A program made the translations under genes and the position numbers. DNA of 64,000 nt from Tianweitania populi (GTDB taxonomy: Bacteria; Pseudomonadota; Alphaproteobacteria; Rhizobiales; Rhizobiaceae): contig NZ_BMZQ01000001.1 of assembly GCF_014652875.1 (NCBI RefSeq), positions 1,736,001 to 1,800,000 on the forward strand, written 5' to 3'. Each line of letters starts with the position of its first letter. Position 1 is the first letter of the stretch. The notes under the pieces were generated by a model. It was not told where the DNA came from, did no database searches, and saw only the letters and a list, made by a program, of their open reading frames with translations. Of the stretch, positions 1 through 64,000 are shown one piece after another.

Positions 1-894
1 CGGATCGCGGATCCAGCGGTCGGTTTCCTTGCGCATGACCTTCAGCACATCGGCCGGATCCATCGCCACCCAGCCATAGCCCTCGAGCCAGGTTTCGGCG
101 CGGCAATGCTGCGCGCTCGTCACATCCGGCGAACTGGCGCCGACCTGGCTATAGCCGAACTCGGAAGCCGCCAAGCGCACTCCATAAATGTCACGCGCCG
201 GCACGCCCGAAGCGCGCGCCAAGCCGACGAACAAGCCGTTGAGGTCGGCGCATTTGCCGCCCGGCGTCGCACTGGCCAGAAGCGCCTTCAAATCGCCGGA
301 ACCGCAGCCGGGCGTATCCACGTTGCGGAAACACGACGCCACGATCCAGTTGTAGATCGCGCGAACCTTCTCGACATCGGTTGTTGCACCGGCCGTCACG
401 CGCCGCGCCGTTTCAGCGACAATGCCGTCGAGCGGCGCGATGCTGCTCGAGGCAAGCGCCTCCTTGAGCACAGCCGGATCTTCATGCACATCGCTCTTCT
501 TCGACCAGTCGATCGTGCGATTGCGCGTTTCCACCCGCGTCGTGACCTCGACCTTGCGGTCGGTCTGCGCGGCGTCGAACCTGGCATGGAGCATGCTGGC
601 GCCTGTTGCCGGGTCGGTCACGACTTCCGCGCTCGCGGCATTGCCGGTCCACTTTGTACCAAGCGTGCGCTGCCACGGCGTATCGACCGAGGGGATCGGG
701 AGCCAAACGGAGGTCGCGCCGCCGTCCGGCGGGGTAACGGAGGTGCTGAGATCGAAGCCGCGCCAATCGGAAGCCTGCGGAGCATAGTGGCGATAGGCGG
801 ACTGCGCGGCAGCCAGAACCAGGCGCGGCATCGCAACCATCGCGGCTGCGGCGACACCAAGCTTCAAGACCGCACGACGGGATGTCAGGGGCAT
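1..894 (-). CDS. Tat-exported transglutaminase-like protein (C-terminus beyond window)
   Basis: A frame of 298 codons is open from an ATG at 894 to the window edge, so the C-terminus is missing. The N-terminus has a twin-arginine signal (TSRRAVLKLG followed by an Ala-rich hydrophobic stretch), so export in folded form is likely. The C-terminal half carries the transglutaminase-like core: a Cys in GGKCADLNG (C215), a His in AQHCRAETW (H263) and an Asp in GWVAMDPADV (D279), which fits the Cys-His-Asp triad order. Such proteins act as cysteine peptidases or amide-bond enzymes; the substrate is unknown. A purine-rich stretch (GAGGAGAG) precedes the ATG. The family call is solid, the function is not. 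Confidence 0.85.
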   Translation of the reverse strand, partial: MPLTSRRAVLKLGVAAAAMVAMPRLVLAAAQSAYRHYAPQASDWRGFDLSTSVTPPDGGATSVWLPIPSVDTPWQRTLGTKWTGNAASAEVVTDPATGASMLHARFDAAQTDRKVEVTTRVETRNRTIDWSKKSDVHEDPAVLKEALASSSIAPLDGIVAETARRVTAGATTDVEKVRAIYNWIVASCFRNVDTPGCGSGDLKALLASATPGGKCADLNGLFVGLARASGVPARDIYGVRLAASEFGYSQVGASSPDVTSAQHCRAETWLEGYGWVAMDPADVLKVMRKETDRWIRDP

Positions 895-1096
895 TCATCT
901 CTCCTCAGAGCTGGGTCGGGCAGCAAAGTGCATGGTGCACCTGCGCCGCGACAGGTCATTGCACCCTGTCTAATACGACGGCACCGCCGCCGCCACCTCA
1001 TTTCGGGTGCCGCACTGTCACGTCAGGAGGATGCAGCTGTGGTGGGATCGGTTGATGACCCTGTGCATTGCTGAACACAACCCGAAGGAGCACATC

Positions 1097-1339
1097 ATGG
1101 CGCTGTCCGACAAAGCCCTATCCATTCTGACTTTCGCCGCCTACCACCAGCTGTCCAGCGGCATGATCGTTCGCGATGTCGTTCTGGAAGATGATGCCGG
1201 TCACAAGGCCGAACCCGAAGGCGTGAAAGAGTTGAGCGATGCCGGGCTGCTCGAAGCCAACGGCAAGCGCGGCACGCTGACTGACGAAGGCGAGACCATG
1301 CTGGAAAAAGTCATTGCCGCAATCAAGGGCGCAGGCTGA
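1097..1339 (+). CDS. 80-aa conserved-looking protein, possible winged-helix fold
   Basis: The ATG at 1097 has an AAGGAG ribosome site about 7 nt upstream, so I prefer it over an earlier in-frame start. The product is short and acidic, starting MALSDKALSILTF. Its second half (ELSDAGLLEANGKRGTLTDEG) resembles the recognition helix and wing of small winged-helix proteins, but this is only a visual likeness. It stands alone between a leftward transglutaminase-like gene and small leftward genes. I do not recognise a named family. Confidence 0.6.
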   Translation: MALSDKALSILTFAAYHQLSSGMIVRDVVLEDDAGHKAEPEGVKELSDAGLLEANGKRGTLTDEGETMLEKVIAAIKGAG

Positions 1340-1477
1340 TCCGCTGATCTAACGCGAAAAACCATCCTGCTGTGTCTGCCAGGCCGTCCACGCCTCTTGC
1401 ACCCGGCCACCAAGCGCCGGGGTCAAGCCGCACGCCTTGTAGAGCGAACGGCTGCCCCGCACCGCCGGCGCTTTGTA

Positions 1478-1666
1478 TTAAATGTCTTGCGCCAGTCGGT
1501 TGAGATAGAACCGGCCCTGCTTTTCAAACAAGCGCCGCTCTTCCTCGTTAAGCGCGATCAGGACGAGATAATCTACGGCGCTGTGGCTGCAAAAGACGTT
1601 CAGATAAAGAACGCACTCGTCTTCAAGGAGGAGCCAGAGATACGGCTCTTCGTCCAGAACAATCAT
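1478..1666 (-). CDS. 62-aa hypothetical protein
   Basis: I chose the ATG at 1666 (MIVLDEEPYLW) because GAGG lies just upstream; a TTG six codons earlier is an alternative start. The protein is hydrophobic in its first half (YLWLLLEDECVLYLNVF) and ends with a charged segment (EEERRLFEKQGRFYLNRL). It has the composition of a real small protein rather than a shadow frame, but no family is recognised. It begins just past the terminator hairpin of the upstream 52-aa gene, so a read-through or separate promoter is needed. Confidence 0.5.
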   Translation of the reverse strand: MIVLDEEPYLWLLLEDECVLYLNVFCSHSAVDYLVLIALNEEERRLFEKQGRFYLNRLAQDI

Positions 1667-1686
1667 CGGCCCTCGATCAGGCAAGC

Positions 1687-1719
1687 AAAAAGCCCGGCTG
1701 GATTTCTCCAGGCCGGGCT
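1687..1719 (-). terminator. Rho-independent terminator after the 52-aa gene
   Basis: On the minus strand the arm AGCCCGGCCTGG pairs with CCAGCCGGGCT around a short loop, followed at once by a run of T. It lies 8 nt beyond the stop codon of the small gene at 1727-1885. Confidence 0.8.
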
Positions 1720-1726
1720 GTCTAGT

Positions 1727-1885
1727 TTATTCCGCGTCGCTTGCAGCCGTTGCGGCATCGCCTGCAGCATCGTCCTTGGGCTTATCCCGCGAATTTGCCT
1801 TTGCGGCCAGCTTTTCAGCCTTCTTAGCGGCTTTCTGCAGCTCGCGTTGCCGCTTTTCGAAGTCATAGTTCGGTGTCTTGGCCAT
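1727..1885 (-). CDS. 52-aa Lys/Ala-rich small protein
   Basis: The ATG at 1885 opens a 52-codon frame starting MAKTPNYDFEKRQRELQ and running into a Lys/Ala-rich helix (KAAKKAEKLAAKA), then a short acidic, Ala-rich tail. Similar small coiled proteins with the MAKTPNYDFEKRQRE start are familiar to me from rhizobial genomes, with no known function. A strong terminator lies just beyond the stop, which supports a real gene. It is likely cytosolic, as no signal or membrane segment is visible. Confidence 0.7.
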   Translation of the reverse strand: MAKTPNYDFEKRQRELQKAAKKAEKLAAKANSRDKPKDDAAGDAATAASDAE

Positions 1886-1913
1886 ACGCGCCCCTCTTTA
1901 TAACAGTTATACC

Positions 1914-2084
1914 TTAAACGCCGCGCGCCGCCATATAGGTGTCGAGCTTCTTGCGGGATGGTCCGTAGCGCTTGATGATCGTCTTTGCTTCGCTGACCGG
2001 CACGCCGAACTTGGCGGCAAAGGCTGCGGCCTCGTAGGTGTCGGTGCCCTTTTGATCGGTCTTGCCTGCTGAATTGGCTGTCAT
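1914..2084 (-). CDS. 56-aa DUF3606-like small protein
   Basis: The ATG at 2084 follows an AGGAGGC ribosome site with 6 nt spacing, so the in-frame start six codons earlier is unlikely. The core, FAAKFGVPVSEAKTIIKRYG, resembles the short helix-turn-helix-like pattern of DUF3606 proteins, followed by SRKKLDTYMAARG. Function is unknown. It lies beside the 52-aa gene on the same strand with only 28 nt between, so the two may share a transcript. Confidence 0.65.
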   Translation of the reverse strand: MTANSAGKTDQKGTDTYEAAAFAAKFGVPVSEAKTIIKRYGPSRKKLDTYMAARGV

Positions 2085-2311
2085 TGTTGTGCCTCCTGGC
2101 ATCGAGCGACTCAGATGATCTCGGCTCGGTCGAGCCTATCGGAGCTCGAACCGGTGCCGCAGTCGCCGCTTCATTCTTGTGTAGATAGGCATCATAGCAT
2201 CATTTTGCAGCGCGGTGCTGAACAATCGCACAGCCGGCGAACAAGCCGTGCCGATAACGCTGCTTGGTTGAGCTAAGCGCACGACTCTCATATCTGAAGC
2301 GGACGCTGACG

Positions 2312-3193
2312 ATGTTTCGCTCCTTCATCCAGGCGGGCTTTGAATGCGGCCGCCTCGAATGGCAGAAGAACTTCTGCCTTCTGTCCGGCTCGCGTCATCT
2401 GCCCGAACAGGACATGGCCGCCCATTACGCCATCGTCAAAGCGCATGGCATCCGCACGGTGCGCGACGGCCTGCCCTGGTGGCTGCCCATGGAGCCGCGG
2501 CTGCAATGCGCGCGCAATGCCGGCCTCGAAGTCATCTGGGACCTCAACCATTACTGGCGCCATCCCGATCCCGTCGGCTATGCCGAGCGGGTCGCACAGG
2601 CCGTCCAGACCGTGGTGCCGGATCAGACCTTTTGGTGCTGCTTCAACGAACTCAGCTTCCACCCCCGCATGGTGCCGGGCGAGAGCTTCGATTATGTCGT
2701 CGAGCAATCGCGCACCATCCTCTCGATCCTCAAGAACAGCCTACCCGATGTCCGGCTGGTCACGGCCGAGCCCGCCCATCTTCCGCACGAGATCGGCGCT
2801 CATGCGCTGGCTGACTGCGCGGATGTTATCGGCATCAACGTCTATCCGCACGAACTCAAGCGCGACATCAGCCGCTCATTGAAGGATGTGGCGGCGCGCT
2901 ATGGCAAGCCGGTGATGATCGCCGAAACCGGCCTGCATCACGGCCATCATCGCCGCTGGAAAGGCATCAACGACAAGGGGCATTGGCTCGAAACCGTGCT
3001 CGACGCCGTGGCGCGCTCCAAGGTCCACGTCATGGGCATCTGCCTCTACCCGATCGTCAACGCGCCCGCCTGGAACGCGCCGCATCGCCGCCGGTGGGAT
3101 CACGGTCTGATCCGCGAAGATCTCAGCGTCGATCGAAGCCTGTCGGACGCCATCATGCGCGAAACAGGCGCTGATCGCTCACAGGCAGCCTGA
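2312..3193 (+). CDS. GH-A clan glycosidase-like TIM-barrel protein
   Basis: The product of 293 aa shows the two carboxylates of the GH-A barrel: the acid/base Glu in CFNELSF (E113) and the nucleophile Glu in MIAETG (E205). It matches the C-terminal domain of the 745-aa fusion at 38885-41122 in FRSFxQxGFEC, IRTVRDGLxW, VIWDLxHY and GICLYPxVN. There is no signal peptide, so it appears to be cytosolic. I chose the ATG at 2312 because the paralogue also begins its domain at FRSF; an upstream TTG at 2264 is possible. The substrate is unknown; the link to glycan genes is inferred from the paralogue only. Confidence 0.7.
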   Translation: MFRSFIQAGFECGRLEWQKNFCLLSGSRHLPEQDMAAHYAIVKAHGIRTVRDGLPWWLPMEPRLQCARNAGLEVIWDLNHYWRHPDPVGYAERVAQAVQTVVPDQTFWCCFNELSFHPRMVPGESFDYVVEQSRTILSILKNSLPDVRLVTAEPAHLPHEIGAHALADCADVIGINVYPHELKRDISRSLKDVAARYGKPVMIAETGLHHGHHRRWKGINDKGHWLETVLDAVARSKVHVMGICLYPIVNAPAWNAPHRRRWDHGLIREDLSVDRSLSDAIMRETGADRSQAA

Positions 3194-3208
3194 TTCAGCC
3201 CGACTCGC

Positions 3209-4432
3209 CTACTGAAGTTCGTCGGCCACCGCATCGAAGAACAGATACGGGTCGATCGGCTCCTTGTCGGTCGGCTTCGGCTGCGCACCGAAGGTCACCA
3301 CCACAACGTTCTTGGCGGGATTGATGTAGATGTTCTGGCCCTGGATGCCGATCGCGCCATACGCGCCGTCCTTCATGGAACCCGGCGTCCAACCGGTCCA
3401 CCACATATAACCGTAGTCCAGCTTCTCGCCATTCTTCAGCGTGGTCGGCTGCGAAGCCTCCTTCACCCAACCGTCCGGCAGGATCGAAGAACCACCGATG
3501 GTGCCATTCTCCAGGAAGAACTGCCCGAAGCGGGCATAATCGCGCAGAGTCGCGCTGATGCCGCTGCCGCCGATCTCGACGCCATCGGGAGAATCCAGCC
3601 ACCAGGTCGCGTCGGATTCCATGCCGTAAGGCTGCCAGATCTTTTCCGACAGATAATCCGCCAGCGGCTTCTTCACCGCGCCGCGCACGATTTCGCCCAG
3701 CACCTGCGTTTCGCCTGTCGAATAGGTGTTCACCGTTCCCCGCTCGGCAGCGCGCGGCAGGCTCGCCATCAGCTTCATCGCCGATCCCGGTTCTTGGGCA
3801 ATCTGCGCCTTCAACAGCGCTCGGCGGTCGGACTGGGGATCGGTATAGGTCTCGTTCCATTTGACGCCGGACGACATCATCAGCACGTCCTTCACCGTCA
3901 CGCCCTCATAAGCGCTGCCTTTCAGCGCTGGGACGTAATCCACCACCTGCGCATCCAATCCGGATATCAGCCCGTCCTTGATCGCGATTGCCGCGAGTGT
4001 CGAGGTGATCGACATCGACATCCACCGCGTTTGTTCGGTGTTGCCGCGCTGGTAGGTCTCGTAGGCGATCTTGCCGTCCTTCAGAACGAGCATCGCCGTG
4101 ATGCTGTCCAGCGCCATGAAGTCGTAGAGGTCGTAAGACTTGCCTTCGACATCGAACTTGACGTTGGTCAGCGGCTCGTCGGCGCGCTCGAATTTATGCA
4201 CCTTTCCGCCGGCCTTGATCGTGTGGGTCGGAAACAGCCGATCGATATTGCGGAAGGTCGCAACCGCATCGTCCGGCAGCAGCGCGCCATCATAGATTTG
4301 CTCGACCGTGCCGATCTTCTCGTCCGCATGCGGATTCGGCGCGGCCTGCGCGAAGGCGCCTCCAGCGCTACCGAGCAACAACAAACCGATCAGCATCGGC
4401 CGTGATTTCTTGAGTGTTGAACGGTTGCGCAT
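3209..4432 (-). CDS. Class C beta-lactamase-like serine hydrolase lacking its SxxK motif
   Basis: This 407-aa protein has an N-terminal signal peptide (MLIGLLLLGSAGGAFAQA) and the beta-lactamase/esterase fold marks NTYSTGETQ (catalytic Tyr region) and GAIGIQGQNIYINP. The ATG at 4432 follows an AAGGGGGA ribosome site. Relatives as I recall them read RWxSMSxAKSITSTL at the active-site Ser, but here the sequence is RWMSMSITSTL, four residues shorter. The catalytic Ser and Lys therefore seem to be absent, by a clean 12-nt loss. If so the protein is a secreted pseudoenzyme or a damaged gene that is still open. Confidence 0.8.
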   Translation of the reverse strand: MRNRSTLKKSRPMLIGLLLLGSAGGAFAQAAPNPHADEKIGTVEQIYDGALLPDDAVATFRNIDRLFPTHTIKAGGKVHKFERADEPLTNVKFDVEGKSYDLYDFMALDSITAMLVLKDGKIAYETYQRGNTEQTRWMSMSITSTLAAIAIKDGLISGLDAQVVDYVPALKGSAYEGVTVKDVLMMSSGVKWNETYTDPQSDRRALLKAQIAQEPGSAMKLMASLPRAAERGTVNTYSTGETQVLGEIVRGAVKKPLADYLSEKIWQPYGMESDATWWLDSPDGVEIGGSGISATLRDYARFGQFFLENGTIGGSSILPDGWVKEASQPTTLKNGEKLDYGYMWWTGWTPGSMKDGAYGAIGIQGQNIYINPAKNVVVVTFGAQPKPTDKEPIDPYLFFDAVADELQ

Positions 4433-4582
4433 CGTGTCCCCCTTGATGTTCCGCCATGTTGGCGAAACACGCATTTCTTGACAAGCCAAACGCGCGTTTT
4501 GTGCTGCCACTCACCCAAGTCGCGCTGCGATACGACCGTGCAACGAGGGGTCGCGCCTAGTTTCCGGCGCGACCGATGGTGC

Positions 4583-5782
4583 TCAGAAGAACGCCTGCAG
4601 CCCGGTTTGCGCCCGGCCGAGGATCAGCGCATGAACGTCATGCGTGCCCTCATAGGTGTTCACCGTTTCCAGGTTCTGCGCATGACGCATGATGTGGTAG
4701 CCGATCTGGATACCGTTGCCGCCATGCATGTCGCGAGCTTGGCGGGCAATATCGAGCGCCTTGCCACAATTGTTGCGCTTGACGATGGAGATCATTTCCG
4801 GCGCCATCTTGCCTTCGTCCATCAAGCGGCCGACCCGCAACGAACCCTGTAGGCCAAGCGCGATTTCGGTCTGCATGTCCGCGAGCTTCTTCTGGAACAG
4901 CTGCGTTTGCGCCAGCGGCTTGTTGAACTGCTTGCGGTCGAGACCATACTGACGCGCGCGGTGCCAGCAGTCTTCCGCAGCCCCCATCGTGCCCCAGGAA
5001 ATGCCATAACGCGCCCGGTTCAGACAGCCGAACGGACCCTTCAGACCGGACACGTTGGGCAGCAGCGCGTCTTCGCCGACTTCCACGCCTTCCATCACGA
5101 TCTCGCCGGTGATCGAAGCCCGCAACGAAAGCTTGCCCTCGATCTTCGGCGCCGACAGCCCCTTCATGCCTTTTTCCAGCACAAAGCCGCGGATGGCATT
5201 ATCATGCGCGGCCGACTTCGCCCAAACCACGAAAACGTCGGCAATTGGCGAGTTGGAGATCCACATCTTGGAGCCGGACAGGCGATAACCGCCGTCGATC
5301 TTCTCCGCACGCGTCTTCATGCCGCCGGGATCAGAGCCCGCATCCGGCTCGGTCAAACCGAAACAGCCGATCCACTCGCCGGATGCGAGCTTCGGCAGAT
5401 ACTTCTTGCGCTGTTCTTCCGAGCCATAAGCGTGGATCGGATACATCACGAGCGAAGACTGCACGCTCATCATCGAGCGGTAACCGGAATCGACGCGCTC
5501 GACCTCGCGCGCGACCAGACCATACGACACGTAGCCGGCGCCAACGCCGCCATATTCTTCCGGGATCGTCACGCCGAGCAGGCCGGCCTCACCCATCTCG
5601 CGAAAGATCTCGGGGTCGGTCGTTTCGTCGAGATAAGCGCGCTCGATGCGCGGCGCGAGCTTGTCGGCGGCAAAAGACGCCGCGGAGTCGCGGATCATCC
5701 GCTCTTCTTCCGTCAGCTGATCCTCGAGAAGGAATGGGTCCGACCAGTTGAACGCGGCCGTTTTGGCTGAAATGTTCGACAT
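4583..5782 (-). CDS. gcdH: Glutaryl-CoA dehydrogenase
   Basis: A 399-aa acyl-CoA dehydrogenase whose closest likeness is GcdH, which oxidises and decarboxylates glutaryl-CoA to crotonyl-CoA with FAD in lysine, hydroxylysine and tryptophan breakdown. Seen are the flavin/acyl-CoA motifs [16 protein letters not shown] and [18 protein letters not shown], and the catalytic Glu in [14 protein letters not shown] (E378). Length and start ([17 protein letters not shown]) fit the family. The gene is divergent from a LysR regulator 130 nt away, which is a common arrangement for gcdH and probably controls it. Confidence 0.92.
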
Positions 5783-5889
5783 AAACTGCTCCCATCAACG
5801 CAACACCATTCCGCTCTCACGGACGGCGCTAATCCAGATCATTCGCTAATGCTTTCCAAGGTAGGGGCAAAGCGCTATTTTTCCATGAC

Positions 5890-5906
5890 TTCATGCATCG
5901 AATGAA
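5890..5906. promoter_or_regulatory. Possible LysR-type binding site
   Basis: TTCAT and ATGAA form an inverted repeat around 7 nt, just upstream of the LysR start and within the shared gcdH promoter region. The position fits autoregulation. The repeat is short, so this is a weak call. Confidence 0.25.
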
Positions 5907-5912
5907 TGATCC

Positions 5913-6815
5913 ATGCGCGCGCGTCGCTTTATTCCCTCCCTTAGCCAGCTCCTCGCCTTTGAAGCGGTGGTGCGCCATCAATCCGTGACGATTGCCGCCA
6001 AGGAAATGAACCTGACGCAAAGCACGGTCACGCGCCTCCTGCAAAATCTCGAAGGCCAGATCGGCCAGCCGCTGTTCGTGCGCGAGCGCAAAAGGTTGGT
6101 CCCGACCGATGCCGCAAAAGCCTATTGCGCCGACGTTTCCGCTGCGCTGAACATGATCCAGCGCGCCAGCATGGGGCTGATGACCAATCCCGATGGCGGC
6201 GCCCTGTCGCTCGCCGTTCTGCCGACCTTCGGCACCCGCTGGCTCGCGCCGCGCCTAGCGCCCTTCCTGCAAGCCAATCCCGGCATCACGGTCAATCTGG
6301 CAACGCGCGTACAGCGCTTCAGCTTCGACACCGAAAGCTTCGATGCCGTGATCTTCTTCGGGCAGGCCAACTGGCTGCGCGCCAACCACATGAAGCTGTT
6401 CGACGAGCATCTGACAGCCTGCGCCTCGCCCGACTTCCTGCGCCGCCACCCAATCTCAACCGCAGCCGAACTCGCAAACCTGCCACTGCTCCAGCTCGAA
6501 ACACGCCCGACAGCCTGGAGCGCCTGGTTCGAAGGCCAGGGCGCCAATCCGCCTGCGAAATCAGGCATGTTGATGGATCAATTCTCCATGATGATCCAGG
6601 CCGCGATCTCCGGCCTGGGCATCGCCCTTCTGCCGGACTATCTCGCCTGGGCAGAAATCGCAGAAGGCCGCCTTCGTCCCGTGCTGCGTCCGAGCGTATC
6701 AGGCGCCGGAAGCTATTGGCTGGCTTGGCCCGAAGCCAAGGATCGCTATGGCCCCCTGCGTGCCTTCCGCAATTGGATGGCGCAAACGGAAGCGCCCGAG
6801 GAGGTCACGGCCTGA
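5913..6815 (+). CDS. LysR-family regulator, probably of gcdH
   Basis: A 300-aa LysR-type protein with the usual N-terminal winged helix (SLSQLLAFEAVVRHQSVTIA, then LTQSTVTRLLQNLE) and a C-terminal effector domain ending near AFRNWM. It is of the GcvA/AmpR-like group by its opening PSLSQLLAFEAV. It is divergent from gcdH, so the working assignment is activator of glutarate use. No good ribosome site is seen before the ATG, and the start could be a few codons different. Its 3' end nearly touches the convergent aminotransferase gene. Confidence 0.85.
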   Translation: MRARRFIPSLSQLLAFEAVVRHQSVTIAAKEMNLTQSTVTRLLQNLEGQIGQPLFVRERKRLVPTDAAKAYCADVSAALNMIQRASMGLMTNPDGGALSLAVLPTFGTRWLAPRLAPFLQANPGITVNLATRVQRFSFDTESFDAVIFFGQANWLRANHMKLFDEHLTACASPDFLRRHPISTAAELANLPLLQLETRPTAWSAWFEGQGANPPAKSGMLMDQFSMMIQAAISGLGIALLPDYLAWAEIAEGRLRPVLRPSVSGAGSYWLAWPEAKDRYGPLRAFRNWMAQTEAPEEVTA

Positions 6816-6825
6816 CCGCATCCGC

Positions 6826-8037
6826 TTACCGCCGCGTCGCATCCGCAATCACCGCCGCAGCCTGCTCGATCGCACCGCTGCCATGCGGGATATCAAGCGC
6901 CAGCAGACCGGCCTGCATCACGGCCAGCGCACCCAGCGTCATATGCGCATTGACATAACCCATATGCGCAAGCCGCAGATGATCGTGGTGGGCAGGCTCC
7001 GTCGGCAGCGCCATGCCGAGCCCGATGCCCAGCGTCAGCCCGGCATTGTCTTCGGCCCAACGACGCAAGCGAGCAGCTCCACCATTGCCGATGCGGATGG
7101 AGGTCACTGCGTGTGACCGCGCAGCAGGATCAGTGACGTTCAACCCGATCTCGCCGCCACCCGTACCCCAAGCATCCACGGCGGCCCAAACCGCGCGCGC
7201 CAGCGTCTGGTGGCGAGCAACAACGGCGTCGACACCTTCCTCAGTGATGAGGGCAAGCGCTTCCCGCAATCCGTAAAGCTGCTGCGCCGGGGCAGTGCCG
7301 GCAAAAGCCCTATAAAATTCCGGGCTGAAACAGCGCGTGCGCCAGTTCCAGTAAGGAGTCACGAGATCGGCCTTTTCCGAAACATCCTTCGCCTTATCCG
7401 AAAACCAGACGAAGCTCAGGCCGGGCGGCATCATCAACCCCTTCTGGCTGGCGCCGATCAGAACATCGACGTCCCATTGATCGAACCGGATCTCCTCGCA
7501 GGCCACCGAAGCGATCCCGTCTACCAGCAGCAGCGCCGGATGCCTTGCGCGATCAATCGCCGCGCGCACGGCGGCAATGTCGTTGCGCACCGTCGTCGCC
7601 GTATCCGTATGCGTCATCAGAACGGCACGGATCGTATGCGCGGTGTCCTGTTCCAGCGCACGCCCAATCTGATCTGGATCGATCGACCGGCCGCGCCCGA
7701 AATCGAGCGCATCGACTTCGATACCGAGGCCGCGCAAGCTAACCGCCCAGGTCTGCCCGAAATGGCCGGTGATCGCCGACAGGGCCTTGTCGCCGCGTGA
7801 AAACACGTTGCTGCTCACGGCCTCCCAGGCGCCATGGCCATTGGCGATATACACCGCGACATGCGCCGTCGTGCTTCCCACCACCGCGCGTAGATCGCGC
7901 AAAATGCCCGGATACATCTCGTGAAGCTCGCCTTCATAGATGTTGGGCGACGGCCGGTGCATGGCGGCCAGAACACGATCCGGCACAACGGTCGGTCCGG
8001 GAATGGCAACATAAGGACGTCCGGCAGCCAGGGTCAT
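6826..8037 (-). CDS. Class V aminotransferase (serine/alanine-glyoxylate type)
   Basis: The 403-aa product is a PLP enzyme of the alanine-/serine-glyoxylate aminotransferase group: VDGIASVACEE, then the Schiff-base Lys in LIGASQKGLMMPPGLSF. The ATG at 8037 has AGAAGAGAG upstream; a GTG three codons earlier has no spaced ribosome site. It is the last gene of the long leftward operon that starts with an IclR regulator, and presumably transaminates the compound imported by the ABC system, giving a keto acid or aldehyde acid. The amino donor cannot be told from the sequence. Confidence 0.85.
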   Translation of the reverse strand: MTLAAGRPYVAIPGPTVVPDRVLAAMHRPSPNIYEGELHEMYPGILRDLRAVVGSTTAHVAVYIANGHGAWEAVSSNVFSRGDKALSAITGHFGQTWAVSLRGLGIEVDALDFGRGRSIDPDQIGRALEQDTAHTIRAVLMTHTDTATTVRNDIAAVRAAIDRARHPALLLVDGIASVACEEIRFDQWDVDVLIGASQKGLMMPPGLSFVWFSDKAKDVSEKADLVTPYWNWRTRCFSPEFYRAFAGTAPAQQLYGLREALALITEEGVDAVVARHQTLARAVWAAVDAWGTGGGEIGLNVTDPAARSHAVTSIRIGNGGAARLRRWAEDNAGLTLGIGLGMALPTEPAHHDHLRLAHMGYVNAHMTLGALAVMQAGLLALDIPHGSGAIEQAAAVIADATRR

Positions 8038-8118
8038 GGCAGGCACTCTCTTCTATGATCCAAAGCGGTCATGCCGCGCCCCGCAAGGCACGGCAAGACG
8101 GTCATCACGGCTGCATGG

Positions 8119-9171
8119 TCAGCTCAGGACCCATTCCTCGAAGCGCTCGGTCAGTTCGGCCGGATCGATCCCGAAGTTTTCCAGATCCTGCGCCACGACC
8201 TGCTCGGCATAGCGGGCATTGGTCGGCATGCGCTCGGCCTGATCCGGCGGGATCAAAGCAAGCGAGGCTGGGTTGAGCGGCCCGTCCTGTTGCGCCTTGG
8301 CAAAGCCCGCCAGCGGCGCGGCGGATGTCGCGAAAGCCACGAACTTCTTGGCGTTCTCTACATTGGGCGTGTCCTTGGCGACGACCCAGTAAGCCTTGTC
8401 GAGGATCGCCTGGTTCCACGTCATGGCAACAGGACTACCGCCATCCTGCGCGTTGAAGAAACGCGTGTTCCAGATGCCGATCATGTCGACTTCGCCATCG
8501 CGAAGCAGCTGGCTCGACTGCGCCCCGGCCGTCCACCACACCACGACATGCTCCTTGATCCGGTCGAGCGACTTGAAGGCGCGCTCCACGTCGAGCGGGT
8601 AAAGGTCCTTGGGAGCCACACCATCGGCAAGAAGCGCGATGGGAATGACGCGCGCCGCGTAGCGTTGCAGCGATCGCTTGCCGGGAAAGCGTTCCACATC
8701 CCAGAAGTCGGCCCAGCTCTTCGGCTCGTCACCGAATTTGTCCTTGCGCCAGCCCATGAGCGTGGCAAAGGCGTGCGAGCCCATGCCGTTGTTGTAAAGA
8801 CCGCCCGGATAGCTTTCTTCGAGATCTTCCAGCAGCCCGTTCTGGTTGGCGCGCACGAGCTCCGCCGCGCCCAGCGTGGTGACGTCGAACTCATAGGTGC
8901 CGGTGTTGACCTGCTGCGCCAGCTTGGCGAAGGACACCGGCGAAACGGTCTGGATCTTGATGCCGGTCTCGGCGGTGAACGGATCGAACAGGTTCGCCCG
9001 CGCCGCTTCTTCCCATTCGCCGCCCCAGGTGTTGATCGACAGCGCAGTCTCCTGCGCCCGCGCCACGAAGGGCGTGGCCAAAGGTGCCGCCGCGAGCGCC
9101 GCCGCACCGGTCAGAAACCCTCGCCGTGTCGGACGCAGGATCGTGTTCTGTCTGCTGATGATGTCGCGCAT
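8119..9171 (-). CDS. ABC importer periplasmic binding protein 1 (polyamine type, Tat signal)
   Basis: A 350-aa type 2 extracellular binding protein of the spermidine/putrescine group. The signal has twin arginines (RPTRRGFLTGAAAL) and ends near ARAQE. Preceded by GGGAGGAG, which fixes the ATG at 9171. It closely resembles binding protein 2 at 12432-13484, for example INTWGGxWxEAARAxLFDPF, WDVERFPGxRSLQRYAARV and AMTWNQ, by eye far above half the residues. It sits downstream of the transporter core genes and a RidA-like gene, so the operon holds a second copy with probably a different ligand range. Confidence 0.88.
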   Translation of the reverse strand: MRDIISRQNTILRPTRRGFLTGAAALAAAPLATPFVARAQETALSINTWGGEWEEAARANLFDPFTAETGIKIQTVSPVSFAKLAQQVNTGTYEFDVTTLGAAELVRANQNGLLEDLEESYPGGLYNNGMGSHAFATLMGWRKDKFGDEPKSWADFWDVERFPGKRSLQRYAARVIPIALLADGVAPKDLYPLDVERAFKSLDRIKEHVVVWWTAGAQSSQLLRDGEVDMIGIWNTRFFNAQDGGSPVAMTWNQAILDKAYWVVAKDTPNVENAKKFVAFATSAAPLAGFAKAQQDGPLNPASLALIPPDQAERMPTNARYAEQVVAQDLENFGIDPAELTERFEEWVLS

Positions 9172-9211
9172 TGCTCTCCTCCCTAAAGAACTGCGTTCGG
9201 TTGTCTTGCTG

Positions 9212-9604
9212 TCAGTCCGTCGCACAGACCATGATCATTTCGACCTTGAGGTCGGGGCTGGCGAGACCGGCGCTGAAGCAGGCGCGTGCGGGCGGCGTGA
9301 TGCCGCCGACCCACTCGTCCCACACCCCGTTCATTTCAGCGTAATCGCTCATATCCGGCAGGATAATCGCCACGAACAGGAGCTTGCTCTTGACGCTGCC
9401 GATCTCGGCCAGGCGCAAATCCGCCTTGTCGAGCAACTGCCGCGTTTGCTCGGCGGTGCTGAGCGACGGGTCGTAGGGCGCTTTCGGCGTGACGGCGAAA
9501 TAGCCGGTGCCGTGATGGGTCACGGCAAGGCTGGCGCGATTGCCGGTACCGAAATAGGAGATCATGTCTGTAAGCGTATTCATGGAAACTTCGTTCGAAC
9601 TCAT
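9212..9604 (-). CDS. RidA/YjgF-family protein
   Basis: A 130-aa Rid-family protein. The conserved PPARACFSAGL (Arg of the active site) and VEMIMVCA (Glu) near the C-terminus are present. Rid proteins hydrolyse reactive enamines and imines made by PLP enzymes, which fits an operon ending in an aminotransferase. The start codon overlaps the stop of the ABC ATPase gene as ATGA, so translation is probably coupled; an internal Met at residue 8 is an alternative start. The exact subfamily is not resolved. Confidence 0.85.
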   Translation of the reverse strand: MSSNEVSMNTLTDMISYFGTGNRASLAVTHHGTGYFAVTPKAPYDPSLSTAEQTRQLLDKADLRLAEIGSVKSKLLFVAIILPDMSDYAEMNGVWDEWVGGITPPARACFSAGLASPDLKVEMIMVCATD

Positions 9605-10662
9605 TTGGCGATGAGGTACACTGCGTCAGGCGTCCAGCTGATGCAGCAATCCTGGTTTTCCTTGATGATGACGACATCGGCGCCGAGCACCCGCACCCGC
9701 ATGGTGAGATCGCCGACCTTGCCGATCACCAGCGCGTTGTCGCCATAGTTCACGATCGTCTCGACCTTCATCTGCGCGTTGCGGCGGCCCTCAATCGGGT
9801 TGCGCGACAGGCGCATATGTTCGGGGCGGATCATCAGCGTCACGCCCTGCCCCTTCTTGGCCTTGTCGGTCGGCGCGTATTCGACCTCGCCGAGATGCGC
9901 GGCACTGGCAGTGCGTGCAACCGGATCCGTTACGACCGCCTCGATCAGGTTGCTTTCGCCGATGAAGCCCGCGACGAAGCGTGTTTCCGGCTTGTGATAG
10001 AGGTCGAGCGGCGCGGCTACCTGGTTGATGCGTCCGCCTTCGAACACCACGATCCGATCCGACATCGACATGGCTTCTGTCTGGTCATGCGTCACGAAGA
10101 TCGTGGTGACGCCGAGCGCGCGCTGGATGCGCTTGATCTCGATCTGCATCTGCTCGCGCAAATTCTTGTCGAGCGCGCCGAGCGGTTCGTCAAGCAGCAG
10201 CAGCGACGGTTCGAACACCAAAGCGCGGGCCAAAGCGACGCGCTGCTGCTGACCGCCGGACAGCTCCTTTGGGTATCGGTGGCCGAAATCCCGCAAGCCC
10301 ACCAGCTCCAGCATTTCTTCCGCCCGCTTCAAGCCGGCGGCGCGCTTAACACTGCGCATCTGCAGCGGGAAATACACGTTCTCTGCCGCCGTCTTATGCG
10401 GAAACAGCCCGTAGTTCTGAAACACGATACCGATATTGCGCTCGTGCGGCGCCAAGCCCTGCAAAGGGCGGCCATCGATCTCCACGCTGCCGGTGGTCGC
10501 CTTTTCGAAGCCGGCGATGATCATCAGCGTCGTCGTCTTGCCCGAGCCACTCGGCCCCAGAAAGGTGACGAACTCGCCCTTGGCGGCGCTTAGATTGACA
10601 TCGTTCAGCGCCACGAACTGGCCGTAGCTCTTGTTGATGCCTTTGAGGTCGAGATAGCTCAT
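9601..10662 (-). CDS. ABC importer ATPase, PotA-like
   Basis: A 353-aa ABC ATPase. Walker A GPSGSGKTTT, signature LSGGQQQRVALARAL, Walker B LLLLDEPLGALD and the H-loop FVTHDQ are intact, followed by a C-terminal TOBE-like domain. AGGAAG lies before the ATG at 10662 (MSYLDLKGI). Family members energise import of putrescine, spermidine or related amines. It follows the two permease genes and overlaps the RidA-like gene by 4 nt. Confidence 0.9.
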   Translation of the reverse strand: MSYLDLKGINKSYGQFVALNDVNLSAAKGEFVTFLGPSGSGKTTTLMIIAGFEKATTGSVEIDGRPLQGLAPHERNIGIVFQNYGLFPHKTAAENVYFPLQMRSVKRAAGLKRAEEMLELVGLRDFGHRYPKELSGGQQQRVALARALVFEPSLLLLDEPLGALDKNLREQMQIEIKRIQRALGVTTIFVTHDQTEAMSMSDRIVVFEGGRINQVAAPLDLYHKPETRFVAGFIGESNLIEAVVTDPVARTASAAHLGEVEYAPTDKAKKGQGVTLMIRPEHMRLSRNPIEGRRNAQMKVETIVNYGDNALVIGKVGDLTMRVRVLGADVVIIKENQDCCISWTPDAVYLIAK

Positions 10663-10705
10663 TTTTCTTCCTGATCGGCCGGCCGATGGCGGCGTCTGAA
10701 TGGGG

Positions 10706-11497
10706 TCAGGCGGCTTGGACGCGTGGACGGCGGTTGCGCAGGGCGGCAACCAGCCTTGGCCCCACCAGCCCGAGCAGCACGAGAGCGAACAACAGCGTCG
10801 AGATCACCGCGATCACCGGATCGGCCTCCTGCCGGATGCTGTCGAACATCTTGCGCGGCAGCGTTTCGGCGTTGCGGCCCGAAATGAAGATCGACACCAC
10901 CGTTTCATCGAAGGAATGGATGAAGGCAAACAGCGCGCTGATGATCAAACCGGGGCGCAAAATTGGCAGCGTCACATGGATGAAAGTCTTGGTCGGGCTC
11001 GCCCCCAAACTCATCGCCGCGCGCTCCAGCGTCCGGTCGAAGCCCTTGAGGTTCGCGGACAGAACGAGAAAGGCGATCGGCACTGCGAGTGCCGTATGGG
11101 CCAGCACCACACCGATATGCGTATGCACGATGCCCATCGCGCCGAAATAGGAGTAATAGCCGACCGCCATTACGATCGACGGCACCGCCAGCGGCATCAG
11201 CATCATGAGGTCGGCGATCGAGCGGCCGCGAAACTGGTGGCGCACCAAGGCAAAGGTCGCGGGCACCACAAGCAGCATAGTCAGCACGGTTGTGGCGGTG
11301 GCGATGATGATGCTGTTCCAAGTTGGGATCAGCCAGCTCGGATCGGAGAAATAAGCCTGGTAATAGCCGAGCCCATAGCCTGGCGGCGGGAATTGCAACG
11401 AGCGGGCCGTGGAGAACGACATCGGCACCACGATCACCAGCGGCGCGGCGATGAAGATGACGACGACAACGCCGAGCCATTTCATGAAACGTGTCAT
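10706..11497 (-). CDS. ABC importer permease, PotC-like
   Basis: A 263-aa inner-membrane permease with about six membrane spans and the EAA coupling loop (SLGASPTKTFIHVTLPILRPG). Strong likeness to PotC/PotI in its N-terminal span and PMSFSTARSLQFPPPGY segment. It starts 6 nt after the preceding permease gene and belongs to the polyamine-type importer. Confidence 0.9.
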   Translation of the reverse strand: MTRFMKWLGVVVVIFIAAPLVIVVPMSFSTARSLQFPPPGYGLGYYQAYFSDPSWLIPTWNSIIIATATTVLTMLLVVPATFALVRHQFRGRSIADLMMLMPLAVPSIVMAVGYYSYFGAMGIVHTHIGVVLAHTALAVPIAFLVLSANLKGFDRTLERAAMSLGASPTKTFIHVTLPILRPGLIISALFAFIHSFDETVVSIFISGRNAETLPRKMFDSIRQEADPVIAVISTLLFALVLLGLVGPRLVAALRNRRPRVQAA

Positions 11498-11503
11498 GGC
11501 AGA

Positions 11504-12349
11504 TCACCCCCAGAGTTTGTCGAGGCCGAAATGACGGTGATAGATCGTGAGGATCACCATGGTGAAAACGAGCAGCACCATGGCCAGCGCCGAGCCCATG
11601 CCAAAGGCCAGGAACTCGTCGAGCTGGGTGCCGATCAAACCGGCGATCATCTGCTCGCGCGGGCTGCCGAGCAGCACCGGCGTCACGTAGAAGCCGAGGC
11701 AGATCACGAACACCAGCACGCAGCCGTTGGCGATGCCGGGCGCCGTCAGCGGCAGATAAACGTGGCGCAGCAGCGAACCGCCGCGCGCGCCAAGACTTTC
11801 GGCCGAGCGCACCAGCACCGGGTCGATCTTCCGCATCACCGAATAGATGTTCATGATCATGTAAGGCGCCAGGATGTGGACCATTGCCAGCGTCGAGGAA
11901 AAGCGCGTGAACAAGAGCTGCGGCGGATTGGTGATGCCGACAGCCTGGAACAGCCAAACCAGCGGCCCGTTTGTGCCGAGAAGCACCATCCAGGCGTAGG
12001 TGCGCACGAGGAAGCTCGTCCAGAAGCTCATCGTCACCAGCAGCAGGATCAGCATGGCCGTGCGCTGGCTGCTGACCGACATCAGGTAAGCCAGCGGGTA
12101 ACCCACCAGAAGGCAGCAGAGCGTCACGAAGCCGGCCGTCAGAAACGTGTTGATGAACACCTTCTGGTAAAGCGTACCGGTCAGTGCCCGCTCATAGTTG
12201 GCGAAGGTCAGGCGCGGTTCGGTGAAGCTCATCACGGCCACGTCGATCAGCGGCACGACGAAGAACACGACAAGAAACACGGCGAGCGGCGTCAACAGGA
12301 GCCACGGCCACAGGTTCTTTCGTTCGGTCATGTTGGAAAGGCCGGTCAT
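11504..12349 (-). CDS. ABC importer permease, PotB-like
   Basis: An inner-membrane permease of about 281 aa with the EAA loop SLGARGGSLLRHVYLPLTAPG and PotB-like spans (LLTPLAVFLVVFFVVPLIDV). The start is uncertain: ATG at 12349 (MTGLSNMTERK) is chosen, with ATG at 12331 and a TTG at 12391 as alternatives; none has a clear ribosome site. It lies between the second binding protein and the PotC-like gene. Confidence 0.85.
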   Translation of the reverse strand: MTGLSNMTERKNLWPWLLLTPLAVFLVVFFVVPLIDVAVMSFTEPRLTFANYERALTGTLYQKVFINTFLTAGFVTLCCLLVGYPLAYLMSVSSQRTAMLILLLVTMSFWTSFLVRTYAWMVLLGTNGPLVWLFQAVGITNPPQLLFTRFSSTLAMVHILAPYMIMNIYSVMRKIDPVLVRSAESLGARGGSLLRHVYLPLTAPGIANGCVLVFVICLGFYVTPVLLGSPREQMIAGLIGTQLDEFLAFGMGSALAMVLLVFTMVILTIYHRHFGLDKLWG

Positions 12350-12431
12350 CTCTGCCGTTATCGGTTCGAGCTTGGAAATAAGCCGCCGCAATCAAAGCGC
12401 GGCGGCAGTCTTGGGTGGGCCGCTCAGCGGC

Positions 12432-13484
12432 TCAGCTTGCGAGCCATTCTTCAAACCGCTCGGAAGCTTCCGCCGGATCACCACCGAAGTTGGCCATGTC
12501 CTGTTCGAAGGTCTGGGAATAGTTGGCTGGCGCGGTCGGCATGCGCGCTGCCGCATCCGCCGGAATGAATTCGTTCGATGCCGGGTTCAGCGCGCCATAG
12601 TCTGCCTGCATCACGAACTCAGCCAGCGGCTTTGCGCTGGTAGCAAAGGCGATGAACTTCTTGGCGTTCTCGGCATTCGGCGTGTCTTTCGCCACAACCC
12701 AATAAGCGCGGTCGATTTCGCCCTGGTTCCACGTCATGGCCACAGGCGCCCCGGCCTTTTCAGCCTCGAAATAACGGCCGTGCCAGATGCCGATCAGGTC
12801 CACTTCGCCGTCGCGCAGGATCTGCGTCGATTGTGCACCGGCCGTCCACCACACGCGGACGTGATCCTTGATGCGGTCAAGCGATTCAAAGGCGCGGTCG
12901 AGATCGAGCGGGTAAAGATCCTTCACTTCAACGCCATCCGCCAGAAGCGCGATCGGCAGCACGCGTGCGGCATAGCGCTGAAGCGACCGGCCGCCGGGGA
13001 AGCGCTCGACGTCCCAGAACTCGGCCCAGGTTTTCGGCCCTTCTTTGATCTTGTCCGTGCGCCACGCCATCACGGTCGCGAAAGCATGCGACGCAACGCC
13101 GTTCTCGAACAACCCGCCTTCATAAGGCGCTTCGAGGTCTTCGATGATGCCGGCCTCGTTGGCGCGCACCAGCTCGCCCCCGCCAAGCGTGGTGATGTCG
13201 AACTCATAGGTGCCCGTATGCACCTGCTGCGCCAGCTTGGCGAAGGAGACCGGCGACAGGGTCTGGATCTTGATGCCGGTTTCGGCCGTGAACGGATCGA
13301 ACAAATGGGCACGCGCCGCCTCGTCCCACGGCCCGCCCCAGGTGTTGATGTAAAGAACATTGTCCTCAGCGCGCGCGACATAAGGCGCGGCAAGCGTGGA
13401 AGCGGCCGCCAGGCCGGTTGCCTTCAGAAAAGTGCGTCGGCTCGGCGTCATTAGGGACGCCGGATCAAGCGTGAATTTGGGCAC
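12432..13484 (-). CDS. ABC importer periplasmic binding protein 2 (polyamine type, Tat signal)
   Basis: A 350-aa binding protein with a Tat signal (TPSRRTFLKATGLAA, cleavage near ARAED). It starts with GTG at 13484 behind GAGGAGA. It is a near paralogue of the protein at 8119-9171, with the same length, and heads the transporter part of the operon directly before the permeases, so it is probably the main receptor. The ligand site cannot be assigned from sequence; the family binds polyamines and related cations. Confidence 0.88.
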   Translation of the reverse strand: MPKFTLDPASLMTPSRRTFLKATGLAAASTLAAPYVARAEDNVLYINTWGGPWDEAARAHLFDPFTAETGIKIQTLSPVSFAKLAQQVHTGTYEFDITTLGGGELVRANEAGIIEDLEAPYEGGLFENGVASHAFATVMAWRTDKIKEGPKTWAEFWDVERFPGGRSLQRYAARVLPIALLADGVEVKDLYPLDLDRAFESLDRIKDHVRVWWTAGAQSTQILRDGEVDLIGIWHGRYFEAEKAGAPVAMTWNQGEIDRAYWVVAKDTPNAENAKKFIAFATSAKPLAEFVMQADYGALNPASNEFIPADAAARMPTAPANYSQTFEQDMANFGGDPAEASERFEEWLAS

Positions 13485-13517
13485 GTCCAGTTCTCCTCTT
13501 TTATTATGCTTGGCCAG

Positions 13518-14492
13518 TTAGTTTGATGGTCGGAACGTCGCCTCGTAGAGCCGAAGCCAGTTCTTGTGGGTGATCTTGGCGACCTCCTCTTCCGAGAAGC
13601 CCACCGCGCGCAGGCCGCCGGGAATGACGTTCATGTCTTCCACGGTCTGGAACCAATCCGGCGGCGGCGCCTTCAGCGGCTTGCCGGCGGCACTTGCGCC
13701 ATATTGAACGCCGCGCGTCCAGCGACCCTGCCGCATCCAGGCATAATCGGGTGCCGTGAAGTTGTGGCTGCGATCGGTGCCGATCGCGACGGAATCGATG
13801 CCGGCGATATCGACGGTTCTAGCGACCATCCCGCACCAGGCTTCGATCGACTTGCAGTAGTCATCGCCGGTGATGTTGCGGTAAGCGGCACAGCCGATCA
13901 CGCCGCCTGTTTGGCCCAACGCCTTGATGACATCATCCGACTTGTTGCGCTTGTGGTCGAACAGCGAACGCGCATTGGCATGCGTCACAGCGATCGGCTT
14001 TTCCGATGCCTCGATCGCGTCCAGCGTGGTGCGGTCGCCGACATGGCTGCAATCCACGAGAATACCGGCGCGGTTCATCTCCAGAACCACTTCCTTGCCG
14101 AAGCGCGCGAGGCCGGAATCCTCCACCTCGTAGCAGGAACCGCCGAGCTCGTTCTGGTTGTTGTAGGTCAACTGCACGACGCGCACGCCGAGTTCGGCAA
14201 ACATCTCGACCAGCCGGATGCGGCCTTCAAACAGGTTGGCGTTCTGGTAGCCGAGGATCACGGCAACCTTGCCTTCCGCGCCTATGCGGGCGATCTCGGC
14301 GGCCGTCGTGCCGATCTCGGCGACATCCGAATTGTCGCGCACCAGATCGCGCCAAAGGCCAAGCGCATCCAGCGATTCCAGCGCGCCTTCCCAAAAGCCG
14401 CAAGTCACCACCACGCCACCGACGCCAGCGCGCTGCAGCGATTGAAAAGCCTCGCGATCGAAGTGACCGCATTGCAGACCGTCGATGATCAT
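13518..14492 (-). CDS. M19-type (renal/membrane) dipeptidase-like hydrolase
   Basis: A 324-aa amidohydrolase-fold protein of peptidase family M19. Metal-site marks ILVDCSHVGDRT and AVTHANARS and the late GTDRSHNF are present. The usual N-terminal HxD motif (as in DGHNDLP) is replaced by IDGLQCGHFDRE, which is seen, to my memory, in a subgroup whose substrates are unknown. Its ATG overlaps the stop of the 242-aa gene by 4 nt. In this operon it may cut an amide or dipeptide bond in the imported compound. Confidence 0.82.
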   Translation of the reverse strand: MIIDGLQCGHFDREAFQSLQRAGVGGVVVTCGFWEGALESLDALGLWRDLVRDNSDVAEIGTTAAEIARIGAEGKVAVILGYQNANLFEGRIRLVEMFAELGVRVVQLTYNNQNELGGSCYEVEDSGLARFGKEVVLEMNRAGILVDCSHVGDRTTLDAIEASEKPIAVTHANARSLFDHKRNKSDDVIKALGQTGGVIGCAAYRNITGDDYCKSIEAWCGMVARTVDIAGIDSVAIGTDRSHNFTAPDYAWMRQGRWTRGVQYGASAAGKPLKAPPPDWFQTVEDMNVIPGGLRAVGFSEEEVAKITHKNWLRLYEATFRPSN

Positions 14493-15217
14493 GGGTTCGC
14501 GCCCTTTTCTTGAGTTTGCTGCGAGGCGGGTGCGGCCAGGAACGACACATCGGTGTCATCGTCATTGTCCTTGCGGCCGGTGACACTGCCGTCTTCGTTG
14601 ACGATCATCGGCCCGGCATGGCGACGTGACACCACCGTGTCGGCGGCCAGCGCCTTCTTGGCGTGGTGATAAACCCGCCACCAGAGATCGGCCTCGATCG
14701 GCGTGCCGTTGCACAGGAGATCCCACAAAACCGGATCATCCTCGGCAACCCTGCCGGTCAGCGGCTGCGGCTTGGCGGTGACAACGCCACCCTCTTCGAC
14801 GGTGACCATCAGCCCAGTGCGTCCGCCCAACGCTTCCGCAATCTTCACCTCAGCGGGTTCGACCGCATTGCGAACGGTGATCCGCGCCGCGCCATGCACG
14901 GCTATGAGTTCGCCGAGCAGATCGAGCAGGCTCGGCACCACGACCCAGCCATGCTGGTTGCCGGCGTCGAGCTCCAAAGCCGCACCGTTCTCGGCCGTGA
15001 TCGTGATTGCTTCCGGCTTCGCATCGGCCAGCAGGGCGAAGTGCTCCTCCAGGGCGGCGAAACCGCCGAGGCCGAGCTTCTGCGAAAGCATCACGAAGTC
15101 CTGCATGGCCAGAAAGAAGCCCTTGGGCAAAGCCGTCAGCGACAGGATGCGTTCGGACATGAGCCGCATTTCGCGCGGCATGATTTTGAGCGTGGTCATG
15201 GATGCGGGATCACTCAT
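14489..15217 (-). CDS. 242-aa protein of unknown function in the IclR operon
   Basis: The ATG at 15217 (MSDPASMTTLKIMPREM) overlaps the stop of the 572-aa gene as ATGA, which decides the start although the frame stays open further upstream. The protein has no signal peptide or membrane span. Its middle is mixed helix and strand (MQDFVMLSQKLGLGGFAALE), and the C-terminus is polar (GRKDNDDDTDVSF). I do not recognise a family. It is locked by 4-nt overlaps between the 572-aa protein and the dipeptidase, so the three are probably made in fixed ratio and may act together. Confidence 0.75.
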   Translation of the reverse strand: MSDPASMTTLKIMPREMRLMSERILSLTALPKGFFLAMQDFVMLSQKLGLGGFAALEEHFALLADAKPEAITITAENGAALELDAGNQHGWVVVPSLLDLLGELIAVHGAARITVRNAVEPAEVKIAEALGGRTGLMVTVEEGGVVTAKPQPLTGRVAEDDPVLWDLLCNGTPIEADLWWRVYHHAKKALAADTVVSRRHAGPMIVNEDGSVTGRKDNDDDTDVSFLAAPASQQTQEKGANP

Positions 15218-16932
15218 GCGAGAACCGGTTCGGGCGGATAGAACCAAGGCCCGGTATGCCCGGAGCGAATGTCCTGTGGCGTCGGAGCGCCATGGTAAAG
15301 CACGCCGCGCAGGTTGCGGTTCAGGAAGTCGCGTGTCTTGTCGATGCCGTGGATGGCGACATTGAGCAGCCGCACCAGATCGATCGGCACAAAAGCGTCC
15401 GAATTGATGTTGGCATGCGGCGTGTGATAGCGGCGCCCGCGCAGGCTTTGGATGCGCGACAGGATGAAGCGATGTTGCGGATGCTTCATCAAGAAGCGCG
15501 CAACGGTCAGATCCGGGTCCGACGCTTCGAGATCGTCGGCCAGCGTCTGGATGCCGCCGCAAATATCAAGGCCGAGATCCAGCGCATCCGGCACTTCCTC
15601 GCGGGCACCGCGGCGCGGCTCTTCCGCCGTTTCGGACTTGTACCAGATGTAGCGATAAGCATCCGGACCGGACAGGTCGGTGCGCAGCGCCCAATCATAC
15701 TCCGCACGGATCGTGGCAAGCAGATCAGCTGCCGTCTCAGCCGGCTGGACGTTGAACTCGTCCGGCGCATCGATTTCCAGCATCGCCGCGTCAGATACAT
15801 CCGGCACCAGTTCGATCAGCAGCGACAGGAAGGTTTCGTAAGCTTCCGGGCTGAGCGTCGTTTCAAACTGCCGCGCCAGTGCATCGAAAGCTCGAACATG
15901 GCGCGTTCCATCCACCAGACCGGTGCGCAACAGCGCTTCCAGCGAGCCAGCGACCTTCTCGAGATCATCCGCAACTGTCTGGCTCGACGTAAAAGCCTCA
16001 TAGACCATCTTGTCCTGCCGCCGGAACGTGATCGCGCGCCGCACAAGGCCAAGCAGGTCTTCGACCCGCGTATCGCCGGCATCGAGCTTCAGCGACCTTG
16101 CCTCGGCAATGGCATTTTCCCGCGCACTTAATATCGCGTCGATCAGGCGGGGATGCTTGTGCGCAAAGAAGATCAGCCCCAGCGCCGAGCCATTGCCGAC
16201 GCCAAGATAACGACGGATCGCCGGATCGAGCTTCACGGCCTCAGTACACTTGAGCGCAGCCAGATGCTCCACAAGGTCACAGGAATATTCGCGCATCAGA
16301 TAGGCCGTCAGCAATTGCGCCTGCAGCACGCCGCCGAGCGGATGATCGCGGCCGAGCGACGGGAACGAGCGCGTCCCGAAAGTGCCGTTGCCATCCAGAC
16401 CAGTGTTGCGCATGAGGTAGCAGACCTCGGACAAGGCCGAGACTTCCGGCTGGTGCCCGTCGGCTAGTGCTGCCAGTGTCTGATCGAACACCCGCATGGA
16501 GCGGTTCGAGCGGCACCAGATCAGCGCGTTCGGCGTTGCCCGGCCGTTATAGAGCTTCGGCAGTTCGACACGCGCGGACTCGATATCGGCTTCCGTCGCC
16601 GGCCCTTCGTTCAGCGTGCCCATCATGTCCCAGGCCCGGCCGATGATGCGTCCGGTGCGCGCCGTGCGGCTTGGCGGAAAGGAGAAACCGATAAATGAGA
16701 ACTCGCGATCCGGCGTCTTGATCGAATACACCACCGTGCCGGACGCATTGGCATCGATATCAAAGCGCTGCACCGAAATGTCCCAGCGCTCGCGCACCAT
16801 CTTGTTCATGAACGCACGCGCCCCGCTGACGCGGCTCGGCTGTAGGGCGCCCAGCGCTTTCGGCTTCATCAGCACATCGCTCGAACGCGGCGCGATGGCA
16901 TTCGCGGGCAGAGAATTCTGGGTCACACTCAT
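15214..16932 (-). CDS. 572-aa protein of unknown function in the IclR operon
   Basis: A long cytosolic protein with no signal or membrane span; it overlaps the IclR gene upstream and the 242-aa gene downstream by 4 nt each. Visible segments that look conserved in style are YSIKTPDREFSFIGFSFPPS, NALIWCRSNRSMRVFDQTL, MRNTGLDGNGTFGTRSF and RRYHTPHANINSDAFVPIDL. His, Asp and Cys residues in these could form an active site, but that is a guess. I know of no named domain. The context (importer, dipeptidase, aminotransferase) suggests an enzyme of the same pathway. Confidence 0.8.
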   Translation of the reverse strand: MSVTQNSLPANAIAPRSSDVLMKPKALGALQPSRVSGARAFMNKMVRERWDISVQRFDIDANASGTVVYSIKTPDREFSFIGFSFPPSRTARTGRIIGRAWDMMGTLNEGPATEADIESARVELPKLYNGRATPNALIWCRSNRSMRVFDQTLAALADGHQPEVSALSEVCYLMRNTGLDGNGTFGTRSFPSLGRDHPLGGVLQAQLLTAYLMREYSCDLVEHLAALKCTEAVKLDPAIRRYLGVGNGSALGLIFFAHKHPRLIDAILSARENAIAEARSLKLDAGDTRVEDLLGLVRRAITFRRQDKMVYEAFTSSQTVADDLEKVAGSLEALLRTGLVDGTRHVRAFDALARQFETTLSPEAYETFLSLLIELVPDVSDAAMLEIDAPDEFNVQPAETAADLLATIRAEYDWALRTDLSGPDAYRYIWYKSETAEEPRRGAREEVPDALDLGLDICGGIQTLADDLEASDPDLTVARFLMKHPQHRFILSRIQSLRGRRYHTPHANINSDAFVPIDLVRLLNVAIHGIDKTRDFLNRNLRGVLYHGAPTPQDIRSGHTGPWFYPPEPVLA

Positions 16933-17693
16933 TTTGATGCTTGTTTCCCTTGTTGAAGCTCAGTGATCGCCTCGGCAGCCGCGCGCAGCGGCGCTTCGAA
17001 GCTCGCGAGCTCGAACCGGGTTTGCGGCATGATCAGCGAAACGGTGGCGGAGCAGCGCCCGCGCAGATCGAAGATCGGCGCCGCCATCGCGATCACGCCG
17101 CTCTGCGTGTAGCCGGAGGACACCGCGTAGCCGTTCTGGCGGGTTGCCTCGAGCACCACCTCGTCCGCCAGAGGCTCATCATTGGCACGCAGCCGCGCGA
17201 GCATGCCCTCATCCGCGAAGGCCGTCAGCACGCGGCCCGAGGCCGAGCCTTCCAGGGACATGGTCGTGCCGATCTTCTGTTCGGCCCGCAGCAGGCTTTG
17301 CGATCCAACACGCGCAACAATGCGCGGCAAGCCGCCTTCGAGCACCGCCAAGGACGCGGTTTCTCCGACCTCCTGCACCAACTTTTCCAACACCGAGCGG
17401 GCGCGCGTGCCGAGATCGGCCTGTTCAAGGGCAGCATCGGCGATGCGGCAGGCATGCATGGACAAGCGATAGCGCATGTCGTCGTCCTGCTCGACCCAGC
17501 CAGCTTCCATCAGCGTCAGCAGCCGCTGATACGCAGTCGGCCGCGACAACTGCATGGCGGCGGCGATCTCCGGCAGCTTCATGCTGCGCGAACTGTTCGC
17601 CAGCACATCCAGCACGGCCATGGTCTTGAGCACGGTGCTCAAGGCCCGAACCCCACCTTCGCTCTGTATTCGCTTAGAATATGCAGTATCCAT
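16929..17693 (-). CDS. IclR-family transcription regulator
   Basis: A 254-aa IclR-type protein: N-terminal winged helix (KLPEIAAAMQLSRPTAYQRL), then the effector domain (GSASGRVLTAFADEG; GVIAMAAPIFDLRG). I place the start at the ATG at 17693 (MDTAYSKRIQSEGG); a palindrome covers this codon. It is the first gene of the operon and overlaps the 572-aa gene by 4 nt, so the regulator is co-expressed with its likely targets. The effector is probably the pathway substrate or a product. Confidence 0.88.
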   Translation of the reverse strand: MDTAYSKRIQSEGGVRALSTVLKTMAVLDVLANSSRSMKLPEIAAAMQLSRPTAYQRLLTLMEAGWVEQDDDMRYRLSMHACRIADAALEQADLGTRARSVLEKLVQEVGETASLAVLEGGLPRIVARVGSQSLLRAEQKIGTTMSLEGSASGRVLTAFADEGMLARLRANDEPLADEVVLEATRQNGYAVSSGYTQSGVIAMAAPIFDLRGRCSATVSLIMPQTRFELASFEAPLRAAAEAITELQQGKQASK

Positions 17694-17697
17694 ACTG
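17684..17697. promoter_or_regulatory. Palindrome over the IclR start codon, likely autoregulatory operator
   Basis: CAGTAT and ATACTG flank two bases, a perfect 6-2-6 inverted repeat that includes the chosen ATG of the IclR gene. IclR proteins bind short AT-rich palindromes of about this size. Binding here would block transcription of the whole operon. Confidence 0.5.
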
Positions 17698-17800
17698 AAT
17701 ACGGTCTTGTTGAATGGGCCCGCTGTCAAGCGCCTCAACCGTGCCAACGGCGGCTAGGAAGCGTCCTTTCGTCCTATCTGTCTGGAAAAGCTTGAGATAT

Positions 17801-17814
17801 TTTTTTGCAAAAAA
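17801..17814. promoter_or_regulatory. AT-rich palindrome in the IclR/XRE divergent region
   Basis: TTTTTTGCAAAAAA is a perfect 14-bp palindrome in the 253-nt region between the divergent regulators. It could be an operator or a bent promoter element. Nothing in the sequence says which protein binds it. Confidence 0.35.
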
Positions 17815-17946
17815 CGCGCTATGATGCGGCATATTTGTAGATCGTCCGGTCATTATCTTAAACATTCCTGCTCAGGCACATGCTGACTCACAGCCTAGCG
17901 CCATCGGGAAACAGGCTGCCTGACGAACAAGGAAGGGCACGCGATC

Positions 17947-18531
17947 TTGGATTTTCAGTTTGATATCGGCGCTCGTTTGAAGGCGATGCGCTCGGCCGCC
18001 GGCCTGTCCCAGCGCCAGCTGGCGGAGCGCGCAAACGTGCCGCATGCGCAGATCTCGAATGTCGAGAAGAACAAGGTCAGCCCGTCCGTGTCCACCCTGC
18101 GCCGCATCCTCAGCGGCGTCGGCGTCAGCATGGCGGACTTCTTTGAGCCGGAACGCGAAGTGCCGCCCGGCCCGTTCTTCGAAGCGGATCAGCTGCTTGA
18201 TCTAACATCAAAAATTGCCGTAAACGCCATCGGCGAAGGCACTGGCCGCATGGCTTTCCGCCAGATCGGCGATGCGCGCAGCCACAATCTGCAGATCCTC
18301 CACGAAGTCTATGAGCCGGGCGCCGATACGGGCGAAACCCTGTTGCAGCATCCCTCGTCGGAAGGCGGCTATGTCGTGGAAGGCGAGTTGGAGGTGACGG
18401 TGGATTCCGAGATTCGCGTGTTGCGCGCCGGCGAAGCCTATCTGTTCGATAGCCGCCAGCCGCATCGCTTCCGCAACCCGTCGGACAACCGAACGATCGT
18501 CATCTCCGCCTGCACACCACCCTACCTGTGA
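17947..18531 (+). CDS. XRE-family regulator with cupin domain (PuuR-like)
   Basis: A 194-aa regulator: helix-turn-helix at residues about 8-62 (GLSQRQLAERANVPHAQISN) and a C-terminal cupin domain (YEPGADTGETLLQH; YVVEGELEVTVD; RQPHRFRNPS). This is the layout of PuuR, the putrescine repressor. A TTG start is used with GGAAGGG about 11 nt upstream. It precedes a GabT-type aminotransferase and faces the amine-importer operon, so it probably senses the imported amine or a breakdown product. Confidence 0.85.
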   Translation: MDFQFDIGARLKAMRSAAGLSQRQLAERANVPHAQISNVEKNKVSPSVSTLRRILSGVGVSMADFFEPEREVPPGPFFEADQLLDLTSKIAVNAIGEGTGRMAFRQIGDARSHNLQILHEVYEPGADTGETLLQHPSSEGGYVVEGELEVTVDSEIRVLRAGEAYLFDSRQPHRFRNPSDNRTIVISACTPPYL

Positions 18532-18553
18532 CGGTCACAATCTTGAACAAGAC

Positions 18554-18573
18554 TTGCTCATTATTTTGAGCAA
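18554..18573. promoter_or_regulatory. Inverted repeat before gabT, likely XRE-cupin operator
   Basis: TTGCTCA and TGAGCAA are perfect 7-nt arms around 6 nt. A second partial repeat, GAGCA/TGCTC, follows at once, and the half-site TGCTCA recurs at 17869-17874 before the XRE gene. A shared operator for the PuuR-like regulator is the simplest reading. Confidence 0.45.
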
Positions 18574-18611
18574 CGATATGCTCTCCTTCGATCGTACCTA
18601 GGAGAGCCGTC

Positions 18612-19910
18612 ATGTCGTTGTCCCAGCAGTTGCAGAGCCGCCAGAAAGCCGCCGTCGCGGGGGGCGTCGGCACACGATCCATTTACGCCGAGCGCGCGCT
18701 GAACGCCGAACTGTGGGACGTGGAAGGCAAGCGTTACATCGATTTCGCTGCCGGCATCGCCGTCAACAACACCGGCCACCGCCACCCCAAGGTGATCGGC
18801 GCCGTGCAGGCGCAGGTCGAGCATTTCACCCATACCTGCTTCCACGTCGCACCCTATGAAGGCTACATCCGCCTGGCCGAGCGCCTGAATGCGATGGCGC
18901 CCACCGGTGGCGAAAACCGCACAATGCTGGTCACCACCGGCGCCGAAGCCGTCGAGAACGCCGTCAAGATCGCCCGCGCTTACACCAAGCGTCCAGCCGT
19001 CATCGCCTTTTCCGGCGCCTTTCACGGCCGCACGATGCTGGGCATGGCGCTGACCGGCAAGGTCGCGCCCTACAAGAAGAACTTCGGCCCGTTCCCGGCC
19101 GAGATCTACCACGCGCCCTTCCCCAACACCTACACCGGCCCATCGGAAGACGAAGCCTTTGCCGGCCTCGAGCGGCTGTTTGCAGCCGACATCGATCCGG
19201 ACCGCGTTGCAGCCTTCATTATCGAGCCCGTACAGGGCGAAGGCGGCTTCAACGTCGCGCCCTTCACCTTCCTCAAGCGCCTGCGCGAACTGGCCGACCG
19301 CCACGGCATCCTGCTGATTGCCGACGAAGTGCAGACCGGCATGGCGCGCACCGGCAAGATGTTCGGCTTCGAACATGCCGGCGTGAAGCCCGACCTCATC
19401 ACCATGGCCAAAGGCCTCGCCGGCGGCTTCCCGCTTTCGGCCGTCACCGGCCGCGCCGAAATCATGAACGCCGCTCATCCCGGCGGTCTTGGCGGCACCT
19501 ATGCCGGCAATCCGCTCGCCGTTGCCGCCGCCAATGCGGTGCTCGACGTGATCGAGGAAGAGCAGCTGTGCGAACGCGCCACGATGATTGGGGAGCGCAT
19601 CACGTCGCGCCTCCAAGCCTTGGCTGAGCGCCAGGGCATGGAGCGCATCGGCCATGTGCGCGGCCTCGGCGCCATGGTCGCCTTCGAACTCGTGCATGAC
19701 CGCGCCACCCAGGAAGCGGCACCCGAACTCACGGCCAGCATCGTCGCCGAAGCGGAAAAGCGCGGCCTGATCCTGTTGTCTTGTGGCACGCGCTTCAACG
19801 TCATCCGCATCCTCACGCCGCTCACCATCGGCGAGGACACGCTGGAAGAAGGTCTGGAGATCCTAGAAGCTTCGGTGGAAGCCGCCTTTTCGGGCCACGC
19901 CAACCACTAA
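18612..19910 (+). CDS. gabT: 4-aminobutyrate-type aminotransferase (GabT/PuuE-like)
   Basis: A 432-aa class III PLP aminotransferase. Seen are FSGAFHGRTMLGMALTG, the cofactor Asp in LLIADEVQTGMARTG, and the PLP Lys in TMAKGLAGGFPL. Length and motifs are typical of 4-aminobutyrate:2-oxoglutarate aminotransferase, which gives succinate semialdehyde; related enzymes take other omega-amines. AGGAGA precedes the ATG. It follows the PuuR-like regulator, supporting a role in amine breakdown. The precise amine is not certain. Confidence 0.88.
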   Translation: MSLSQQLQSRQKAAVAGGVGTRSIYAERALNAELWDVEGKRYIDFAAGIAVNNTGHRHPKVIGAVQAQVEHFTHTCFHVAPYEGYIRLAERLNAMAPTGGENRTMLVTTGAEAVENAVKIARAYTKRPAVIAFSGAFHGRTMLGMALTGKVAPYKKNFGPFPAEIYHAPFPNTYTGPSEDEAFAGLERLFAADIDPDRVAAFIIEPVQGEGGFNVAPFTFLKRLRELADRHGILLIADEVQTGMARTGKMFGFEHAGVKPDLITMAKGLAGGFPLSAVTGRAEIMNAAHPGGLGGTYAGNPLAVAAANAVLDVIEEEQLCERATMIGERITSRLQALAERQGMERIGHVRGLGAMVAFELVHDRATQEAAPELTASIVAEAEKRGLILLSCGTRFNVIRILTPLTIGEDTLEEGLEILEASVEAAFSGHANH

Positions 19911-20034
19911 ACCCCGAGCGATCGGCCGGATGGCTCAAGCCTTTGCGCCCTCTGGCTGATCGCGCCCACACATTGCGTCGTGCAGCCTGCTGCGCGATAC
20001 CTGTCTTGTTTCCATTGGCGAAAGGAAAGTGGCC

Positions 20035-21585
20035 ATGAACGGCGCTGATATGCTGTGCGACGTGCTGCTGGTGAACGAAATCGACACCTGCTTCGCCAAT
20101 CCCGGCACATCCGAGATGCATTTCGTGGCGGCGCTCGATCGCAAGCCTGAGATGCGCTGCGTGCTCGGCCTGTCCGAAGGCGTGGTGACGGGTGCGGCCG
20201 ATGGCTATGCCCGCATGGCCGACAAGCCGGCCGCAACCCTGCTGCATCTCGGGCCCGGCCTGGCCAACGGCCTTGCCAATCTCCACAATGCGCGCCGCGC
20301 CCGCACGCCGATGCTCAACGTGGTCGGCGATCATGCGACCTACCACCTGCAACACGATGCACCGCTGACCTCCGACATCGAAAGCCTGGCGCGGCCCATG
20401 TCGCAGTGGGTCGGCCGCGTCGCCAATGCGCAGGATGTGCGCTCGAAGACCGAGGAAGCCTACACTGCCTCTTTGACCAAGCGCGGCGTGTCGACGCTGA
20501 TCCTGCCCGCCGACGCCGCCTGGACCGGCCTTGAAGCGCCTGCTCCGACGCGCGTGCAGATCCCGGCCGCACCGCTTCCCGAAACATCGGAGATCGAAGC
20601 CGCCGCGGCGGCGCTGCGCGGTGCACGCAAAGGTGTACTGATCCTCGCCGGTCTCGCTTTGCGCGAAAAGGCGTTGGAAACGGCCGGCCGCATCGCCGCC
20701 GCCACAGGCGCTGCCCTGTTCACACAAACGCCCGCGCGCATGGAACGCGGTGCTGGCCGCGTCGGCGCGACACGCGTGCCCTATCCCATCGCGCAGGCCG
20801 TGGAATCCTTGAAGGCGTTCGATGTCGCCGTCTGCATTGGCGCACCGCAGCCCGTCGGCTTCTTCGCCTATCCCGATAAGCCCGGCCTGATGCTGCCGCC
20901 CGGCTGCGAGGTGCTGGAAATCGGCACGCCCGAACACGATCTTGCCGCGACGCTGGAAGCCATCGCCGATGAACTCGGCGCCGGAGAAGGCAAGCCCTTC
21001 ACGCGCAATCCATTCAACCAAAACGAGATCGCCGCACCGACTGGCGCCTTGAACGGCGACTCCATCTCCATCGCGGTTGCCCGCGCTCTGCCGGAAAATG
21101 CGATTATCTGTGAAGAAGCGCTCACCTCGGCGGGCCAGCTTGCTACCCTGGCGCCCGGTCTGCATCCGCATGATTATCTCACCATTACGGGCGGCGCGAT
21201 CGGCATCGGCATCCCTTTATCGGCTGGTGCGGCCATCGCCAGCCCCGGCCGGAAGGTCATTTCGCTGCAGGCCGATGGCAGCGGCATGTACACGGTTCAG
21301 GGCCTGTGGACGCAGGCGCGCGAAAACCTGGATATCGTGACCGTCATCTATTCCAACCGGAAATACGCCATCCTCCAGGGCGAGATGCGCAATGTCGGCG
21401 TCAACGACTTCGGCGTGAATGCCCGCCGCATGCTCGACCTCGACAAGCCCGAACTGGACTGGTGCGCCCTGGCCAAGGGTATGGGCGTCGAAGCCGGCCG
21501 TGCCACCACGATCGAGGAGTTCACCAAGCTGTTCGACGCCGCCTTGTCGCGCAAAGGTCCATTCCTGATCGAGGCGATGATCTAG
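20035..21585 (+). CDS. ThDP-dependent enzyme of the acetolactate synthase/decarboxylase family
   Basis: A 516-aa three-domain ThDP enzyme. The ThDP-activating Glu lies in LGLSEGVVTGAADGYARM, and the cofactor-binding motif reads ADGSGMYTVQGLWTQARE up to YSNRKYAIL. AAGGAA lies 7 nt before the ATG at 20035. It is shorter than true IlvB and lies next to no small regulatory subunit, so a 2-keto-acid decarboxylase of the MdlC type is more likely than acetolactate synthase. In this context it could act on the keto acid formed by one of the aminotransferases. Confidence 0.8.
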   Translation: MNGADMLCDVLLVNEIDTCFANPGTSEMHFVAALDRKPEMRCVLGLSEGVVTGAADGYARMADKPAATLLHLGPGLANGLANLHNARRARTPMLNVVGDHATYHLQHDAPLTSDIESLARPMSQWVGRVANAQDVRSKTEEAYTASLTKRGVSTLILPADAAWTGLEAPAPTRVQIPAAPLPETSEIEAAAAALRGARKGVLILAGLALREKALETAGRIAAATGAALFTQTPARMERGAGRVGATRVPYPIAQAVESLKAFDVAVCIGAPQPVGFFAYPDKPGLMLPPGCEVLEIGTPEHDLAATLEAIADELGAGEGKPFTRNPFNQNEIAAPTGALNGDSISIAVARALPENAIICEEALTSAGQLATLAPGLHPHDYLTITGGAIGIGIPLSAGAAIASPGRKVISLQADGSGMYTVQGLWTQARENLDIVTVIYSNRKYAILQGEMRNVGVNDFGVNARRMLDLDKPELDWCALAKGMGVEAGRATTIEEFTKLFDAALSRKGPFLIEAMI

Positions 21586-21647
21586 GCACACCGCCTTCCA
21601 CAAATTTGCGCGAACACGTCGCGCCGGGCGGCACGGTGAAATCTGCT

Positions 21648-23498
21648 ATGAGGCAGGTCCACGCTGATTCCTTTTGCAGACCGCTTTTGACCAACTCCCC
21701 CCTCGCCATCCTGAAGACCGTTTACGGTTATGACGCCTTCCGCGGTCTTCAGGGTGAAATCGTCCAGCATGTCATCGAAGGCAACAATGCCTTCGTTCTG
21801 ATGCCGACCGGTGGCGGCAAGTCGTTATGCTACCAAATTCCGGCTCTTGCCCGGCCGGGCATGGGTCTGGTCATCTCGCCGCTGATTGCGCTGATGGCCG
21901 ATCAGGTTTCGGCCCTGCGCCAGGCCGGCGTCAAAGCCGCAGCCCTCAACTCCGATCTCGCCGGCGAAGACCGCTATGCCCTGTGGCGCGACATGCAGGA
22001 CGGCAAGCTGGACCTGCTTTACATCGCGCCCGAAACCCTGCTGCGCGGCGACATCCTCGAGCGCCTGACCCGTATCCCATTGTCGCTGATCGCCATCGAC
22101 GAAGCGCACTGTCTGTCGCAATGGGGTCACGACTTCCGCCCGTCCTATCGCCAGCTCGATGCGCTGGTCACCATGTTCCCTGACACGCCGCGCATGGCCC
22201 TGACAGCAACCGCCGACGAGCCGACCCGCGCGGAAATCCTGTCCCATCTTCAGATCGAGGAAGACGACGCCTTCATCGCCGGCTTCGACCGTCCCAACAT
22301 CCGCTATGCCATTCAGGAAAAGGACAATCCGCGCGCCCAGCTGAAGCGCTTCCTGAAGGGCCACGAGGGTGAAAGCGGCATCGTTTATTGCCTGTCGAAG
22401 CGCAAGACCGAGGAGACCGCCTCGTGGCTGCGCGAACAGGGCTATGATGCGCTGGCCTATCACGGCGGCATGGACAAGGCCGACCGCGAAGCCAACCAGG
22501 CGCGCTTCCAGCATGGCGAAGCCATCATCATGGTCGCGACGATCGCCTTCGGCATGGGCATCGACAAGCCGGATGTCCGCTTCGTTGCCCATATCGACCT
22601 GCCCGGCAGCATCGAGGCCTATTATCAGGAAACCGGCCGCGCCGGCCGAGACGGCCTGCCGTCCGACACGATGATGCTTTACGGCTATGAAGACATCGCG
22701 CTGCGCAGCCGCTTCATCGAGGAATCCGGCGCGCCCGACCAGCGCAAGCATATGGAACGGCAAAAGCTCGACGCCCTGCTCGGCCTGGCCGAAACGCCAA
22801 GCTGCCGCCGCCAGGTGCTGCTGTCCTACTTCGGTGACCATTGCGAGCCTTGCGGCAACTGCGATACCTGCGCCGAGCCGCCGCAACTCTTCGACGGCAC
22901 GATTGCCGCGCAGAAGGCCCTGTCCTGCATCCACCGCACCGGCGCGCGCTTCGGCCAGGCCTATATCGTCGATGTGCTTTTAGGCGTGGAAAGCGACCGC
23001 GTTTCTCAGCTCGGCCACGACCAGATTTCCACCTGGGGCATCGGCAAGGAATTGGACAACCGCACCTGGCGCGCCATCCTGCGCCAGCTGATTGCGCTGC
23101 GCTTCATCGATGTCGATTTGACCGGCCATGGCGGCTTGTCGATCGCCGATGGTGGGCGCCAGTTCCTGCGCGACAAGCCCACGCTCATGCTGCGCGTGCC
23201 ATCCGCACCCCGCCCGGCCAGCGGTCGCGACAGAGTGTCGGGCAAAGCCGTTTCAACCACGATACCGGAAGAACACCGTGCGTTGTTTCAGGCTTTGCGT
23301 GAAAAGCGCTCCGAGATCGCCCGCACCCAAAACCTGCCGCCTTATGTGATTTTTCACGACAAGACGCTGATCGAACTTGCGGCGGCCCGCCCCTCGTCAC
23401 GCGCGGAAATGGCGAGGGTTCCCGGCGTCGGCGAGGCCAAGCTCGATCGCTACGGTCCGGCCTTTTTGTCGGTCATCGCCGAACAAGCGGACCTGTAA
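21648..23498 (+). CDS. recQ: ATP-dependent DNA helicase RecQ
   Basis: A 616-aa RecQ with all parts: Walker A LMPTGGGKSLCYQ, the DEAH box IAIDEAHCLSQWGHDFR, motif VI QETGRAGRDG, a zinc site with Cys in CRRQVLLSYFG and CEPCGNCDTC, the RQC region and a C-terminal HRDC domain (RVPGVGEAKLDRYG). It unwinds DNA in recombination repair. The ATG at 21648 lacks a strong ribosome site; a TTG at 21687 is an alternative. It looks unrelated to the catabolic genes before it. Confidence 0.93.
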   Translation: MRQVHADSFCRPLLTNSPLAILKTVYGYDAFRGLQGEIVQHVIEGNNAFVLMPTGGGKSLCYQIPALARPGMGLVISPLIALMADQVSALRQAGVKAAALNSDLAGEDRYALWRDMQDGKLDLLYIAPETLLRGDILERLTRIPLSLIAIDEAHCLSQWGHDFRPSYRQLDALVTMFPDTPRMALTATADEPTRAEILSHLQIEEDDAFIAGFDRPNIRYAIQEKDNPRAQLKRFLKGHEGESGIVYCLSKRKTEETASWLREQGYDALAYHGGMDKADREANQARFQHGEAIIMVATIAFGMGIDKPDVRFVAHIDLPGSIEAYYQETGRAGRDGLPSDTMMLYGYEDIALRSRFIEESGAPDQRKHMERQKLDALLGLAETPSCRRQVLLSYFGDHCEPCGNCDTCAEPPQLFDGTIAAQKALSCIHRTGARFGQAYIVDVLLGVESDRVSQLGHDQISTWGIGKELDNRTWRAILRQLIALRFIDVDLTGHGGLSIADGGRQFLRDKPTLMLRVPSAPRPASGRDRVSGKAVSTTIPEEHRALFQALREKRSEIARTQNLPPYVIFHDKTLIELAAARPSSRAEMARVPGVGEAKLDRYGPAFLSVIAEQADL

Positions 23499-23512
23499 GA
23501 AAGCGCTGTTTC

Positions 23513-23977
23513 TCAGCCGCGACCGCGATAAGGCGGCACGCCCTGTTCCGGGATCCACACGCCTTCTGGCGCCGCACCGCTTTGCCAGAACACATCGATC
23601 GGAATGCCGCCGCGCGGATACCAGTAGCCGCCAATCCGAAGCCAGCGCGGCTGGAGAAAGTCCACCAGCCGGCGCGCGATCGACACGGTGCAGTCCTCGT
23701 GGAAGGCGCCATGATTGCGGAAGGAGCCGAGGTAAAGCTTCAGCGACTTCGATTCCACCAGCCAGTCGCCGGGCACGTAATCGATCATCAGATGCGCGAA
23801 ATCCGGCTGACCGGTCATCGGGCACAGCGAGGTGAATTCCGGCGCGGTGAAGCGAACGACATAGGAAACGTCGGCCTGCGGATTGGCCACCCGTTCAAGT
23901 TCCGCCTCTTCCGGGCTTTGCGGCAACGTCGTCGCGCTGCCCAACTGCTTGAGATTGTCGTAGATCGTTTCGGTCAT
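23513..23977 (-). CDS. queF: NADPH-dependent 7-cyano-7-deazaguanine reductase QueF
   Basis: A 154-aa short-form QueF that reduces preQ0 to preQ1 in queuosine synthesis. The catalytic Cys is in [14 protein letters not shown] (C52) and the QueF signature is [21 protein letters not shown] without its last residues altered. I looked for a preQ1 riboswitch upstream and saw none. The gene is convergent with recQ and lies 42 nt downstream of the zur stop, possibly on the same transcript. Confidence 0.93.
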
Positions 23978-24019
23978 CGAATTCGTTTCGTTATGCGCTT
24001 TATGCGCGAAGCGGCGCTT

Positions 24020-24418
24020 TTACGCCGCCAGACAGTTCGCGCAAGTGCCACGCATCTCGATCGTCGTCTTGGACAAACGGAAAGCATGGTCCTTCGACCA
24101 ACCCTTCAACCGCTCTTCCACCACCGCATCGCAGAACTCGTCAACCCGTCCGCAAGTGTCGCAGATGCCGAAGGCGATCACCCCATGCTTGTGGTCGTGC
24201 GAGTGGGTGCAGGCAACAAAGGAGTTGATGCTTTCCAGCCGGTGCACCAGCCCGAACTCCATCAGCTTGTCCAACGCCCGGTAAACCTGCAGCGGCGCGC
24301 GAAAGCCTTTGTCGCGCAGCTGGTCGAGCAGCGAGTAAGCGCTGAGCGGGCCTTCGGTATGCGAAAGCACGTCCAGCACGAGCGACTGGTTCTTCGTCAG
24401 TTCCTGTGCGTGAACCAT
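24020..24418 (-). CDS. zur: Zinc uptake regulator Zur (Fur family)
   Basis: A 132-aa Fur-family protein. It has a winged-helix N-terminus (KNQSLVLDVLSHTEGPLSAY), a metal-binding middle (CTHSHDHKHG) and two Cys pairs, CDTC and CANC, that form the structural zinc site. The ATG at 24418 (MVHAQELTKNQ) fits the family start. It is divergent from znuCBA across a Zur-like box, so it is Zur rather than Fur or PerR. Confidence 0.9.
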   Translation of the reverse strand: MVHAQELTKNQSLVLDVLSHTEGPLSAYSLLDQLRDKGFRAPLQVYRALDKLMEFGLVHRLESINSFVACTHSHDHKHGVIAFGICDTCGRVDEFCDAVVEERLKGWSKDHAFRLSKTTIEMRGTCANCLAA

Positions 24419-24457
24419 TCTCTCATCATTCCCGTTTGACAGCGCATCGATCATCAA

Positions 24458-24472
24458 TGTAATAACATCACA
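24458..24472. promoter_or_regulatory. Zur box between zur and znuC
   Basis: TGTAATAACATCACA is a near-palindrome (TGTAAT/ATCACA, one mismatch) and closely resembles the E. coli znu operator core TGTTATAATATCACA. It lies 40 nt before zur and 55 nt before znuC, so it can repress both in zinc-replete cells. Confidence 0.75.
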
Positions 24473-24526
24473 TCGACCTGATCTCAAGGCCGACGATCTT
24501 TCTAAGCGCGGGATATTCCCTGTTCG

Positions 24527-25342
24527 ATGGCCGAAGCCTGTATCACATTTAGCGATCTGACGCTCGGCTACAACAACCACCCTGCGGTTCATCACCTCAC
24601 GGGTACGGTAGCCAAGGGTTCCCTGACGGCGATCGTCGGCGCCAACGGATCGGGAAAATCGACGTTGATGAAGGGAATTGTCGGCGTTTTGAAGCCGATT
24701 TCCGGCAAAGTCGCGGTAAAAAGCGGCAATCGCATCGCCTATTTACCCCAACAATCGGAACTTGATCGGTCATTTCCGGCGCGTGTGGTGGATCTCGTGT
24801 CACTCGGTTTATGGCCCCGACGCGGACTGCTTGGCCGCTATCGTCCCGAAGATTGCGATGCCGTATCGCGCGCTTTGGTCGCGGTCGGCCTCGCAGGTTT
24901 CGAGAAGCGGCCGATCGATACCCTGTCTGGCGGACAGTTGCAGCGCGCGCTGTTCGCTAGAGTTCTGGTGCAGGACGCCGACCTGATCCTGCTCGACGAA
25001 CCCTTCAACGCCATCGACATGAAGACGCTGAGCGACCTGATCGCGCTCATCAAGCGCTGGCATCAGGAAAGCCGCACGATCCTGGTCGTGGCGCATGATT
25101 TCGACCTCGTGCGCGAGCATTTCCCCCAAGCTCTTCTCTTGGCCCGCCAGCCCGTCGCCTGGGGCGACGCCCGCAAGACGCTGGCGCCCGAAAACCTGCT
25201 GCGCGCGCGCCAATTCCATGAAGCCTGGGATGAAACCGCCCCTTGGTGCGGCCCGGACGATGCTCACAGCCACCATCATGACGGCGAGCATCATCACCAT
25301 CATGACCATGCGCCCGATGCGATCCACAAGGGAGCCGCATGA
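24527..25342 (+). CDS. znuC: Zinc ABC importer ATPase ZnuC with His-rich tail
   Basis: A 271-aa ABC ATPase: Walker A VGANGSGKSTL, signature LSGGQLQRALFARVL, Walker B LILLDEPFNAID. The last 28 residues hold about eleven His in clusters (DAHSHHHDGEHHHHHDH), a probable cytosolic zinc-binding tail not found in the E. coli protein as I recall it. First gene of znuCBA, divergent from zur; the 3' end overlaps znuB by 4 nt. Confidence 0.92.
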   Translation: MAEACITFSDLTLGYNNHPAVHHLTGTVAKGSLTAIVGANGSGKSTLMKGIVGVLKPISGKVAVKSGNRIAYLPQQSELDRSFPARVVDLVSLGLWPRRGLLGRYRPEDCDAVSRALVAVGLAGFEKRPIDTLSGGQLQRALFARVLVQDADLILLDEPFNAIDMKTLSDLIALIKRWHQESRTILVVAHDFDLVREHFPQALLLARQPVAWGDARKTLAPENLLRARQFHEAWDETAPWCGPDDAHSHHHDGEHHHHHDHAPDAIHKGAA

Positions 25343-26217
25343 TGGATGCTATGTACCAAGCGCTGCTCGCCCCCTTCATCGACTTCGCCTTCATGCAGCG
25401 CGCACTCGCCGGCTCGCTGCTGCTGTCGCTGGCCTCATGCCCGGTTGGCGTATTCCTGATGGTGCGCCGCATGAGCCTGACCGGCGACGCGATGGCGCAT
25501 GGCATTCTGCCGGGTGCCGCGGCTGGCTTCCTGCTGTTCGGCCTGCAGATCGTGCCAATGACGATCGGTGGCTTGATCGCCGGCATGGTGGTTGCGTTGG
25601 GGTCAGGTGCCGTTGCCCGCTTTACCGTGCAGAAGGAAGACGCCTCCATGGCGGCCTTCTATCTGATTTCATTGGCAGTCGGCGTCCTCATCGTGTCGCT
25701 GCGCGGCTCCAGCGTCGATCTCATGCATGTGCTGTTCGGCACGGTCCTCGCCTTGAATGATGCCGCTTTGACTTTGATCGGCCTGATCAGCGTCGTGACG
25801 CTGGTAGCGCTCGCCATCTTCTGGCGCGCACTGGTAGCCGAATGCATGGACCCGCTCTTCCTGCGCTCGGTCTCGAAGCTTGGCACGCCCGTTCATTTCA
25901 TCTTCCTGGCGCTGGTCGTGCTCAACCTCGTTGGCGGCTTCCAGGCTCTCGGCACGCTTCTGTCCGTTGGCCTGATGATGCTACCCGCCGCCGCCGCGCG
26001 CTTCTGGACGGTGCGCGTCGAGCCGATGTGCCTGCTCGCAACCGCGATCGGCATGTCATCCTGTGTGTCTGGGCTTTTGCTGTCCTACCATTTCTCGCTG
26101 CCTTCAGGGCCTGCGATCATCCTCTCGGCCGGCGTGGTGTACCTCGCCTCGATCCTGATCGGATCACGCGGCGTGCTCAGCACCCGCAACCGGCCAAGCC
26201 GTCACCGCACGGCCTGA
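25339..26217 (+). CDS. znuB: Zinc ABC importer permease ZnuB
   Basis: A 292-aa inner-membrane permease of the metal (ABC-3) family with about eight spans. Typical are SLTGDAMAHGILPGAAAGFL and GTLLSVGLMMLPAAAARFW. ATGA overlap with znuC shows coupled translation; a second ATG follows at once. It works with ZnuC and ZnuA to bring zinc into the cytosol. Confidence 0.92.
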   Translation: MMDAMYQALLAPFIDFAFMQRALAGSLLLSLASCPVGVFLMVRRMSLTGDAMAHGILPGAAAGFLLFGLQIVPMTIGGLIAGMVVALGSGAVARFTVQKEDASMAAFYLISLAVGVLIVSLRGSSVDLMHVLFGTVLALNDAALTLIGLISVVTLVALAIFWRALVAECMDPLFLRSVSKLGTPVHFIFLALVVLNLVGGFQALGTLLSVGLMMLPAAAARFWTVRVEPMCLLATAIGMSSCVSGLLLSYHFSLPSGPAIILSAGVVYLASILIGSRGVLSTRNRPSRHRTA

Positions 26218-26249
26218 ACACCTCCCCCTCGCACTCAAGGAGTACCCAC

Positions 26250-27260
26250 ATGCTCAACCTCATGCGTCTCGCCAGCTTTGTGAGTGTTATAACATTAATG
26301 CCCGCTGCAATGGCCTCGGCGTCCGCCGAGAACCTCAAGGTTGTCGCCAGCTTCTCCATCATCGCCGATCTCGCAAAGAATGTCGGTGGCGACCGTATCG
26401 ACATCACGACGCTGGTGGGCCCAAACGGCGACGCGCATGTTTACGAGCCCAAGCCGGTGGATGCGGCAGCAGTTGCTGATGCGGATGTCGTGCTCGTCAA
26501 CGGCCTCCAATTCGAAGGCTTCCTGCAGCGCCTCGTCGATGCCAGCGGCACAAAGGCACCGGTGGTCGAGCTGACCAAAGGCGGCGATGTCCTCAAAAAT
26601 GAGGGAGAAGAGCATCATCATGATGCCGGCGAGGAAAAGGAAGAAGGCGAAGGCCATGATCACGCCGCTGGCGGGCAAGAGCACGATCATGAGCACGACC
26701 ACAGCCATGCCGGCCATCACCATCATGGCGAGTTCGATCCGCATGCCTGGCAGTCGGTCGGCAATGCCGAAACTTACGTGAAGAACATCGCGGATGCGCT
26801 CTGCGCCGCCGACAAAAACGGCTGCGACACCTACAAGAGCAATGCGGACGCCTATCAGGCCAAGCTTCAGCAGCTCGACGCCGACATCAAGGCAAGCGTC
26901 GCCTCGATTCCGCAGGACAAGCGCACGATCATCACCTCGCATGACGCGTTCAACTATTTCGAACATGCCTATGGCCTGACCTTCCTTGCGCCGGAAGGCG
27001 TGTCGACGGAGTCGGAAGCGTCAGCAGCCGATGTTGCGGCCCTGATCAAACAGGTTCGCGAAGACAAGGCGTCAGCAATCTTCGTGGAGAACATCACCAA
27101 TCCGCGCTTGGTCGAGCAGATCGCATCCGAGACCGGCATCAAGGTTGGCGGCACGCTCTATTCCGATGCGCTGTCCGACGCTTCAGGCCCGGCTTCCACC
27201 TATATCGACATGATGAAGCACAACGCCGAAACGATCAAAGCCGCCATTTCCGGCAGCTGA
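26250..27260 (+). CDS. znuA: Periplasmic zinc-binding protein ZnuA
   Basis: A 336-aa cluster-9 metal-binding protein. A signal peptide is followed by the metal His residues in NGDAHVYEPKP, FDPHAWQSV and ITSHDAFNYF, and by a His/Asp/Glu-rich loop around residues 120-165 (HDHEHDHSHAGHHHH) typical of ZnuA. AAGGAG precedes the ATG, 32 nt after znuB. The signal-peptide codons contain a Zur-like palindrome and the rare codons ATA and TTA. Confidence 0.93.
   Translation: MLNLMRLASFVSVITLMPAAMASASAENLKVVASFSIIADLAKNVGGDRIDITTLVGPNGDAHVYEPKPVDAAAVADADVVLVNGLQFEGFLQRLVDASGTKAPVVELTKGGDVLKNEGEEHHHDAGEEKEEGEGHDHAAGGQEHDHEHDHSHAGHHHHGEFDPHAWQSVGNAETYVKNIADALCAADKNGCDTYKSNADAYQAKLQQLDADIKASVASIPQDKRTIITSHDAFNYFEHAYGLTFLAPEGVSTESEASAADVAALIKQVREDKASAIFVENITNPRLVEQIASETGIKVGGTLYSDALSDASGPASTYIDMMKHNAETIKAAISGS
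26285..26294. promoter_or_regulatory. Zur-box-like palindrome inside the znuA signal-peptide codons
   Basis: TGTTATAACA is a perfect 10-bp palindrome 35 nt inside znuA and shares the core of known Zur sites. It could provide local control of znuA below the znuC promoter. The site is short, so the call is tentative. Confidence 0.4.
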
Positions 27261-27330
27261 TCGGCACCCGGTCGTCGTAGGCGGCTCCGGACAGACACAA
27301 CGACGAGCAGACAACACCTGCGACCGACAG

Positions 27331-27370
27331 CATCCGGTCCGTCCATCTGGCGGGCCGGATGTTTCTGTTT
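27331..27370 (+). terminator. Terminator after znuA
   Basis: CATCCGGTCCG pairs with CGGGCCGGATG (one G-U pair) around a 9-nt loop and is followed by GTTTCTGTTT. It ends exactly where the convergent MocR gene stops. Confidence 0.7.
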
Positions 27371-28770
27371 CACAGCGATCGTCTGAGGACTTCGATCGCC
27401 CGGCTGTCCATTTGCGCCACGTTGAAGCGCATTAGGTCCGGCGCTGAGAGTGCAACGCTGAAGACATTACCCGGCGCCAGAACCACGCTTTCGCGCAAGG
27501 CTGTTTTGGCGAGATCGGCGGCGTCACGACCATACGGCAGTCGGCACCAGAGGTAATAACCGCCGCGCGGCTCCACCCACGGCCGGATGCCCATTGCCTC
27601 CAGCACCGCCGCCGCCTCGCGCCGTCGTTTGGCCAGCCGCGTCCGCAGGGCCGCAATGTGCTTGCGGTAACTGCCGTCGCTCAGCACGGCAGCGATGATC
27701 TCGGCTGCAATGGGACTCGGACCACCGAAGGCCGTCGCGACCTGAAGATCGATCAGCCCTTCGATCCAATCCGGCCGCGCAGCGATAAAGCCGCAACGAA
27801 CCGATGCCGACAGTGTCTTGGAAAAGCTGCCGATGCGGATCACCCGCGACAGACCATCAAGCGCCGCAAGGCGAGCCGCTGGTTCGATCTCGAAGTCGGC
27901 AAAAATATCGTCTTCAATGATCGTCAGATCATGCGCCGCGGCGAGCGTCAGGACCTTGTGCGCCACTTGCGGCGAAAGGGATGCGCCGGTCGGATTGTGG
28001 ATGGCGGAGTTGGTGACGTAAAGGCGCGGCCGGTGCGTGGCCAGCGCCTCAGCAAACCGTGCGACGTCCGGGCCGCTCGCCGTATAGGGCACGCTGACGA
28101 CGTTGACCCGGTGCGCGCGCAACAAAGCCTGGAAGTTGAAGTAACAGGGATCATCGAGCAGCACCGTGTCGCCGGGCTGAAGCAGGAAGCGGCACAGAAG
28201 ATCGAGTGCCTGCGTGCCGGAGCCGGTCAGCAGGATCTGATCGGGAGCGGCATCGATGCCTTCTTCAACCATTTGCCGCGCAAGGATCCGTCGCAGAGCG
28301 GGCGAGCCCCGCGTCGATCCGTAGTCGGCGAGGATCGCGGCATCGGCGCGGGCAAGACTACGCATCGCCTTGCGCACCGGCTCGTGCGCGAGCCAGTCAG
28401 CCGGCAACCAGCCACAGCCCGGCTTCAGGATTTCAGGCGCCGCATCGAGCGACTGGCGCGACACCCAGAACGGGTCGATCTCGCGATCGAGGCGCGGCTC
28501 CACGTCGGCTAGCGCCAAGGGCGGCAGGGAGCCAGCAACCGTAAAGCCCGAGCCCGGCCGCGACCGGATCAGCCCTTCGGCTGCAAGCCGGTCATAGGCC
28601 TCGACAACGGTGGAAGGCGACACCTGCATGGTCTTGGCGAGTGCGCGAATGGACGGAAGCTTCTCGCCCGCTGTCAGGCTGCGCGCCCCCATGCGGCGAC
28701 GGATCTCCTCCATTACCGCGCCGGTGCGGGTTGTTCCTATCGATGCCGCCAACTGTGTCGCCTTCCGCAC
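27370..28770 (-). CDS. MocR-type regulator (GntR helix-turn-helix plus aminotransferase domain)
   Basis: A 466-aa regulator: GntR winged helix at residues about 14-78 (KLPSIRALAKTMQVSPSTVV) and a class I aminotransferase-like domain with HNPTGASLSP and the PLP Lys in IGSFSKTLSASVRCGF. MocR proteins use PLP adducts as effector signals and do not usually act as enzymes. A GTG start is used. It is divergent from an EamA transporter with an inverted repeat between, so it probably controls that exporter. Confidence 0.88.
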   Translation of the reverse strand: MRKATQLAASIGTTRTGAVMEEIRRRMGARSLTAGEKLPSIRALAKTMQVSPSTVVEAYDRLAAEGLIRSRPGSGFTVAGSLPPLALADVEPRLDREIDPFWVSRQSLDAAPEILKPGCGWLPADWLAHEPVRKAMRSLARADAAILADYGSTRGSPALRRILARQMVEEGIDAAPDQILLTGSGTQALDLLCRFLLQPGDTVLLDDPCYFNFQALLRAHRVNVVSVPYTASGPDVARFAEALATHRPRLYVTNSAIHNPTGASLSPQVAHKVLTLAAAHDLTIIEDDIFADFEIEPAARLAALDGLSRVIRIGSFSKTLSASVRCGFIAARPDWIEGLIDLQVATAFGGPSPIAAEIIAAVLSDGSYRKHIAALRTRLAKRRREAAAVLEAMGIRPWVEPRGGYYLWCRLPYGRDAADLAKTALRESVVLAPGNVFSVALSAPDLMRFNVAQMDSRAIEVLRRSL

Positions 28771-28774
28771 CCAT

Positions 28775-28802
28775 ACAGTTCATCCTCACTGTACTGAACT
28801 GT
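28775..28802. promoter_or_regulatory. Inverted repeat between mocR-type gene and EamA gene
   Basis: ACAGTTCA at 28775-28782 and TGAACTGT at 28795-28802 are perfect 8-nt arms with 12 nt between, close to two helical turns centre to centre. A further partial copy, ACTGT, lies between them. This fits the paired sites of MocR regulators. Confidence 0.55.
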
Positions 28803-28862
28803 CTCTGCCGAAGCCAGTGCGTTCCCGCTACGTCGGAAGTCCTCGAAAGCGCGGCAGGCATC

Positions 28863-29723
28863 ATGGAACGGACAACACAAGGCTGGGGCAGCGGTCTCAT
28901 CGGCGTCATCATCTTCAGCGGCTCGTTGCCGGCGACCCGCGTTGCCGTCAGCGGCTTCACGCCATTGTTCCTGACGTCCGCCCGTGCCGTCATCGCCGCT
29001 GTGCTGGCCGGAGCTCTTCTTCTTGCCTTTCGCCAGAAGCGGCCAACGTCACGCGATCTCCGTTCGCTCGCAACGATCGCGCTTGGCGTCGTAGTCGGCT
29101 TTCCGCTTCTCACGGCGCTTGCGCTGCAACACATCACCTCCGCGCACTCGATCGTCTTTATCGGGCTTCTGCCGCTCGCCACCGCCACATTCGGCGTGCT
29201 GCGCGGTGGGGAACGACCTCGGCCGGCTTTCTGGCTGTTCTCAATCCTCGGTGCGGCCTCAGTTGCAGGCTTTGCTCTCAAACAAAGCGCAAGCGCGTCC
29301 CTGACCGGCGATCTGCTGATGATCGGTGCCGTGCTTTTGTGTGGCCTCGGCTATGCGGAAGGCGCCACCCTGTCGCGCCGTCTCGGCGGCTGGCAAGTCA
29401 TTTCCTGGGCGCTGATCACCGCCCTTCCCGTCATGGCCATTCTCGCCTTTGCCACCCTGCCTGAAAGCTGGAACCAGATCGGCGAACCGGCATGGCTTGG
29501 CCTCGCCTATGTATCTGTCTTCAGCATGCTGATCGGCTTCATCTTCTGGTATCGCGGGCTGGCGCTTGGCGGCATTGCAGGGGTAGGACAGCTGCAGCTG
29601 CTGCAGCCCTTCTTCGGCCTCGCTTTGGCTGGCATCCTGCTCGGCGAACCCGTCGCCTGGTCGATGATCGCGGTGACCGCCTTCGTGGTGTTCTGCGTCG
29701 CCGGTGCGAAGCGCTTTGCGTAA
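28863..29723 (+). CDS. EamA/DMT-family transporter
   Basis: A 286-aa membrane protein with about ten spans and the two EamA repeats (first ending near LKQSASAS, second with LGGIAGVGQLQLLQPFFGLA). Family members export amino acids or small metabolites. The ATG at 28863 (MERTTQGWGSG) precedes the first span directly. It is divergent from the MocR-type gene, the usual pairing for amino-acid exporters of this kind. The substrate is unknown. Confidence 0.85.
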   Translation: MERTTQGWGSGLIGVIIFSGSLPATRVAVSGFTPLFLTSARAVIAAVLAGALLLAFRQKRPTSRDLRSLATIALGVVVGFPLLTALALQHITSAHSIVFIGLLPLATATFGVLRGGERPRPAFWLFSILGAASVAGFALKQSASASLTGDLLMIGAVLLCGLGYAEGATLSRRLGGWQVISWALITALPVMAILAFATLPESWNQIGEPAWLGLAYVSVFSMLIGFIFWYRGLALGGIAGVGQLQLLQPFFGLALAGILLGEPVAWSMIAVTAFVVFCVAGAKRFA

Positions 29724-29813
29724 GCAGACCAACCGCTGATTTTTCCGTCCATGCAGTTGATCCGTTCGGCATGAGGGGTCAAAAAGGCGCAATCCCCAGA
29801 ACCGGAATGCGCC

Positions 29814-31439
29814 TTGCAAAACGTCACCATCATCCTCGTTCTGCTTCTGGCGGTGATCGTCAGCGGCATCCTGTCCAGGGTGGTCCCTATCCCCCTGCCG
29901 CGCCCCCTATTTCAGATTGCACTGGGTGCCGTCATTGGTCTGGTCGCGGACTGGCGGGTTACGCTCGATCCCGAACTGTTCTTCCTTCTGTTCCTGCCGC
30001 CGCTCCTGTTTCTCGATGGCTGGCGCATCCCGCGCGAAGAGCTGTTCAAGGACGGCAAGGCCGTTCTTGGGCTAGCGCTTGGTCTCGTCGTGTTCACCGT
30101 GCTTGGCATGGGCTTGTTCATCAACTGGTTGATCCCGTCGATGCCGCTGGCCGTCGCCTTCGGCCTTGCCGCCGTGATCTCGCCCACCGACCCGATCGCC
30201 GTTTCGGCCATCGCCCAGCGCGTGTCGATCCCCAAGCGCATGATGCACATCCTGGAAGGCGAGTCGCTGTTGAACGACGCGTCCGGCCTTGTCTGCCTCC
30301 GCTTTGCCGTTGCCGCCGCGCTGACCGGCGCCTTTTCGTTGCAGGAAGCAGCGATGAACTTCCTTTGGGTGGCGATCGGCGGCGTTGTGGTGGGCGTCGG
30401 ACTAACCTGGTGCGTGGCACATGCCAAAAGCTTCATCTCGCACCGCTTCGGCGAAGATTTCGGCTCGCAGATCCTGATCAGCCTGCTGATCCCGTTCGGC
30501 TCCTACCTCCTGGCCGAACACCTGCATTGTTCCGGCATCCTTGCCGCAGTTGCCGCCGGCCTGACGATGGGCTTCGTGGAAACCACCGGTGACCTCCAGG
30601 CAACCACGCGCATCCGCCGCAACACTGTATGGGACACGATCCAGTTTACAGCCAACGGCATCATCTTCGTGCTTCTCGGCGAGCAGCTACCGGGCATTTT
30701 AGATGGCGCGGCCGAAACCGTTCGATTGACGGGCCATCATGAGCCGTGGTGGCTCGCTGTCTATATCCTCGCGATCAATATCGGCCTGGCTTTGCTCAGG
30801 TTCTTGTGGGTCATGGTATGGATTCGCATCACGCTTAATCGCGGGGAAGGAAAAGCGCCGACGCCGTCTTGGCGCCTCATCACCGCCATGTCGCTGGCCG
30901 GCGTGCGCGGCGCCATCACGCTCGCCGGTGTGTTGACGCTTCCGCTGGTCATGAATGACGGCTCCCCCTTCCCGGCACGCGACCTCGCGATCTTCCTGGC
31001 CATGGGCGTCATCATCGTTTCGCTGATTGCCGCCAGCATCGGCCTGCCGCCGCTTCTGAAAGATCTGAAAATGCCGGAGGAGCATGGCCACGCGGCCGAA
31101 GAACATGCCCGCGTGGCGGCGGCGCGCGCGGCCATCACCGCTGTGGAACAGGCGGAACACGAAATGGCGGAGGGTCGGCATGATGCCGACATCTATGTCG
31201 CCGCGGCCGGACGGATCATGGACTATTACCGCCACCGCATCGAACGTGGCGAAGCGGATGTGGAAGACGCCAAGACCATCCAGCACCGCGAAAAGATCGA
31301 GCGCGATTTGGCTTTAGTCGCCCTTCAGGCAGAGCGCCGGGAGATCTACCGCATGGTGCGCCGCCGACGCCTCGGCAGCGAAGCGGCCCGAAAGCTTGTA
31401 CGCGAACTCGATCTGCTCGAAGCGCGCTTCGGCACCTGA
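29814..31439 (+). CDS. CPA1-family Na+/H+ antiporter
   Basis: A 541-aa antiporter with about twelve spans. The ion-site region VISPTDPIAVSAIAQ and LEGESLLNDASGLVCLRF are those of CPA1 exchangers; SLAGVRGAITLAGVLTLP is also typical. After the last span there is a cytosolic, charged helical tail of about 120 residues (from EEHGHAAEEHARV). The start appears to be TTG at 29814. It helps pH and sodium balance at the inner membrane. Confidence 0.88.
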   Translation: MQNVTIILVLLLAVIVSGILSRVVPIPLPRPLFQIALGAVIGLVADWRVTLDPELFFLLFLPPLLFLDGWRIPREELFKDGKAVLGLALGLVVFTVLGMGLFINWLIPSMPLAVAFGLAAVISPTDPIAVSAIAQRVSIPKRMMHILEGESLLNDASGLVCLRFAVAAALTGAFSLQEAAMNFLWVAIGGVVVGVGLTWCVAHAKSFISHRFGEDFGSQILISLLIPFGSYLLAEHLHCSGILAAVAAGLTMGFVETTGDLQATTRIRRNTVWDTIQFTANGIIFVLLGEQLPGILDGAAETVRLTGHHEPWWLAVYILAINIGLALLRFLWVMVWIRITLNRGEGKAPTPSWRLITAMSLAGVRGAITLAGVLTLPLVMNDGSPFPARDLAIFLAMGVIIVSLIAASIGLPPLLKDLKMPEEHGHAAEEHARVAAARAAITAVEQAEHEMAEGRHDADIYVAAAGRIMDYYRHRIERGEADVEDAKTIQHREKIERDLALVALQAERREIYRMVRRRRLGSEAARKLVRELDLLEARFGT

Positions 31440-31479
31440 CGCGCCAGACGCACTTCAAGCTGAAAACACAGACAAGAAC

Positions 31480-31516
31480 GGCGGCGCCTTCAACAAGCGC
31501 CGCTGCTCTTCTTTCA
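31480..31516. terminator. Possible bidirectional terminator between antiporter and peroxidase genes
   Basis: GCGGCGC pairs with GCGCCGC around a 9-nt loop in the gap between two convergent genes. Pyrimidine-rich but not pure T tracts lie on each side, so function is less sure. Confidence 0.4.
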
Positions 31517-31538
31517 TTGCGAGACAGGTGCCTGCGTC

Positions 31539-32645
31539 TCAACCGCCGCTGTTAACCACCGCCGCTGCCGGGGTCATCAGCTCAGGACGTGGTGTGCCCG
31601 GCGCGTTTGGCGGTAGCATCGGATACGGGATCTGCGGCTGTTCGCCGGTCAGCGTGCCCAGGAAGGCGACGATGGCAGTGACATCCTGCTCGTTCAGGTC
31701 TTCGCCAAGCTGAGCGCTGCCCATGATCTCGACCGCCTGCGAGAGATCCCACACCTTGCCCGTATGGAAATAGGGGGCCGTGAGCGCGATGTTGCGCAAC
31801 GTCGGTGAGCGGAAGACATATTCATCATCCGCCGTCGCGGTGACGGCAAAACGGCCCTTGTCGGACTCAGGTAGGATGTCGGCGCCCGGCCGTTCGACGA
31901 CGCCGAACGGGAAGTAATCGGCACCACCGACATTCACGCCGTTGTGGCAGGATACGCAGCCTTTATCGATGAAAAGCCGCATACCCTGCTTTTCATGATC
32001 GGTCATGGCCTGACGATTGCCTTCCAAGTACTGGTCGAAGCGGCCACCTGGGGTGATGAGCGTCGCCTCGAACACCTCGATCGCACGCGTCACGTTCTCG
32101 AAGGTCACTGCATCCTGCTGGCCCGGGAATGCGGTCTGGAACGCCTTCACATATTCCGGCATGCTTTTGAGCGTTGCCAGCACGCGCTCCGGCGTGGCGT
32201 TCATCTCGACGGCTGCCTGGATCGGGCCGCCCGCCTGTGCCTTCAGATCTTCCGCGCGCCCGTCCCAGAACTGCGCGATGTTGAAGAAGGAGTTGAACAC
32301 GGTGGGCGCGTTGCGCGGACCCTTCTGCCAGCCATGGCCGACCGAGGTCTCAAGCCCATCGACGCCGCCCATGCCGAGATTGTGGCAGGTGTTGCAGCTC
32401 AGAAGATGGCTGGACGACAAACGCGGCTCGAAGAACAGCATCTTGCCGAGCTCATACTTCTCGCGCGTGATGGCATTGTTAGCCGGTGCCGGCTGAACGG
32501 TCGGCAGCGCTTGGAAGTAGTTGATCGCATCGGCATGCAATGCATCGTCATCAAGCGTAGGCTTTGCAGTCTGATCCTGCGCGAACGCTATCGATGCGAT
32601 GATGCTTGCCGCCGCAGCAAGTGCGATGACACGTGGGCTTTTCAT
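31539..32645 (-). CDS. Diheme cytochrome c peroxidase, periplasmic
   Basis: A 368-aa protein with a signal peptide (MKSPRVIALAAAASI) and two heme sites, C84-x-x-C-H (CNTCH) and C230-x-x-C-H (CVSCH), the usual layout of bacterial CcpA/MauG-like diheme enzymes. It would reduce hydrogen peroxide with electrons from cytochrome c. GGAGAG precedes the ATG at 32645. An FNR-type box lies about 250 nt upstream, fitting oxygen-limited expression as known for some homologues. Confidence 0.9.
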   Translation of the reverse strand: MKSPRVIALAAAASIIASIAFAQDQTAKPTLDDDALHADAINYFQALPTVQPAPANNAITREKYELGKMLFFEPRLSSSHLLSCNTCHNLGMGGVDGLETSVGHGWQKGPRNAPTVFNSFFNIAQFWDGRAEDLKAQAGGPIQAAVEMNATPERVLATLKSMPEYVKAFQTAFPGQQDAVTFENVTRAIEVFEATLITPGGRFDQYLEGNRQAMTDHEKQGMRLFIDKGCVSCHNGVNVGGADYFPFGVVERPGADILPESDKGRFAVTATADDEYVFRSPTLRNIALTAPYFHTGKVWDLSQAVEIMGSAQLGEDLNEQDVTAIVAFLGTLTGEQPQIPYPMLPPNAPGTPRPELMTPAAAVVNSGG

Positions 32646-33098
32646 GACGGTCTCTCCTGCCTCTGCGCGGGCAAGGACAAACTGGCTGCTCAGCGCAAGC
32701 ATAGAACCTGCACTGTCCACACCACTTTGAGCATCGCTTGACGCGCTTGGTACAACAAGGATGCTATCTTCAAAACCATCGAAGACAAAGAAGTAATTCT
32801 TCAGTGCGACAATCCTGCATCTATATATAACACTACTGTGAAAAAGGATAAGGATACCGACTATCAGCGGAGACATGCTTGCTTTAAGATCCTTGATTTA
32901 GATCAAACAAGAACTTATAAGCCCTGCGAATTTGCTGATGCAGAAGCAGCGACCCAGGTAATTTCTATCGCAATCAACACTAAAGGCACTATCTTCAGGC
33001 CATGAAGTCAGGGAAAGCTTGGACATCTTGTCCATGCGCGCGACGGTCACAGAGGCTCGAAGAACAAACGCGCCTAGAGATCCGTCAGGAGATGAATC
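32646..33098. other. 453-nt intergenic region with divergent promoters
   Basis: An AT-richer region between the cytochrome c peroxidase and DUF983 genes. It holds an FNR-type box and an ATATATAAC stretch around 32822-32830. I see no convincing small gene or RNA in it, though the peroxidase frame stays open for much of the left part. Confidence 0.6.
32893..32906. promoter_or_regulatory. FNR/FixK-type box
   Basis: TTGATTTAGATCAA matches the FNR consensus TTGAT-N4-ATCAA in all ten fixed bases. It lies between the cytochrome c peroxidase gene and the DUF983 gene and could serve either. Confidence 0.7.
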
Positions 33099-33533
33099 AT
33101 GGCCGAAACGTTTAGTCCCACCACCAATCCTGCTCTGACGGGGATCAAGGGCCGCTGCCCGCAATGCCAGGAAGGCCATCTGTTTCGCGGCTTCCTCAAG
33201 CTGGCGCCGCGCTGCGAGATCTGCGGGCTGGATTACAGCTTTGCCGATACAGCCGATGGTCCCGCCTTCTTCTCCATGAGTATTGTGTCTGTCCCGGCGT
33301 TGGCCTTCGCGCTCTGGTTCCAGTTTTCCTTTGAGCCACCCTGGTGGGCGCATCTTTTGGTAACATTGCCGCTCACGATCATCGGCTGTCTTGCGCTGCT
33401 ACGCCCGCTGAAAGGCTGGCTGGTGTGTTCGCAATATTTCCATAAGGCCGAGCAAGGCTCGATCGACCGACAATGGCATGCTGATGCGGTATCGCGAAGG
33501 GATGAGCAGGCCAAGGACGAAAGCAGTCTTTGA
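33099..33533 (+). CDS. DUF983 zinc-ribbon membrane protein
   Basis: A 144-aa DUF983 protein. A zinc ribbon with C20, C23, C39 and C42 (GRCPQC; RCEICG) is followed by two membrane spans (FFSMSIVSVPALAFALWFQF; LLVTLPLTIIGCLALL). Family function is not established; members often lie near respiratory oxidase genes in alphaproteobacteria. The nearby FNR-type box would fit a respiratory link, but this is inference. Confidence 0.88.
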   Translation: MAETFSPTTNPALTGIKGRCPQCQEGHLFRGFLKLAPRCEICGLDYSFADTADGPAFFSMSIVSVPALAFALWFQFSFEPPWWAHLLVTLPLTIIGCLALLRPLKGWLVCSQYFHKAEQGSIDRQWHADAVSRRDEQAKDESSL

Positions 33534-33577
33534 GGTCATACCGAATGCGCTGAGAGGTGCGAGGCAGACGTCCCAAC

Positions 33578-33602
33578 AAAAAAGCCAGGCAAAAGCCTGG
33601 CT
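33578..33602 (-). terminator. Rho-independent terminator of the small exported protein gene
   Basis: AGCCAGGC and GCCTGGCT flank AAAA; on the minus strand the hairpin is followed by a run of T. It lies 9 nt beyond the stop of the gene at 33612-33983. Confidence 0.8.
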
Positions 33603-33611
33603 CGGATAGGG

Positions 33612-33983
33612 TCAAAGCAGACGAAACGGCGGCGCTCGCGGTCGCCCTGGATCGTGGTGCCGCGTGAGCACTACGGCGTCGCGGCCCTCTTGTTGAAGAT
33701 CGACTGAGGCAAACAACGGGGCGGCACCAGTCCAGCCCTGTGCTTCCCCGTCGGTGAGCGCAGATGAAGCGAGATGGCAGCCTGCCGTGCAGCATGCCGT
33801 AACCTTGGCATGGTCGCCGCCGTTGTTGGATGGGGTCGAGCCCGGTCCGGTCGCGCATAGCGGATTGCCGAACATATCGAGCTGAGGCCCGAGCGGCATG
33901 GCAGTCGCCGTCCATACGGAGGCGCCCCATTGCAGAAGAAATACAAGGGCGACCAAAAGCGCGCCCCGGCGCTTTGAACCCAT
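33612..33983 (-). CDS. Small exported Cys/His protein, DUF2946-like
   Basis: A 123-aa protein with an N-terminal hydrophobic signal (GALLVALVFLLQWGAS) and a metal-site-like segment with Cys in GNPLCATG, CCTAGCH and several His (GGDHAKV). The pattern is like DUF2946 proteins, which I link with copper or metal handling only by memory. It has its own terminator. No neighbour explains it, so the role is open. Confidence 0.65.
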   Translation of the reverse strand: MGSKRRGALLVALVFLLQWGASVWTATAMPLGPQLDMFGNPLCATGPGSTPSNNGGDHAKVTACCTAGCHLASSALTDGEAQGWTGAAPLFASVDLQQEGRDAVVLTRHHDPGRPRAPPFRLL

Positions 33984-34109
33984 CGATCAGCAAGCCCCGC
34001 TTGTATGATCGTTTAGCATGTTAGCACTGTGTGATGAAGAAGCTGGGCTGCGACATATCGAAACCGGGAGGGATCGCGCCCCTCAAAGAAGCGCGATCCC
34101 GTGTCGATC

Positions 34110-36224
34110 TTAGAGCTTGACGCTCTTTTCACGCGCCCAAAGACGCAGCTTGCGGCAAGACTCGATGAAGGTATCAATCGCCTTGGAGCCTTCCAGCGCA
34201 ATCAGGCCCTCATCGGCATCAGCCTGCACACCGGCCTTTGCCAGAAGCGGAGCGGCTTCCGGCGTAAACGCGATGAACTTGCAGTGTGCGAAAGCATCGG
34301 CAACGAAGTCGCGCGCTGCCGCCTCACCCACCAGATGCTCCGCACCTTCGGCCGAAAGAACGAGGGCGACCGCATCGAACAGCACCGATGGTCCGCCATC
34401 GATCATGTGCTTGCCGGCAATCATCGTGCCGTCAGCGGCCTCGACGCCAGTAACCTTGGGCGCAATGACTTCCATGATCGCGCCTTCCTTCTCGATGGCG
34501 CTTTGCAGCGTCTTCAAGAGCTTTGCATCCGCGCCATTGCTGACGAGAACGCCGACCTTGCGCCCCTTGAAGCTTTCCGGCCCACGCTGGATGATGCTGA
34601 GCGCCGGTGATGCCGCAAGATCATCACGCACCGGAACGGCTGAGTCAGCGGGCTTCGGCATGTCCTTGATGCCAAGCTTGTCGGCAACTGCCGCTGCCAG
34701 TGCTTCGTCGATGTTGAGAAGATGCGCCAGCATCCGCTCGCGGATCGCCGGCGTTTCCACCTTGCTCAGCTCAAAGGTCAGCGCCATCGCCATATGGGTC
34801 TGCTCATGCGCGGTCTGGCTGTTGAAGAACTGCCGCGCCTGGCTGTAGTGGTCGGCGAAGCTTTCTGCCCGCAGCCTGACCTTCGGACCTTCCTGCGTAT
34901 CCGCAAAGGTGCGGAAGCCTCGCTCCGGGCTTTCGCGCGGACCGGCGCCCCACGAGTTCGGCTGGTAATTCACGCGCCCCGTGGGATTGCGCATCGCCAT
35001 ATGGCCGTCCTGCTGGAACGTGTGGAACGGGCATTTCGGCGCATTGATCGGAATATGCGTGAAGTTGGTGCTGCCCAACCGCTTCAGCTGCGTGTCGAGA
35101 TAGGAGAAGTTGCGACCCTGCAGCAGCGGATCGTTCGAGAAGTCGATGCCTGGCACCACATTTTGCGTCATGAACGCGACCTGCTCGGTTTCGGCGAAGA
35201 AGTTGTCCGGCATGCGATCAAGCACGAGGCGGCCAACCGGGATCGCCGGCAGGGTTTCCTCAGGGATGATCTTGGTGGGATCAAGCACGTCGAAGTCGAA
35301 GCTGTCGGCGAAGTCCTGATCGAACAGCTGCAAGCACAGTTCCCATTCCGGGAAGTTGCCGGACTGGATCGAGTCCCAGAGATCGCGGCGGTGGAAATCC
35401 GGGTCCGCACCGTTGATCTTGACGGCTTCGTTCCAGACCACCGATTGCAGGCCGAGCTTCGGCTTCCAGTGGAACTTGACGAAGGTCGACTGGCCCTCGG
35501 CATTGACGAGGCGGAAGGTGTGAACGCCAAAGCCTTCCATGAAGCGGAACGAGCGCGGGATGGCACGATCCGACATGATCCACATAATCATGTGCATCGA
35601 TTCCGGGGTCAGGCTGATGAAGTCCCAGAAGTTGTCATGCGCGGACTGAGCCTGTGGGAAGCCGCGATCGGGCTCCGGCTTCACCGAATGGATGATGTCG
35701 GGGAACTTGATGGCGTCCTGGATAAAGAAAACCGGGATGTTGTTGCCAACCAAATCCCAGTTTCCTTCCTGCGTGTAGAGCTTGACCGCGAAGCCACGAA
35801 CATCGCGCGCCAGATCGAACGAACCCTTGGAGCCCGCAACGGTCGAAAAGCGCACAAAGGCGGGCGTCTTCTCACCGGCCCGCTGAAACAGGTCTGCACG
35901 GGTGTATTTGGCAAGCGACTCGTAGGTCTCGAAATAGCCGTGCGCGCCATAGCCGCGCGCATGCACGACGCGCTCCGGGATGCGCTCGTGATCGAAATGG
36001 AAGATCTTCTCGCGGAAGTGGAAGTCTTCGATCAGTGCCGGGCCACGCGGGCCGGCTTTCAGCGTATTCTGATCGTCGGAAACGGGCACGCCATGGGCTG
36101 TCGTCAAAACCGGCGTGTCGCCCTGCGCAGTTTGATGGAGCTCGCCGCCCTCGCCTCGTTCGAGTTTGAGATCGTGAATTGTAGCCGTGTTTTGATCGGC
36201 ACCGCCGCGTGAACTCTTGGCCAT
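34110..36224 (-). CDS. katE: Large-subunit (clade II) catalase, KatE/HPII type
   Basis: A 704-aa catalase. The catalytic His is in [14 protein letters not shown], the Asn in [17 protein letters not shown], and the heme Tyr in [16 protein letters not shown]-terminal class I amidotransferase-like domain (from about residue 555, [16 protein letters not shown]) is typical of the large type. It breaks down hydrogen peroxide in the cytosol. It is divergent from a DUF892 gene; an EcfG-type promoter (GGAAC-N16-AGTT) lies just upstream, so expression in general stress is likely. Confidence 0.95.
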
Positions 36225-36258
36225 GGGTCATCTTCCTTTGGCATATGGGACGCATTCC

Positions 36259-36283
36259 AACTGAGAAGACTGCTTCAGGTTCC
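36259..36283 (-). promoter_or_regulatory. EcfG-type stress promoter of katE
   Basis: On the minus strand GGAAC (36283-36279) and AGTT (36262-36259) are 16 nt apart, matching the alphaproteobacterial EcfG pattern GGAAC-N16/17-cGTT except for one base. The start of katE lies 35 nt downstream. Confidence 0.65.
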
Positions 36284-36332
36284 TGTCTTGTTGGCATGAG
36301 AGGGATCTTTGCAAACGCATCTCACGCTGCGA

Positions 36333-36357
36333 GGAACAATCGCCGTGAAGCTCAGTT
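36333..36357 (+). promoter_or_regulatory. EcfG-type stress promoter of the DUF892 gene
   Basis: GGAAC (36333-36337) and AGTT (36354-36357) lie 16 nt apart, the same arrangement as the divergent katE promoter. The DUF892 start is 28 nt downstream. Confidence 0.65.
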
Positions 36358-36385
36358 CTATGGCCACCAACAAGGAGGGCTACCC

Positions 36386-36877
36386 GTGGCTAAAGAGAAG
36401 ACACTGAACGACCTGTTTCACGACACGCTCAAGGACATCTACTACGCCGAGCGGAAGATCCTGAAGACCCTGCCGAAGATGGCGCGCGCTGCGCAGTCCG
36501 CAGAGCTGAAGGCTTCGATCGAGAAGCACAAGGATCAGACCGAAGGCCAGATCGAGCGTCTTCAGCAGGTGTTCGAAATCCTCGGCAAGCGCGCACAGGG
36601 CAAGACCTGCGACGCGATCGAGGGCATTATTTCCGAAGGCGAGGAGATCCTGGAGGAGTACAAGGGCACTGCTGCTCTCGATGCCGGCATCATCTCCTCC
36701 GCACAGGCGGTCGAGCATTACGAGATCACCCGCTATGGCACGCTGAAGCGTTGGGCCGAGACTCTCGGTATGCAGGATGCCGCTGATCTGATCGATCAGA
36801 ACCTGCAGGAAGAAAGCCAGACAGACGAAGATCTCAGCACGCTCGCCGAGACCGTCAACAAGTCGGCTGCCGCCTGA
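36386..36877 (+). CDS. DUF892/YciF-type ferritin-like protein
   Basis: A 163-aa, all-helical protein of the DUF892 (YciF) family. It starts with GTG behind AAGGAGG. Carboxylate and His residues in DIYYAERKIL, EGQIERLQQVFEILG, IISSAQAVEHYEITRYG fit a ferritin-like di-metal four-helix bundle. Such proteins are induced by stress in many bacteria. The neighbouring catalase and matching promoters support a general-stress role. Confidence 0.88.
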   Translation: MAKEKTLNDLFHDTLKDIYYAERKILKTLPKMARAAQSAELKASIEKHKDQTEGQIERLQQVFEILGKRAQGKTCDAIEGIISEGEEILEEYKGTAALDAGIISSAQAVEHYEITRYGTLKRWAETLGMQDAADLIDQNLQEESQTDEDLSTLAETVNKSAAA

Positions 36878-36893
36878 GGTTTGATCTCTCGTT

Positions 36894-36925
36894 AAAAAAG
36901 GGGGTGGCAGTGCCGCCCCTTTTTT
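36894..36925. terminator. Bidirectional Rho-independent terminator
   Basis: AAAAAAGGGG, a short GC stem and CCCCTTTTTT form a hairpin with A and T runs on both sides, between the DUF892 gene and a convergent small gene. Confidence 0.85.
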
Positions 36926-36927
36926 GT

Positions 36928-37287
36928 TCAGCGCCAGATGCCGATACTGGCGAGCAGCACGACCGCCACGACCGCGATCAAGCCGATATAGATCAGCAGC
37001 GGCCGGTTGGACTTCGTATGCGTCGTATCGTCGAACGGGCGCATCGCGCTACCATGCGTGCTGGCATTGGCTCTCGGCAAAGACGAGGGTTGTTGAGCTG
37101 CCGCTGCCTCGTTGCTGCCGACAGTCGGCGCACTGCCGGCTTCCGCGTCCGTTTCCATAGGGCTGGCCGCCGGGTCGAAGCCGGCGACCTTCTCACCGGT
37201 CTGGCCCTTGTCGATGGCGCCCCTGACCTCGGAAGCCGAAGCGCCGTCGAACGTTTGATCGCGTCCTGTATCGCTGTTGGAAGGCAT
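36928..37287 (-). CDS. 119-aa tail-anchored membrane protein
   Basis: The ATG at 37287 (MPSNSDTGRDQTF) follows GGAG. The first 90 residues are polar and probably unstructured (rich in Ala, Ser, Asp, Gly), then one membrane span ends the protein (LLIYIGLIAVVAVVLLASIG). It would be anchored by its C-terminus with the bulk in the cytosol. No family is recognised. A likely EcfG-type promoter upstream puts it in the same stress group as katE and the DUF892 gene. Confidence 0.75.
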   Translation of the reverse strand: MPSNSDTGRDQTFDGASASEVRGAIDKGQTGEKVAGFDPAASPMETDAEAGSAPTVGSNEAAAAQQPSSLPRANASTHGSAMRPFDDTTHTKSNRPLLIYIGLIAVVAVVLLASIGIWR

Positions 37288-37312
37288 GAGCTGGTCTCCA
37301 TCAATCTGACTG

Positions 37313-37338
37313 AACCTGCACCGCCCCATTCTTGTTCC
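37313..37338 (-). promoter_or_regulatory. EcfG-type stress promoter of the tail-anchored protein gene
   Basis: On the minus strand GGAAC (37338-37334) and GGTT (37316-37313) are 17 nt apart, matching the EcfG pattern GGAAC-N16/17-cGTT except for one base. It is the third such site within 1.1 kb. Confidence 0.5.
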
Positions 37339-37368
37339 TGACGCGACCATGCCATGCTGCCAGCTGCG

Positions 37369-37998
37369 TCAGGCTTCCCAGCTTTCCAGAACATCTTGCG
37401 CCTCGGCGACTTCGATCTGCTGGCCGAAACGGCCGCTATACAGCGTCAGCAACGCGTCATGCGATTCATCGGCAGAGCTGCACATTCCGTCGCTGATCAC
37501 GATCACGCGGTAGCCGCGATCCACCGCGCCAAGCACGGCTGCCAGAACGCAGACATCCGTTTCGCCGCCTGACATCAGGATCGTATCGACTGAGGTTCCG
37601 CGAAGCATCGCGTCGAGCTTGCCTTCCGTCCATGGCGAATACACCCATTTGTCCACCACACGCGCCGGCGGAACATAGCGCGCAAGTTCAGGCACCAGAT
37701 CGATCAAGGCGGAATCGAGTTGGTCGAGCGTCACGCTTTCCCAACGCTGATAATAGCGCTTCCAGGTACCGGCAGCCTGTTCGGCATTGGCCATGGGCAC
37801 GAAGCGCGTAAAGATCGTCTGCTCGGCATGCCCCTCGACAATCCTGCTGATGGTGGGCAGCACCTTAGCCATCCATGGCACGGCCCATGGCGTTCCCGGC
37901 CCGAACAAACGCTGCATGTCGATGCAGAGATGAACGGCGTTGGAGCCGACCGGCCCATAAAGCAGCCCCGAGGGCTTGGAAGGCGAGGGGATGATCAA
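37369..37998 (-). CDS. Isochorismatase-family cysteine hydrolase
   Basis: A 209-aa protein with the full catalytic triad of the family: D27 in HLCIDMQ, K117 in VDKWVYSPW and C150 in GETDVCVLA. Members hydrolyse amides or isochorismate. A TTG start at 37998 is implied by the frame; no strong ribosome site is seen. Its neighbours do not reveal a substrate, and it may be of nicotinamidase-like or other amidase type. Confidence 0.85.
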   Translation of the reverse strand: MIIPSPSKPSGLLYGPVGSNAVHLCIDMQRLFGPGTPWAVPWMAKVLPTISRIVEGHAEQTIFTRFVPMANAEQAAGTWKRYYQRWESVTLDQLDSALIDLVPELARYVPPARVVDKWVYSPWTEGKLDAMLRGTSVDTILMSGGETDVCVLAAVLGAVDRGYRVIVISDGMCSSADESHDALLTLYSGRFGQQIEVAEAQDVLESWEA

Positions 37999-38125
37999 CG
38001 CTGCTGCTCAAGGCAGGCGCACGCCACGCAAGCTTGGATAGGTTTGATGGTGTTTGACATAGCCGGCTCCAGATCTTGAGCCGACCCAACACATCGTCTT
38101 CCCGACGTGTTCCCTCAAAAAGCGC

Positions 38126-38374
38126 TTACGCAGGAGCGTTTTCTCGAAGCGGTGACGGACGTCTGGCATGAAGCGATTGCGCGTCGCGGCCGGCCGAATA
38201 GATCCGTTCAAGGATGTTGAAGGCAGCCAGCGCTCGCCCTTGAGGCAGGTTGTGCAAGGGCGATCCGCCCAGACACGCCGGCCCACCACTCCATTGGTCC
38301 CACACGATCCAGTTCCCGTTGGAGTCGCGACAGCAGGCGAACCGCGTTCCTTGTATCTGCGCTGGAGACTTCAT
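38126..38374 (-). CDS. 82-aa possible hypothetical protein
   Basis: The frame from the ATG at 38374 (MKSPAQIQGTRFACC) reads RDSNGNWIVWDQWSGGPACL and then a helix-like ALAAFNILERIYSAG, a pattern I associate with small rhizobial proteins. GGTGGG lies just before the ATG. The tail looks random, so the gene may be degraded or false. Without it, 37999-38507 would be an empty stretch of about 500 nt. Confidence 0.4.
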   Translation of the reverse strand: MKSPAQIQGTRFACCRDSNGNWIVWDQWSGGPACLGGSPLHNLPQGRALAAFNILERIYSAGRDAQSLHARRPSPLRENAPA

Positions 38375-38507
38375 CCCACCGACCCATGTGCCCGTTCGCC
38401 GCAACGAGGCGAAAGGCGGGCGGTTTCAAATGATGTCCTTTGATGGTTTAGCAGACCTTAAAACAGGAAGCTTGCGGGCGGCGCGCCGTCTGACATCGGG
38501 AAGAGCC

Positions 38508-38798
38508 CTATTCGCCGCCTCTCACATCAGCCGCGAAACGCTTCTCCCGCATCGGCTTCACCGCCGCAGTGGTGGCTGAATAAGTTGGATGCGCCTTGTA
38601 AGCCGCAAGTGCCGCCTCATCCTCGAACTCGGCATAGACGACGATGTCGATCTTGTTTTCGTAAAGATCGACCCGAAGATTTTCAGTGATCTCGAACACG
38701 CGCGAACCCGGGATCGTGCCGAGCGGCGCCAGACCGCGCTTGACCTCGGCGACGCGATCCGGACCTTCCGCCGTGAAAAAGACGATGTGGCGTATCAA
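38508..38798 (-). CDS. Dabb-family (stress-responsive A/B barrel) protein
   Basis: A 96-aa ferredoxin-like barrel protein. IRHIVFFTA at the start, then VYAEFEDEAALAAYKAHPTY are the Dabb signature. I set the start at the TTG at 38798, which gives MIRHIVFF as in relatives. Function in the family is varied and often unknown. It stands alone, 86 nt before the stop of the 745-aa fusion gene's frame on the same strand. Confidence 0.75.
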   Translation of the reverse strand: MIRHIVFFTAEGPDRVAEVKRGLAPLGTIPGSRVFEITENLRVDLYENKIDIVVYAEFEDEAALAAYKAHPTYSATTAAVKPMREKRFAADVRGGE

Positions 38799-38884
38799 TT
38801 CCGTAAAACCCCTTGGGATGGATGCGGCACTTATCCCCGCTTCCGCGCGGTTGAGCAAGCGCCGATCCATTTATCCCAAGCCGA

Positions 38885-41122
38885 TCATCCAAGCGTGCTC
38901 GCCGCCAGAACTTCCGCCAGTGGCTGATGGGGCTGCCGCCGGCCACCGGTGATCTCCAGCGACAGAAGACCACTCGGGCAGTTGCGGCCATCATCCCAGC
39001 CGACATGATTGACCACGGGATATAGGCAGATCCCCTCAACCGGCACGCCGGCCTCGCGGGCCTTCTGCGTTTCATGCAGGATCATGCGCATCCACGATGC
39101 GCGACGGTCGCCTTCCGTTCCCGTTTCGGCAACGATGATCGGACGGCCATAACGCGAATAGACTTCCGTCAGCACGCGGCGGAAGCGCTTGTAGCGGGGA
39201 TCGTGCTCGTCGATCGGGCCGACCGCATGAACCCACTGATTGTCGAAGTAATAATTCACGCCGACAATATCGAGGAAGCGCTCTTCACCACCCAACTGCG
39301 GCCAGGAGCGTCCGGCGATCATGTCCCAGGATTGGTATTGCGACTGATGCCATCCCTGCGCATCGCGCCGGTCATGCGACCAAGGTCCGCGCGGCAAAAC
39401 GTTAATGGCCGGGTCGCAATGCACGAAGCGCGCACGCGGCTCGACATCCAACACCTCGCGCATGGACGCCACCGAGGCCCGAACCATCTGCGCCTTTAGC
39501 TCGAAGCCGCGTCCCCTCGCGAAAGGGTTGAGATAGGCCACATCGCCGCCGCCCCAGGAGAAGAAGGACGGTTCATTGACCGGACAATAAAACGGTACTT
39601 CGCCTGTTTCATCCTTCACCACCTGCGCCGCTGCACGCGAGAAACGCGCGAAACGGTCGATGAAGGCCGGCGTCCAGATATCAAGATCATCCGGCCAGCC
39701 ATAATGCAGCAGATCCCAGATCACCTGCGTGCCGGTATCACGCGCCGCCCGCAGCATCGGCAGGAAGCTCGACCAGTCGTAATGCCCGGGGCTGGTTTCG
39801 ATCAGATGCCAGCGCAAGCCGTCACGCACCGTGCGGATGCGATGTTCGGCAAGCTGACGGTAATCGTTCGCCACATTGTCGGCATGGCCGGTCATCGCCG
39901 TAAGGTCGAGCCGCGTCCGTTCATGGTCGCCGCGCCGATGCGTCGAACATTCGAATCCGCCTTGCAGGAAGGAGCGGAAGATCGTCGGCTTCGGCGCGGG
40001 CACCCGCTCCGCCAGCACGGCATCAAACAAAGCCTGCCACTGCGGGATCACCGCTGATGTGCTGTAGGTCGAGCGCACCTTCTGCTGTAGCGCCGAACCG
40101 AGCGCCTTTCGCAACGCCGGATTGTCGATCAGCCGGCGCATCGCGGCAGCAACCTCTGTCGGGTTGTCATGCCCGACGAAGATGCCGGACACGCCGTCCT
40201 CGATCTGCTGCATCGAGCCGTTGTCGGCCGTGGCGATCACCGGCAGGCCGGCGGCACCCGCTTCGGCGATCACATGCGGCATCCCCTCGCCGCGCGACAG
40301 CCAGGTGAAGATGTCGAGCGAAGCAAGCACGGCCGGAATGTCGTCGCGGTCGCCAAGGAAATGCAACACGCCGTCGAGGCCAAGTTCATGGCTGCGCCGG
40401 CGCAGGCGCTCGGCATAGTCCGGCATGAAGGCGTCCGGCCCGCCAACCACAACAAAGCGCGCGTCCGGATGCGTCTTGTGCACGAGGGCTGCGGCCTTGA
40501 TGAAATCCTCGACGCGCTTCTTGGCGTCCAGCCGGCCGACCCAGCCGATCAAGGGCGCACCTTTGGCAAGGCCGAACTGCTGGCGCAGCGGCGCAGGCGT
40601 CACATCATCGAACTCGACGAGATCCACCATGGACGGAATTTCGAGCGCATGATCCGGCCGGTCCGGCATCTTGGATGCGGCAGCATCGCGGATCGACTGG
40701 CACACGCCGACATAGCGCGACGTGAAATGCTTCGGCCCGGCCAGCGCTTCAGAAACCAGTCCGCCATGCTCGATCAAGGGCGGGCGATGATGCAGGATTT
40801 CGAGCGCCGGATAGATATCGGCAACGTTCTGGCTGGATACGACGATGTCGTAGTTCGGCACCTTATGCGCGAGATACCAGACCGTATCGTCGAAGGAGAG
40901 GTCGTAAGGCACGGTGTCGACATCGACGCCGAGCGCTTCCAGCTGCCGATGCGTCTGCTCTGGCATGCCGTCCTTGCGGAAACAGGCGACCACGTCGATG
41001 CGATAGCGCGCCGGGTCGAGCGTGCGGGCGAGAAGCCGGATCTCGGTCTCCTCACCCCCAACCACCAACCACGCGAAAACGAAGAGGATGCGGATGGGCT
41101 CGCCATCCTCTTTGATCGTCAT
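38885..41122 (-). CDS. Fusion of GT4 glycosyltransferase and GH-A clan glycosidase-like domain
   Basis: A 745-aa two-domain protein. Residues about 10-375 are a GT4 (GT-B) transferase: GWVGRLDAKKRVEDFIKAA and the donor-site GEGMPHVIAEAGAAGLPVI. Residues 380-745 form a GH-A barrel with acid/base Glu in CPVNEPSFF (E517) and nucleophile Glu in IVAETGTEGD (E666). No signal peptide, so both act in the cytosol. It is the last gene of the sugar operon and overlaps the MDR dehydrogenase gene by 4 nt. A free-standing paralogue of the second domain lies at 2312-3193. A dual role in making and trimming a glycan is inferred, not shown. Confidence 0.85.
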   Translation of the reverse strand: MTIKEDGEPIRILFVFAWLVVGGEETEIRLLARTLDPARYRIDVVACFRKDGMPEQTHRQLEALGVDVDTVPYDLSFDDTVWYLAHKVPNYDIVVSSQNVADIYPALEILHHRPPLIEHGGLVSEALAGPKHFTSRYVGVCQSIRDAAASKMPDRPDHALEIPSMVDLVEFDDVTPAPLRQQFGLAKGAPLIGWVGRLDAKKRVEDFIKAAALVHKTHPDARFVVVGGPDAFMPDYAERLRRRSHELGLDGVLHFLGDRDDIPAVLASLDIFTWLSRGEGMPHVIAEAGAAGLPVIATADNGSMQQIEDGVSGIFVGHDNPTEVAAAMRRLIDNPALRKALGSALQQKVRSTYSTSAVIPQWQALFDAVLAERVPAPKPTIFRSFLQGGFECSTHRRGDHERTRLDLTAMTGHADNVANDYRQLAEHRIRTVRDGLRWHLIETSPGHYDWSSFLPMLRAARDTGTQVIWDLLHYGWPDDLDIWTPAFIDRFARFSRAAAQVVKDETGEVPFYCPVNEPSFFSWGGGDVAYLNPFARGRGFELKAQMVRASVASMREVLDVEPRARFVHCDPAINVLPRGPWSHDRRDAQGWHQSQYQSWDMIAGRSWPQLGGEERFLDIVGVNYYFDNQWVHAVGPIDEHDPRYKRFRRVLTEVYSRYGRPIIVAETGTEGDRRASWMRMILHETQKAREAGVPVEGICLYPVVNHVGWDDGRNCPSGLLSLEITGGRRQPHQPLAEVLAASTLG

Positions 41123-42222
41123 TGCGGGTACTCGAACACGATCTGCAGGAAGTCGGGACGGTTGGCGACGAGATCGCTAAGGAACTGAGGCGCATCGTCG
41201 ATCGGCACCACATGGGTGATCATGTGCTCGGCAATCGCCTTGCCTTCAGCCTGCAACAGCTTGATCGTTTCATTGGCCAAACGACGACGGTCCCAAAGAT
41301 GGTTGAGGCCACGCGGTACGCGATTGATCTGTGCGCAGCGCAGGTTGAGCCCGTTGTGGTGGAACTCCTCGCCGAGACGCAGACCGTTGGCGCCATCCTG
41401 ATAGAAAGCGAGATCGATCACGGTGCCCTGCGGCCGCAGGGCGCGCATGGCGAGATGCAGGCTTTCGGAGCGGGCGCGCGTCTGGAACACGAAGTCCGCA
41501 CCGCGATCCGAGCCGCCGCCATTGTGCCAGCGCGCCTTGGCATACTGCCAGGCATCCTCCTCGGTCATGGCAGTCAGGCCGAGCTTCTCGGCAATCTTGC
41601 GCCGGAACTCCGAAGGCTCCGCGACCACCACTTCCGAGGCGCCGACTTGTCTTGCAAACAGCGCCGTCATCAAGCCGACGGTGCCGCCGCCAAACACCAG
41701 CACCGGGCGACCGGCAACACCCTGGCCGAGTTCAGTGACATTGTTGCCCAACATCTCGGCATCGGCATGCAGGATGCCGTTGGCCGCAATCGGCCCCATC
41801 TGCGCAACGAACACGCCGAGCTTCGGGTCGATCTCCTTCGGCATGGCGAACAGCGCATCGTGGAAGGGGTCGGCAGTGTGGCCGGACTTATGGCCGAAGG
41901 TCGTGGCGACGATGTCGCCATTGTTGAAGCCCGTGGTGCGGCTGTCGCTGACGCGAGCGACTTCCATGTAACCGAGGAACGGCAGGGGGTAACGGGCTTC
42001 CGGTTCGCCCTGGATGAACACGCCGCGCCCGCCATCCCAGCGCGACTTGAGGTAAGGGTTGGTGTTCTTGACGAAGGTCAGCTCCGTGCCGGCCGAGAAG
42101 CCGGTGTAAAGCGCATCGAGGCGGACATGGCCTTCAGCCGGTGGGCCTTCCTCGTACTGGAAGAAGTAAGCGCGTTCCGGAGCCTCGACGCCGAGCGAGC
42201 GGATGGTGCGGTGATCGGACAT
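41119..42222 (-). CDS. MDR-family (zinc-type) dehydrogenase
   Basis: A 367-aa medium-chain dehydrogenase/reductase. The Rossmann motif VLVFGGGTVGLMTAL and the barrel-like N-terminal domain (GFSAGTELTFVKN) are clear. The usual catalytic zinc Cys is not obvious, so it may belong to a zinc-poor subgroup. It lies between a Gfo/Idh/MocA gene and the GT4-GH fusion gene; such pairs are met in polysaccharide loci, where they may oxidise or epimerise a sugar. The substrate is unknown. Confidence 0.8.
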   Translation of the reverse strand: MSDHRTIRSLGVEAPERAYFFQYEEGPPAEGHVRLDALYTGFSAGTELTFVKNTNPYLKSRWDGGRGVFIQGEPEARYPLPFLGYMEVARVSDSRTTGFNNGDIVATTFGHKSGHTADPFHDALFAMPKEIDPKLGVFVAQMGPIAANGILHADAEMLGNNVTELGQGVAGRPVLVFGGGTVGLMTALFARQVGASEVVVAEPSEFRRKIAEKLGLTAMTEEDAWQYAKARWHNGGGSDRGADFVFQTRARSESLHLAMRALRPQGTVIDLAFYQDGANGLRLGEEFHHNGLNLRCAQINRVPRGLNHLWDRRRLANETIKLLQAEGKAIAEHMITHVVPIDDAPQFLSDLVANRPDFLQIVFEYPQ

Positions 42223-42223
42223 C

Positions 42224-43204
42224 TCAAGCTTCCTTCGTGGCGGTCAAGCTGACCGGCTTGCCGGTTTCCGCCGATTGCGCGATGGCGAGCGCCACGCGGT
42301 GGGTTTTCAGGGCTTCCTCATAGGAGCAGCGGATACGGTTCTCACCACCGCGCACGGCATCGATGAAGTCGCGATCCTCGTGCCAGACCGGATCGCCATG
42401 CGCGCCGCGCACCGGACGACCATGACCCGTATCCACCATGATTTCGCGATCCGACAGTTCGATCGCTAGGCCGTCGGCGAAGAGATGCAGGCCGACGCGG
42501 TGACCCCAGCGCAGCAGGCAGGTGGATGCGAGATTGCCGATCGTGCCATTGGCGAAGCGCAGGCTGGCCGTGCTGGCGGTCGGCACGTCGAGATCGGGGA
42601 AATCCGGCCGCGCCTTGTGCGAGGCAAGGCCCGTCACCTCTGTGACGTCGCCGAACAGGAAGCGCGTCAGGTCGATGATATGCGTGGTCTGCTCCACGAC
42701 CTGGCCGCCCGACATGTCCTTCTTCCACCACCAGGTGGGCGGCGGGGTCTGGTCGAGCCAGTAACCGGAAAACAGCTGCGCGGGATTGTCCGCCAAGAGG
42801 TTGCGGGCTTCCTCGACCGTATCGAGATAACGCCAATGATAGCCGACGCCGGTGATGAGCCCGGCTTCTTTCACTTTGGCCGCAATGTCTTCGCCGGTCG
42901 CCAGATCGAGCGCGATCGGCTTTTCCACGAAGAAAGGCAGCTTGCGCGCAATCACGTCCCGCTCGGCCTCGCCATGGGCGAAAGGCGGCACGCAGATGTA
43001 AACGGCGTCCAGCTCTTCATTGTCGAGCAGCGCGCGGTGGTCGGCGTAAGCCTTGCCGCCATGCTCGGCAGCAACCGCTTCAGCGCGGCCGAAATCGGTG
43101 TCGGCGAAGGCTGCGAGCGCGACATCTTCGAACTGGCGGAGCACGCCGAGATGGCGCATCGCAATGCCCCCGGCGCCGATAAAGCCGAGACGGGTCTTTT
43201 CCAT
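42224..43204 (-). CDS. Gfo/Idh/MocA-family sugar oxidoreductase
   Basis: A 326-aa NAD(P)-dependent oxidoreductase: N-terminal Rossmann fold (LGFIGAGGIAMRHLG), the EKPIALD motif with the conserved Lys, and later His in QTTHIIDLTRFLFG. The family oxidises sugars, inositols or nucleotide sugars. The ATG at 43204 gives MEKTRLGFIGAGG as in relatives. It sits 7 nt after the GT4 gene and 1 nt before the MDR gene in the sugar operon. Confidence 0.88.
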   Translation of the reverse strand: MEKTRLGFIGAGGIAMRHLGVLRQFEDVALAAFADTDFGRAEAVAAEHGGKAYADHRALLDNEELDAVYICVPPFAHGEAERDVIARKLPFFVEKPIALDLATGEDIAAKVKEAGLITGVGYHWRYLDTVEEARNLLADNPAQLFSGYWLDQTPPPTWWWKKDMSGGQVVEQTTHIIDLTRFLFGDVTEVTGLASHKARPDFPDLDVPTASTASLRFANGTIGNLASTCLLRWGHRVGLHLFADGLAIELSDREIMVDTGHGRPVRGAHGDPVWHEDRDFIDAVRGGENRIRCSYEEALKTHRVALAIAQSAETGKPVSLTATKEA

Positions 43205-43211
43205 GGAAAAC

Positions 43212-44336
43212 CTATGCAACTTGGAGGGGTAGCAGGGAACGATAAACAGCAACTGTCTCGGCAGCCATGCGGGCCGCTGTGAAATGATCGTGGAAGCGGT
43301 TGTGCAGATGCCCAGCGATCGCCTTGCGCTTGGCCGCATCCTCCAGCGCGTCGGTCAGGCAGTCGGCCAGCGAGGCCACGTCGCCGGGTTCAGCCAGCCA
43401 CGCATGATCCTCGCCCAGCGCCTCGGTCGTGCCGCCGATGCGGGTCGCAACAACGGGCACGCCGGCGCTCATGGCTTCCAGTACTACCAGCGGCAAGCCT
43501 TCGAACAAGGAGGGTAGGATCACGAGATCGGCCGCGCAAAGCAGGTCGGCCACATCGCGGCGCTCACCCAGGAAGCGCACACGGTCACGCAGGCCAAGCT
43601 CATCAACCTGCGCCTCGATCGTCTCGCGCTCCGGCCCATCGCCAACCAGCAGCAGTTGATAGGGCATGGCTACGCGGTCGACCAGCATCCGCATCGCATC
43701 AAGCAGCACCGCATGCCCCTTCTGCGGCGTGAACCGCGCAACCGTCAGCAGCAGCACGGCATCCGGCTCGATGCCGAGTTCGCCACGCAGCTCGTCACGA
43801 GCGCGGTCGGACTTCCGCTTATCGATGCCGTTGCGCACCGCGACGATCTTGTCGTGGCTCAGGCCGGCATCGCGATAGCTGGCGGCCGCGGCTTCGGAAA
43901 CGGTGATCACGCGATCCACCAGTTCGATTGCCTCGGCATGGCCGCGCTGCTGGTCTTCATCGGTGAGAACAAAAGGTAGATGTTCAGTGCGCACCACCGG
44001 CAGCGCCATCTCACGCGCCGCGCGGCCAAGGCCGTGCCCTTCCCAGGCGATGCCGGCATGAACATGCACGAGGGACAGCCCCGCATCACGCAGCCAATCC
44101 GCCACCGCTGCTTCAGGATCGTCCGACAGCAAGGCCTGTGTTTGCATGCCAAGCGCCTGCGCGCGCGCCAGAAACGCCGGTCCGCCACCCTCGTCGGGAA
44201 AAGCCAGAACCGGCTCGAAGCTGTCGCGCAAGGCACAGCCCAGCGTCAGCATATGCTCGCCAACCCCTGAGGGAACCAGACTGTCGGTGACAATGCCAAT
44301 CCGCAGGCGAGTTTTGGCAAATGCCGGTGCGTTCAC
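43212..44336 (-). CDS. GT4-family glycosyltransferase
   Basis: A 374-aa GT-B transferase. The donor-site motif reads LPSLFEGLPLVVLEAMSAGVPVV and the core VARFTPQKGHAVLLDAM; an N-terminal IGIVTDSLVPSGVGEHM fits the acceptor side. Its start overlaps the stop of the UGM fusion gene as ATGA. It probably adds one sugar to a lipid-linked or soluble acceptor in the same glycan pathway. Confidence 0.87.
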   Translation of the reverse strand: MNAPAFAKTRLRIGIVTDSLVPSGVGEHMLTLGCALRDSFEPVLAFPDEGGGPAFLARAQALGMQTQALLSDDPEAAVADWLRDAGLSLVHVHAGIAWEGHGLGRAAREMALPVVRTEHLPFVLTDEDQQRGHAEAIELVDRVITVSEAAAASYRDAGLSHDKIVAVRNGIDKRKSDRARDELRGELGIEPDAVLLLTVARFTPQKGHAVLLDAMRMLVDRVAMPYQLLLVGDGPERETIEAQVDELGLRDRVRFLGERRDVADLLCAADLVILPSLFEGLPLVVLEAMSAGVPVVATRIGGTTEALGEDHAWLAEPGDVASLADCLTDALEDAAKRKAIAGHLHNRFHDHFTAARMAAETVAVYRSLLPLQVA

Positions 44337-46702
44337 TGCGCGGTCTCCGCCGCAGTTGCAACGTCCACCAGCTTGCGATGGGTTGCGAGCGCCTGGCCCA
44401 CCACCTGATCCATATTGTAGTAACGATAGGTCCCGAGCCGGCCAACGAAAGTCACATCCCGCTCAGCGCGTGCAAGCGCCTCATATTGCTTGAACAAGGC
44501 CTGGTTCTCCGGTCGCGGGATCGGATAATAGGGATCACCCTCCGCACAGGCAAATTCATAGCTGATGCTGGTCTTGGGATGTACCTGCCCTGTCAAATAT
44601 TTATACTCTGTGACGCGGGTATAAGGCACCTTTTCCTGCGGATAGTTTACCACAGCCACGGGCTGGAACCGGCGCTGGTCGAGCGTTTCGTGCTGGAATC
44701 GCAGGCTGCGATAAGGCAGCGCGCCGAAACGATGACCGTAATAGGCATCGATGGGACCCGTGAAGATCAGCTTCGGCGCAAGTCCTTCGGCACGCAGTTC
44801 CTCGAAGTCGACACCAAGTTCCAGCGTGATGTTGGAATGATCCAGCATCGCCTCGAACATCGCCGTGAAACCGTCGGCCGGCATTGCCTGATAGGTGTCG
44901 AGGAAGTAGCGGTCGTCCGTCGAAGTGCGGGTCGGCACACGCGCCGTTACGGACTTATCAAGCTCGCTGGGATCGAGGCCCCATTGCTTGCGCGTGTAGC
45001 CTTGGAAGAACGTCTCGTAGAGATCGGTGCCCACCGCCGACACAACGACGTCGCGTGATGTCCGGATGTCGGCAACGGGTTCTGCACGGCTTGCGAGATA
45101 AGCTGCCGCCTGCGCCTCGTCGCGCAGATCGAGCCCATAGAGTCCGTTCAGCGTTGTCCGGTTGATCGGCATCGGCAAAAGCTTGCCGCCGACATCGGCC
45201 AGCACACGATGCTCATACGGGCGCCACCGGGTGAAACGGGAGAGATAGGCAAACACATCTTCCGAATTGGTGTGGAAGATATGTGGGCCGTAGCGATGCA
45301 CGAGAACGCCGTGCTCGTCATAATGATCATAGGCATTGCCGGCGACATGCGGACGCTTGTCGCAAACGAGAACGCGCTTGTTCGAACCGGCCGCCAGGCG
45401 CTCGGCCAGAACCGAGCCCGCAAAACCAGCGCCGACGATCAGATAATCATAGGGCTTCGAACGGTTGGCCCGTTTGATGCGGGGCGCCGACAGATTTGGC
45501 GGCGTCGTGCTTCTGTTGTTGTTTGCCACAGCCTCGTCGACGAGAGCTGCCATGCGCCCATAGGTCTCGTCCCACGACATGGTGGCGAGCAGCGCATCGG
45601 CTTCAGTCAACCAGTCAGCACCCCTCGCGGTTAAAGCCTGGCGGCATCCGGCGATGAACGCAGCATGGTTGCGCGCGATCGTCACCGCATCGATGTCGCC
45701 ATAATGGCGTTCCACATCGCGGATCGCGGTGGACACGACCGGTTTGCCGCCAGCGAGATATTCCGGCGTCTTGGTTGGCGAAATGAAGCGCGTCGCTTCG
45801 TTGATCGCAAACGGCATTAACGCCACGTCCCAACCGGCAAGATAGGCCGGCAGTTCGCCATAGGAGCGCTGCCCGAGATAATGGATGTTCTTGGCGCGCG
45901 GCAGATGCGCGGGATCAACCTTCACCACCGGCCCGACCATGACGATCGAGCACTGCGGCAGCGCCTTTGCGAGTTCGGCGATCAGGTCGAGATCGATGCG
46001 CTCGTCGATCACGCCATAATAGCCCAGCCTCGGACCGCTGATGCCAGCCTGGTCGCCAGGGGTCGCGATCTTACCGCCCCGCGCCTGAGCAAAATGGTTG
46101 GTGTCGACGCTGGACGGAAACGGATGAATGTTGTCGTGCCGGTCAGCCTTCGCCTCATAGATGCTGTAGCCACCGGTAAACACAGCATCTGCACGCTTGA
46201 TCAAGGCGGCTTCCAGCTCCTTCAAGCGCGGCGGCGCAAAGCGAAAGGCGGACAGCTCGTCCATGCAGTCATAGATCACGGCGGAAGCTTCGACATGGTC
46301 GGCAAAGCCGAACATCATCGGCGTGTAGAACCACAAAACCGGCCGCTTGATCTGCGTCAGCGCCAGCAATTCGTCCAGCAGTCGCTTCAGCCCGGCCTCG
46401 CGCTCGACCTCGTTCCACCAATGCGGCATGCGCGGGCGGATCGCGGTGACCTTGTCGGCCGGGAAGCGGTGGAATTCGAGATAAGGCAAGGGATGGTCGC
46501 ACGGGATCCATTCCTCGAAGATGAAGACTGCGCGCGTGCGCGCGAAGCGCGACATCAGGTGCTGCGGCCTCTGCAGCACGAAATCCCAGCGGAGGTGGGA
46601 AAAGCAGATCAGCGGAGGAAGGGCGTTGGACGTTTCAGAATCGGCGTGACGAGATACAGATGCGTCCAAGACAGTGCCCCTTTGATAGCCCCGTCTAACC
46701 AT
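44333..46702 (-). CDS. glf: Fusion of GT4-like glycosyltransferase and UDP-galactopyranose mutase
   Basis: A protein of about 789 aa. Residues up to about 400 are GT4-like (TuaH style): CFSHLRWDFVLQRPQHLM, DCMDELSAFR, ISPTKTPEYLAGGKPVVST. From about residue 415 it is a UDP-galactopyranose mutase with the FAD site YLIVGAGFAGSVLAERL and GNAYDHYDEHGVLVHRYGPH; ETFFQGYTRKQWG and TRVTEYKYLTGQ follow. It would make UDP-galactofuranose and may transfer a sugar. The start is uncertain: ATG 46702 is chosen, while TTG at 46669 has the better ribosome site (AAAGGGG). It heads the sugar operon. Confidence 0.87.
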   Translation of the reverse strand: MVRRGYQRGTVLDASVSRHADSETSNALPPLICFSHLRWDFVLQRPQHLMSRFARTRAVFIFEEWIPCDHPLPYLEFHRFPADKVTAIRPRMPHWWNEVEREAGLKRLLDELLALTQIKRPVLWFYTPMMFGFADHVEASAVIYDCMDELSAFRFAPPRLKELEAALIKRADAVFTGGYSIYEAKADRHDNIHPFPSSVDTNHFAQARGGKIATPGDQAGISGPRLGYYGVIDERIDLDLIAELAKALPQCSIVMVGPVVKVDPAHLPRAKNIHYLGQRSYGELPAYLAGWDVALMPFAINEATRFISPTKTPEYLAGGKPVVSTAIRDVERHYGDIDAVTIARNHAAFIAGCRQALTARGADWLTEADALLATMSWDETYGRMAALVDEAVANNNRSTTPPNLSAPRIKRANRSKPYDYLIVGAGFAGSVLAERLAAGSNKRVLVCDKRPHVAGNAYDHYDEHGVLVHRYGPHIFHTNSEDVFAYLSRFTRWRPYEHRVLADVGGKLLPMPINRTTLNGLYGLDLRDEAQAAAYLASRAEPVADIRTSRDVVVSAVGTDLYETFFQGYTRKQWGLDPSELDKSVTARVPTRTSTDDRYFLDTYQAMPADGFTAMFEAMLDHSNITLELGVDFEELRAEGLAPKLIFTGPIDAYYGHRFGALPYRSLRFQHETLDQRRFQPVAVVNYPQEKVPYTRVTEYKYLTGQVHPKTSISYEFACAEGDPYYPIPRPENQALFKQYEALARAERDVTFVGRLGTYRYYNMDQVVGQALATHRKLVDVATAAETAQ

Positions 46703-46798
46703 AAGATGCGTGCTTTGTTCCAGCCCTTCTTCAACCGATTGTGACAATTGCTGACAGCGCAACCAAGTAAGGATCTCGCAGCAGATTTTCGTGCTACT

Positions 46799-47233
46799 TT
46801 ATTGCGGCTGCTGTATTAGAATATTAGAAAGTACAGAGCGACTTTGTTCGCTGAGCGGATGAGAGCGCCGCGTGCTTTCGTCCATCTGGACGATGACCGA
46901 TCTGGACACGGCAGCACAAGCAGCATCCTGAAACAGCGCTTGCGACAGGTCGAAGGAAGATCGGCCGATCTTCGCTACAGCCGTGCCGATCACGATCTCG
47001 CCCGGCCAGTTCAACTCGGCACGAAAGTCAATCTCCAACCGAGCAATGACGAAGGCGCATCCCTTAGAAGCGAGGCCTCCTGCCTTGTCGTAGAGGATGG
47101 CAACACGCCCCGTTTCCAGCAAGGTGGAAAACACGGCATTGTTGACATGGCCTTGCCGGTCGGTGTCACCGTAACGCAGCCTGTCCTTGACCCGATGCGG
47201 GTAGAAGCCCAGTTCGTCGAGGTGCTCGCTCAC
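46799..47233 (-). CDS. Hotdog-fold acyl-CoA thioesterase (YbgC/4HBT type)
   Basis: A 144-aa hotdog protein. The catalytic region reads RYGDTDRQGHVNNAVF, with the Asp typical of the 4-hydroxybenzoyl-CoA thioesterase group. A GTG start follows GAGGGG. It is 22 nt behind livM and probably the last gene of the liv-type operon, which may point to an acyl-CoA intermediate in the use of the imported compound. Confidence 0.85.
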   Translation of the reverse strand: MSEHLDELGFYPHRVKDRLRYGDTDRQGHVNNAVFSTLLETGRVAILYDKAGGLASKGCAFVIARLEIDFRAELNWPGEIVIGTAVAKIGRSSFDLSQALFQDAACAAVSRSVIVQMDESTRRSHPLSEQSRSVLSNILIQQPQ

Positions 47234-47255
47234 AAGCCCCTCATATCAAGGTGGG

Positions 47256-48239
47256 TCACAGGGGCTTCCTGATCCACTTGGCAATGACGCCGACGATTCC
47301 TTCGCGGAACAGCATGACGCTGATCACGAAGATGCAGCCCTGGATGATCGTGACCCAAGCGCCGAAGCTCGCCAGATAGTTCTGCATCGTGACGATCACC
47401 GCAGCCCCAACTAGCGGGCCGAACACCGTGCCCATGCCGCCAAGCAGCACCATCAGCACCACCTCGCCCGACATTGTCCAATAAACGTCGGTCAGCGAAG
47501 CCAGCTGAAAAACGATCGCCTTGGTGGCGCCCGCAAGGCCGGCAAAGGTGGCGGACAAAACGAACACGGTCAGCTTGTAGCTATTGACCCGGTAGCCCAG
47601 CGAGATGGCGCGCGGCTCGTTTTCGCGAATTGCCTTCAGCACCTGCCCGAATGGCGAATGGATGATGCGGTAGATCGCCAGCAATCCGCCGAAGGTGATC
47701 ACCAGCACCACGAAATAGAGCGAGAAATCGGAACGCATGCTGATCGCACCGAACAGATCGCCGCGCGGCACGTTCTGGATGCCGTCCTCGCCACCCGTAA
47801 ACGGCGCCTGCAACGCTGCGAAATAGACCATTTGCGCGAAGGCCAGCGTGACCATGGCGAAATAAATGCCCTGCCGCCGGATCGCCAGCAGGCCGATCAC
47901 GGCGCCCAGCACTGCGGCCGACAGCGTGCCCAGGATGATCGCCACCTCCGGTGTCAGTCCCCACACTCTTGCCGCATGGGCGGACACATAGGCCGCACTG
48001 CCAAAGAAGGCGGCATGGCCGAAAGACAGCAAGCCGCCGAAACCCAGCAAGAGGTTGAGCGCACAGGCAAACAGCGCAAAGCACATCACCTTCATCAGGA
48101 ACACCGGATAAAGGAAGAAGGGCGCAGCCAGCGAAAGCAGGAGCAGCAAAGCGAAAATCACGAGGTGGTGGCGGGGCATCGAGCCGCTTGCCTGTTCCAC
48201 AACGATCGTCGATTCGTTGGTGTCGGTGATCGCAGTCAT
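47256..48239 (-). CDS. livM: Branched-chain amino acid-type ABC permease LivM
   Basis: A 327-aa inner-membrane permease with about nine spans and the coupling loop AIRENEPRAISLGY. The frame LLGFGGLLSFGHAAFFGSAA is typical of LivM. The start overlaps the livH stop by one base. It forms the channel with LivH. Confidence 0.92.
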   Translation of the reverse strand: MTAITDTNESTIVVEQASGSMPRHHLVIFALLLLLSLAAPFFLYPVFLMKVMCFALFACALNLLLGFGGLLSFGHAAFFGSAAYVSAHAARVWGLTPEVAIILGTLSAAVLGAVIGLLAIRRQGIYFAMVTLAFAQMVYFAALQAPFTGGEDGIQNVPRGDLFGAISMRSDFSLYFVVLVITFGGLLAIYRIIHSPFGQVLKAIRENEPRAISLGYRVNSYKLTVFVLSATFAGLAGATKAIVFQLASLTDVYWTMSGEVVLMVLLGGMGTVFGPLVGAAVIVTMQNYLASFGAWVTIIQGCIFVISVMLFREGIVGVIAKWIRKPL

Positions 48240-49126
48240 CAGGCGGTCCTTCCGAACAGGCCAGCGGGCTTGACCAGGAGCACGATCGCCATGATCACGA
48301 AAATCACCACAGAAGAAGCTTCAGGGTAAAAGACTCGCATCAGCCCCTCGATGATCCCAAGTCCGAAGCCGGTGACGATAGACCCGAGGATCGAGCCCAT
48401 GCCGCCGATTACCACCACGGCGAAAACAACGATGATCAGGTCCGCGCCCATGTTCGGATTGACCGAGTAGATCGGCGCCGCGAGCACGCCGGCAAAGGCC
48501 GCCAGAGCCACGCCGAAGCCGTAGGTCAGCGTGATCATGCGCGGCACGTTGATGCCGAAGGCCCCGACCAGCGTCGGGTTTTCCGTGGCGGCGCGCAGAT
48601 AAGCGCCGAGTCGCGTTTTCTCGATCACGAACCAGGTGGTGAGGCACACCGCCAGCGAGGCTACCACCACCCAGCCGCGATAATTCGGCAGGAACATGAA
48701 GCCCAAATTCTGCCCGCCCGCCAACTGGCTCGGGATCGTGTAGGGCAGTCCGGAGATACCATACTGATTGCGCGCCAGACCCTGGATGATCAGCGCCAGA
48801 CCGAAGGTCAGCAACAACCCATAGAGATGATCGAGGTGGTACAAGCGCGAGATCAGCAGCCGTTCGAGGATCACGCCAAGAATGCCGACGCCGATCGGCG
48901 CCAGAAGCAGCGCCCACCAGTAGTTGACGCCGAAATAATTGAGCAACACCCAGGATGCCAGCGCGCCTAACATATACTGCGCGCCATGGGCGAAGTTGAT
49001 GATGTTCAGCAGGCCGAAGATGATGGCAAGGCCGAGCGACAGAATCGCATAAAAAGCGCCATTGATCAGGCCGAGCAGCAACTGCCCGAACAAAGCCTGC
49101 GGCGGAATACCCAAAAGCTCGATCAT
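48239..49126 (-). CDS. livH: Branched-chain amino acid-type ABC permease LivH
   Basis: A 295-aa permease with about eight spans and typical LivH motifs: SLGLAIIFGLLNIINFAHGA and the loop AATENPTLVGAFGINV. It lies between the binding-protein gene and livM. Confidence 0.92.
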   Translation of the reverse strand: MIELLGIPPQALFGQLLLGLINGAFYAILSLGLAIIFGLLNIINFAHGAQYMLGALASWVLLNYFGVNYWWALLLAPIGVGILGVILERLLISRLYHLDHLYGLLLTFGLALIIQGLARNQYGISGLPYTIPSQLAGGQNLGFMFLPNYRGWVVVASLAVCLTTWFVIEKTRLGAYLRAATENPTLVGAFGINVPRMITLTYGFGVALAAFAGVLAAPIYSVNPNMGADLIIVVFAVVVIGGMGSILGSIVTGFGLGIIEGLMRVFYPEASSVVIFVIMAIVLLVKPAGLFGRTA

Positions 49127-49195
49127 TCAACGATCCTGCGAGGTAAGAAAACGCCGCGCCTTGTGTGGTGAACAGGCGCGGCGAAGATGGTGCGT

Positions 49196-50392
49196 TTACT
49201 TGATCAGCGAGCAGCCGCCCTTGTCGAGCGGACGGAAAGACTGCTCGGCTGGGATCGTGGACACCAGATTATAGAGATCCCACTCACCCTTGGATTCTTC
49301 CGGCTTCTTGACCTGGAACAGGTAGGACTGGTGGATCTTGCGGCCGTCAGCGCGGATCATGCCCTTGCCGAACAGGATGTCGTCGGTCGGCGTTTCCTTC
49401 ATCTTGGCCATGACCTTCGTCGCGTCCTTGTCGCCAAGCGCTTCAACCGCCTTCAGGTAATGCAAGACGCTGGCATAAACGCCGGCCTGCACCATCGACG
49501 GCTTCTTGTTCATCTTCTCTTCGAAGCGCGCCGACCATTCGCGGGTCTGATCGTTGAGATCCCAATAGAAGCTTTCGGTCAGCATCAGCCCCTGCGCCGT
49601 CTGCAGGCCGAGGGAATGAACGTCGTTGGCGAAAACCAGGAGGCCGGCTAATTGCTGGCCGCTTTGCGCCAGCCCAAATTCCGAAGCCTGCTTCACCGAA
49701 TTGATCGTGTCGCCGCCGGCATTGGCGAAGGCCACGACCTGCGCACCCGAAGACTGCGCTTGCAGCAGATAGGACGAGAAATCCGTGCCCGGGAATGGAT
49801 GGCGGATCGAGCCGACAACCTCGCCGCCGCCTTCCTTCACCACCTCTGTCGCATCGCGTTCCATGGCCTGGCCAAAGGCATAATCGGCCGTCACGAAGAA
49901 CCACTTCTTGCCGCCATTGGCGACCACGGCGCTCGCCGTGCCATGCGCGAGCTGCCAGCTGTCATAGGTCCAGTGCACGGTGTTGGGCGAGCACGCCTTG
50001 CCCGTCAGATCCGACGTGCCGCCGCCGGAGTTCAGGAAGATCTTGTTCTTCTCGCGGGTGATCTCGGCGACCGCCAGAGCGGCCGATGAGGTCGGCACAT
50101 CGAGAATGGCATCCACGCCGTCCTGGTCGTACCATTGACGCGCGATGTTGGAGGCAATGTCCGGCTTGTTCTGATGATCGGCCGAGATGATCTCGACTGT
50201 GATGCCCTTGTCGGCGGCCTTGTAGTCCTCAACGGCCATTTGCGCGGCGACCACCGAACCCTCGCCGGCCAGATCGGAATAAACGCCCGAGCGGTCGTTC
50301 AGCACGCCCAATTTTACGGCGACATCGGCGAATGCCGTGCTGGCGAACAAGCTCGCAACCAAGCTGGCAACCAGAAATCCTATCTTCTTCAT
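49196..50392 (-). CDS. Periplasmic binding protein of the Liv-type importer
   Basis: A 398-aa type 1 binding protein of the LivJ/amide group with a signal peptide (MKKIGFLVASLVASLFASTAFA). The ATG at 50392 follows GGAGGAGAG. Typical are LNDRSGVYSDLAGEGSV and GYAFGQAMERDA-like core (ADYAFGQAMERDATEVV). Ligands in this family range from branched-chain amino acids to urea, amides and aromatic acids, so the ligand is left open. Confidence 0.88.
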   Translation of the reverse strand: MKKIGFLVASLVASLFASTAFADVAVKLGVLNDRSGVYSDLAGEGSVVAAQMAVEDYKAADKGITVEIISADHQNKPDIASNIARQWYDQDGVDAILDVPTSSAALAVAEITREKNKIFLNSGGGTSDLTGKACSPNTVHWTYDSWQLAHGTASAVVANGGKKWFFVTADYAFGQAMERDATEVVKEGGGEVVGSIRHPFPGTDFSSYLLQAQSSGAQVVAFANAGGDTINSVKQASEFGLAQSGQQLAGLLVFANDVHSLGLQTAQGLMLTESFYWDLNDQTREWSARFEEKMNKKPSMVQAGVYASVLHYLKAVEALGDKDATKVMAKMKETPTDDILFGKGMIRADGRKIHQSYLFQVKKPEESKGEWDLYNLVSTIPAEQSFRPLDKGGCSLIK

Positions 50393-50435
50393 TCCACTCT
50401 CCTCCAAATTGGCGTTTTCGCCTTATCCTGCCCAG

Positions 50436-51182
50436 TCAAACGCCCAGATAGGCGTGCAATTTGCCCTCATTGGCCTGGAGATCGCGGTTCTCGATCATGT
50501 CGATCGTCCGCCCCTGCTCCACGATGTAATGGCGGTCGGCAACCGACGCCGCGAAGTGGAAGTTCTGTTCCACCAGCACGATCGTGAAGCCCTCATTCTT
50601 CAGCCGCGAAATCGTATGGCCGATCTGCTGCACGATCACCGGTGCCAGGCCTTCGGTGGGCTCGTCGAGCAGAAGAAGCTTCGCACCGGTGCGCAAGATC
50701 CGGCCGATCGCCAGCATCTGCTGTTCGCCGCCCGACAGCTTGGTGCCCTGGCTGTTCAAACGCTCTTTCAGGTTCGGAAACAGCTCGAAGATCTGCTGCA
50801 CGGTCAAACCGCCTTCGCGCACTTTCGGCGGCAGCATCAGGTTTTCCTCCACCGACAGCGAAGAAAAGATGCCGCGCTCTTCCGGGCAGATCGCGATGCC
50901 GGCCTTGGCGACATAGCGCGCCGGCGAATGCATCAGCTCCTTACCTTCGAAGGTGATCGAGCCCTTGCGCTTGGCGATCATGCCCATGATTGACTTCAGC
51001 GTCGTGGTCTTGCCGGCCCCGTTGCGACCAAGCAGCGTCACCACCTCACCTGCCCGCACATCGAAGTTGATGCCGTGCAGCACATGGCTTTCGCCATACC
51101 AGGCTTCGAGATCGCGGACCGTCAGCAGGGCATCGGCACGCGACGCGGCTTGCGGGCGGGTTGCAAGGGCAGCATCAGCCAT
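50436..51182 (-). CDS. livF: Liv-type ABC ATPase LivF
   Basis: A 248-aa ABC ATPase of LivF type: Walker A LLGRNGAGKTTTL, signature LSGGEQQMLAIGRIL, Walker B LLLLDEPTEGLAP. The ATG at 51182 (MADAALATRPQ) overlaps the end of livG by 8 nt. Confidence 0.9.
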   Translation of the reverse strand: MADAALATRPQAASRADALLTVRDLEAWYGESHVLHGINFDVRAGEVVTLLGRNGAGKTTTLKSIMGMIAKRKGSITFEGKELMHSPARYVAKAGIAICPEERGIFSSLSVEENLMLPPKVREGGLTVQQIFELFPNLKERLNSQGTKLSGGEQQMLAIGRILRTGAKLLLLDEPTEGLAPVIVQQIGHTISRLKNEGFTIVLVEQNFHFAASVADRHYIVEQGRTIDMIENRDLQANEGKLHAYLGV

Positions 51183-51927
51183 GACCGGCTCCGATATAGG
51201 CTTCCACGACGCGCGGATCCTGGGACACGGTGGCATAATCGCCCTCCGCCAGAACCTTGCCGCGTGCCAGAACGGTAATGGTGTTCGACAAGGTCGCGAC
51301 CACTGACAGATTGTGTTCCACCATCAGGATCGTGCGATTGGCGGAAATGCGCTTGATCAGCGCCGTGATGCGCTCGACATCGGCCTGCGCCATGCCGGCC
51401 ATGGGCTCGTCGAGCAGCAGCATTTCCGGGTTGAGCGCCAGCGTGGTGGCGATTTCCAGCGCCCGCTTGCGGCCATAGGACAGCTCGCTGGCCGCCGTGT
51501 TGGTGAACTCCGACAATCCCACTTCCGCCAGCAAACCGCGCGCTTCCTCGTCGAAGCGTGACAGAATCTTCTGCGAGCGCCAGAAATCGAAACTGTCGCC
51601 GCGCCGTCGCTGCAAGGCGATGCGCACATTCTCCAGCGCGGTGAGATGCGGAAAGACCGCCGAAATCTGGAACGAGCGCACAAGGCCAAGCCGCGCAATA
51701 TCGGCCGACGACATCGCGGTGATGTCCTTGCCGTCATAGGTGATTGTCCCGCGCGTCGGCGGCAGGAACTTGGTCAGAAGATTGAAGCAGGTCGTCTTGC
51801 CTGCTCCGTTCGGGCCGATCAAGGCGTGGATCTGGCCACGGCGGACCCGAAGGTTCACACCGTCCACGGCGACAAAGCCCTTGAACTCCTTGGTCAGGTT
51901 CTCAGCCGCCAGAATGACGTCGCTCAT
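51175..51927 (-). CDS. livG: Liv-type ABC ATPase LivG
   Basis: A 250-aa ABC ATPase of LivG type: Walker A LIGPNGAGKTTCFNLL, the signature-like ELSYGRKRALEIATTLAL, Walker B MLLLDEPMAGM. It is the first gene of the operon livG-livF-binding protein-livH-livM-thioesterase. Confidence 0.9.
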   Translation of the reverse strand: MSDVILAAENLTKEFKGFVAVDGVNLRVRRGQIHALIGPNGAGKTTCFNLLTKFLPPTRGTITYDGKDITAMSSADIARLGLVRSFQISAVFPHLTALENVRIALQRRRGDSFDFWRSQKILSRFDEEARGLLAEVGLSEFTNTAASELSYGRKRALEIATTLALNPEMLLLDEPMAGMAQADVERITALIKRISANRTILMVEHNLSVVATLSNTITVLARGKVLAEGDYATVSQDPRVVEAYIGAGHG

Positions 51928-51947
51928 TATCCCTCACGTTCCCACCT

Positions 51948-52033
51948 GCATCGCTGATGCGATGCGCTTCCTGTGAGACCTCCTCCCAAGAGGGCTCATG
52001 CCGACCGGCAGCAAGCGGCTCCCATCCGCTTGC
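51948..52033. repeat. Two perfect inverted repeats in the liv operon leader
   Basis: GCATCGC/GCGATGC with a 4-nt loop (51948-51965) and GCAAGCGG/CCGCTTGC with a 7-nt spacer (52011-52033) lie between the upstream small gene and livG. Neither is followed by a T run, so they look more like operators or processing hairpins than terminators. Confidence 0.4.
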
Positions 52034-52082
52034 GTTGGGGAAGATGCACAGTCCGCAGCAAGGACGCAAGTGCACCTAAGGG

Positions 52083-52676
52083 CTAAGATGCTCCTGAAAT
52101 TTTCGTGAGTTGCGCGAGGTCGACCGGACCGCTTTGGCTGGTAAACGTCAGAGTTGCAGAGGCCGATTGTGCCTGCGCCACGCCGTGAATGCGATGATCG
52201 CCGGTGTCATAGACGCTGATCGTGCCGCCCTCGTCGATCACCAAACGCCGTTTCTCGGCGAAGACGGCATAGCGCATCGCGTTCTGCGATCCGGACGTGG
52301 ACGGAGAACCGAGGTCGGACGGCCACCACTGATTGCCTGCCTGTCGCCCGGTCGCGGCTTCTTCTTGCCGGATTGGTGCCGCGGAAGACGCCCGAACCTC
52401 CGATTTCATTTCAGGTGCAGGCGTATCCTTCAGATAAGCGGCAAGCTCCGTCGCAACGGCATCAAGCTTACCTTTCATGCTGGTGTTGAACATGTCGCCG
52501 ACCATCGTCATGCCCGGCGACCATTGTGCCATCCCGCCGAAATCCGGATGGCTGAACTGTGCCATACCGCCACCGCGCCGCAGGGCATCGAGCACGGTCT
52601 TGACCGCGTCTCTGGACAGATCGTGACGCACCGCAATCCGGGTCAACAACGCTTCTTCTCTGACATCAATGGCCAT
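52083..52676 (-). CDS. 197-aa conserved hypothetical protein
   Basis: The ATG at 52676 (MAIDVREEALLTRIAVRHDL) follows GGAGCCGGAAG. The first half is helical with LSRDAVKTVLDALRRGGGMA, then SHPDFGGMAQWSPGMTMVGD; the C-terminal part looks like a small beta domain (RYAVFAEKRRLVIDEGG; TISVYDTGDHRIHGVAQ). No signal or membrane span is visible. I have a loose memory of similar proteins in rhizobia but no function. Confidence 0.7.
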   Translation of the reverse strand: MAIDVREEALLTRIAVRHDLSRDAVKTVLDALRRGGGMAQFSHPDFGGMAQWSPGMTMVGDMFNTSMKGKLDAVATELAAYLKDTPAPEMKSEVRASSAAPIRQEEAATGRQAGNQWWPSDLGSPSTSGSQNAMRYAVFAEKRRLVIDEGGTISVYDTGDHRIHGVAQAQSASATLTFTSQSGPVDLAQLTKISGAS

Positions 52677-52827
52677 AAATCTTCCGGCTCCTTCGCTTGT
52701 TCGAAGGACAACCCGGCCAGCAGTACGCCTGTTCCAACAGCGCCAAAAGATGAGCGCGCAGGTTGTCTTTTCAAGCACGTAAGGAAATGCTAATGTCCAG
52801 CTTGAAATGCAGCACCGGAGTGCGGCA

Positions 52828-53031
52828 ATGACACCTGAGAACAAGAGTTTTTCCACAACGAGGATCGAGCTCCCCGTTGATACTCACCTTCTAGCGCTCG
52901 ATGCCAACCGGCGCGTCGACATCACCGTCGATCTCGACCGCGACGTCGTCAGCAAGTTTCAGGCAACCGGTCCAGGCTGGCGCGAACGAATGGAAGCCGT
53001 TCTGAGCACGGCAAAACTCGCTCAGGCTTGA
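52828..53031 (+). CDS. Orphan BrnA-like (DUF4415) antitoxin
   Basis: A 67-aa protein whose C-terminal half, VDITVDLDRDVVSKFQATGPG followed by WRERM, is the BrnA/DUF4415 signature, a ribbon-helix-helix antitoxin that pairs with BrnT toxins. CGGAG lies 9 nt before the ATG at 52828. No brnT is seen on either side. Its 3' end overlaps the convergent modE gene by 10 nt. It may be a leftover of a toxin-antitoxin pair or a stand-alone regulator. Confidence 0.65.
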   Translation: MTPENKSFSTTRIELPVDTHLLALDANRRVDITVDLDRDVVSKFQATGPGWRERMEAVLSTAKLAQA

Positions 53032-53393
53032 TCATCCGACGAAGCGCTGTCTTGAGGCTGCGCCATTTCCGCCTGCAACGCATCCATATGCTCCTGCCCG
53101 GCGCGTGTGGCTGCCTCTTCCACCGCACGATATCGGCTCACCAGCATCTCACCCATATCCGTCAACTGCGCCCCACCACCATGTTTGCCGCCTGTTTGCG
53201 CGTCCACAACCGGACGACCAAACATGCGCTTCATTTCTTCAACGAGATCCCAGGCACGCTTGTAGGACATGCCCATCTGCCGGGCCGCTGCAGAAATCGA
53301 GCCTGAAGCCGCGATCTGCTCGAGCAGGTCGATCTTGCCCGAGCCGATGCGGCCGGCCGGATCAAGCTTGATGCGCAGGCTGAGCGACGGCAT
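53022..53393 (-). CDS. modE: ModE-type molybdate regulator, N-terminal domain only
   Basis: A 123-aa protein with the LysR-like winged helix of ModE: LLEQIAASGSISAAARQMGM and YKRAWDLVEEM, FGRPVVDAQTGGKHGGGA. The two Mop domains that bind molybdate in E. coli ModE are missing, as in many alphaproteobacteria. It follows modC closely on the same strand, so it may close the modABC operon. Confidence 0.85.
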   Translation of the reverse strand: MPSLSLRIKLDPAGRIGSGKIDLLEQIAASGSISAAARQMGMSYKRAWDLVEEMKRMFGRPVVDAQTGGKHGGGAQLTDMGEMLVSRYRAVEEAATRAGQEHMDALQAEMAQPQDSASSDDQA

Positions 53394-53410
53394 GATGAGG
53401 CATATCCTTA

Positions 53411-54517
53411 TTAACCGGCGGCGGGATGGCGGAAGGCGGCAGCGCCGCCCTCGAAGCTCACCGCCTTGATCACAAGGTATAAACGCTGTCCGGTTCGAAG
53501 CGCCATGGTTTCGAGCGACCGCCGCGTAATGCGGGAAAATAAGCGATCATCACCGCATACCAGCGTCACGAGAACATCCGGCCCGTCGCCTGTATCGATG
53601 CCGGCGACAACACCCTCCAGCACATTGAGCGCGCTGATGCCGCTCGGCTTCTCCGTCGCAAGCATGACGTCGCGCGCCCGCACTCGAACGCGGACTTTGG
53701 TGCCCGTTGCCGCCTCGATCCGAGGCAAGCGCCACTCGCCGCCCTTGGAACGCAGAACGGTCAGCCCATAAGGAGGCTCCTGTTCGGCAACGACGAGCTG
53801 GATCAGCGCGCCGGCCTCCGCCTTTTCGCTGGCAGGCAGAAGGTCATGGCGTGCCAGAACATCCGCAGCCAGCCCATGCGAAAGCACGCGTCCACCCGAC
53901 AGGATCACGACGTCGTTGGCCAGCCGCGCCACTTCAGCAACGGAATGGCTGACATAGATGATCGGGATCTTCGTTTCGTCGCGCAGCCGTTCGATATAGG
54001 GCAGGATCTCCGCCTTGCGCGCATCATCAAGCGCGGCCAGCGGCTCGTCCATCAGCATCAGCCTTGGACTGGCGATCAGCGCGCGCCCGATCGCGACACG
54101 CTGTTTTTCACCACCCGACAAAGCGTCCGGCCGGCGCTGAAGCAGATGGCCGATGCCCAGCAGCTCCACCACGCCATCAATGTCGGCATAGCGCTCTACC
54201 TTGGGCGCAAACCAGCGCCCGTAACGCAGGTTCTGGCTCACCGTCAGATGCGGAAACAAACGCGCATCCTGGAAGACATAGCCGATCCGGCGCTTGTGCG
54301 GCGGCAGGAAGATGCGCTTGGTCGTATCCACCAGCACCGTGTCGCCAACAACGATCCGGCCTTGGTCGGGCTTGGTCAAACCCGCGATCAGATTGACAAG
54401 CGACGTCTTGCCGGAGCCGGACTGACCAAACAAAGCCGTCAGTGCGCCACTGCCCGCAAAGGTGGCTTCCAGCGTGAAAGAACCGAGCCGCTTTTTCAGA
54501 TCGACGGAGATCGTCAT
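53411..54517 (-). CDS. modC: Molybdate ABC importer ATPase ModC
   Basis: A 368-aa ABC ATPase: Walker A LFGQSGSGKTSLVNLI, signature LSGGEKQRVAIGRAL, Walker B LMLMDEPLAALDD, and a C-terminal Mop domain (GISALNVLEGVVAGIDTGDG). Its start overlaps modB by 4 nt. It powers uptake of molybdate. Confidence 0.92.
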   Translation of the reverse strand: MTISVDLKKRLGSFTLEATFAGSGALTALFGQSGSGKTSLVNLIAGLTKPDQGRIVVGDTVLVDTTKRIFLPPHKRRIGYVFQDARLFPHLTVSQNLRYGRWFAPKVERYADIDGVVELLGIGHLLQRRPDALSGGEKQRVAIGRALIASPRLMLMDEPLAALDDARKAEILPYIERLRDETKIPIIYVSHSVAEVARLANDVVILSGGRVLSHGLAADVLARHDLLPASEKAEAGALIQLVVAEQEPPYGLTVLRSKGGEWRLPRIEAATGTKVRVRVRARDVMLATEKPSGISALNVLEGVVAGIDTGDGPDVLVTLVCGDDRLFSRITRRSLETMALRTGQRLYLVIKAVSFEGGAAAFRHPAAG

Positions 54518-55221
54518 TCGATTGCGATCTGCCGGTTGAGACGCCGCGCCATCACTTCGGAAGCGATCAACGCGACCATGGCGATAACAACCGAAACGAG
54601 GGTCAGCCGCAGCGCGCCGAACTCGCCGCCCGGAACCTGCGTGAAGGTGTAGATGGCGGACGGCAGGGTCTGCGTTTCACCGGGAATGTTGGACACGAAG
54701 GTGATGGTCGCACCGAACTCACCCATCGCCTTGGCAAAAGCGAGGATCATGCCGGCGATGATACCGGGCAGGATCAGCGGCAGGGTGACGGTGGCGAAGA
54801 CCCAGGCAGGGCTGGCGCCCAGCGTGCCGGCGGCAGCTTCCAGCTTACGGTCCACAGCCTCGATCGACAGGCGGATCGCCCGCACCATCAGCGGAAAGGC
54901 CATCACGCCACAGGCAAGCGCGGCACCCGTCCAGCGAAAGGAAAAGACGATGCCGAAGGCGCTGTCGAGAAAGGAACCGACCGGCGCACGGCGCCCGAAG
55001 GTGAGAAGCAGGACATAACCGGTTACCACCGGCGGAAGAATGAGGGGCAAGTGCACGATGCCGTTCAACAGCGACTTGCCCCAGAACTCCCGGCGCGCCA
55101 GCACATAGGCGACAAGAATGCCGAGAGGCAGGCTCGCGATCGTTGCCCAGAAGGACACGCGCAGCGACAGCCGCACGGCGTTCCATTCGTCAGGACTGAG
55201 CGCAAGCCATTCCATTCCCAT
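54514..55221 (-). CDS. modB: Molybdate ABC importer permease ModB
   Basis: A 235-aa permease with about five spans and the coupling loop AAGTLGASPAWVFATVTLPL. The opening LSPDEWNAVRLSLRVSFWAT is typical of ModB. The start may be the ATG at 55221 or two codons later. It follows modA by 6 nt. Confidence 0.92.
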   Translation of the reverse strand: MGMEWLALSPDEWNAVRLSLRVSFWATIASLPLGILVAYVLARREFWGKSLLNGIVHLPLILPPVVTGYVLLLTFGRRAPVGSFLDSAFGIVFSFRWTGAALACGVMAFPLMVRAIRLSIEAVDRKLEAAAGTLGASPAWVFATVTLPLILPGIIAGMILAFAKAMGEFGATITFVSNIPGETQTLPSAIYTFTQVPGGEFGALRLTLVSVVIAMVALIASEVMARRLNRQIAIE

Positions 55222-55227
55222 CCAGCC

Positions 55228-56028
55228 TTATTTGGCAGCGGCGGGAAGAACCGTGAAGCCCTGCGCTTCAAACAGCGTCTTGGCTTCCGCCGTCTTCAGG
55301 TAATCGAGGAATGCGCCGGCATCGGCCGACTTGGCTTCGGCAGTCTGGGCAGCCGGATAGATGATCGGATCATGGCTGTTGTCCGGGAACACGCCCACCA
55401 CCTTCACCTTCTTTTCCGCAACCGCGTCGGTTTCATACACGATTCCAAGCGGTGCCTCACCGGTGGCGACCAGGGCTAGCGCGGCGCGCACATTTTCAGC
55501 CTGCGCGACATTGCCGGAAACCGACTTCCAGACGCCGAGATGTTCCAGCGCATCCCTCCCATACTTGCCCGCCGGAACGGAGTCGACGTTGCCCATGGCG
55601 AGCTTGCCGCCCTTCAAGAGACCAGCCAGATCGAAGTCTTTCTTGATATCAGCCGTCACCGCCGCATCGGCAGGCGCGACTAGCACGATGCGGTTGGCCA
55701 GAAGCTGTACTTCGGTGTCGGTCTTGATGAGCTTCTTGTCCTTCAGATAGTTCATCCAGTCGAGATCGGCGGACACGAACACGTCAGCCGGTGCACCCGA
55801 TTCGATCTGCTTGGCGAGCGCCGAGCTTGCAGCATAGGAGATGGTGGCTTCCTTGCCGCTTGTCGCCTTCCACGCCGCGTTGATGCTGTCGAGCGCGTTC
55901 TTCAGGCTGGCCGCCGCGAAGACGGTGACCTTTTCCTGTGCCTGGGCAGCTGAAACGAAGCTTCCCACGCTAGACACAGCGAAGAAAGCGGCAACGGCAA
56001 AACCTGCAACCTGTCTGCGATTGAACAT
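55228..56028 (-). CDS. modA: Periplasmic molybdate-binding protein ModA
   Basis: A 266-aa binding protein with a signal peptide (cleavage near AAQAQE). FAAASLKNALDSINAAWK and SGAPADVFVSADLDWMNYL are classic ModA ligand-site segments. AGGAG precedes the ATG, and a Mo-box lies about 40-60 nt upstream. First gene of modABC. Confidence 0.93.
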   Translation of the reverse strand: MFNRRQVAGFAVAAFFAVSSVGSFVSAAQAQEKVTVFAAASLKNALDSINAAWKATSGKEATISYAASSALAKQIESGAPADVFVSADLDWMNYLKDKKLIKTDTEVQLLANRIVLVAPADAAVTADIKKDFDLAGLLKGGKLAMGNVDSVPAGKYGRDALEHLGVWKSVSGNVAQAENVRAALALVATGEAPLGIVYETDAVAEKKVKVVGVFPDNSHDPIIYPAAQTAEAKSADAGAFLDYLKTAEAKTLFEAQGFTVLPAAAK

Positions 56029-56531
56029 CGGAACTCCTGATGATGACCGGCGGACCCTCTGCCCTCCGTTATATTCTTATAAACATAACGATGATGCCGC
56101 GTCCATTGGCGATCGATGGTACAGCAATCTGCACTTCAAAGCGCCGCTGAACAGCTTAGATGCCAGCATTTAAAGCAAAGTTCCTCATTCTATAAGTACA
56201 GTAACCACAACACCGTTACAAACAGGAACCATATAGCAAGCAAAATTGCGATCTTCGCCACAAAGAACCCAACTTTACTTTGCAATTTGCCGGGATTGGA
56301 CGTATTTCCAAAGGGTTCCGTCGGACTCGGTAGCAGACCGCGCGACCTTCGATGCACTGAAATGAGAAGCAAGGCAGCGTGTCGCCCATCAAACGCTTGA
56401 GAACAGATGATCGCGATCATCCGACATGGCCGGTACGAACATGCCACGGCTTCGCGCGCCCACTTTGAAGACCCTTCATTCCCTCGTCCCCATGCGACTT
56501 CTCGGCAGCGACATGACGCGCAGGCACTTCC
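56029..56531. other. 503-nt intergenic region with Mo-box and AT-rich stretch
   Basis: The left end carries the Mo-box for modABC. From about 56160 to 56300 the DNA is clearly more AT-rich than its surroundings. This part probably holds the promoter for the type I secretion genes. No small gene or RNA can be supported. Confidence 0.6.
56067..56090 (-). promoter_or_regulatory. Mo-box upstream of modA
   Basis: CGTTATATT and AACATAACG, 6 nt apart, form an inverted repeat with one mismatch and match the ModE consensus CGnTATATA-N6-TATATnACG closely. Short ModE encoded in the same cluster is the likely ligand. Confidence 0.8.
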
Positions 56532-58259
56532 ATGAATAAATCCGACACGTTCAAAGACGCCCTGCGCAGCTATCGCGCGATCTTCGGCGCCGTGGTGCTG
56601 TTCAGCGCCGCCATCAACACGCTGATGTTCGTTGGCCCGCTTTACATGCTGCAGGTCTATGATCGCGTGCTGCAAAGCCGCAGTGAAGTCACGCTGATCG
56701 CGCTGACCGTCATCGCCGTCACCATGCTGATCATCTACGGCGTGCTGGAATGGATTCGCTCCCGTGTTCTGGTGCGCGCCGGCATGCAGTTCGACAATGT
56801 GATGGCGAGCCCGCTCTTTTCGCGCGTCGTTTCCAGCGCCCTCGCCGCTCCCGGCGCGAAGTCCGAATTCGCGCTCGTCGACATCGATCGCCTGCGCGAA
56901 TTTCTGACCGGCTCCGGCCTCATTTCGCTGTGCGATGTGCCGTGGGTGCCGGTGTTCCTGGCCGTCTGCTTCTTCTTTCACCCTTACATCGGCTGGGTGG
57001 CGACGGCGGGTGCCGTGGTCATCTTCGTGCTCGCGATCCTCAACGAGTTCACCACCAAGAAGACGCTGAATGACGCCAACTCCGCGTCCCAGGCTGCCCA
57101 GCACTTCGCCAACACGACGTTGCAGAACGTCGAGGTCATCCGCGCGCTCGGCATGGAAACCAGCCTGCGCGGACGCTGGAACGCCATGCACCGCAAGACG
57201 CTGGAACTCCAGGCCACCGCCAGCGACCGCGCCGGCGTGCTGGTCTCGGCTTCCAAGTTCGTCCGTATGGTGTTGCAGGTCGCGATCCTCTGCACCGGCG
57301 CTTACCTCGTGCTGGAGCGCGAAATGAGCCCCGGCATGATGGTCGCCGCCTCCATCATGATGGGCCGCGCGCTTGCGCCGGTGGATCAGGTCGTCGGCCA
57401 GTGGAAGCAGTTCATCGGCGCCCGCAGCGCGTATAATCGCCTGAGCGAGCTCTTCACCCGCGTGCCCGGCGAAACCGAGCGTCTGCAATTGCCCGCCCCC
57501 ACCGGCCAGTTCTCCACCGAAGGTCTGGTGATCGCTCCTCCCGGCTCGCGCAACCCGATCGTGGCTGGCGTGTCCTTCGCGCTGGAGCCCGGCGAAGCAT
57601 TGGCGCTGGTCGGCCCAAGCGGCGCCGGAAAGTCGAGCTTGGTGCGTGCCTTGGTTGGCGTCTGGCAGCCGATCGCCGGTGGCGTACGGCTCGACGGCTC
57701 CGAGCTGCAGCACTGGAACAAGGACAAGCTCGGCACCTATGTCGGCTATCTCCCGCAAACGGTGGAGCTGTTTGCTGGAACCATCGCCGAAAACATCGCC
57801 CGCTTCCGCGATGCCACCGCCGAAGAGATCGTGCTGGCGTCTCAGCGTGCCGGCGTGCACGAGATGATCCAGGCCCTGCCCGACGGCTACGAAACGCAGA
57901 TCGGCATCAGCGGCCGGCAGCTGTCCGGCGGCCAACGTCAGCGCATCGTCCTCGCCCGCGCTTTGTTCGGCGATCCCGCTGTGCTGATCCTCGACGAACC
58001 CAACGCCAATCTCGACATGGATGGCGAGGAAGCACTTGTGCGTTCGCTCAAGGACCTCAAGGCCCGCAACCGCACGGTGATCTTCGTCAGCCACAAGATC
58101 GGCCTGCTCGCCCTGAGCGACAAGGCGCTGATCCTGGCCGATGGCCGCATGCGCGCCTTTGGGCCGACCCGCGAAGTGCTGCAGCCCAAGGCCGTGGCGC
58201 CCTTACCCGTGGTCAATCAACCAGCGGTCGCAGCCCGCGCAATGACGGTGGCAAGCTGA
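56532..58259 (+). CDS. Type I secretion ABC transporter/ATPase (PrtD/PrsD-like)
   Basis: A 575-aa exporter: membrane part with about six spans (residues 1-300), then the ATPase with Walker A GPSGAGKSSLVRAL, signature LSGGQRQRIVLARAL, Walker B LILDEPNANLD. It matches the PrtD/PrsD group that exports proteins without a cleaved leader. No RTX substrate gene is seen next to it. A membrane-fusion gene follows with a one-base overlap. No TolC gene is in the window. Confidence 0.92.
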   Translation: MNKSDTFKDALRSYRAIFGAVVLFSAAINTLMFVGPLYMLQVYDRVLQSRSEVTLIALTVIAVTMLIIYGVLEWIRSRVLVRAGMQFDNVMASPLFSRVVSSALAAPGAKSEFALVDIDRLREFLTGSGLISLCDVPWVPVFLAVCFFFHPYIGWVATAGAVVIFVLAILNEFTTKKTLNDANSASQAAQHFANTTLQNVEVIRALGMETSLRGRWNAMHRKTLELQATASDRAGVLVSASKFVRMVLQVAILCTGAYLVLEREMSPGMMVAASIMMGRALAPVDQVVGQWKQFIGARSAYNRLSELFTRVPGETERLQLPAPTGQFSTEGLVIAPPGSRNPIVAGVSFALEPGEALALVGPSGAGKSSLVRALVGVWQPIAGGVRLDGSELQHWNKDKLGTYVGYLPQTVELFAGTIAENIARFRDATAEEIVLASQRAGVHEMIQALPDGYETQIGISGRQLSGGQRQRIVLARALFGDPAVLILDEPNANLDMDGEEALVRSLKDLKARNRTVIFVSHKIGLLALSDKALILADGRMRAFGPTREVLQPKAVAPLPVVNQPAVAARAMTVAS

Positions 58260-59596
58260 TGCTCGGCAAGATGCTCACGATGAAGAAAGCCCCGAAGCAG
58301 CCCGCCGACGGCTTTTCCCCCCGACCCTTCGTGCTGGCCGGCTACGTCACGGTCGCGCTCGCCTTCGGCGTGTTCGGCACCTGGGCGTCCACAGCGCCTT
58401 TGTCGAGCGGCGTTGCGGCGCAGGGTCAGGTCGTGGTCTTCAGCAACCGCAAGGTCATTCAGCACCTTGAAGGCGGCATCGTGCAGGAAATTCCGGTGCA
58501 GGAAGGCGACGTCGTTCAGCCCGGCGATGTTCTGGCGCGTCTTCAGCCCAATCAGGCGCAAGGCAATTTCGACATCCTCAGCCAGCGCTACAATCTCCTG
58601 CGTGCCACCGAAGCCCGCTTGCAGGCTGAAAGCGCCAATCTCGACAAAATCGAGTTTCCCGCCGACCTGCCGCTCACCGACGATAAGGGCGACGAGCCGC
58701 TCTACATCCGGCTGCAGCACAACTCCTTCCGCGACCGCCTCGCCACCAAGAAGGGCCAGATCGACATTCTGGGCGCGCGCATCGACCAGCTCCAGAACGA
58801 GATCGGCGGGCTGGATGCCCAGCGCGAATCCTTCTCCGAGCAGGCAAGCTCGATGGTGGAAGAAATCCGCCGCATGACGCGCGGCCAGAAGGGCGGCGTC
58901 GTTGCCACCAACCAGGTCGCGCAGCTCACACGTTCGCGCATCGAGGTTGAAGGCAATCTCGGCCGCATCGTTGCCGAAACCGCCAAGGTCAACCAGACCA
59001 TCGCCGAAACCAAGCTGCAGATCCTGCAGATCAACCAGGAATTCGTCGAGCGCGCCAGCAATGAGCTGCGCGAGGTCCGCGACCAGCTCAACGAGACCGG
59101 CGAACGGGTCAAGCAGGCCCGCGATATCCTGGATCGCACGGTGATCCGCGCGCCGGTGCGCGGCATGATCCAGAATATCCAGATCCACACCAAATCAGGC
59201 GTCATCCGTCCGGCCGAACCCCTGATGGACCTGATCCCGCTGGACGAAAACCTGATCATCAACGCCCGCGTCCGCCCCGTCGACATCGACAATGTCGCGA
59301 TCGGCAACGTCGCGGAAGTCCGGCTGTCGTCCTTCTCCAGCCGCACGACGCCTGTGATCTTCGGCACAGTGCATGTGCTGTCACAGGATGTGGTACAGCC
59401 GGAAGACGGTCGGTCCGAACCCTATTATGTTGCGCGTGTCCAGGTCGCCGAGCAGGACGTGCCCGCAAACGTCAAGGGTCGTCTCGTGCCCGGCATGCCG
59501 GCCGACGTGATCTTTGTGGGCCCGGAGCGCACGCTGGTACAATATATCACCAAGCCGATGCGCGATGCCTTCTCCAAGGGCATGCTTGAGGAATAA
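58259..59596 (+). CDS. Type I secretion membrane-fusion protein (HlyD/PrtE-like)
   Basis: A 445-aa HlyD-family adaptor: one N-terminal span (FVLAGYVTVALAFGVFGTWA), biotinyl-lipoyl-like half (VIQHLEGGIVQEIPVQEGD), a long coiled coil (about residues 100-290) and C-terminal beta barrel. It links the ABC exporter to an outer-membrane channel. An ATG four codons downstream (MLTMKKAPKQ) could also serve as start. Confidence 0.92.
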   Translation: MLGKMLTMKKAPKQPADGFSPRPFVLAGYVTVALAFGVFGTWASTAPLSSGVAAQGQVVVFSNRKVIQHLEGGIVQEIPVQEGDVVQPGDVLARLQPNQAQGNFDILSQRYNLLRATEARLQAESANLDKIEFPADLPLTDDKGDEPLYIRLQHNSFRDRLATKKGQIDILGARIDQLQNEIGGLDAQRESFSEQASSMVEEIRRMTRGQKGGVVATNQVAQLTRSRIEVEGNLGRIVAETAKVNQTIAETKLQILQINQEFVERASNELREVRDQLNETGERVKQARDILDRTVIRAPVRGMIQNIQIHTKSGVIRPAEPLMDLIPLDENLIINARVRPVDIDNVAIGNVAEVRLSSFSSRTTPVIFGTVHVLSQDVVQPEDGRSEPYYVARVQVAEQDVPANVKGRLVPGMPADVIFVGPERTLVQYITKPMRDAFSKGMLEE

Positions 59597-59601
59597 ACTG
59601 C

Positions 59602-59620
59602 CGGCGGGAGAGCCCCGCCG
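59602..59620 (+). repeat. GC-rich hairpin after the secretion genes
   Basis: CGGCGGG and CCCGCCG flank a 5-nt loop a few bases after the adaptor stop codon. There is no T run, so it may limit rather than end transcription into the 488-aa gene. Confidence 0.45.
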
Positions 59621-59696
59621 ACGGTCACGACGACATCCATCCTTTACTGCTAAAAGGATGCGAGAAAGACGCACTACCATCGCCTAGAGAGGTCCC

Positions 59697-61163
59697 ATGC
59701 GCATTCTCCAGTTCCGCAAGCCGACCCCCAGCCCAGCTGTTCTCGTGATGCAGCAGGACTGGTCCCAGCAGGAAATGGCAGACTTCTACCGCGCCCATCA
59801 CCTGCTCGCGCAAAACGGCGTGGCGATCGGCATCGATCGCGGCCAGACGGATGCCGGCGACCCTTGGATGGTGTTCTTCGACACGGCCACGCAGGACGTC
59901 TTCCTCCATGTCGCGCGCTTCGATGGTCAGTGCATGCTGATCTGCGAAACGCTGGACCTGAGGCTGACGCGTCCAACAATCACCGATGTCATCCTCGCTT
60001 TCGAGGAAAGCGTGCGGGACTTCGTCGCCATCCGGCAGGACCGCAACTCCAATGTCGTGTTGCATCCGGCAGCGCGCATCATCATGTCGATCTCCGCGGT
60101 CTTCCTTCTGTTCAAGCTGGAAAATGGCGGCACCGCTCAGGCGAAGACCCTGATCGAAACAGGCGCCACCGCCGATGCTACGCGCAAGCAGGATGCGGGC
60201 ATGGCCCCACGCCTGCATCAGGCCGTTGCGCGCATCTTCGATATTGCCGATGCCCCAGCAGCAGCCGCAGCGATCGCCGGCGCCATTCTCAGCGTCGAGC
60301 TCGCCCGCGCCCAGCTTGCCGCTGATCATCAGTTGTCCGAACTCGTCGGAATCAATGACGGTCATCCCACGGACGGTGTCGTCTCGCTCGACGCACATCA
60401 TGAAGACGCTGCAATTGTTGCAGCAACGGAGGACACGGCGGCGGATGCGCGGTCTCCAGGAGCCGCGCACGCGGTAGCCCTTGAACACGGTACGGTTGAT
60501 CTCAGCCCCAAGATCCAGATCGCCATGCACACGGCAGCGATTGCAGCACCTGCGGAACAGGCCACGGCAGCCCCTAACCATTCCACGCCTGAGACGATCA
60601 CACCGCAGCCTCAGGCCCCCCACTCGCATGCCGATGACGACCACCACGCGGTTGCGTCAAGCGGTGGCACCACCGTTCCTGCATCGCAACCCACCGTTTC
60701 TTCCGATGCCAACGCCAGCGTGAGCACCCCAGCGTCCACCACGCAGGACACAGCCACCACAACCAGCCTCGCCGCCCGCGCCGTTCAAAGCCTGTTGAGC
60801 GAAACGGCCCTGCCCGGCCACACACCTTCTGTCATCGATGACGGCGACGCCGCCGCCCTGCCGGTCGGTCTTGGCGACATCACCATCGCCAATCTTCCCG
60901 ATCTCGACACAAGCGTGGCCCTGTTCCGCGAAACGACCCTGACCGGCGACCTGCTCACCGACACGATCATCGATTTCATGGCTCGCTTCGGCAGCTACGA
61001 CGTGGAGTTTGCCGATGGACGCGTGTTGATCGAACAGCATGATACGGCTTCGCTCAGCTCCGACCACATCGGGATCTGGACCAACATCATGGAGGATGGC
61101 AGCGCCATTTCCGTGATCGGCCACATCGATCTCGTGACGGACGTGACCACCAGCCTCAGCTAG
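59697..61163 (+). CDS. 488-aa membrane protein of unknown function next to the type I secretion pair
   Basis: Residues 1-125 form a folded, probably cytosolic domain (MADFYRAHHLLAQNGVAIGI; FFDTATQDVFLHVARFDGQ). One membrane span follows at about 128-145 (RIIMSISAVFLLFKLE). A long Ala/Thr/His/Pro-rich linker takes residues 190-380. The C-terminal 110 residues look folded again (DTIIDFMARFGSYDVEF) and end in VTDVTTSLS. No RTX repeats. I know no family. It follows the secretion pair by 100 nt, so it may be its partner, a surface-tethered protein, or a glycan-linked factor. Confidence 0.75.
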   Translation: MRILQFRKPTPSPAVLVMQQDWSQQEMADFYRAHHLLAQNGVAIGIDRGQTDAGDPWMVFFDTATQDVFLHVARFDGQCMLICETLDLRLTRPTITDVILAFEESVRDFVAIRQDRNSNVVLHPAARIIMSISAVFLLFKLENGGTAQAKTLIETGATADATRKQDAGMAPRLHQAVARIFDIADAPAAAAAIAGAILSVELARAQLAADHQLSELVGINDGHPTDGVVSLDAHHEDAAIVAATEDTAADARSPGAAHAVALEHGTVDLSPKIQIAMHTAAIAAPAEQATAAPNHSTPETITPQPQAPHSHADDDHHAVASSGGTTVPASQPTVSSDANASVSTPASTTQDTATTTSLAARAVQSLLSETALPGHTPSVIDDGDAAALPVGLGDITIANLPDLDTSVALFRETTLTGDLLTDTIIDFMARFGSYDVEFADGRVLIEQHDTASLSSDHIGIWTNIMEDGSAISVIGHIDLVTDVTTSLS

Positions 61164-61253
61164 AGCGAGGGTGCCGACACACTTCGCTCTGTTGTTCGGC
61201 CGCCTTCTTCGCTAAGGCATTTCACACGCAGCAGATGATCCGTCTCCAAGCGG

Positions 61254-62612
61254 GTGTACTGCAACGATGTGGCTGCCGTGGGAGCGCCGACAATTTTTTC
61301 GTTCAAGCCTGTTATCGCGCAACTGCGAGGTCCAGCGGCCTTTTCCCTCGCCGTCGTTCTCATCTGTCTCGTCACGGCCTCGGCCGTCTGGGTGGAAAGC
61401 GATGCCTACCGCTATAGCTGCGGCGTCCTGATCATCGCAGCGCTTGTCGATTATTGGCGAACACCACAAGCTGCACGGCCATCCATAGGCTGGGGCGGCT
61501 TGGCCTGTGTGATCTGGGCTCTTTATGTCGGGCTGCGCTATGGCTGGGTCTTCTTCAGCGTACCCGGCAAGCATGGCTCGGCTGAAGGCATCTACCTCTT
61601 CCCCCTGCTCTTCCCCACGATCGGCTACGCCTTCTTCCGCATTCGAGATCGGCTGGCCGGCCTGGCCGACTTGTTCATGCTGATCAGCCTCGTGATGCTC
61701 GGCGTCACCATCGATCTGCACCATGTGTTCGATGGCGAGCGGACGCCCTTCCTGTTTCAGAACAACACCATCCACGCTTCCGTCGCTGCCGGCCTCATCA
61801 CGATCTGCGCGCTGGCTTATGCTGAGAACGCGTATCGAAATCGTGCGAACCAGCGTCCGCTTGAACAGGCTCTCCGCCTGGCACTTGCCTTGGCTGTGAT
61901 CGCGCTTTGCTTGCTCGGCATTTATGGCGCCAAGTCGAAGGGCGTCTGGCTGGCACTTGCTTTGTCCCTGCCCATCCAGGCGCTGACGAGCCTCGTGCAT
62001 CTGCCACGCAGGCAGGTGCTTGTGGGCGCATCGATCGGCTTGCTGGGCTTGGCCATCATCCTGTTCATCGCAAGCGCCGGCATCATCCGCGAGCTTGCCC
62101 CAGTGACGGCAAGCGGCTTGGCCCTCTTCGATGCGACGCTGCTGGATGGCGTTGGCGCCGTTCGCACGGCCATTGCGCAGGGGTCCGTGCCCTTCTCCTT
62201 CAACGAACGCCTGATGCTCTGGATGAATGCGCTCGAGATCATCACGGCGCATCCGATCTTCGGCGCGGGTGTCGGCTGGCAGCGCATATGGGCCACAACG
62301 ACCTATGCCTCGGTGCCCTACAATCTCATGCATAATGGCTACGTCGAAATCGCCATCCGCTATGGCCTGAGTGGGCTCGCCTTCTTTGCAGCCCTTTATG
62401 CCGCCTTTGCCTGGTGGATCCTGCGCGCGTGGCAAAAGAGGCTGCTTGGAACGGTGGAGGCGAAGGCCTGGCTGTTCGGCATTCTGTTCTTTGCCGTGAC
62501 CCTGCTGACCAACTCCAACAACCGTCTAGCCATCGGCGAGTCCTTCATCCTGATCACTGCCGGCTTCGCCTTCTACGCCTACTACCTTGCACAATTAAGG
62601 GTTGCAAAATAG
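61254..62612 (+). CDS. O-antigen ligase/polymerase-like membrane protein (WaaL domain)
   Basis: A protein of about 452 aa with ten or more spans. The WaaL/Wzy-C signature is seen as FNERLMLWMNALEIITAHPI, GAGVGWQ and YNLMHNGYVEIAIRYGLSG. Such proteins ligate lipid-linked glycans to lipid A core or polymerise repeat units at the periplasmic face. The GTG start at 61254 is uncertain because no ribosome site stands out. With gmd next to it, a surface polysaccharide role is likely. Confidence 0.82.
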   Translation: MYCNDVAAVGAPTIFSFKPVIAQLRGPAAFSLAVVLICLVTASAVWVESDAYRYSCGVLIIAALVDYWRTPQAARPSIGWGGLACVIWALYVGLRYGWVFFSVPGKHGSAEGIYLFPLLFPTIGYAFFRIRDRLAGLADLFMLISLVMLGVTIDLHHVFDGERTPFLFQNNTIHASVAAGLITICALAYAENAYRNRANQRPLEQALRLALALAVIALCLLGIYGAKSKGVWLALALSLPIQALTSLVHLPRRQVLVGASIGLLGLAIILFIASAGIIRELAPVTASGLALFDATLLDGVGAVRTAIAQGSVPFSFNERLMLWMNALEIITAHPIFGAGVGWQRIWATTTYASVPYNLMHNGYVEIAIRYGLSGLAFFAALYAAFAWWILRAWQKRLLGTVEAKAWLFGILFFAVTLLTNSNNRLAIGESFILITAGFAFYAYYLAQLRVAK

Positions 62613-62638
62613 CCCTCCGTTATACTACTTGAAGTTGA

Positions 62639-63688
<1,050 letters not shown>

Positions 63689-63703
63689 CGCCGAAAGGAC
63701 CTC

Positions 63704-64000
63704 ATGACCCGGCATCGGCTTCTCGTTACCGGCCTGCAAGGTTTTGTCGGCACGGTTCTCACCCGCCGTGTGCAGGAGCGGCCAGATGCGGCTGACATCA
63801 CGCTTGTCGGTCTAAACGCTCCCAACGAGCCGATGGTCGACATTCGCGATGCGGATGCCGTGAAAGCCATCATCGACCAGGTGAAGCCCACCGCCCTGAT
63901 CCATCTGGCCGCCATCGCCTCCCCTCGCGATGCCGCCAACGATCCGGCAGAAGCCTGGGCCGTCAACGTCATGGGTACCTTCAACCTCGCCCATGCATTG
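63704..64000 (+). CDS. NAD-dependent epimerase/reductase, GDP-4-keto-6-deoxymannose reductase-like (cut by window end)
   Basis: The first 99 codons of an SDR-type protein: MTRHRLLVTGLQGFVGTVL is the nucleotide-binding start, and IHLAAIASPRDAANDPAEAW follows. AAAGGA precedes the ATG, 15 nt after gmd. The position right after gmd suggests the Rmd reductase that makes GDP-D-rhamnose, but the catalytic residues lie beyond the window. Confidence 0.75.
   Translation, partial: MTRHRLLVTGLQGFVGTVLTRRVQERPDAADITLVGLNAPNEPMVDIRDADAVKAIIDQVKPTALIHLAAIASPRDAANDPAEAWAVNVMGTFNLAHAL

Follow-up and report, generated by a model that had tools for sequence, protein, structure and literature searches.

A conserved IclR-linked gene cluster of Tianweitania populi with features of a nitrogen-compound import and catabolism operon

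Results

Organization of the operon

The window, that is, the whole 64,000-nucleotide stretch of T. populi DNA analysed here, contains eleven minus-strand genes, all open reading frames, spanning 17747–6826 in the order iclR, U1, U2, M19, binding protein 1, two permeases, ATPase, Rid, binding protein 2 and class V aminotransferase. The features are as follows:

17666–17702, minus strand: putative IclR operator, tandem 17-bp palindromes 20 bp apart, GTATTC-N5-GAATAC type, over the iclR start
16929–17693, minus strand: IclR-family regulator (PF01614 and PF09339), present in 24/24 related loci
15214–16932, minus strand: U1, 572 aa, of an unnamed family
14489–15217, minus strand: U2, 242 aa, shortened LDH2-fold protein and DUF3726 kin, judged by model fold and profile-profile comparison
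13518–14492, minus strand: M19-family protein without HxD and Glu metal ligands
12432–13484, minus strand: periplasmic binding protein 1 (SBP_bac_8)
12382–12406, minus strand: GC-rich stem-loop between the genes of binding protein 1 and the first permease
11504–12391, minus strand: PotB-like permease (BPD_transp_1)
10706–11497, minus strand: PotC-like permease (BPD_transp_1)
9601–10662, minus strand: PotA-like ATPase, ATG at 10662 (ABC_tran, 125 bits)
9212–9604, minus strand: Rid-family protein (PF01042), nearest solved proteins 3kjj, 3k12 and PSPTO_0102
8119–9171, minus strand: periplasmic binding protein 2 (SBP_bac_8), 69% identical to receptor 1
6826–8046, minus strand: class V aminotransferase, BhcA-like (Aminotran_5, 73 bits; NF045640)

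A previous sequence-only reading had placed at least nine linked leftward genes with four ATGA overlaps at 6826–17693; its linkage is borne out by the eleven genes, and all four overlaps could be read in the DNA (iclR/U1 at 16929–16932, U1/U2 at 15214–15217, U2/M19 at 14489–14492 and ATPase/Rid at 9601–9604). The remaining intergenic gaps were 6 to 82 bases when the preferred starts were used. The start of iclR is unsure, with an ATG at 17693 and the open frame beginning with TTG at 17747. Because of the one strong stem-loop inside the operon (12406–12382), the expression level may differ within it.

Conservation and the putative operator

The locus counts were taken from tblastn, since the first gene caller had mis-called shadow ORFs. 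The loci L089, L090 and L094, which lie on contigs of the same lengths as L032, L031 and L036, were left out of the counts, and U1 of L069 was left out of the tree as the coordinates used contained a stop. The iclR, U1, U2 and M19 genes co-occurred in 24/24 related loci of other genomes and stood together in 37/37 clade A loci with the window counted in, although the clade A counts are not independent because of the near-copies L033/L049, L043/L046 and L045/L048/L051, and some absences are not real because the stretches L034, L039, L041 and L093 stop at a contig edge. This recurrence indicates that the grouping is more than chance. Many hosts were rhizobia, and others belonged to Rhodobacterales and one to Halomonadaceae; the cluster is common to some soil and marine bacteria.

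The operator pair was found at the iclR start in 35/37 clade A, 4/9 clade B and 0/27 clade C loci, and a scan of 1,507,833 reversed control bases gave 0 matches; in one operator scan the window scored as a miss, its own upstream slice having stopped short of its sites. In clade B, 2/6 operator pairs sit 6–8 kb away from iclR. Single sites were not enriched genome-wide (7 and 7 vs 6 and 5 in control). The gene conservation and the common operator support the earlier view of an uptake and breakdown operon, which proves conserved, and judged by the operator it is predicted to form a single regulatory unit.

U1, U2 and the M19-family protein

Neither profile scans of U1 nor a structure search with its AF2 model (pLDDT 82, pTM 0.86; best Foldseek E-value against PDB 0.14) linked it to a Pfam or NCBIfam family above threshold or to a convincing PDB relative. 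In the family scans U2 likewise passed no Pfam or NCBIfam cut-off; it reached 13.2 bits against Pfam Ldh_2 (cut-off 38.8) and had no PF12525 (DUF3726) match in the Pfam scan. The predicted structure of U2 shows a dehydrogenase fold across 179 residues, the structure-search matches being what we take to be LDH2 proteins. Judged by a profile-profile probability of 93.5, U2 is kin of DUF3726.

The M19 protein matches Pfam Peptidase_M19 (PF01244) at 242 bits (cut-off 26), and its nearest solved chain was 2i5g_A (183 bits), which we take to be PA5396, whose gene presumably lies beside dgcAB. In M19 enzymes the metal is held by an H-x-D motif near the N terminus and by a bridging Glu. Across 53/53 aligned rows, comprising this protein and 52 relatives, HxD was absent, replaced mostly by LQC/LQY, and the bridging-Glu position was Gln; both later His, the Arg and the Asp were retained. 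The second M19 protein of the genome keeps the ligands (HND motif and Glu), and chain 3id7_A also has Glu at the bridging position. The amide cleavage previously assigned to an M19-like dipeptidase is therefore unsupported, and the label “membrane dipeptidase” that records give to this branch is probably misleading.

Importer, Rid protein and class V aminotransferase

The nearest solved chains to receptor 1 were 4i1d and 4eq7, followed by the GABA sensor and the agropine and mannopine proteins; 4eq7 is presumably a GABA receptor with functional roles for its Arg and Asp. The Rid protein scored 54.4 bits against PF01042 (cut-off 27.3) and 29.6 bits against the subfamily model TIGR00004, under its cut-off of 106.25; its gene was found in 29/37 clade A loci. 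The class V enzyme reached 276 of 650 bits for the BhcA model (aspartate-glyoxylate aminotransferase), far under cut-off. The gene for class V transamination, formerly proposed as a core step, is present, but the core role is weakened because this gene and binding protein 2 occur in just 5/37 clade A loci.

Divergent and downstream partner enzymes

The cluster extends on the divergent side at 17947–21585, which had been missed earlier, and a further candidate partner lies downstream:

17947–18531, plus strand: XRE-cupin regulator, divergent, a frequent partner (23/37 clade A loci)
18612–19910, plus strand: GabT-type class III aminotransferase (15/37 clade A loci)
20029–21585, plus strand: ThDP-dependent 2-oxo acid decarboxylase-like enzyme (30/37 clade A loci)
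4583–5782, minus strand: glutaryl-CoA dehydrogenase-like enzyme, only close copy in the genome

GabT passed the GABA transaminase model TIGR00700 (582 bits, cut-off 506.65), and no 5-aminovalerate model (an enzyme presumably named DavT) was among the matches listed. The ThDP enzyme scored 716 bits (cut-off 363) with PRK07586, a model named acetolactate synthase large subunit, and its closest solved proteins were benzoylformate decarboxylases; its gene was near 0/9 clade B loci. The glutaryl-CoA dehydrogenase-like protein matched 3gnc at 627 bits and, among the matches listed, the NCBIfam glutaryl-CoA model at 220 of 470 bits. Its gene was near 5/37 clade A loci (in one case as a fragment at the edge of a contig) and 0/9 clade B loci. 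A glutarate CoA-transferase-like gene was also observed. The linked dehydrogenases in L033, L075 and L084 had SSADH as their best NCBIfam model, below cut-off, and in the three loci of S. meliloti type a class III aminotransferase occurs with SSADH.

Several observations speak against the pathway proposed below. Glutaryl-CoA dehydrogenase was not found near 32/37 and an SSADH-like gene not near 29/37 clade A loci; the class III aminotransferase and SSADH of the S. meliloti-type loci, as well as clade B with neither ThDP enzyme nor glutaryl-CoA dehydrogenase nearby, would fit a C4 ending equally; GabT passes a GABA model; and the distant operator pairs of clade B and the unenriched single sites count on the same side.

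Discussion

A proposed pathway and its alternatives

The recurrence of ThDP decarboxylase, gabT, semialdehyde dehydrogenase and glutaryl-CoA dehydrogenase points to a route through an omega-amino acid with glutarate or succinate as its end product. Our preferred reading, held tentatively and rated somewhat short of an even chance, is IclR-controlled import followed by conversion of an N-heterocycle or N-substituted amino acid to a dicarboxylate, probably glutarate, with U1-U2-M19 as the entry enzyme. A PotABCD-type ABC importer under IclR control would take up a zwitterionic or cationic nitrogen compound, and U1, U2 and the M19-like protein, acting jointly, would as a best guess open a cationic N-heterocycle or lysine-like compound. 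The imine so formed could be hydrolysed by Rid to a 2-oxo acid, which the ThDP enzyme would decarboxylate to an aldehyde; the semialdehyde dehydrogenase and the GabT-type aminotransferase may then carry the omega-amino acid to the dicarboxylate, and glutarate would enter central metabolism through CoA transfer and glutaryl-CoA dehydrogenase. We infer the joint action of the three proteins, the first step, the step order, the C6-to-C5 skeleton and the substrate class. The substrate is probably pipecolate-, picolinate- or lysine-like and not a dipeptide, because the sister module described below accompanies betaine importers in some genomes. It is possible, although we lean against it, that U1-U2-M19 constitutes a novel type of enzyme that opens or reduces rings, made up of U1 from outside the known families, an LDH2-fold partner of reduced length and an M19 barrel lacking its binuclear metal site, one branch serving a pyridinium betaine and this branch another heterocycle.

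A rather unlikely C4 version, in which the compound would yield GABA, GabT and succinate-semialdehyde dehydrogenase would lead to succinate, and the ThDP enzyme would decarboxylate 2-oxoglutarate or a near relative, agrees with the GabT score, the SSADH model of the three linked dehydrogenases, the relation of receptor 1 to the GABA sensor and polyamine receptors, and the aminotransferase-SSADH-RidA-RidA genes of the S. meliloti cluster; it leaves the recurrent glutaryl-CoA dehydrogenase and the glutarate CoA-transferase-like gene unexplained. Cleavage of an amide or dipeptide by M19, with transamination of the product by the class V enzyme, draws on the Pfam match and the retained His, Arg and Asp, but the replaced HxD and Glu and the rarity of the class V gene make it improbable.

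We also regard opine breakdown, in which enzymes would split the secondary amine of an imported opine, as improbable: the agropine and mannopine relatives of receptor 1 and the many rhizobial hosts fit it, whereas general family scans recognised no opine oxidase in the window and the cluster extends to Rhodobacterales and to one member of the Halomonadaceae. The sister module U1-DUF3726-M19 might suggest a second operon for homarine or picolinate with a different importer; this is very improbable, as the clades split with 100/99 support in the tree and neither the KGSADH-type dehydrogenase and LysR found beside U1-M19-DUF3726 nor LDH2, a BCCT protein, a betaine receptor or a LysR of the clade C type (47 bits at best) was assigned near the 37 clade A loci, window included.

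The cluster gives a common context to three orphan families, namely U1, DUF3726 and the M19 branch without usual metal ligands. If the entry enzyme does open N-heterocycles, it would add a recycling route for betaines or alkaloids made by plants and algae. Because S. meliloti, a symbiont amenable to genetics, has a related cluster on pSymB, the substrate should be accessible by simple gene removal.

Comparison with known systems

Among the open-licence papers searched, none describes a pathway that has these genes, in agreement with the earlier statement; nor did we find any paper on DUF3726, any relevant paper on PA5396 or anything on a membrane dipeptidase encoded next to genes for dimethylglycine and betaine. 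The importer shares its domain make-up (ATPase, two permeases, PotD-like receptor) and receptor family with PotABCD polyamine/GABA importers, but no subunit attains the Pot cut-off among the matches listed (potA subfamily 333 of 355.6 bits, PotB 156 of 348, PotC 127 of 326, PotD 45 of 582). Similarly, the M19 protein belongs to the Pfam family of the renal dipeptidase-type enzymes and keeps their two His, the Arg and the Asp, but differs in the substituted HxD and Glu ligands, while the U2 model shares its fold with LDH2 (Ldh_2) oxidoreductases of ~340 aa vs 242 aa.

The clade C cluster, listing LysR, a KGSADH-like dehydrogenase, M19, U1, DUF3726 and often LDH2, is presumably the homarine operon (names homABCDR), said to have been described by Ferrer-Gonzalez and co-workers in 2026. 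It has homologous U1, M19 (mostly 38–42% identical, 50% in L066) and adjacent DUF3726/U2, with the same metal-ligand loss in M19, and differs in importer, regulator and dehydrogenases, in Rid (2/25 loci) and in the operator type (0/27). The module often lies beside an oxoglutarate-semialdehyde-type dehydrogenase and in some genomes adjoins betaine importers and sarcosine-oxidase-type or N-methyl-amine genes, a context that had been missed; Mgd we take to be N-methylglutamate dehydrogenase.

The S. meliloti pSymB cluster (L075) presumably corresponds to six SMb2038x tags, a guess from map position. According to passages of a published study, smb20383 is induced when dme is mutated; it is among four examples given there with a histidine or spermidine/putrescine transport annotation. 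For trigonelline, this cluster was rejected as the sole route, because a passage in PMC4207669 states that trigonelline supports growth of the wild type but not of the strain lacking pSymA, whereas the cluster is on pSymB. After the importer the cluster differs by a class III aminotransferase, SSADH and two RidA genes, without ThDP or class V enzyme within the stretch examined; up to that point the order iclR-U1-U2-M19-receptor-permeases-ATPase is identical, and its U1 is 51% identical.

Organization and conservation of the U1 operon

The window comes from a genome of 4.29 Mb in 16 contigs. The sequence-only reading had proposed an operon for uptake and breakdown of a nitrogen compound, and this was borne out as a real and conserved gene set. 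The gene families guessed there matched the family-model assignments, and the four ATGA overlaps were confirmed in the operon DNA. The arrangement is as follows.

Features of the operon and its surroundings
17747–6826, minus strand: 11 genes in the order iclR, U1, U2, M19, receptor 1, two permeases, ATPase, Rid, receptor 2 and class V aminotransferase
17666–17682 and 17686–17702: two 17-bp palindromes, 20 bp apart, at the iclR start
Divergent side, opposite strand to the operon: XRE-cupin regulator, then GabT-type aminotransferase, then ThDP enzyme (2-oxo acid decarboxylase-like)
Beyond the class V gene: LysR gene and glutaryl-CoA dehydrogenase-like gene

A serine hydrolase (Beta-lactamase Pfam family, PF00144; 3209–4510) adjoins the glutaryl-CoA dehydrogenase, and an ordinary RecQ helicase (21306–23498) and QueF-type preQ1 synthase (23513–23977) flank the cluster. 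A strong stem-loop (12382–12406) separates receptor 1 from the first permease; stem-loops at such places are common when the receptor transcript is maintained in excess.

When U1 was used as query over genome contigs, 24 loci were obtained. All 24 carried iclR, U1, U2 and M19, while receptor 1 and each permease were found in 23 and Rid in 19. The ATPase was present in 22/24 at ≥45% identity, a count that leaves out the 41% match of locus L041, which is another gene; L039 and L041 end before the ATPase. The named hosts were Rhizobiaceae, Phyllobacteriaceae, Xanthobacteraceae (Pseudolabrys), Roseobacteraceae, Paracoccaceae and one Halomonadaceae. At any identity, U1 occurred in 63/394 genomes of the family sample, 40/297 of the order sample, 53/385 of the class sample and 31/398 of the phylum sample, counts that include the window's own genome and, in the phylum sample, two matches of only E ~5e-4. 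It was absent from two genomes of the window's own genus.

In a tree of 72 U1 proteins, clade A (37 rows including the window, ≥60% identity) and clade C (26 rows, roughly 28–36%) each separated with 100/99 support, and the nine rows of B (about 40–52%) adjoined clade A. U1 and DUF3726 are fused in one annotated gene of 814 aa (L081:9968–12412), and the U1 frame extends to 792 aa in L067:7893–10271. A third arrangement is seen at locus L066, where the neighbours of a clade C U1 are PotABC-like genes, a receptor gene and an M19 gene whose product shares 50% identity with that of the window. Distant-type U1 was also seen in four very small alphaproteobacterial genomes of 1.2–1.4 Mb (G707, G882, G934 and G971), which suggests its use by streamlined plankton.

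A putative operator at iclR

The best single site reached at least 10 of 12 in 35/46 upstream regions from clade A and clade B loci, as compared with 22/2300 shuffles. The tandem pair was found at 35/37 clade A loci, in each case no more than 200 bases from where the iclR match begins, and at 6/9 B loci (four near iclR, two at 6–8 kb); it was found at none of 27 clade C loci and had no match over 1,507,833 bases of reversed control. Single sites showed no enrichment across the whole genome. At L047, a clade A locus, the pair lies 90–125 bases ahead of the matched part of iclR, and is thus not merely coding sequence. At L036, where receptor 2 and class V are relocated, operator-like sites at 5075 and 5114 (L036:5075–5130) stand just before the receptor match ending at 5057, which suggests that this accessory pair is part of the same regulon. 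The predicted operator implies joint control of the operon genes.

The M19 protein, the importer and the proposed pathway

The residues of M19 proteins have roles known from renal dipeptidase work. HxD was missing in all 53 aligned M19 rows, mostly replaced by LQC or LQY, and Glu was changed to Gln, with both later histidines, Arg and Asp retained. The nearest solved chain, 2i5g_A, named an amidohydrolase, shows the same residue loss in the printed alignment, and the second M19 protein of the window's genome retains HND and Glu. Because HxD and Glu are lost, a binuclear zinc dipeptidase is unlikely on these residue roles, and with it the dipeptide-amide cleavage proposed earlier.

The closest solved structures to receptor 1 were 4i1d and 4eq7, followed by the GABA sensor and the agropine and mannopine receptors. 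In receptor 1 the W-x-G-R motif retains its Arg, but the position held by Asp in 4eq7 and the GABA sensor is occupied by Ala. In those proteins the Arg and Asp presumably bind the ligand carboxylate and amine, respectively; if so, the ligand of receptor 1 would carry a carboxylate and perhaps lack a free primary amine.

The most economical reading is that U1, U2 and M19 would carry out an entry step on a cationic nitrogen compound, which may be followed by hydrolysis of an imine, decarboxylation and omega-transamination towards glutarate or succinate. Searches of open-licence full texts, at the level of listings and passages, returned no description of this operon.

Glutarate or succinate as the pathway ending

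The partners at the 37 clade A loci were the ThDP gene (30), XRE (23), GabT (15), an SSADH-like gene (8), a GlcD-like FAD gene (7) and receptor 2 with class V (5). Glutaryl-CoA dehydrogenase occurred at five (the window, L034 as a contig-edge fragment, L047, L053 and L091), its position varying by locus and falling inside the gabT/ThDP gene row in L053 and L091. Given one or two copies in a genome of 4.3 Mb, the probability of finding the gene by chance within 20 kb at 5/37 loci was 8e-7 to 2e-5, a rough figure as the loci are related. The window's genome has no second close copy of its glutaryl-CoA dehydrogenase gene, the next best being 35% identical. The best model for the L047 CoA-transferase was succinate-glutarate CoA-transferase (495 of 750 bits), and the window's genome carries, outside the cluster, a CoA-transferase with 56% identity to it and a gene sharing 77% identity with the SSADH-like gene of L033. 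In place of the clade A partners, 3/9 B loci, S. meliloti among them, carry class III aminotransferase, SSADH and RidA genes. On these data, glutarate has the stronger support as the end product in clade A, and succinate may be the ending too, particularly in B.

Comparison with the sister cluster

In the stretches around 25 clade C loci, U1 was accompanied by M19 (22/25), a KGSADH-like dehydrogenase (18/25), LysR of one type (16/25), LDH2 (14/25), a glycine betaine receptor (6/25), BCCT (5/25) and sarcosine-oxidase-alpha-like genes (5/25). The best models for the dehydrogenase, below cut-off, were 2,5-dioxovalerate and oxoglutarate-semialdehyde dehydrogenase. The annotated examples vary among themselves: one has BCCT and sarcosine oxidase genes, another a betaine importer with sarcosine oxidase genes, another a betaine importer alone, another a branched-chain-type importer with a trimethylamine methyltransferase-family gene, and another DMSP genes with neither betaine importer nor sarcosine oxidase. 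Clade C is probably the homarine operon. Homarine catabolism involves Mgd, according to a passage of PMC13390433, which credits a 2026 paper.
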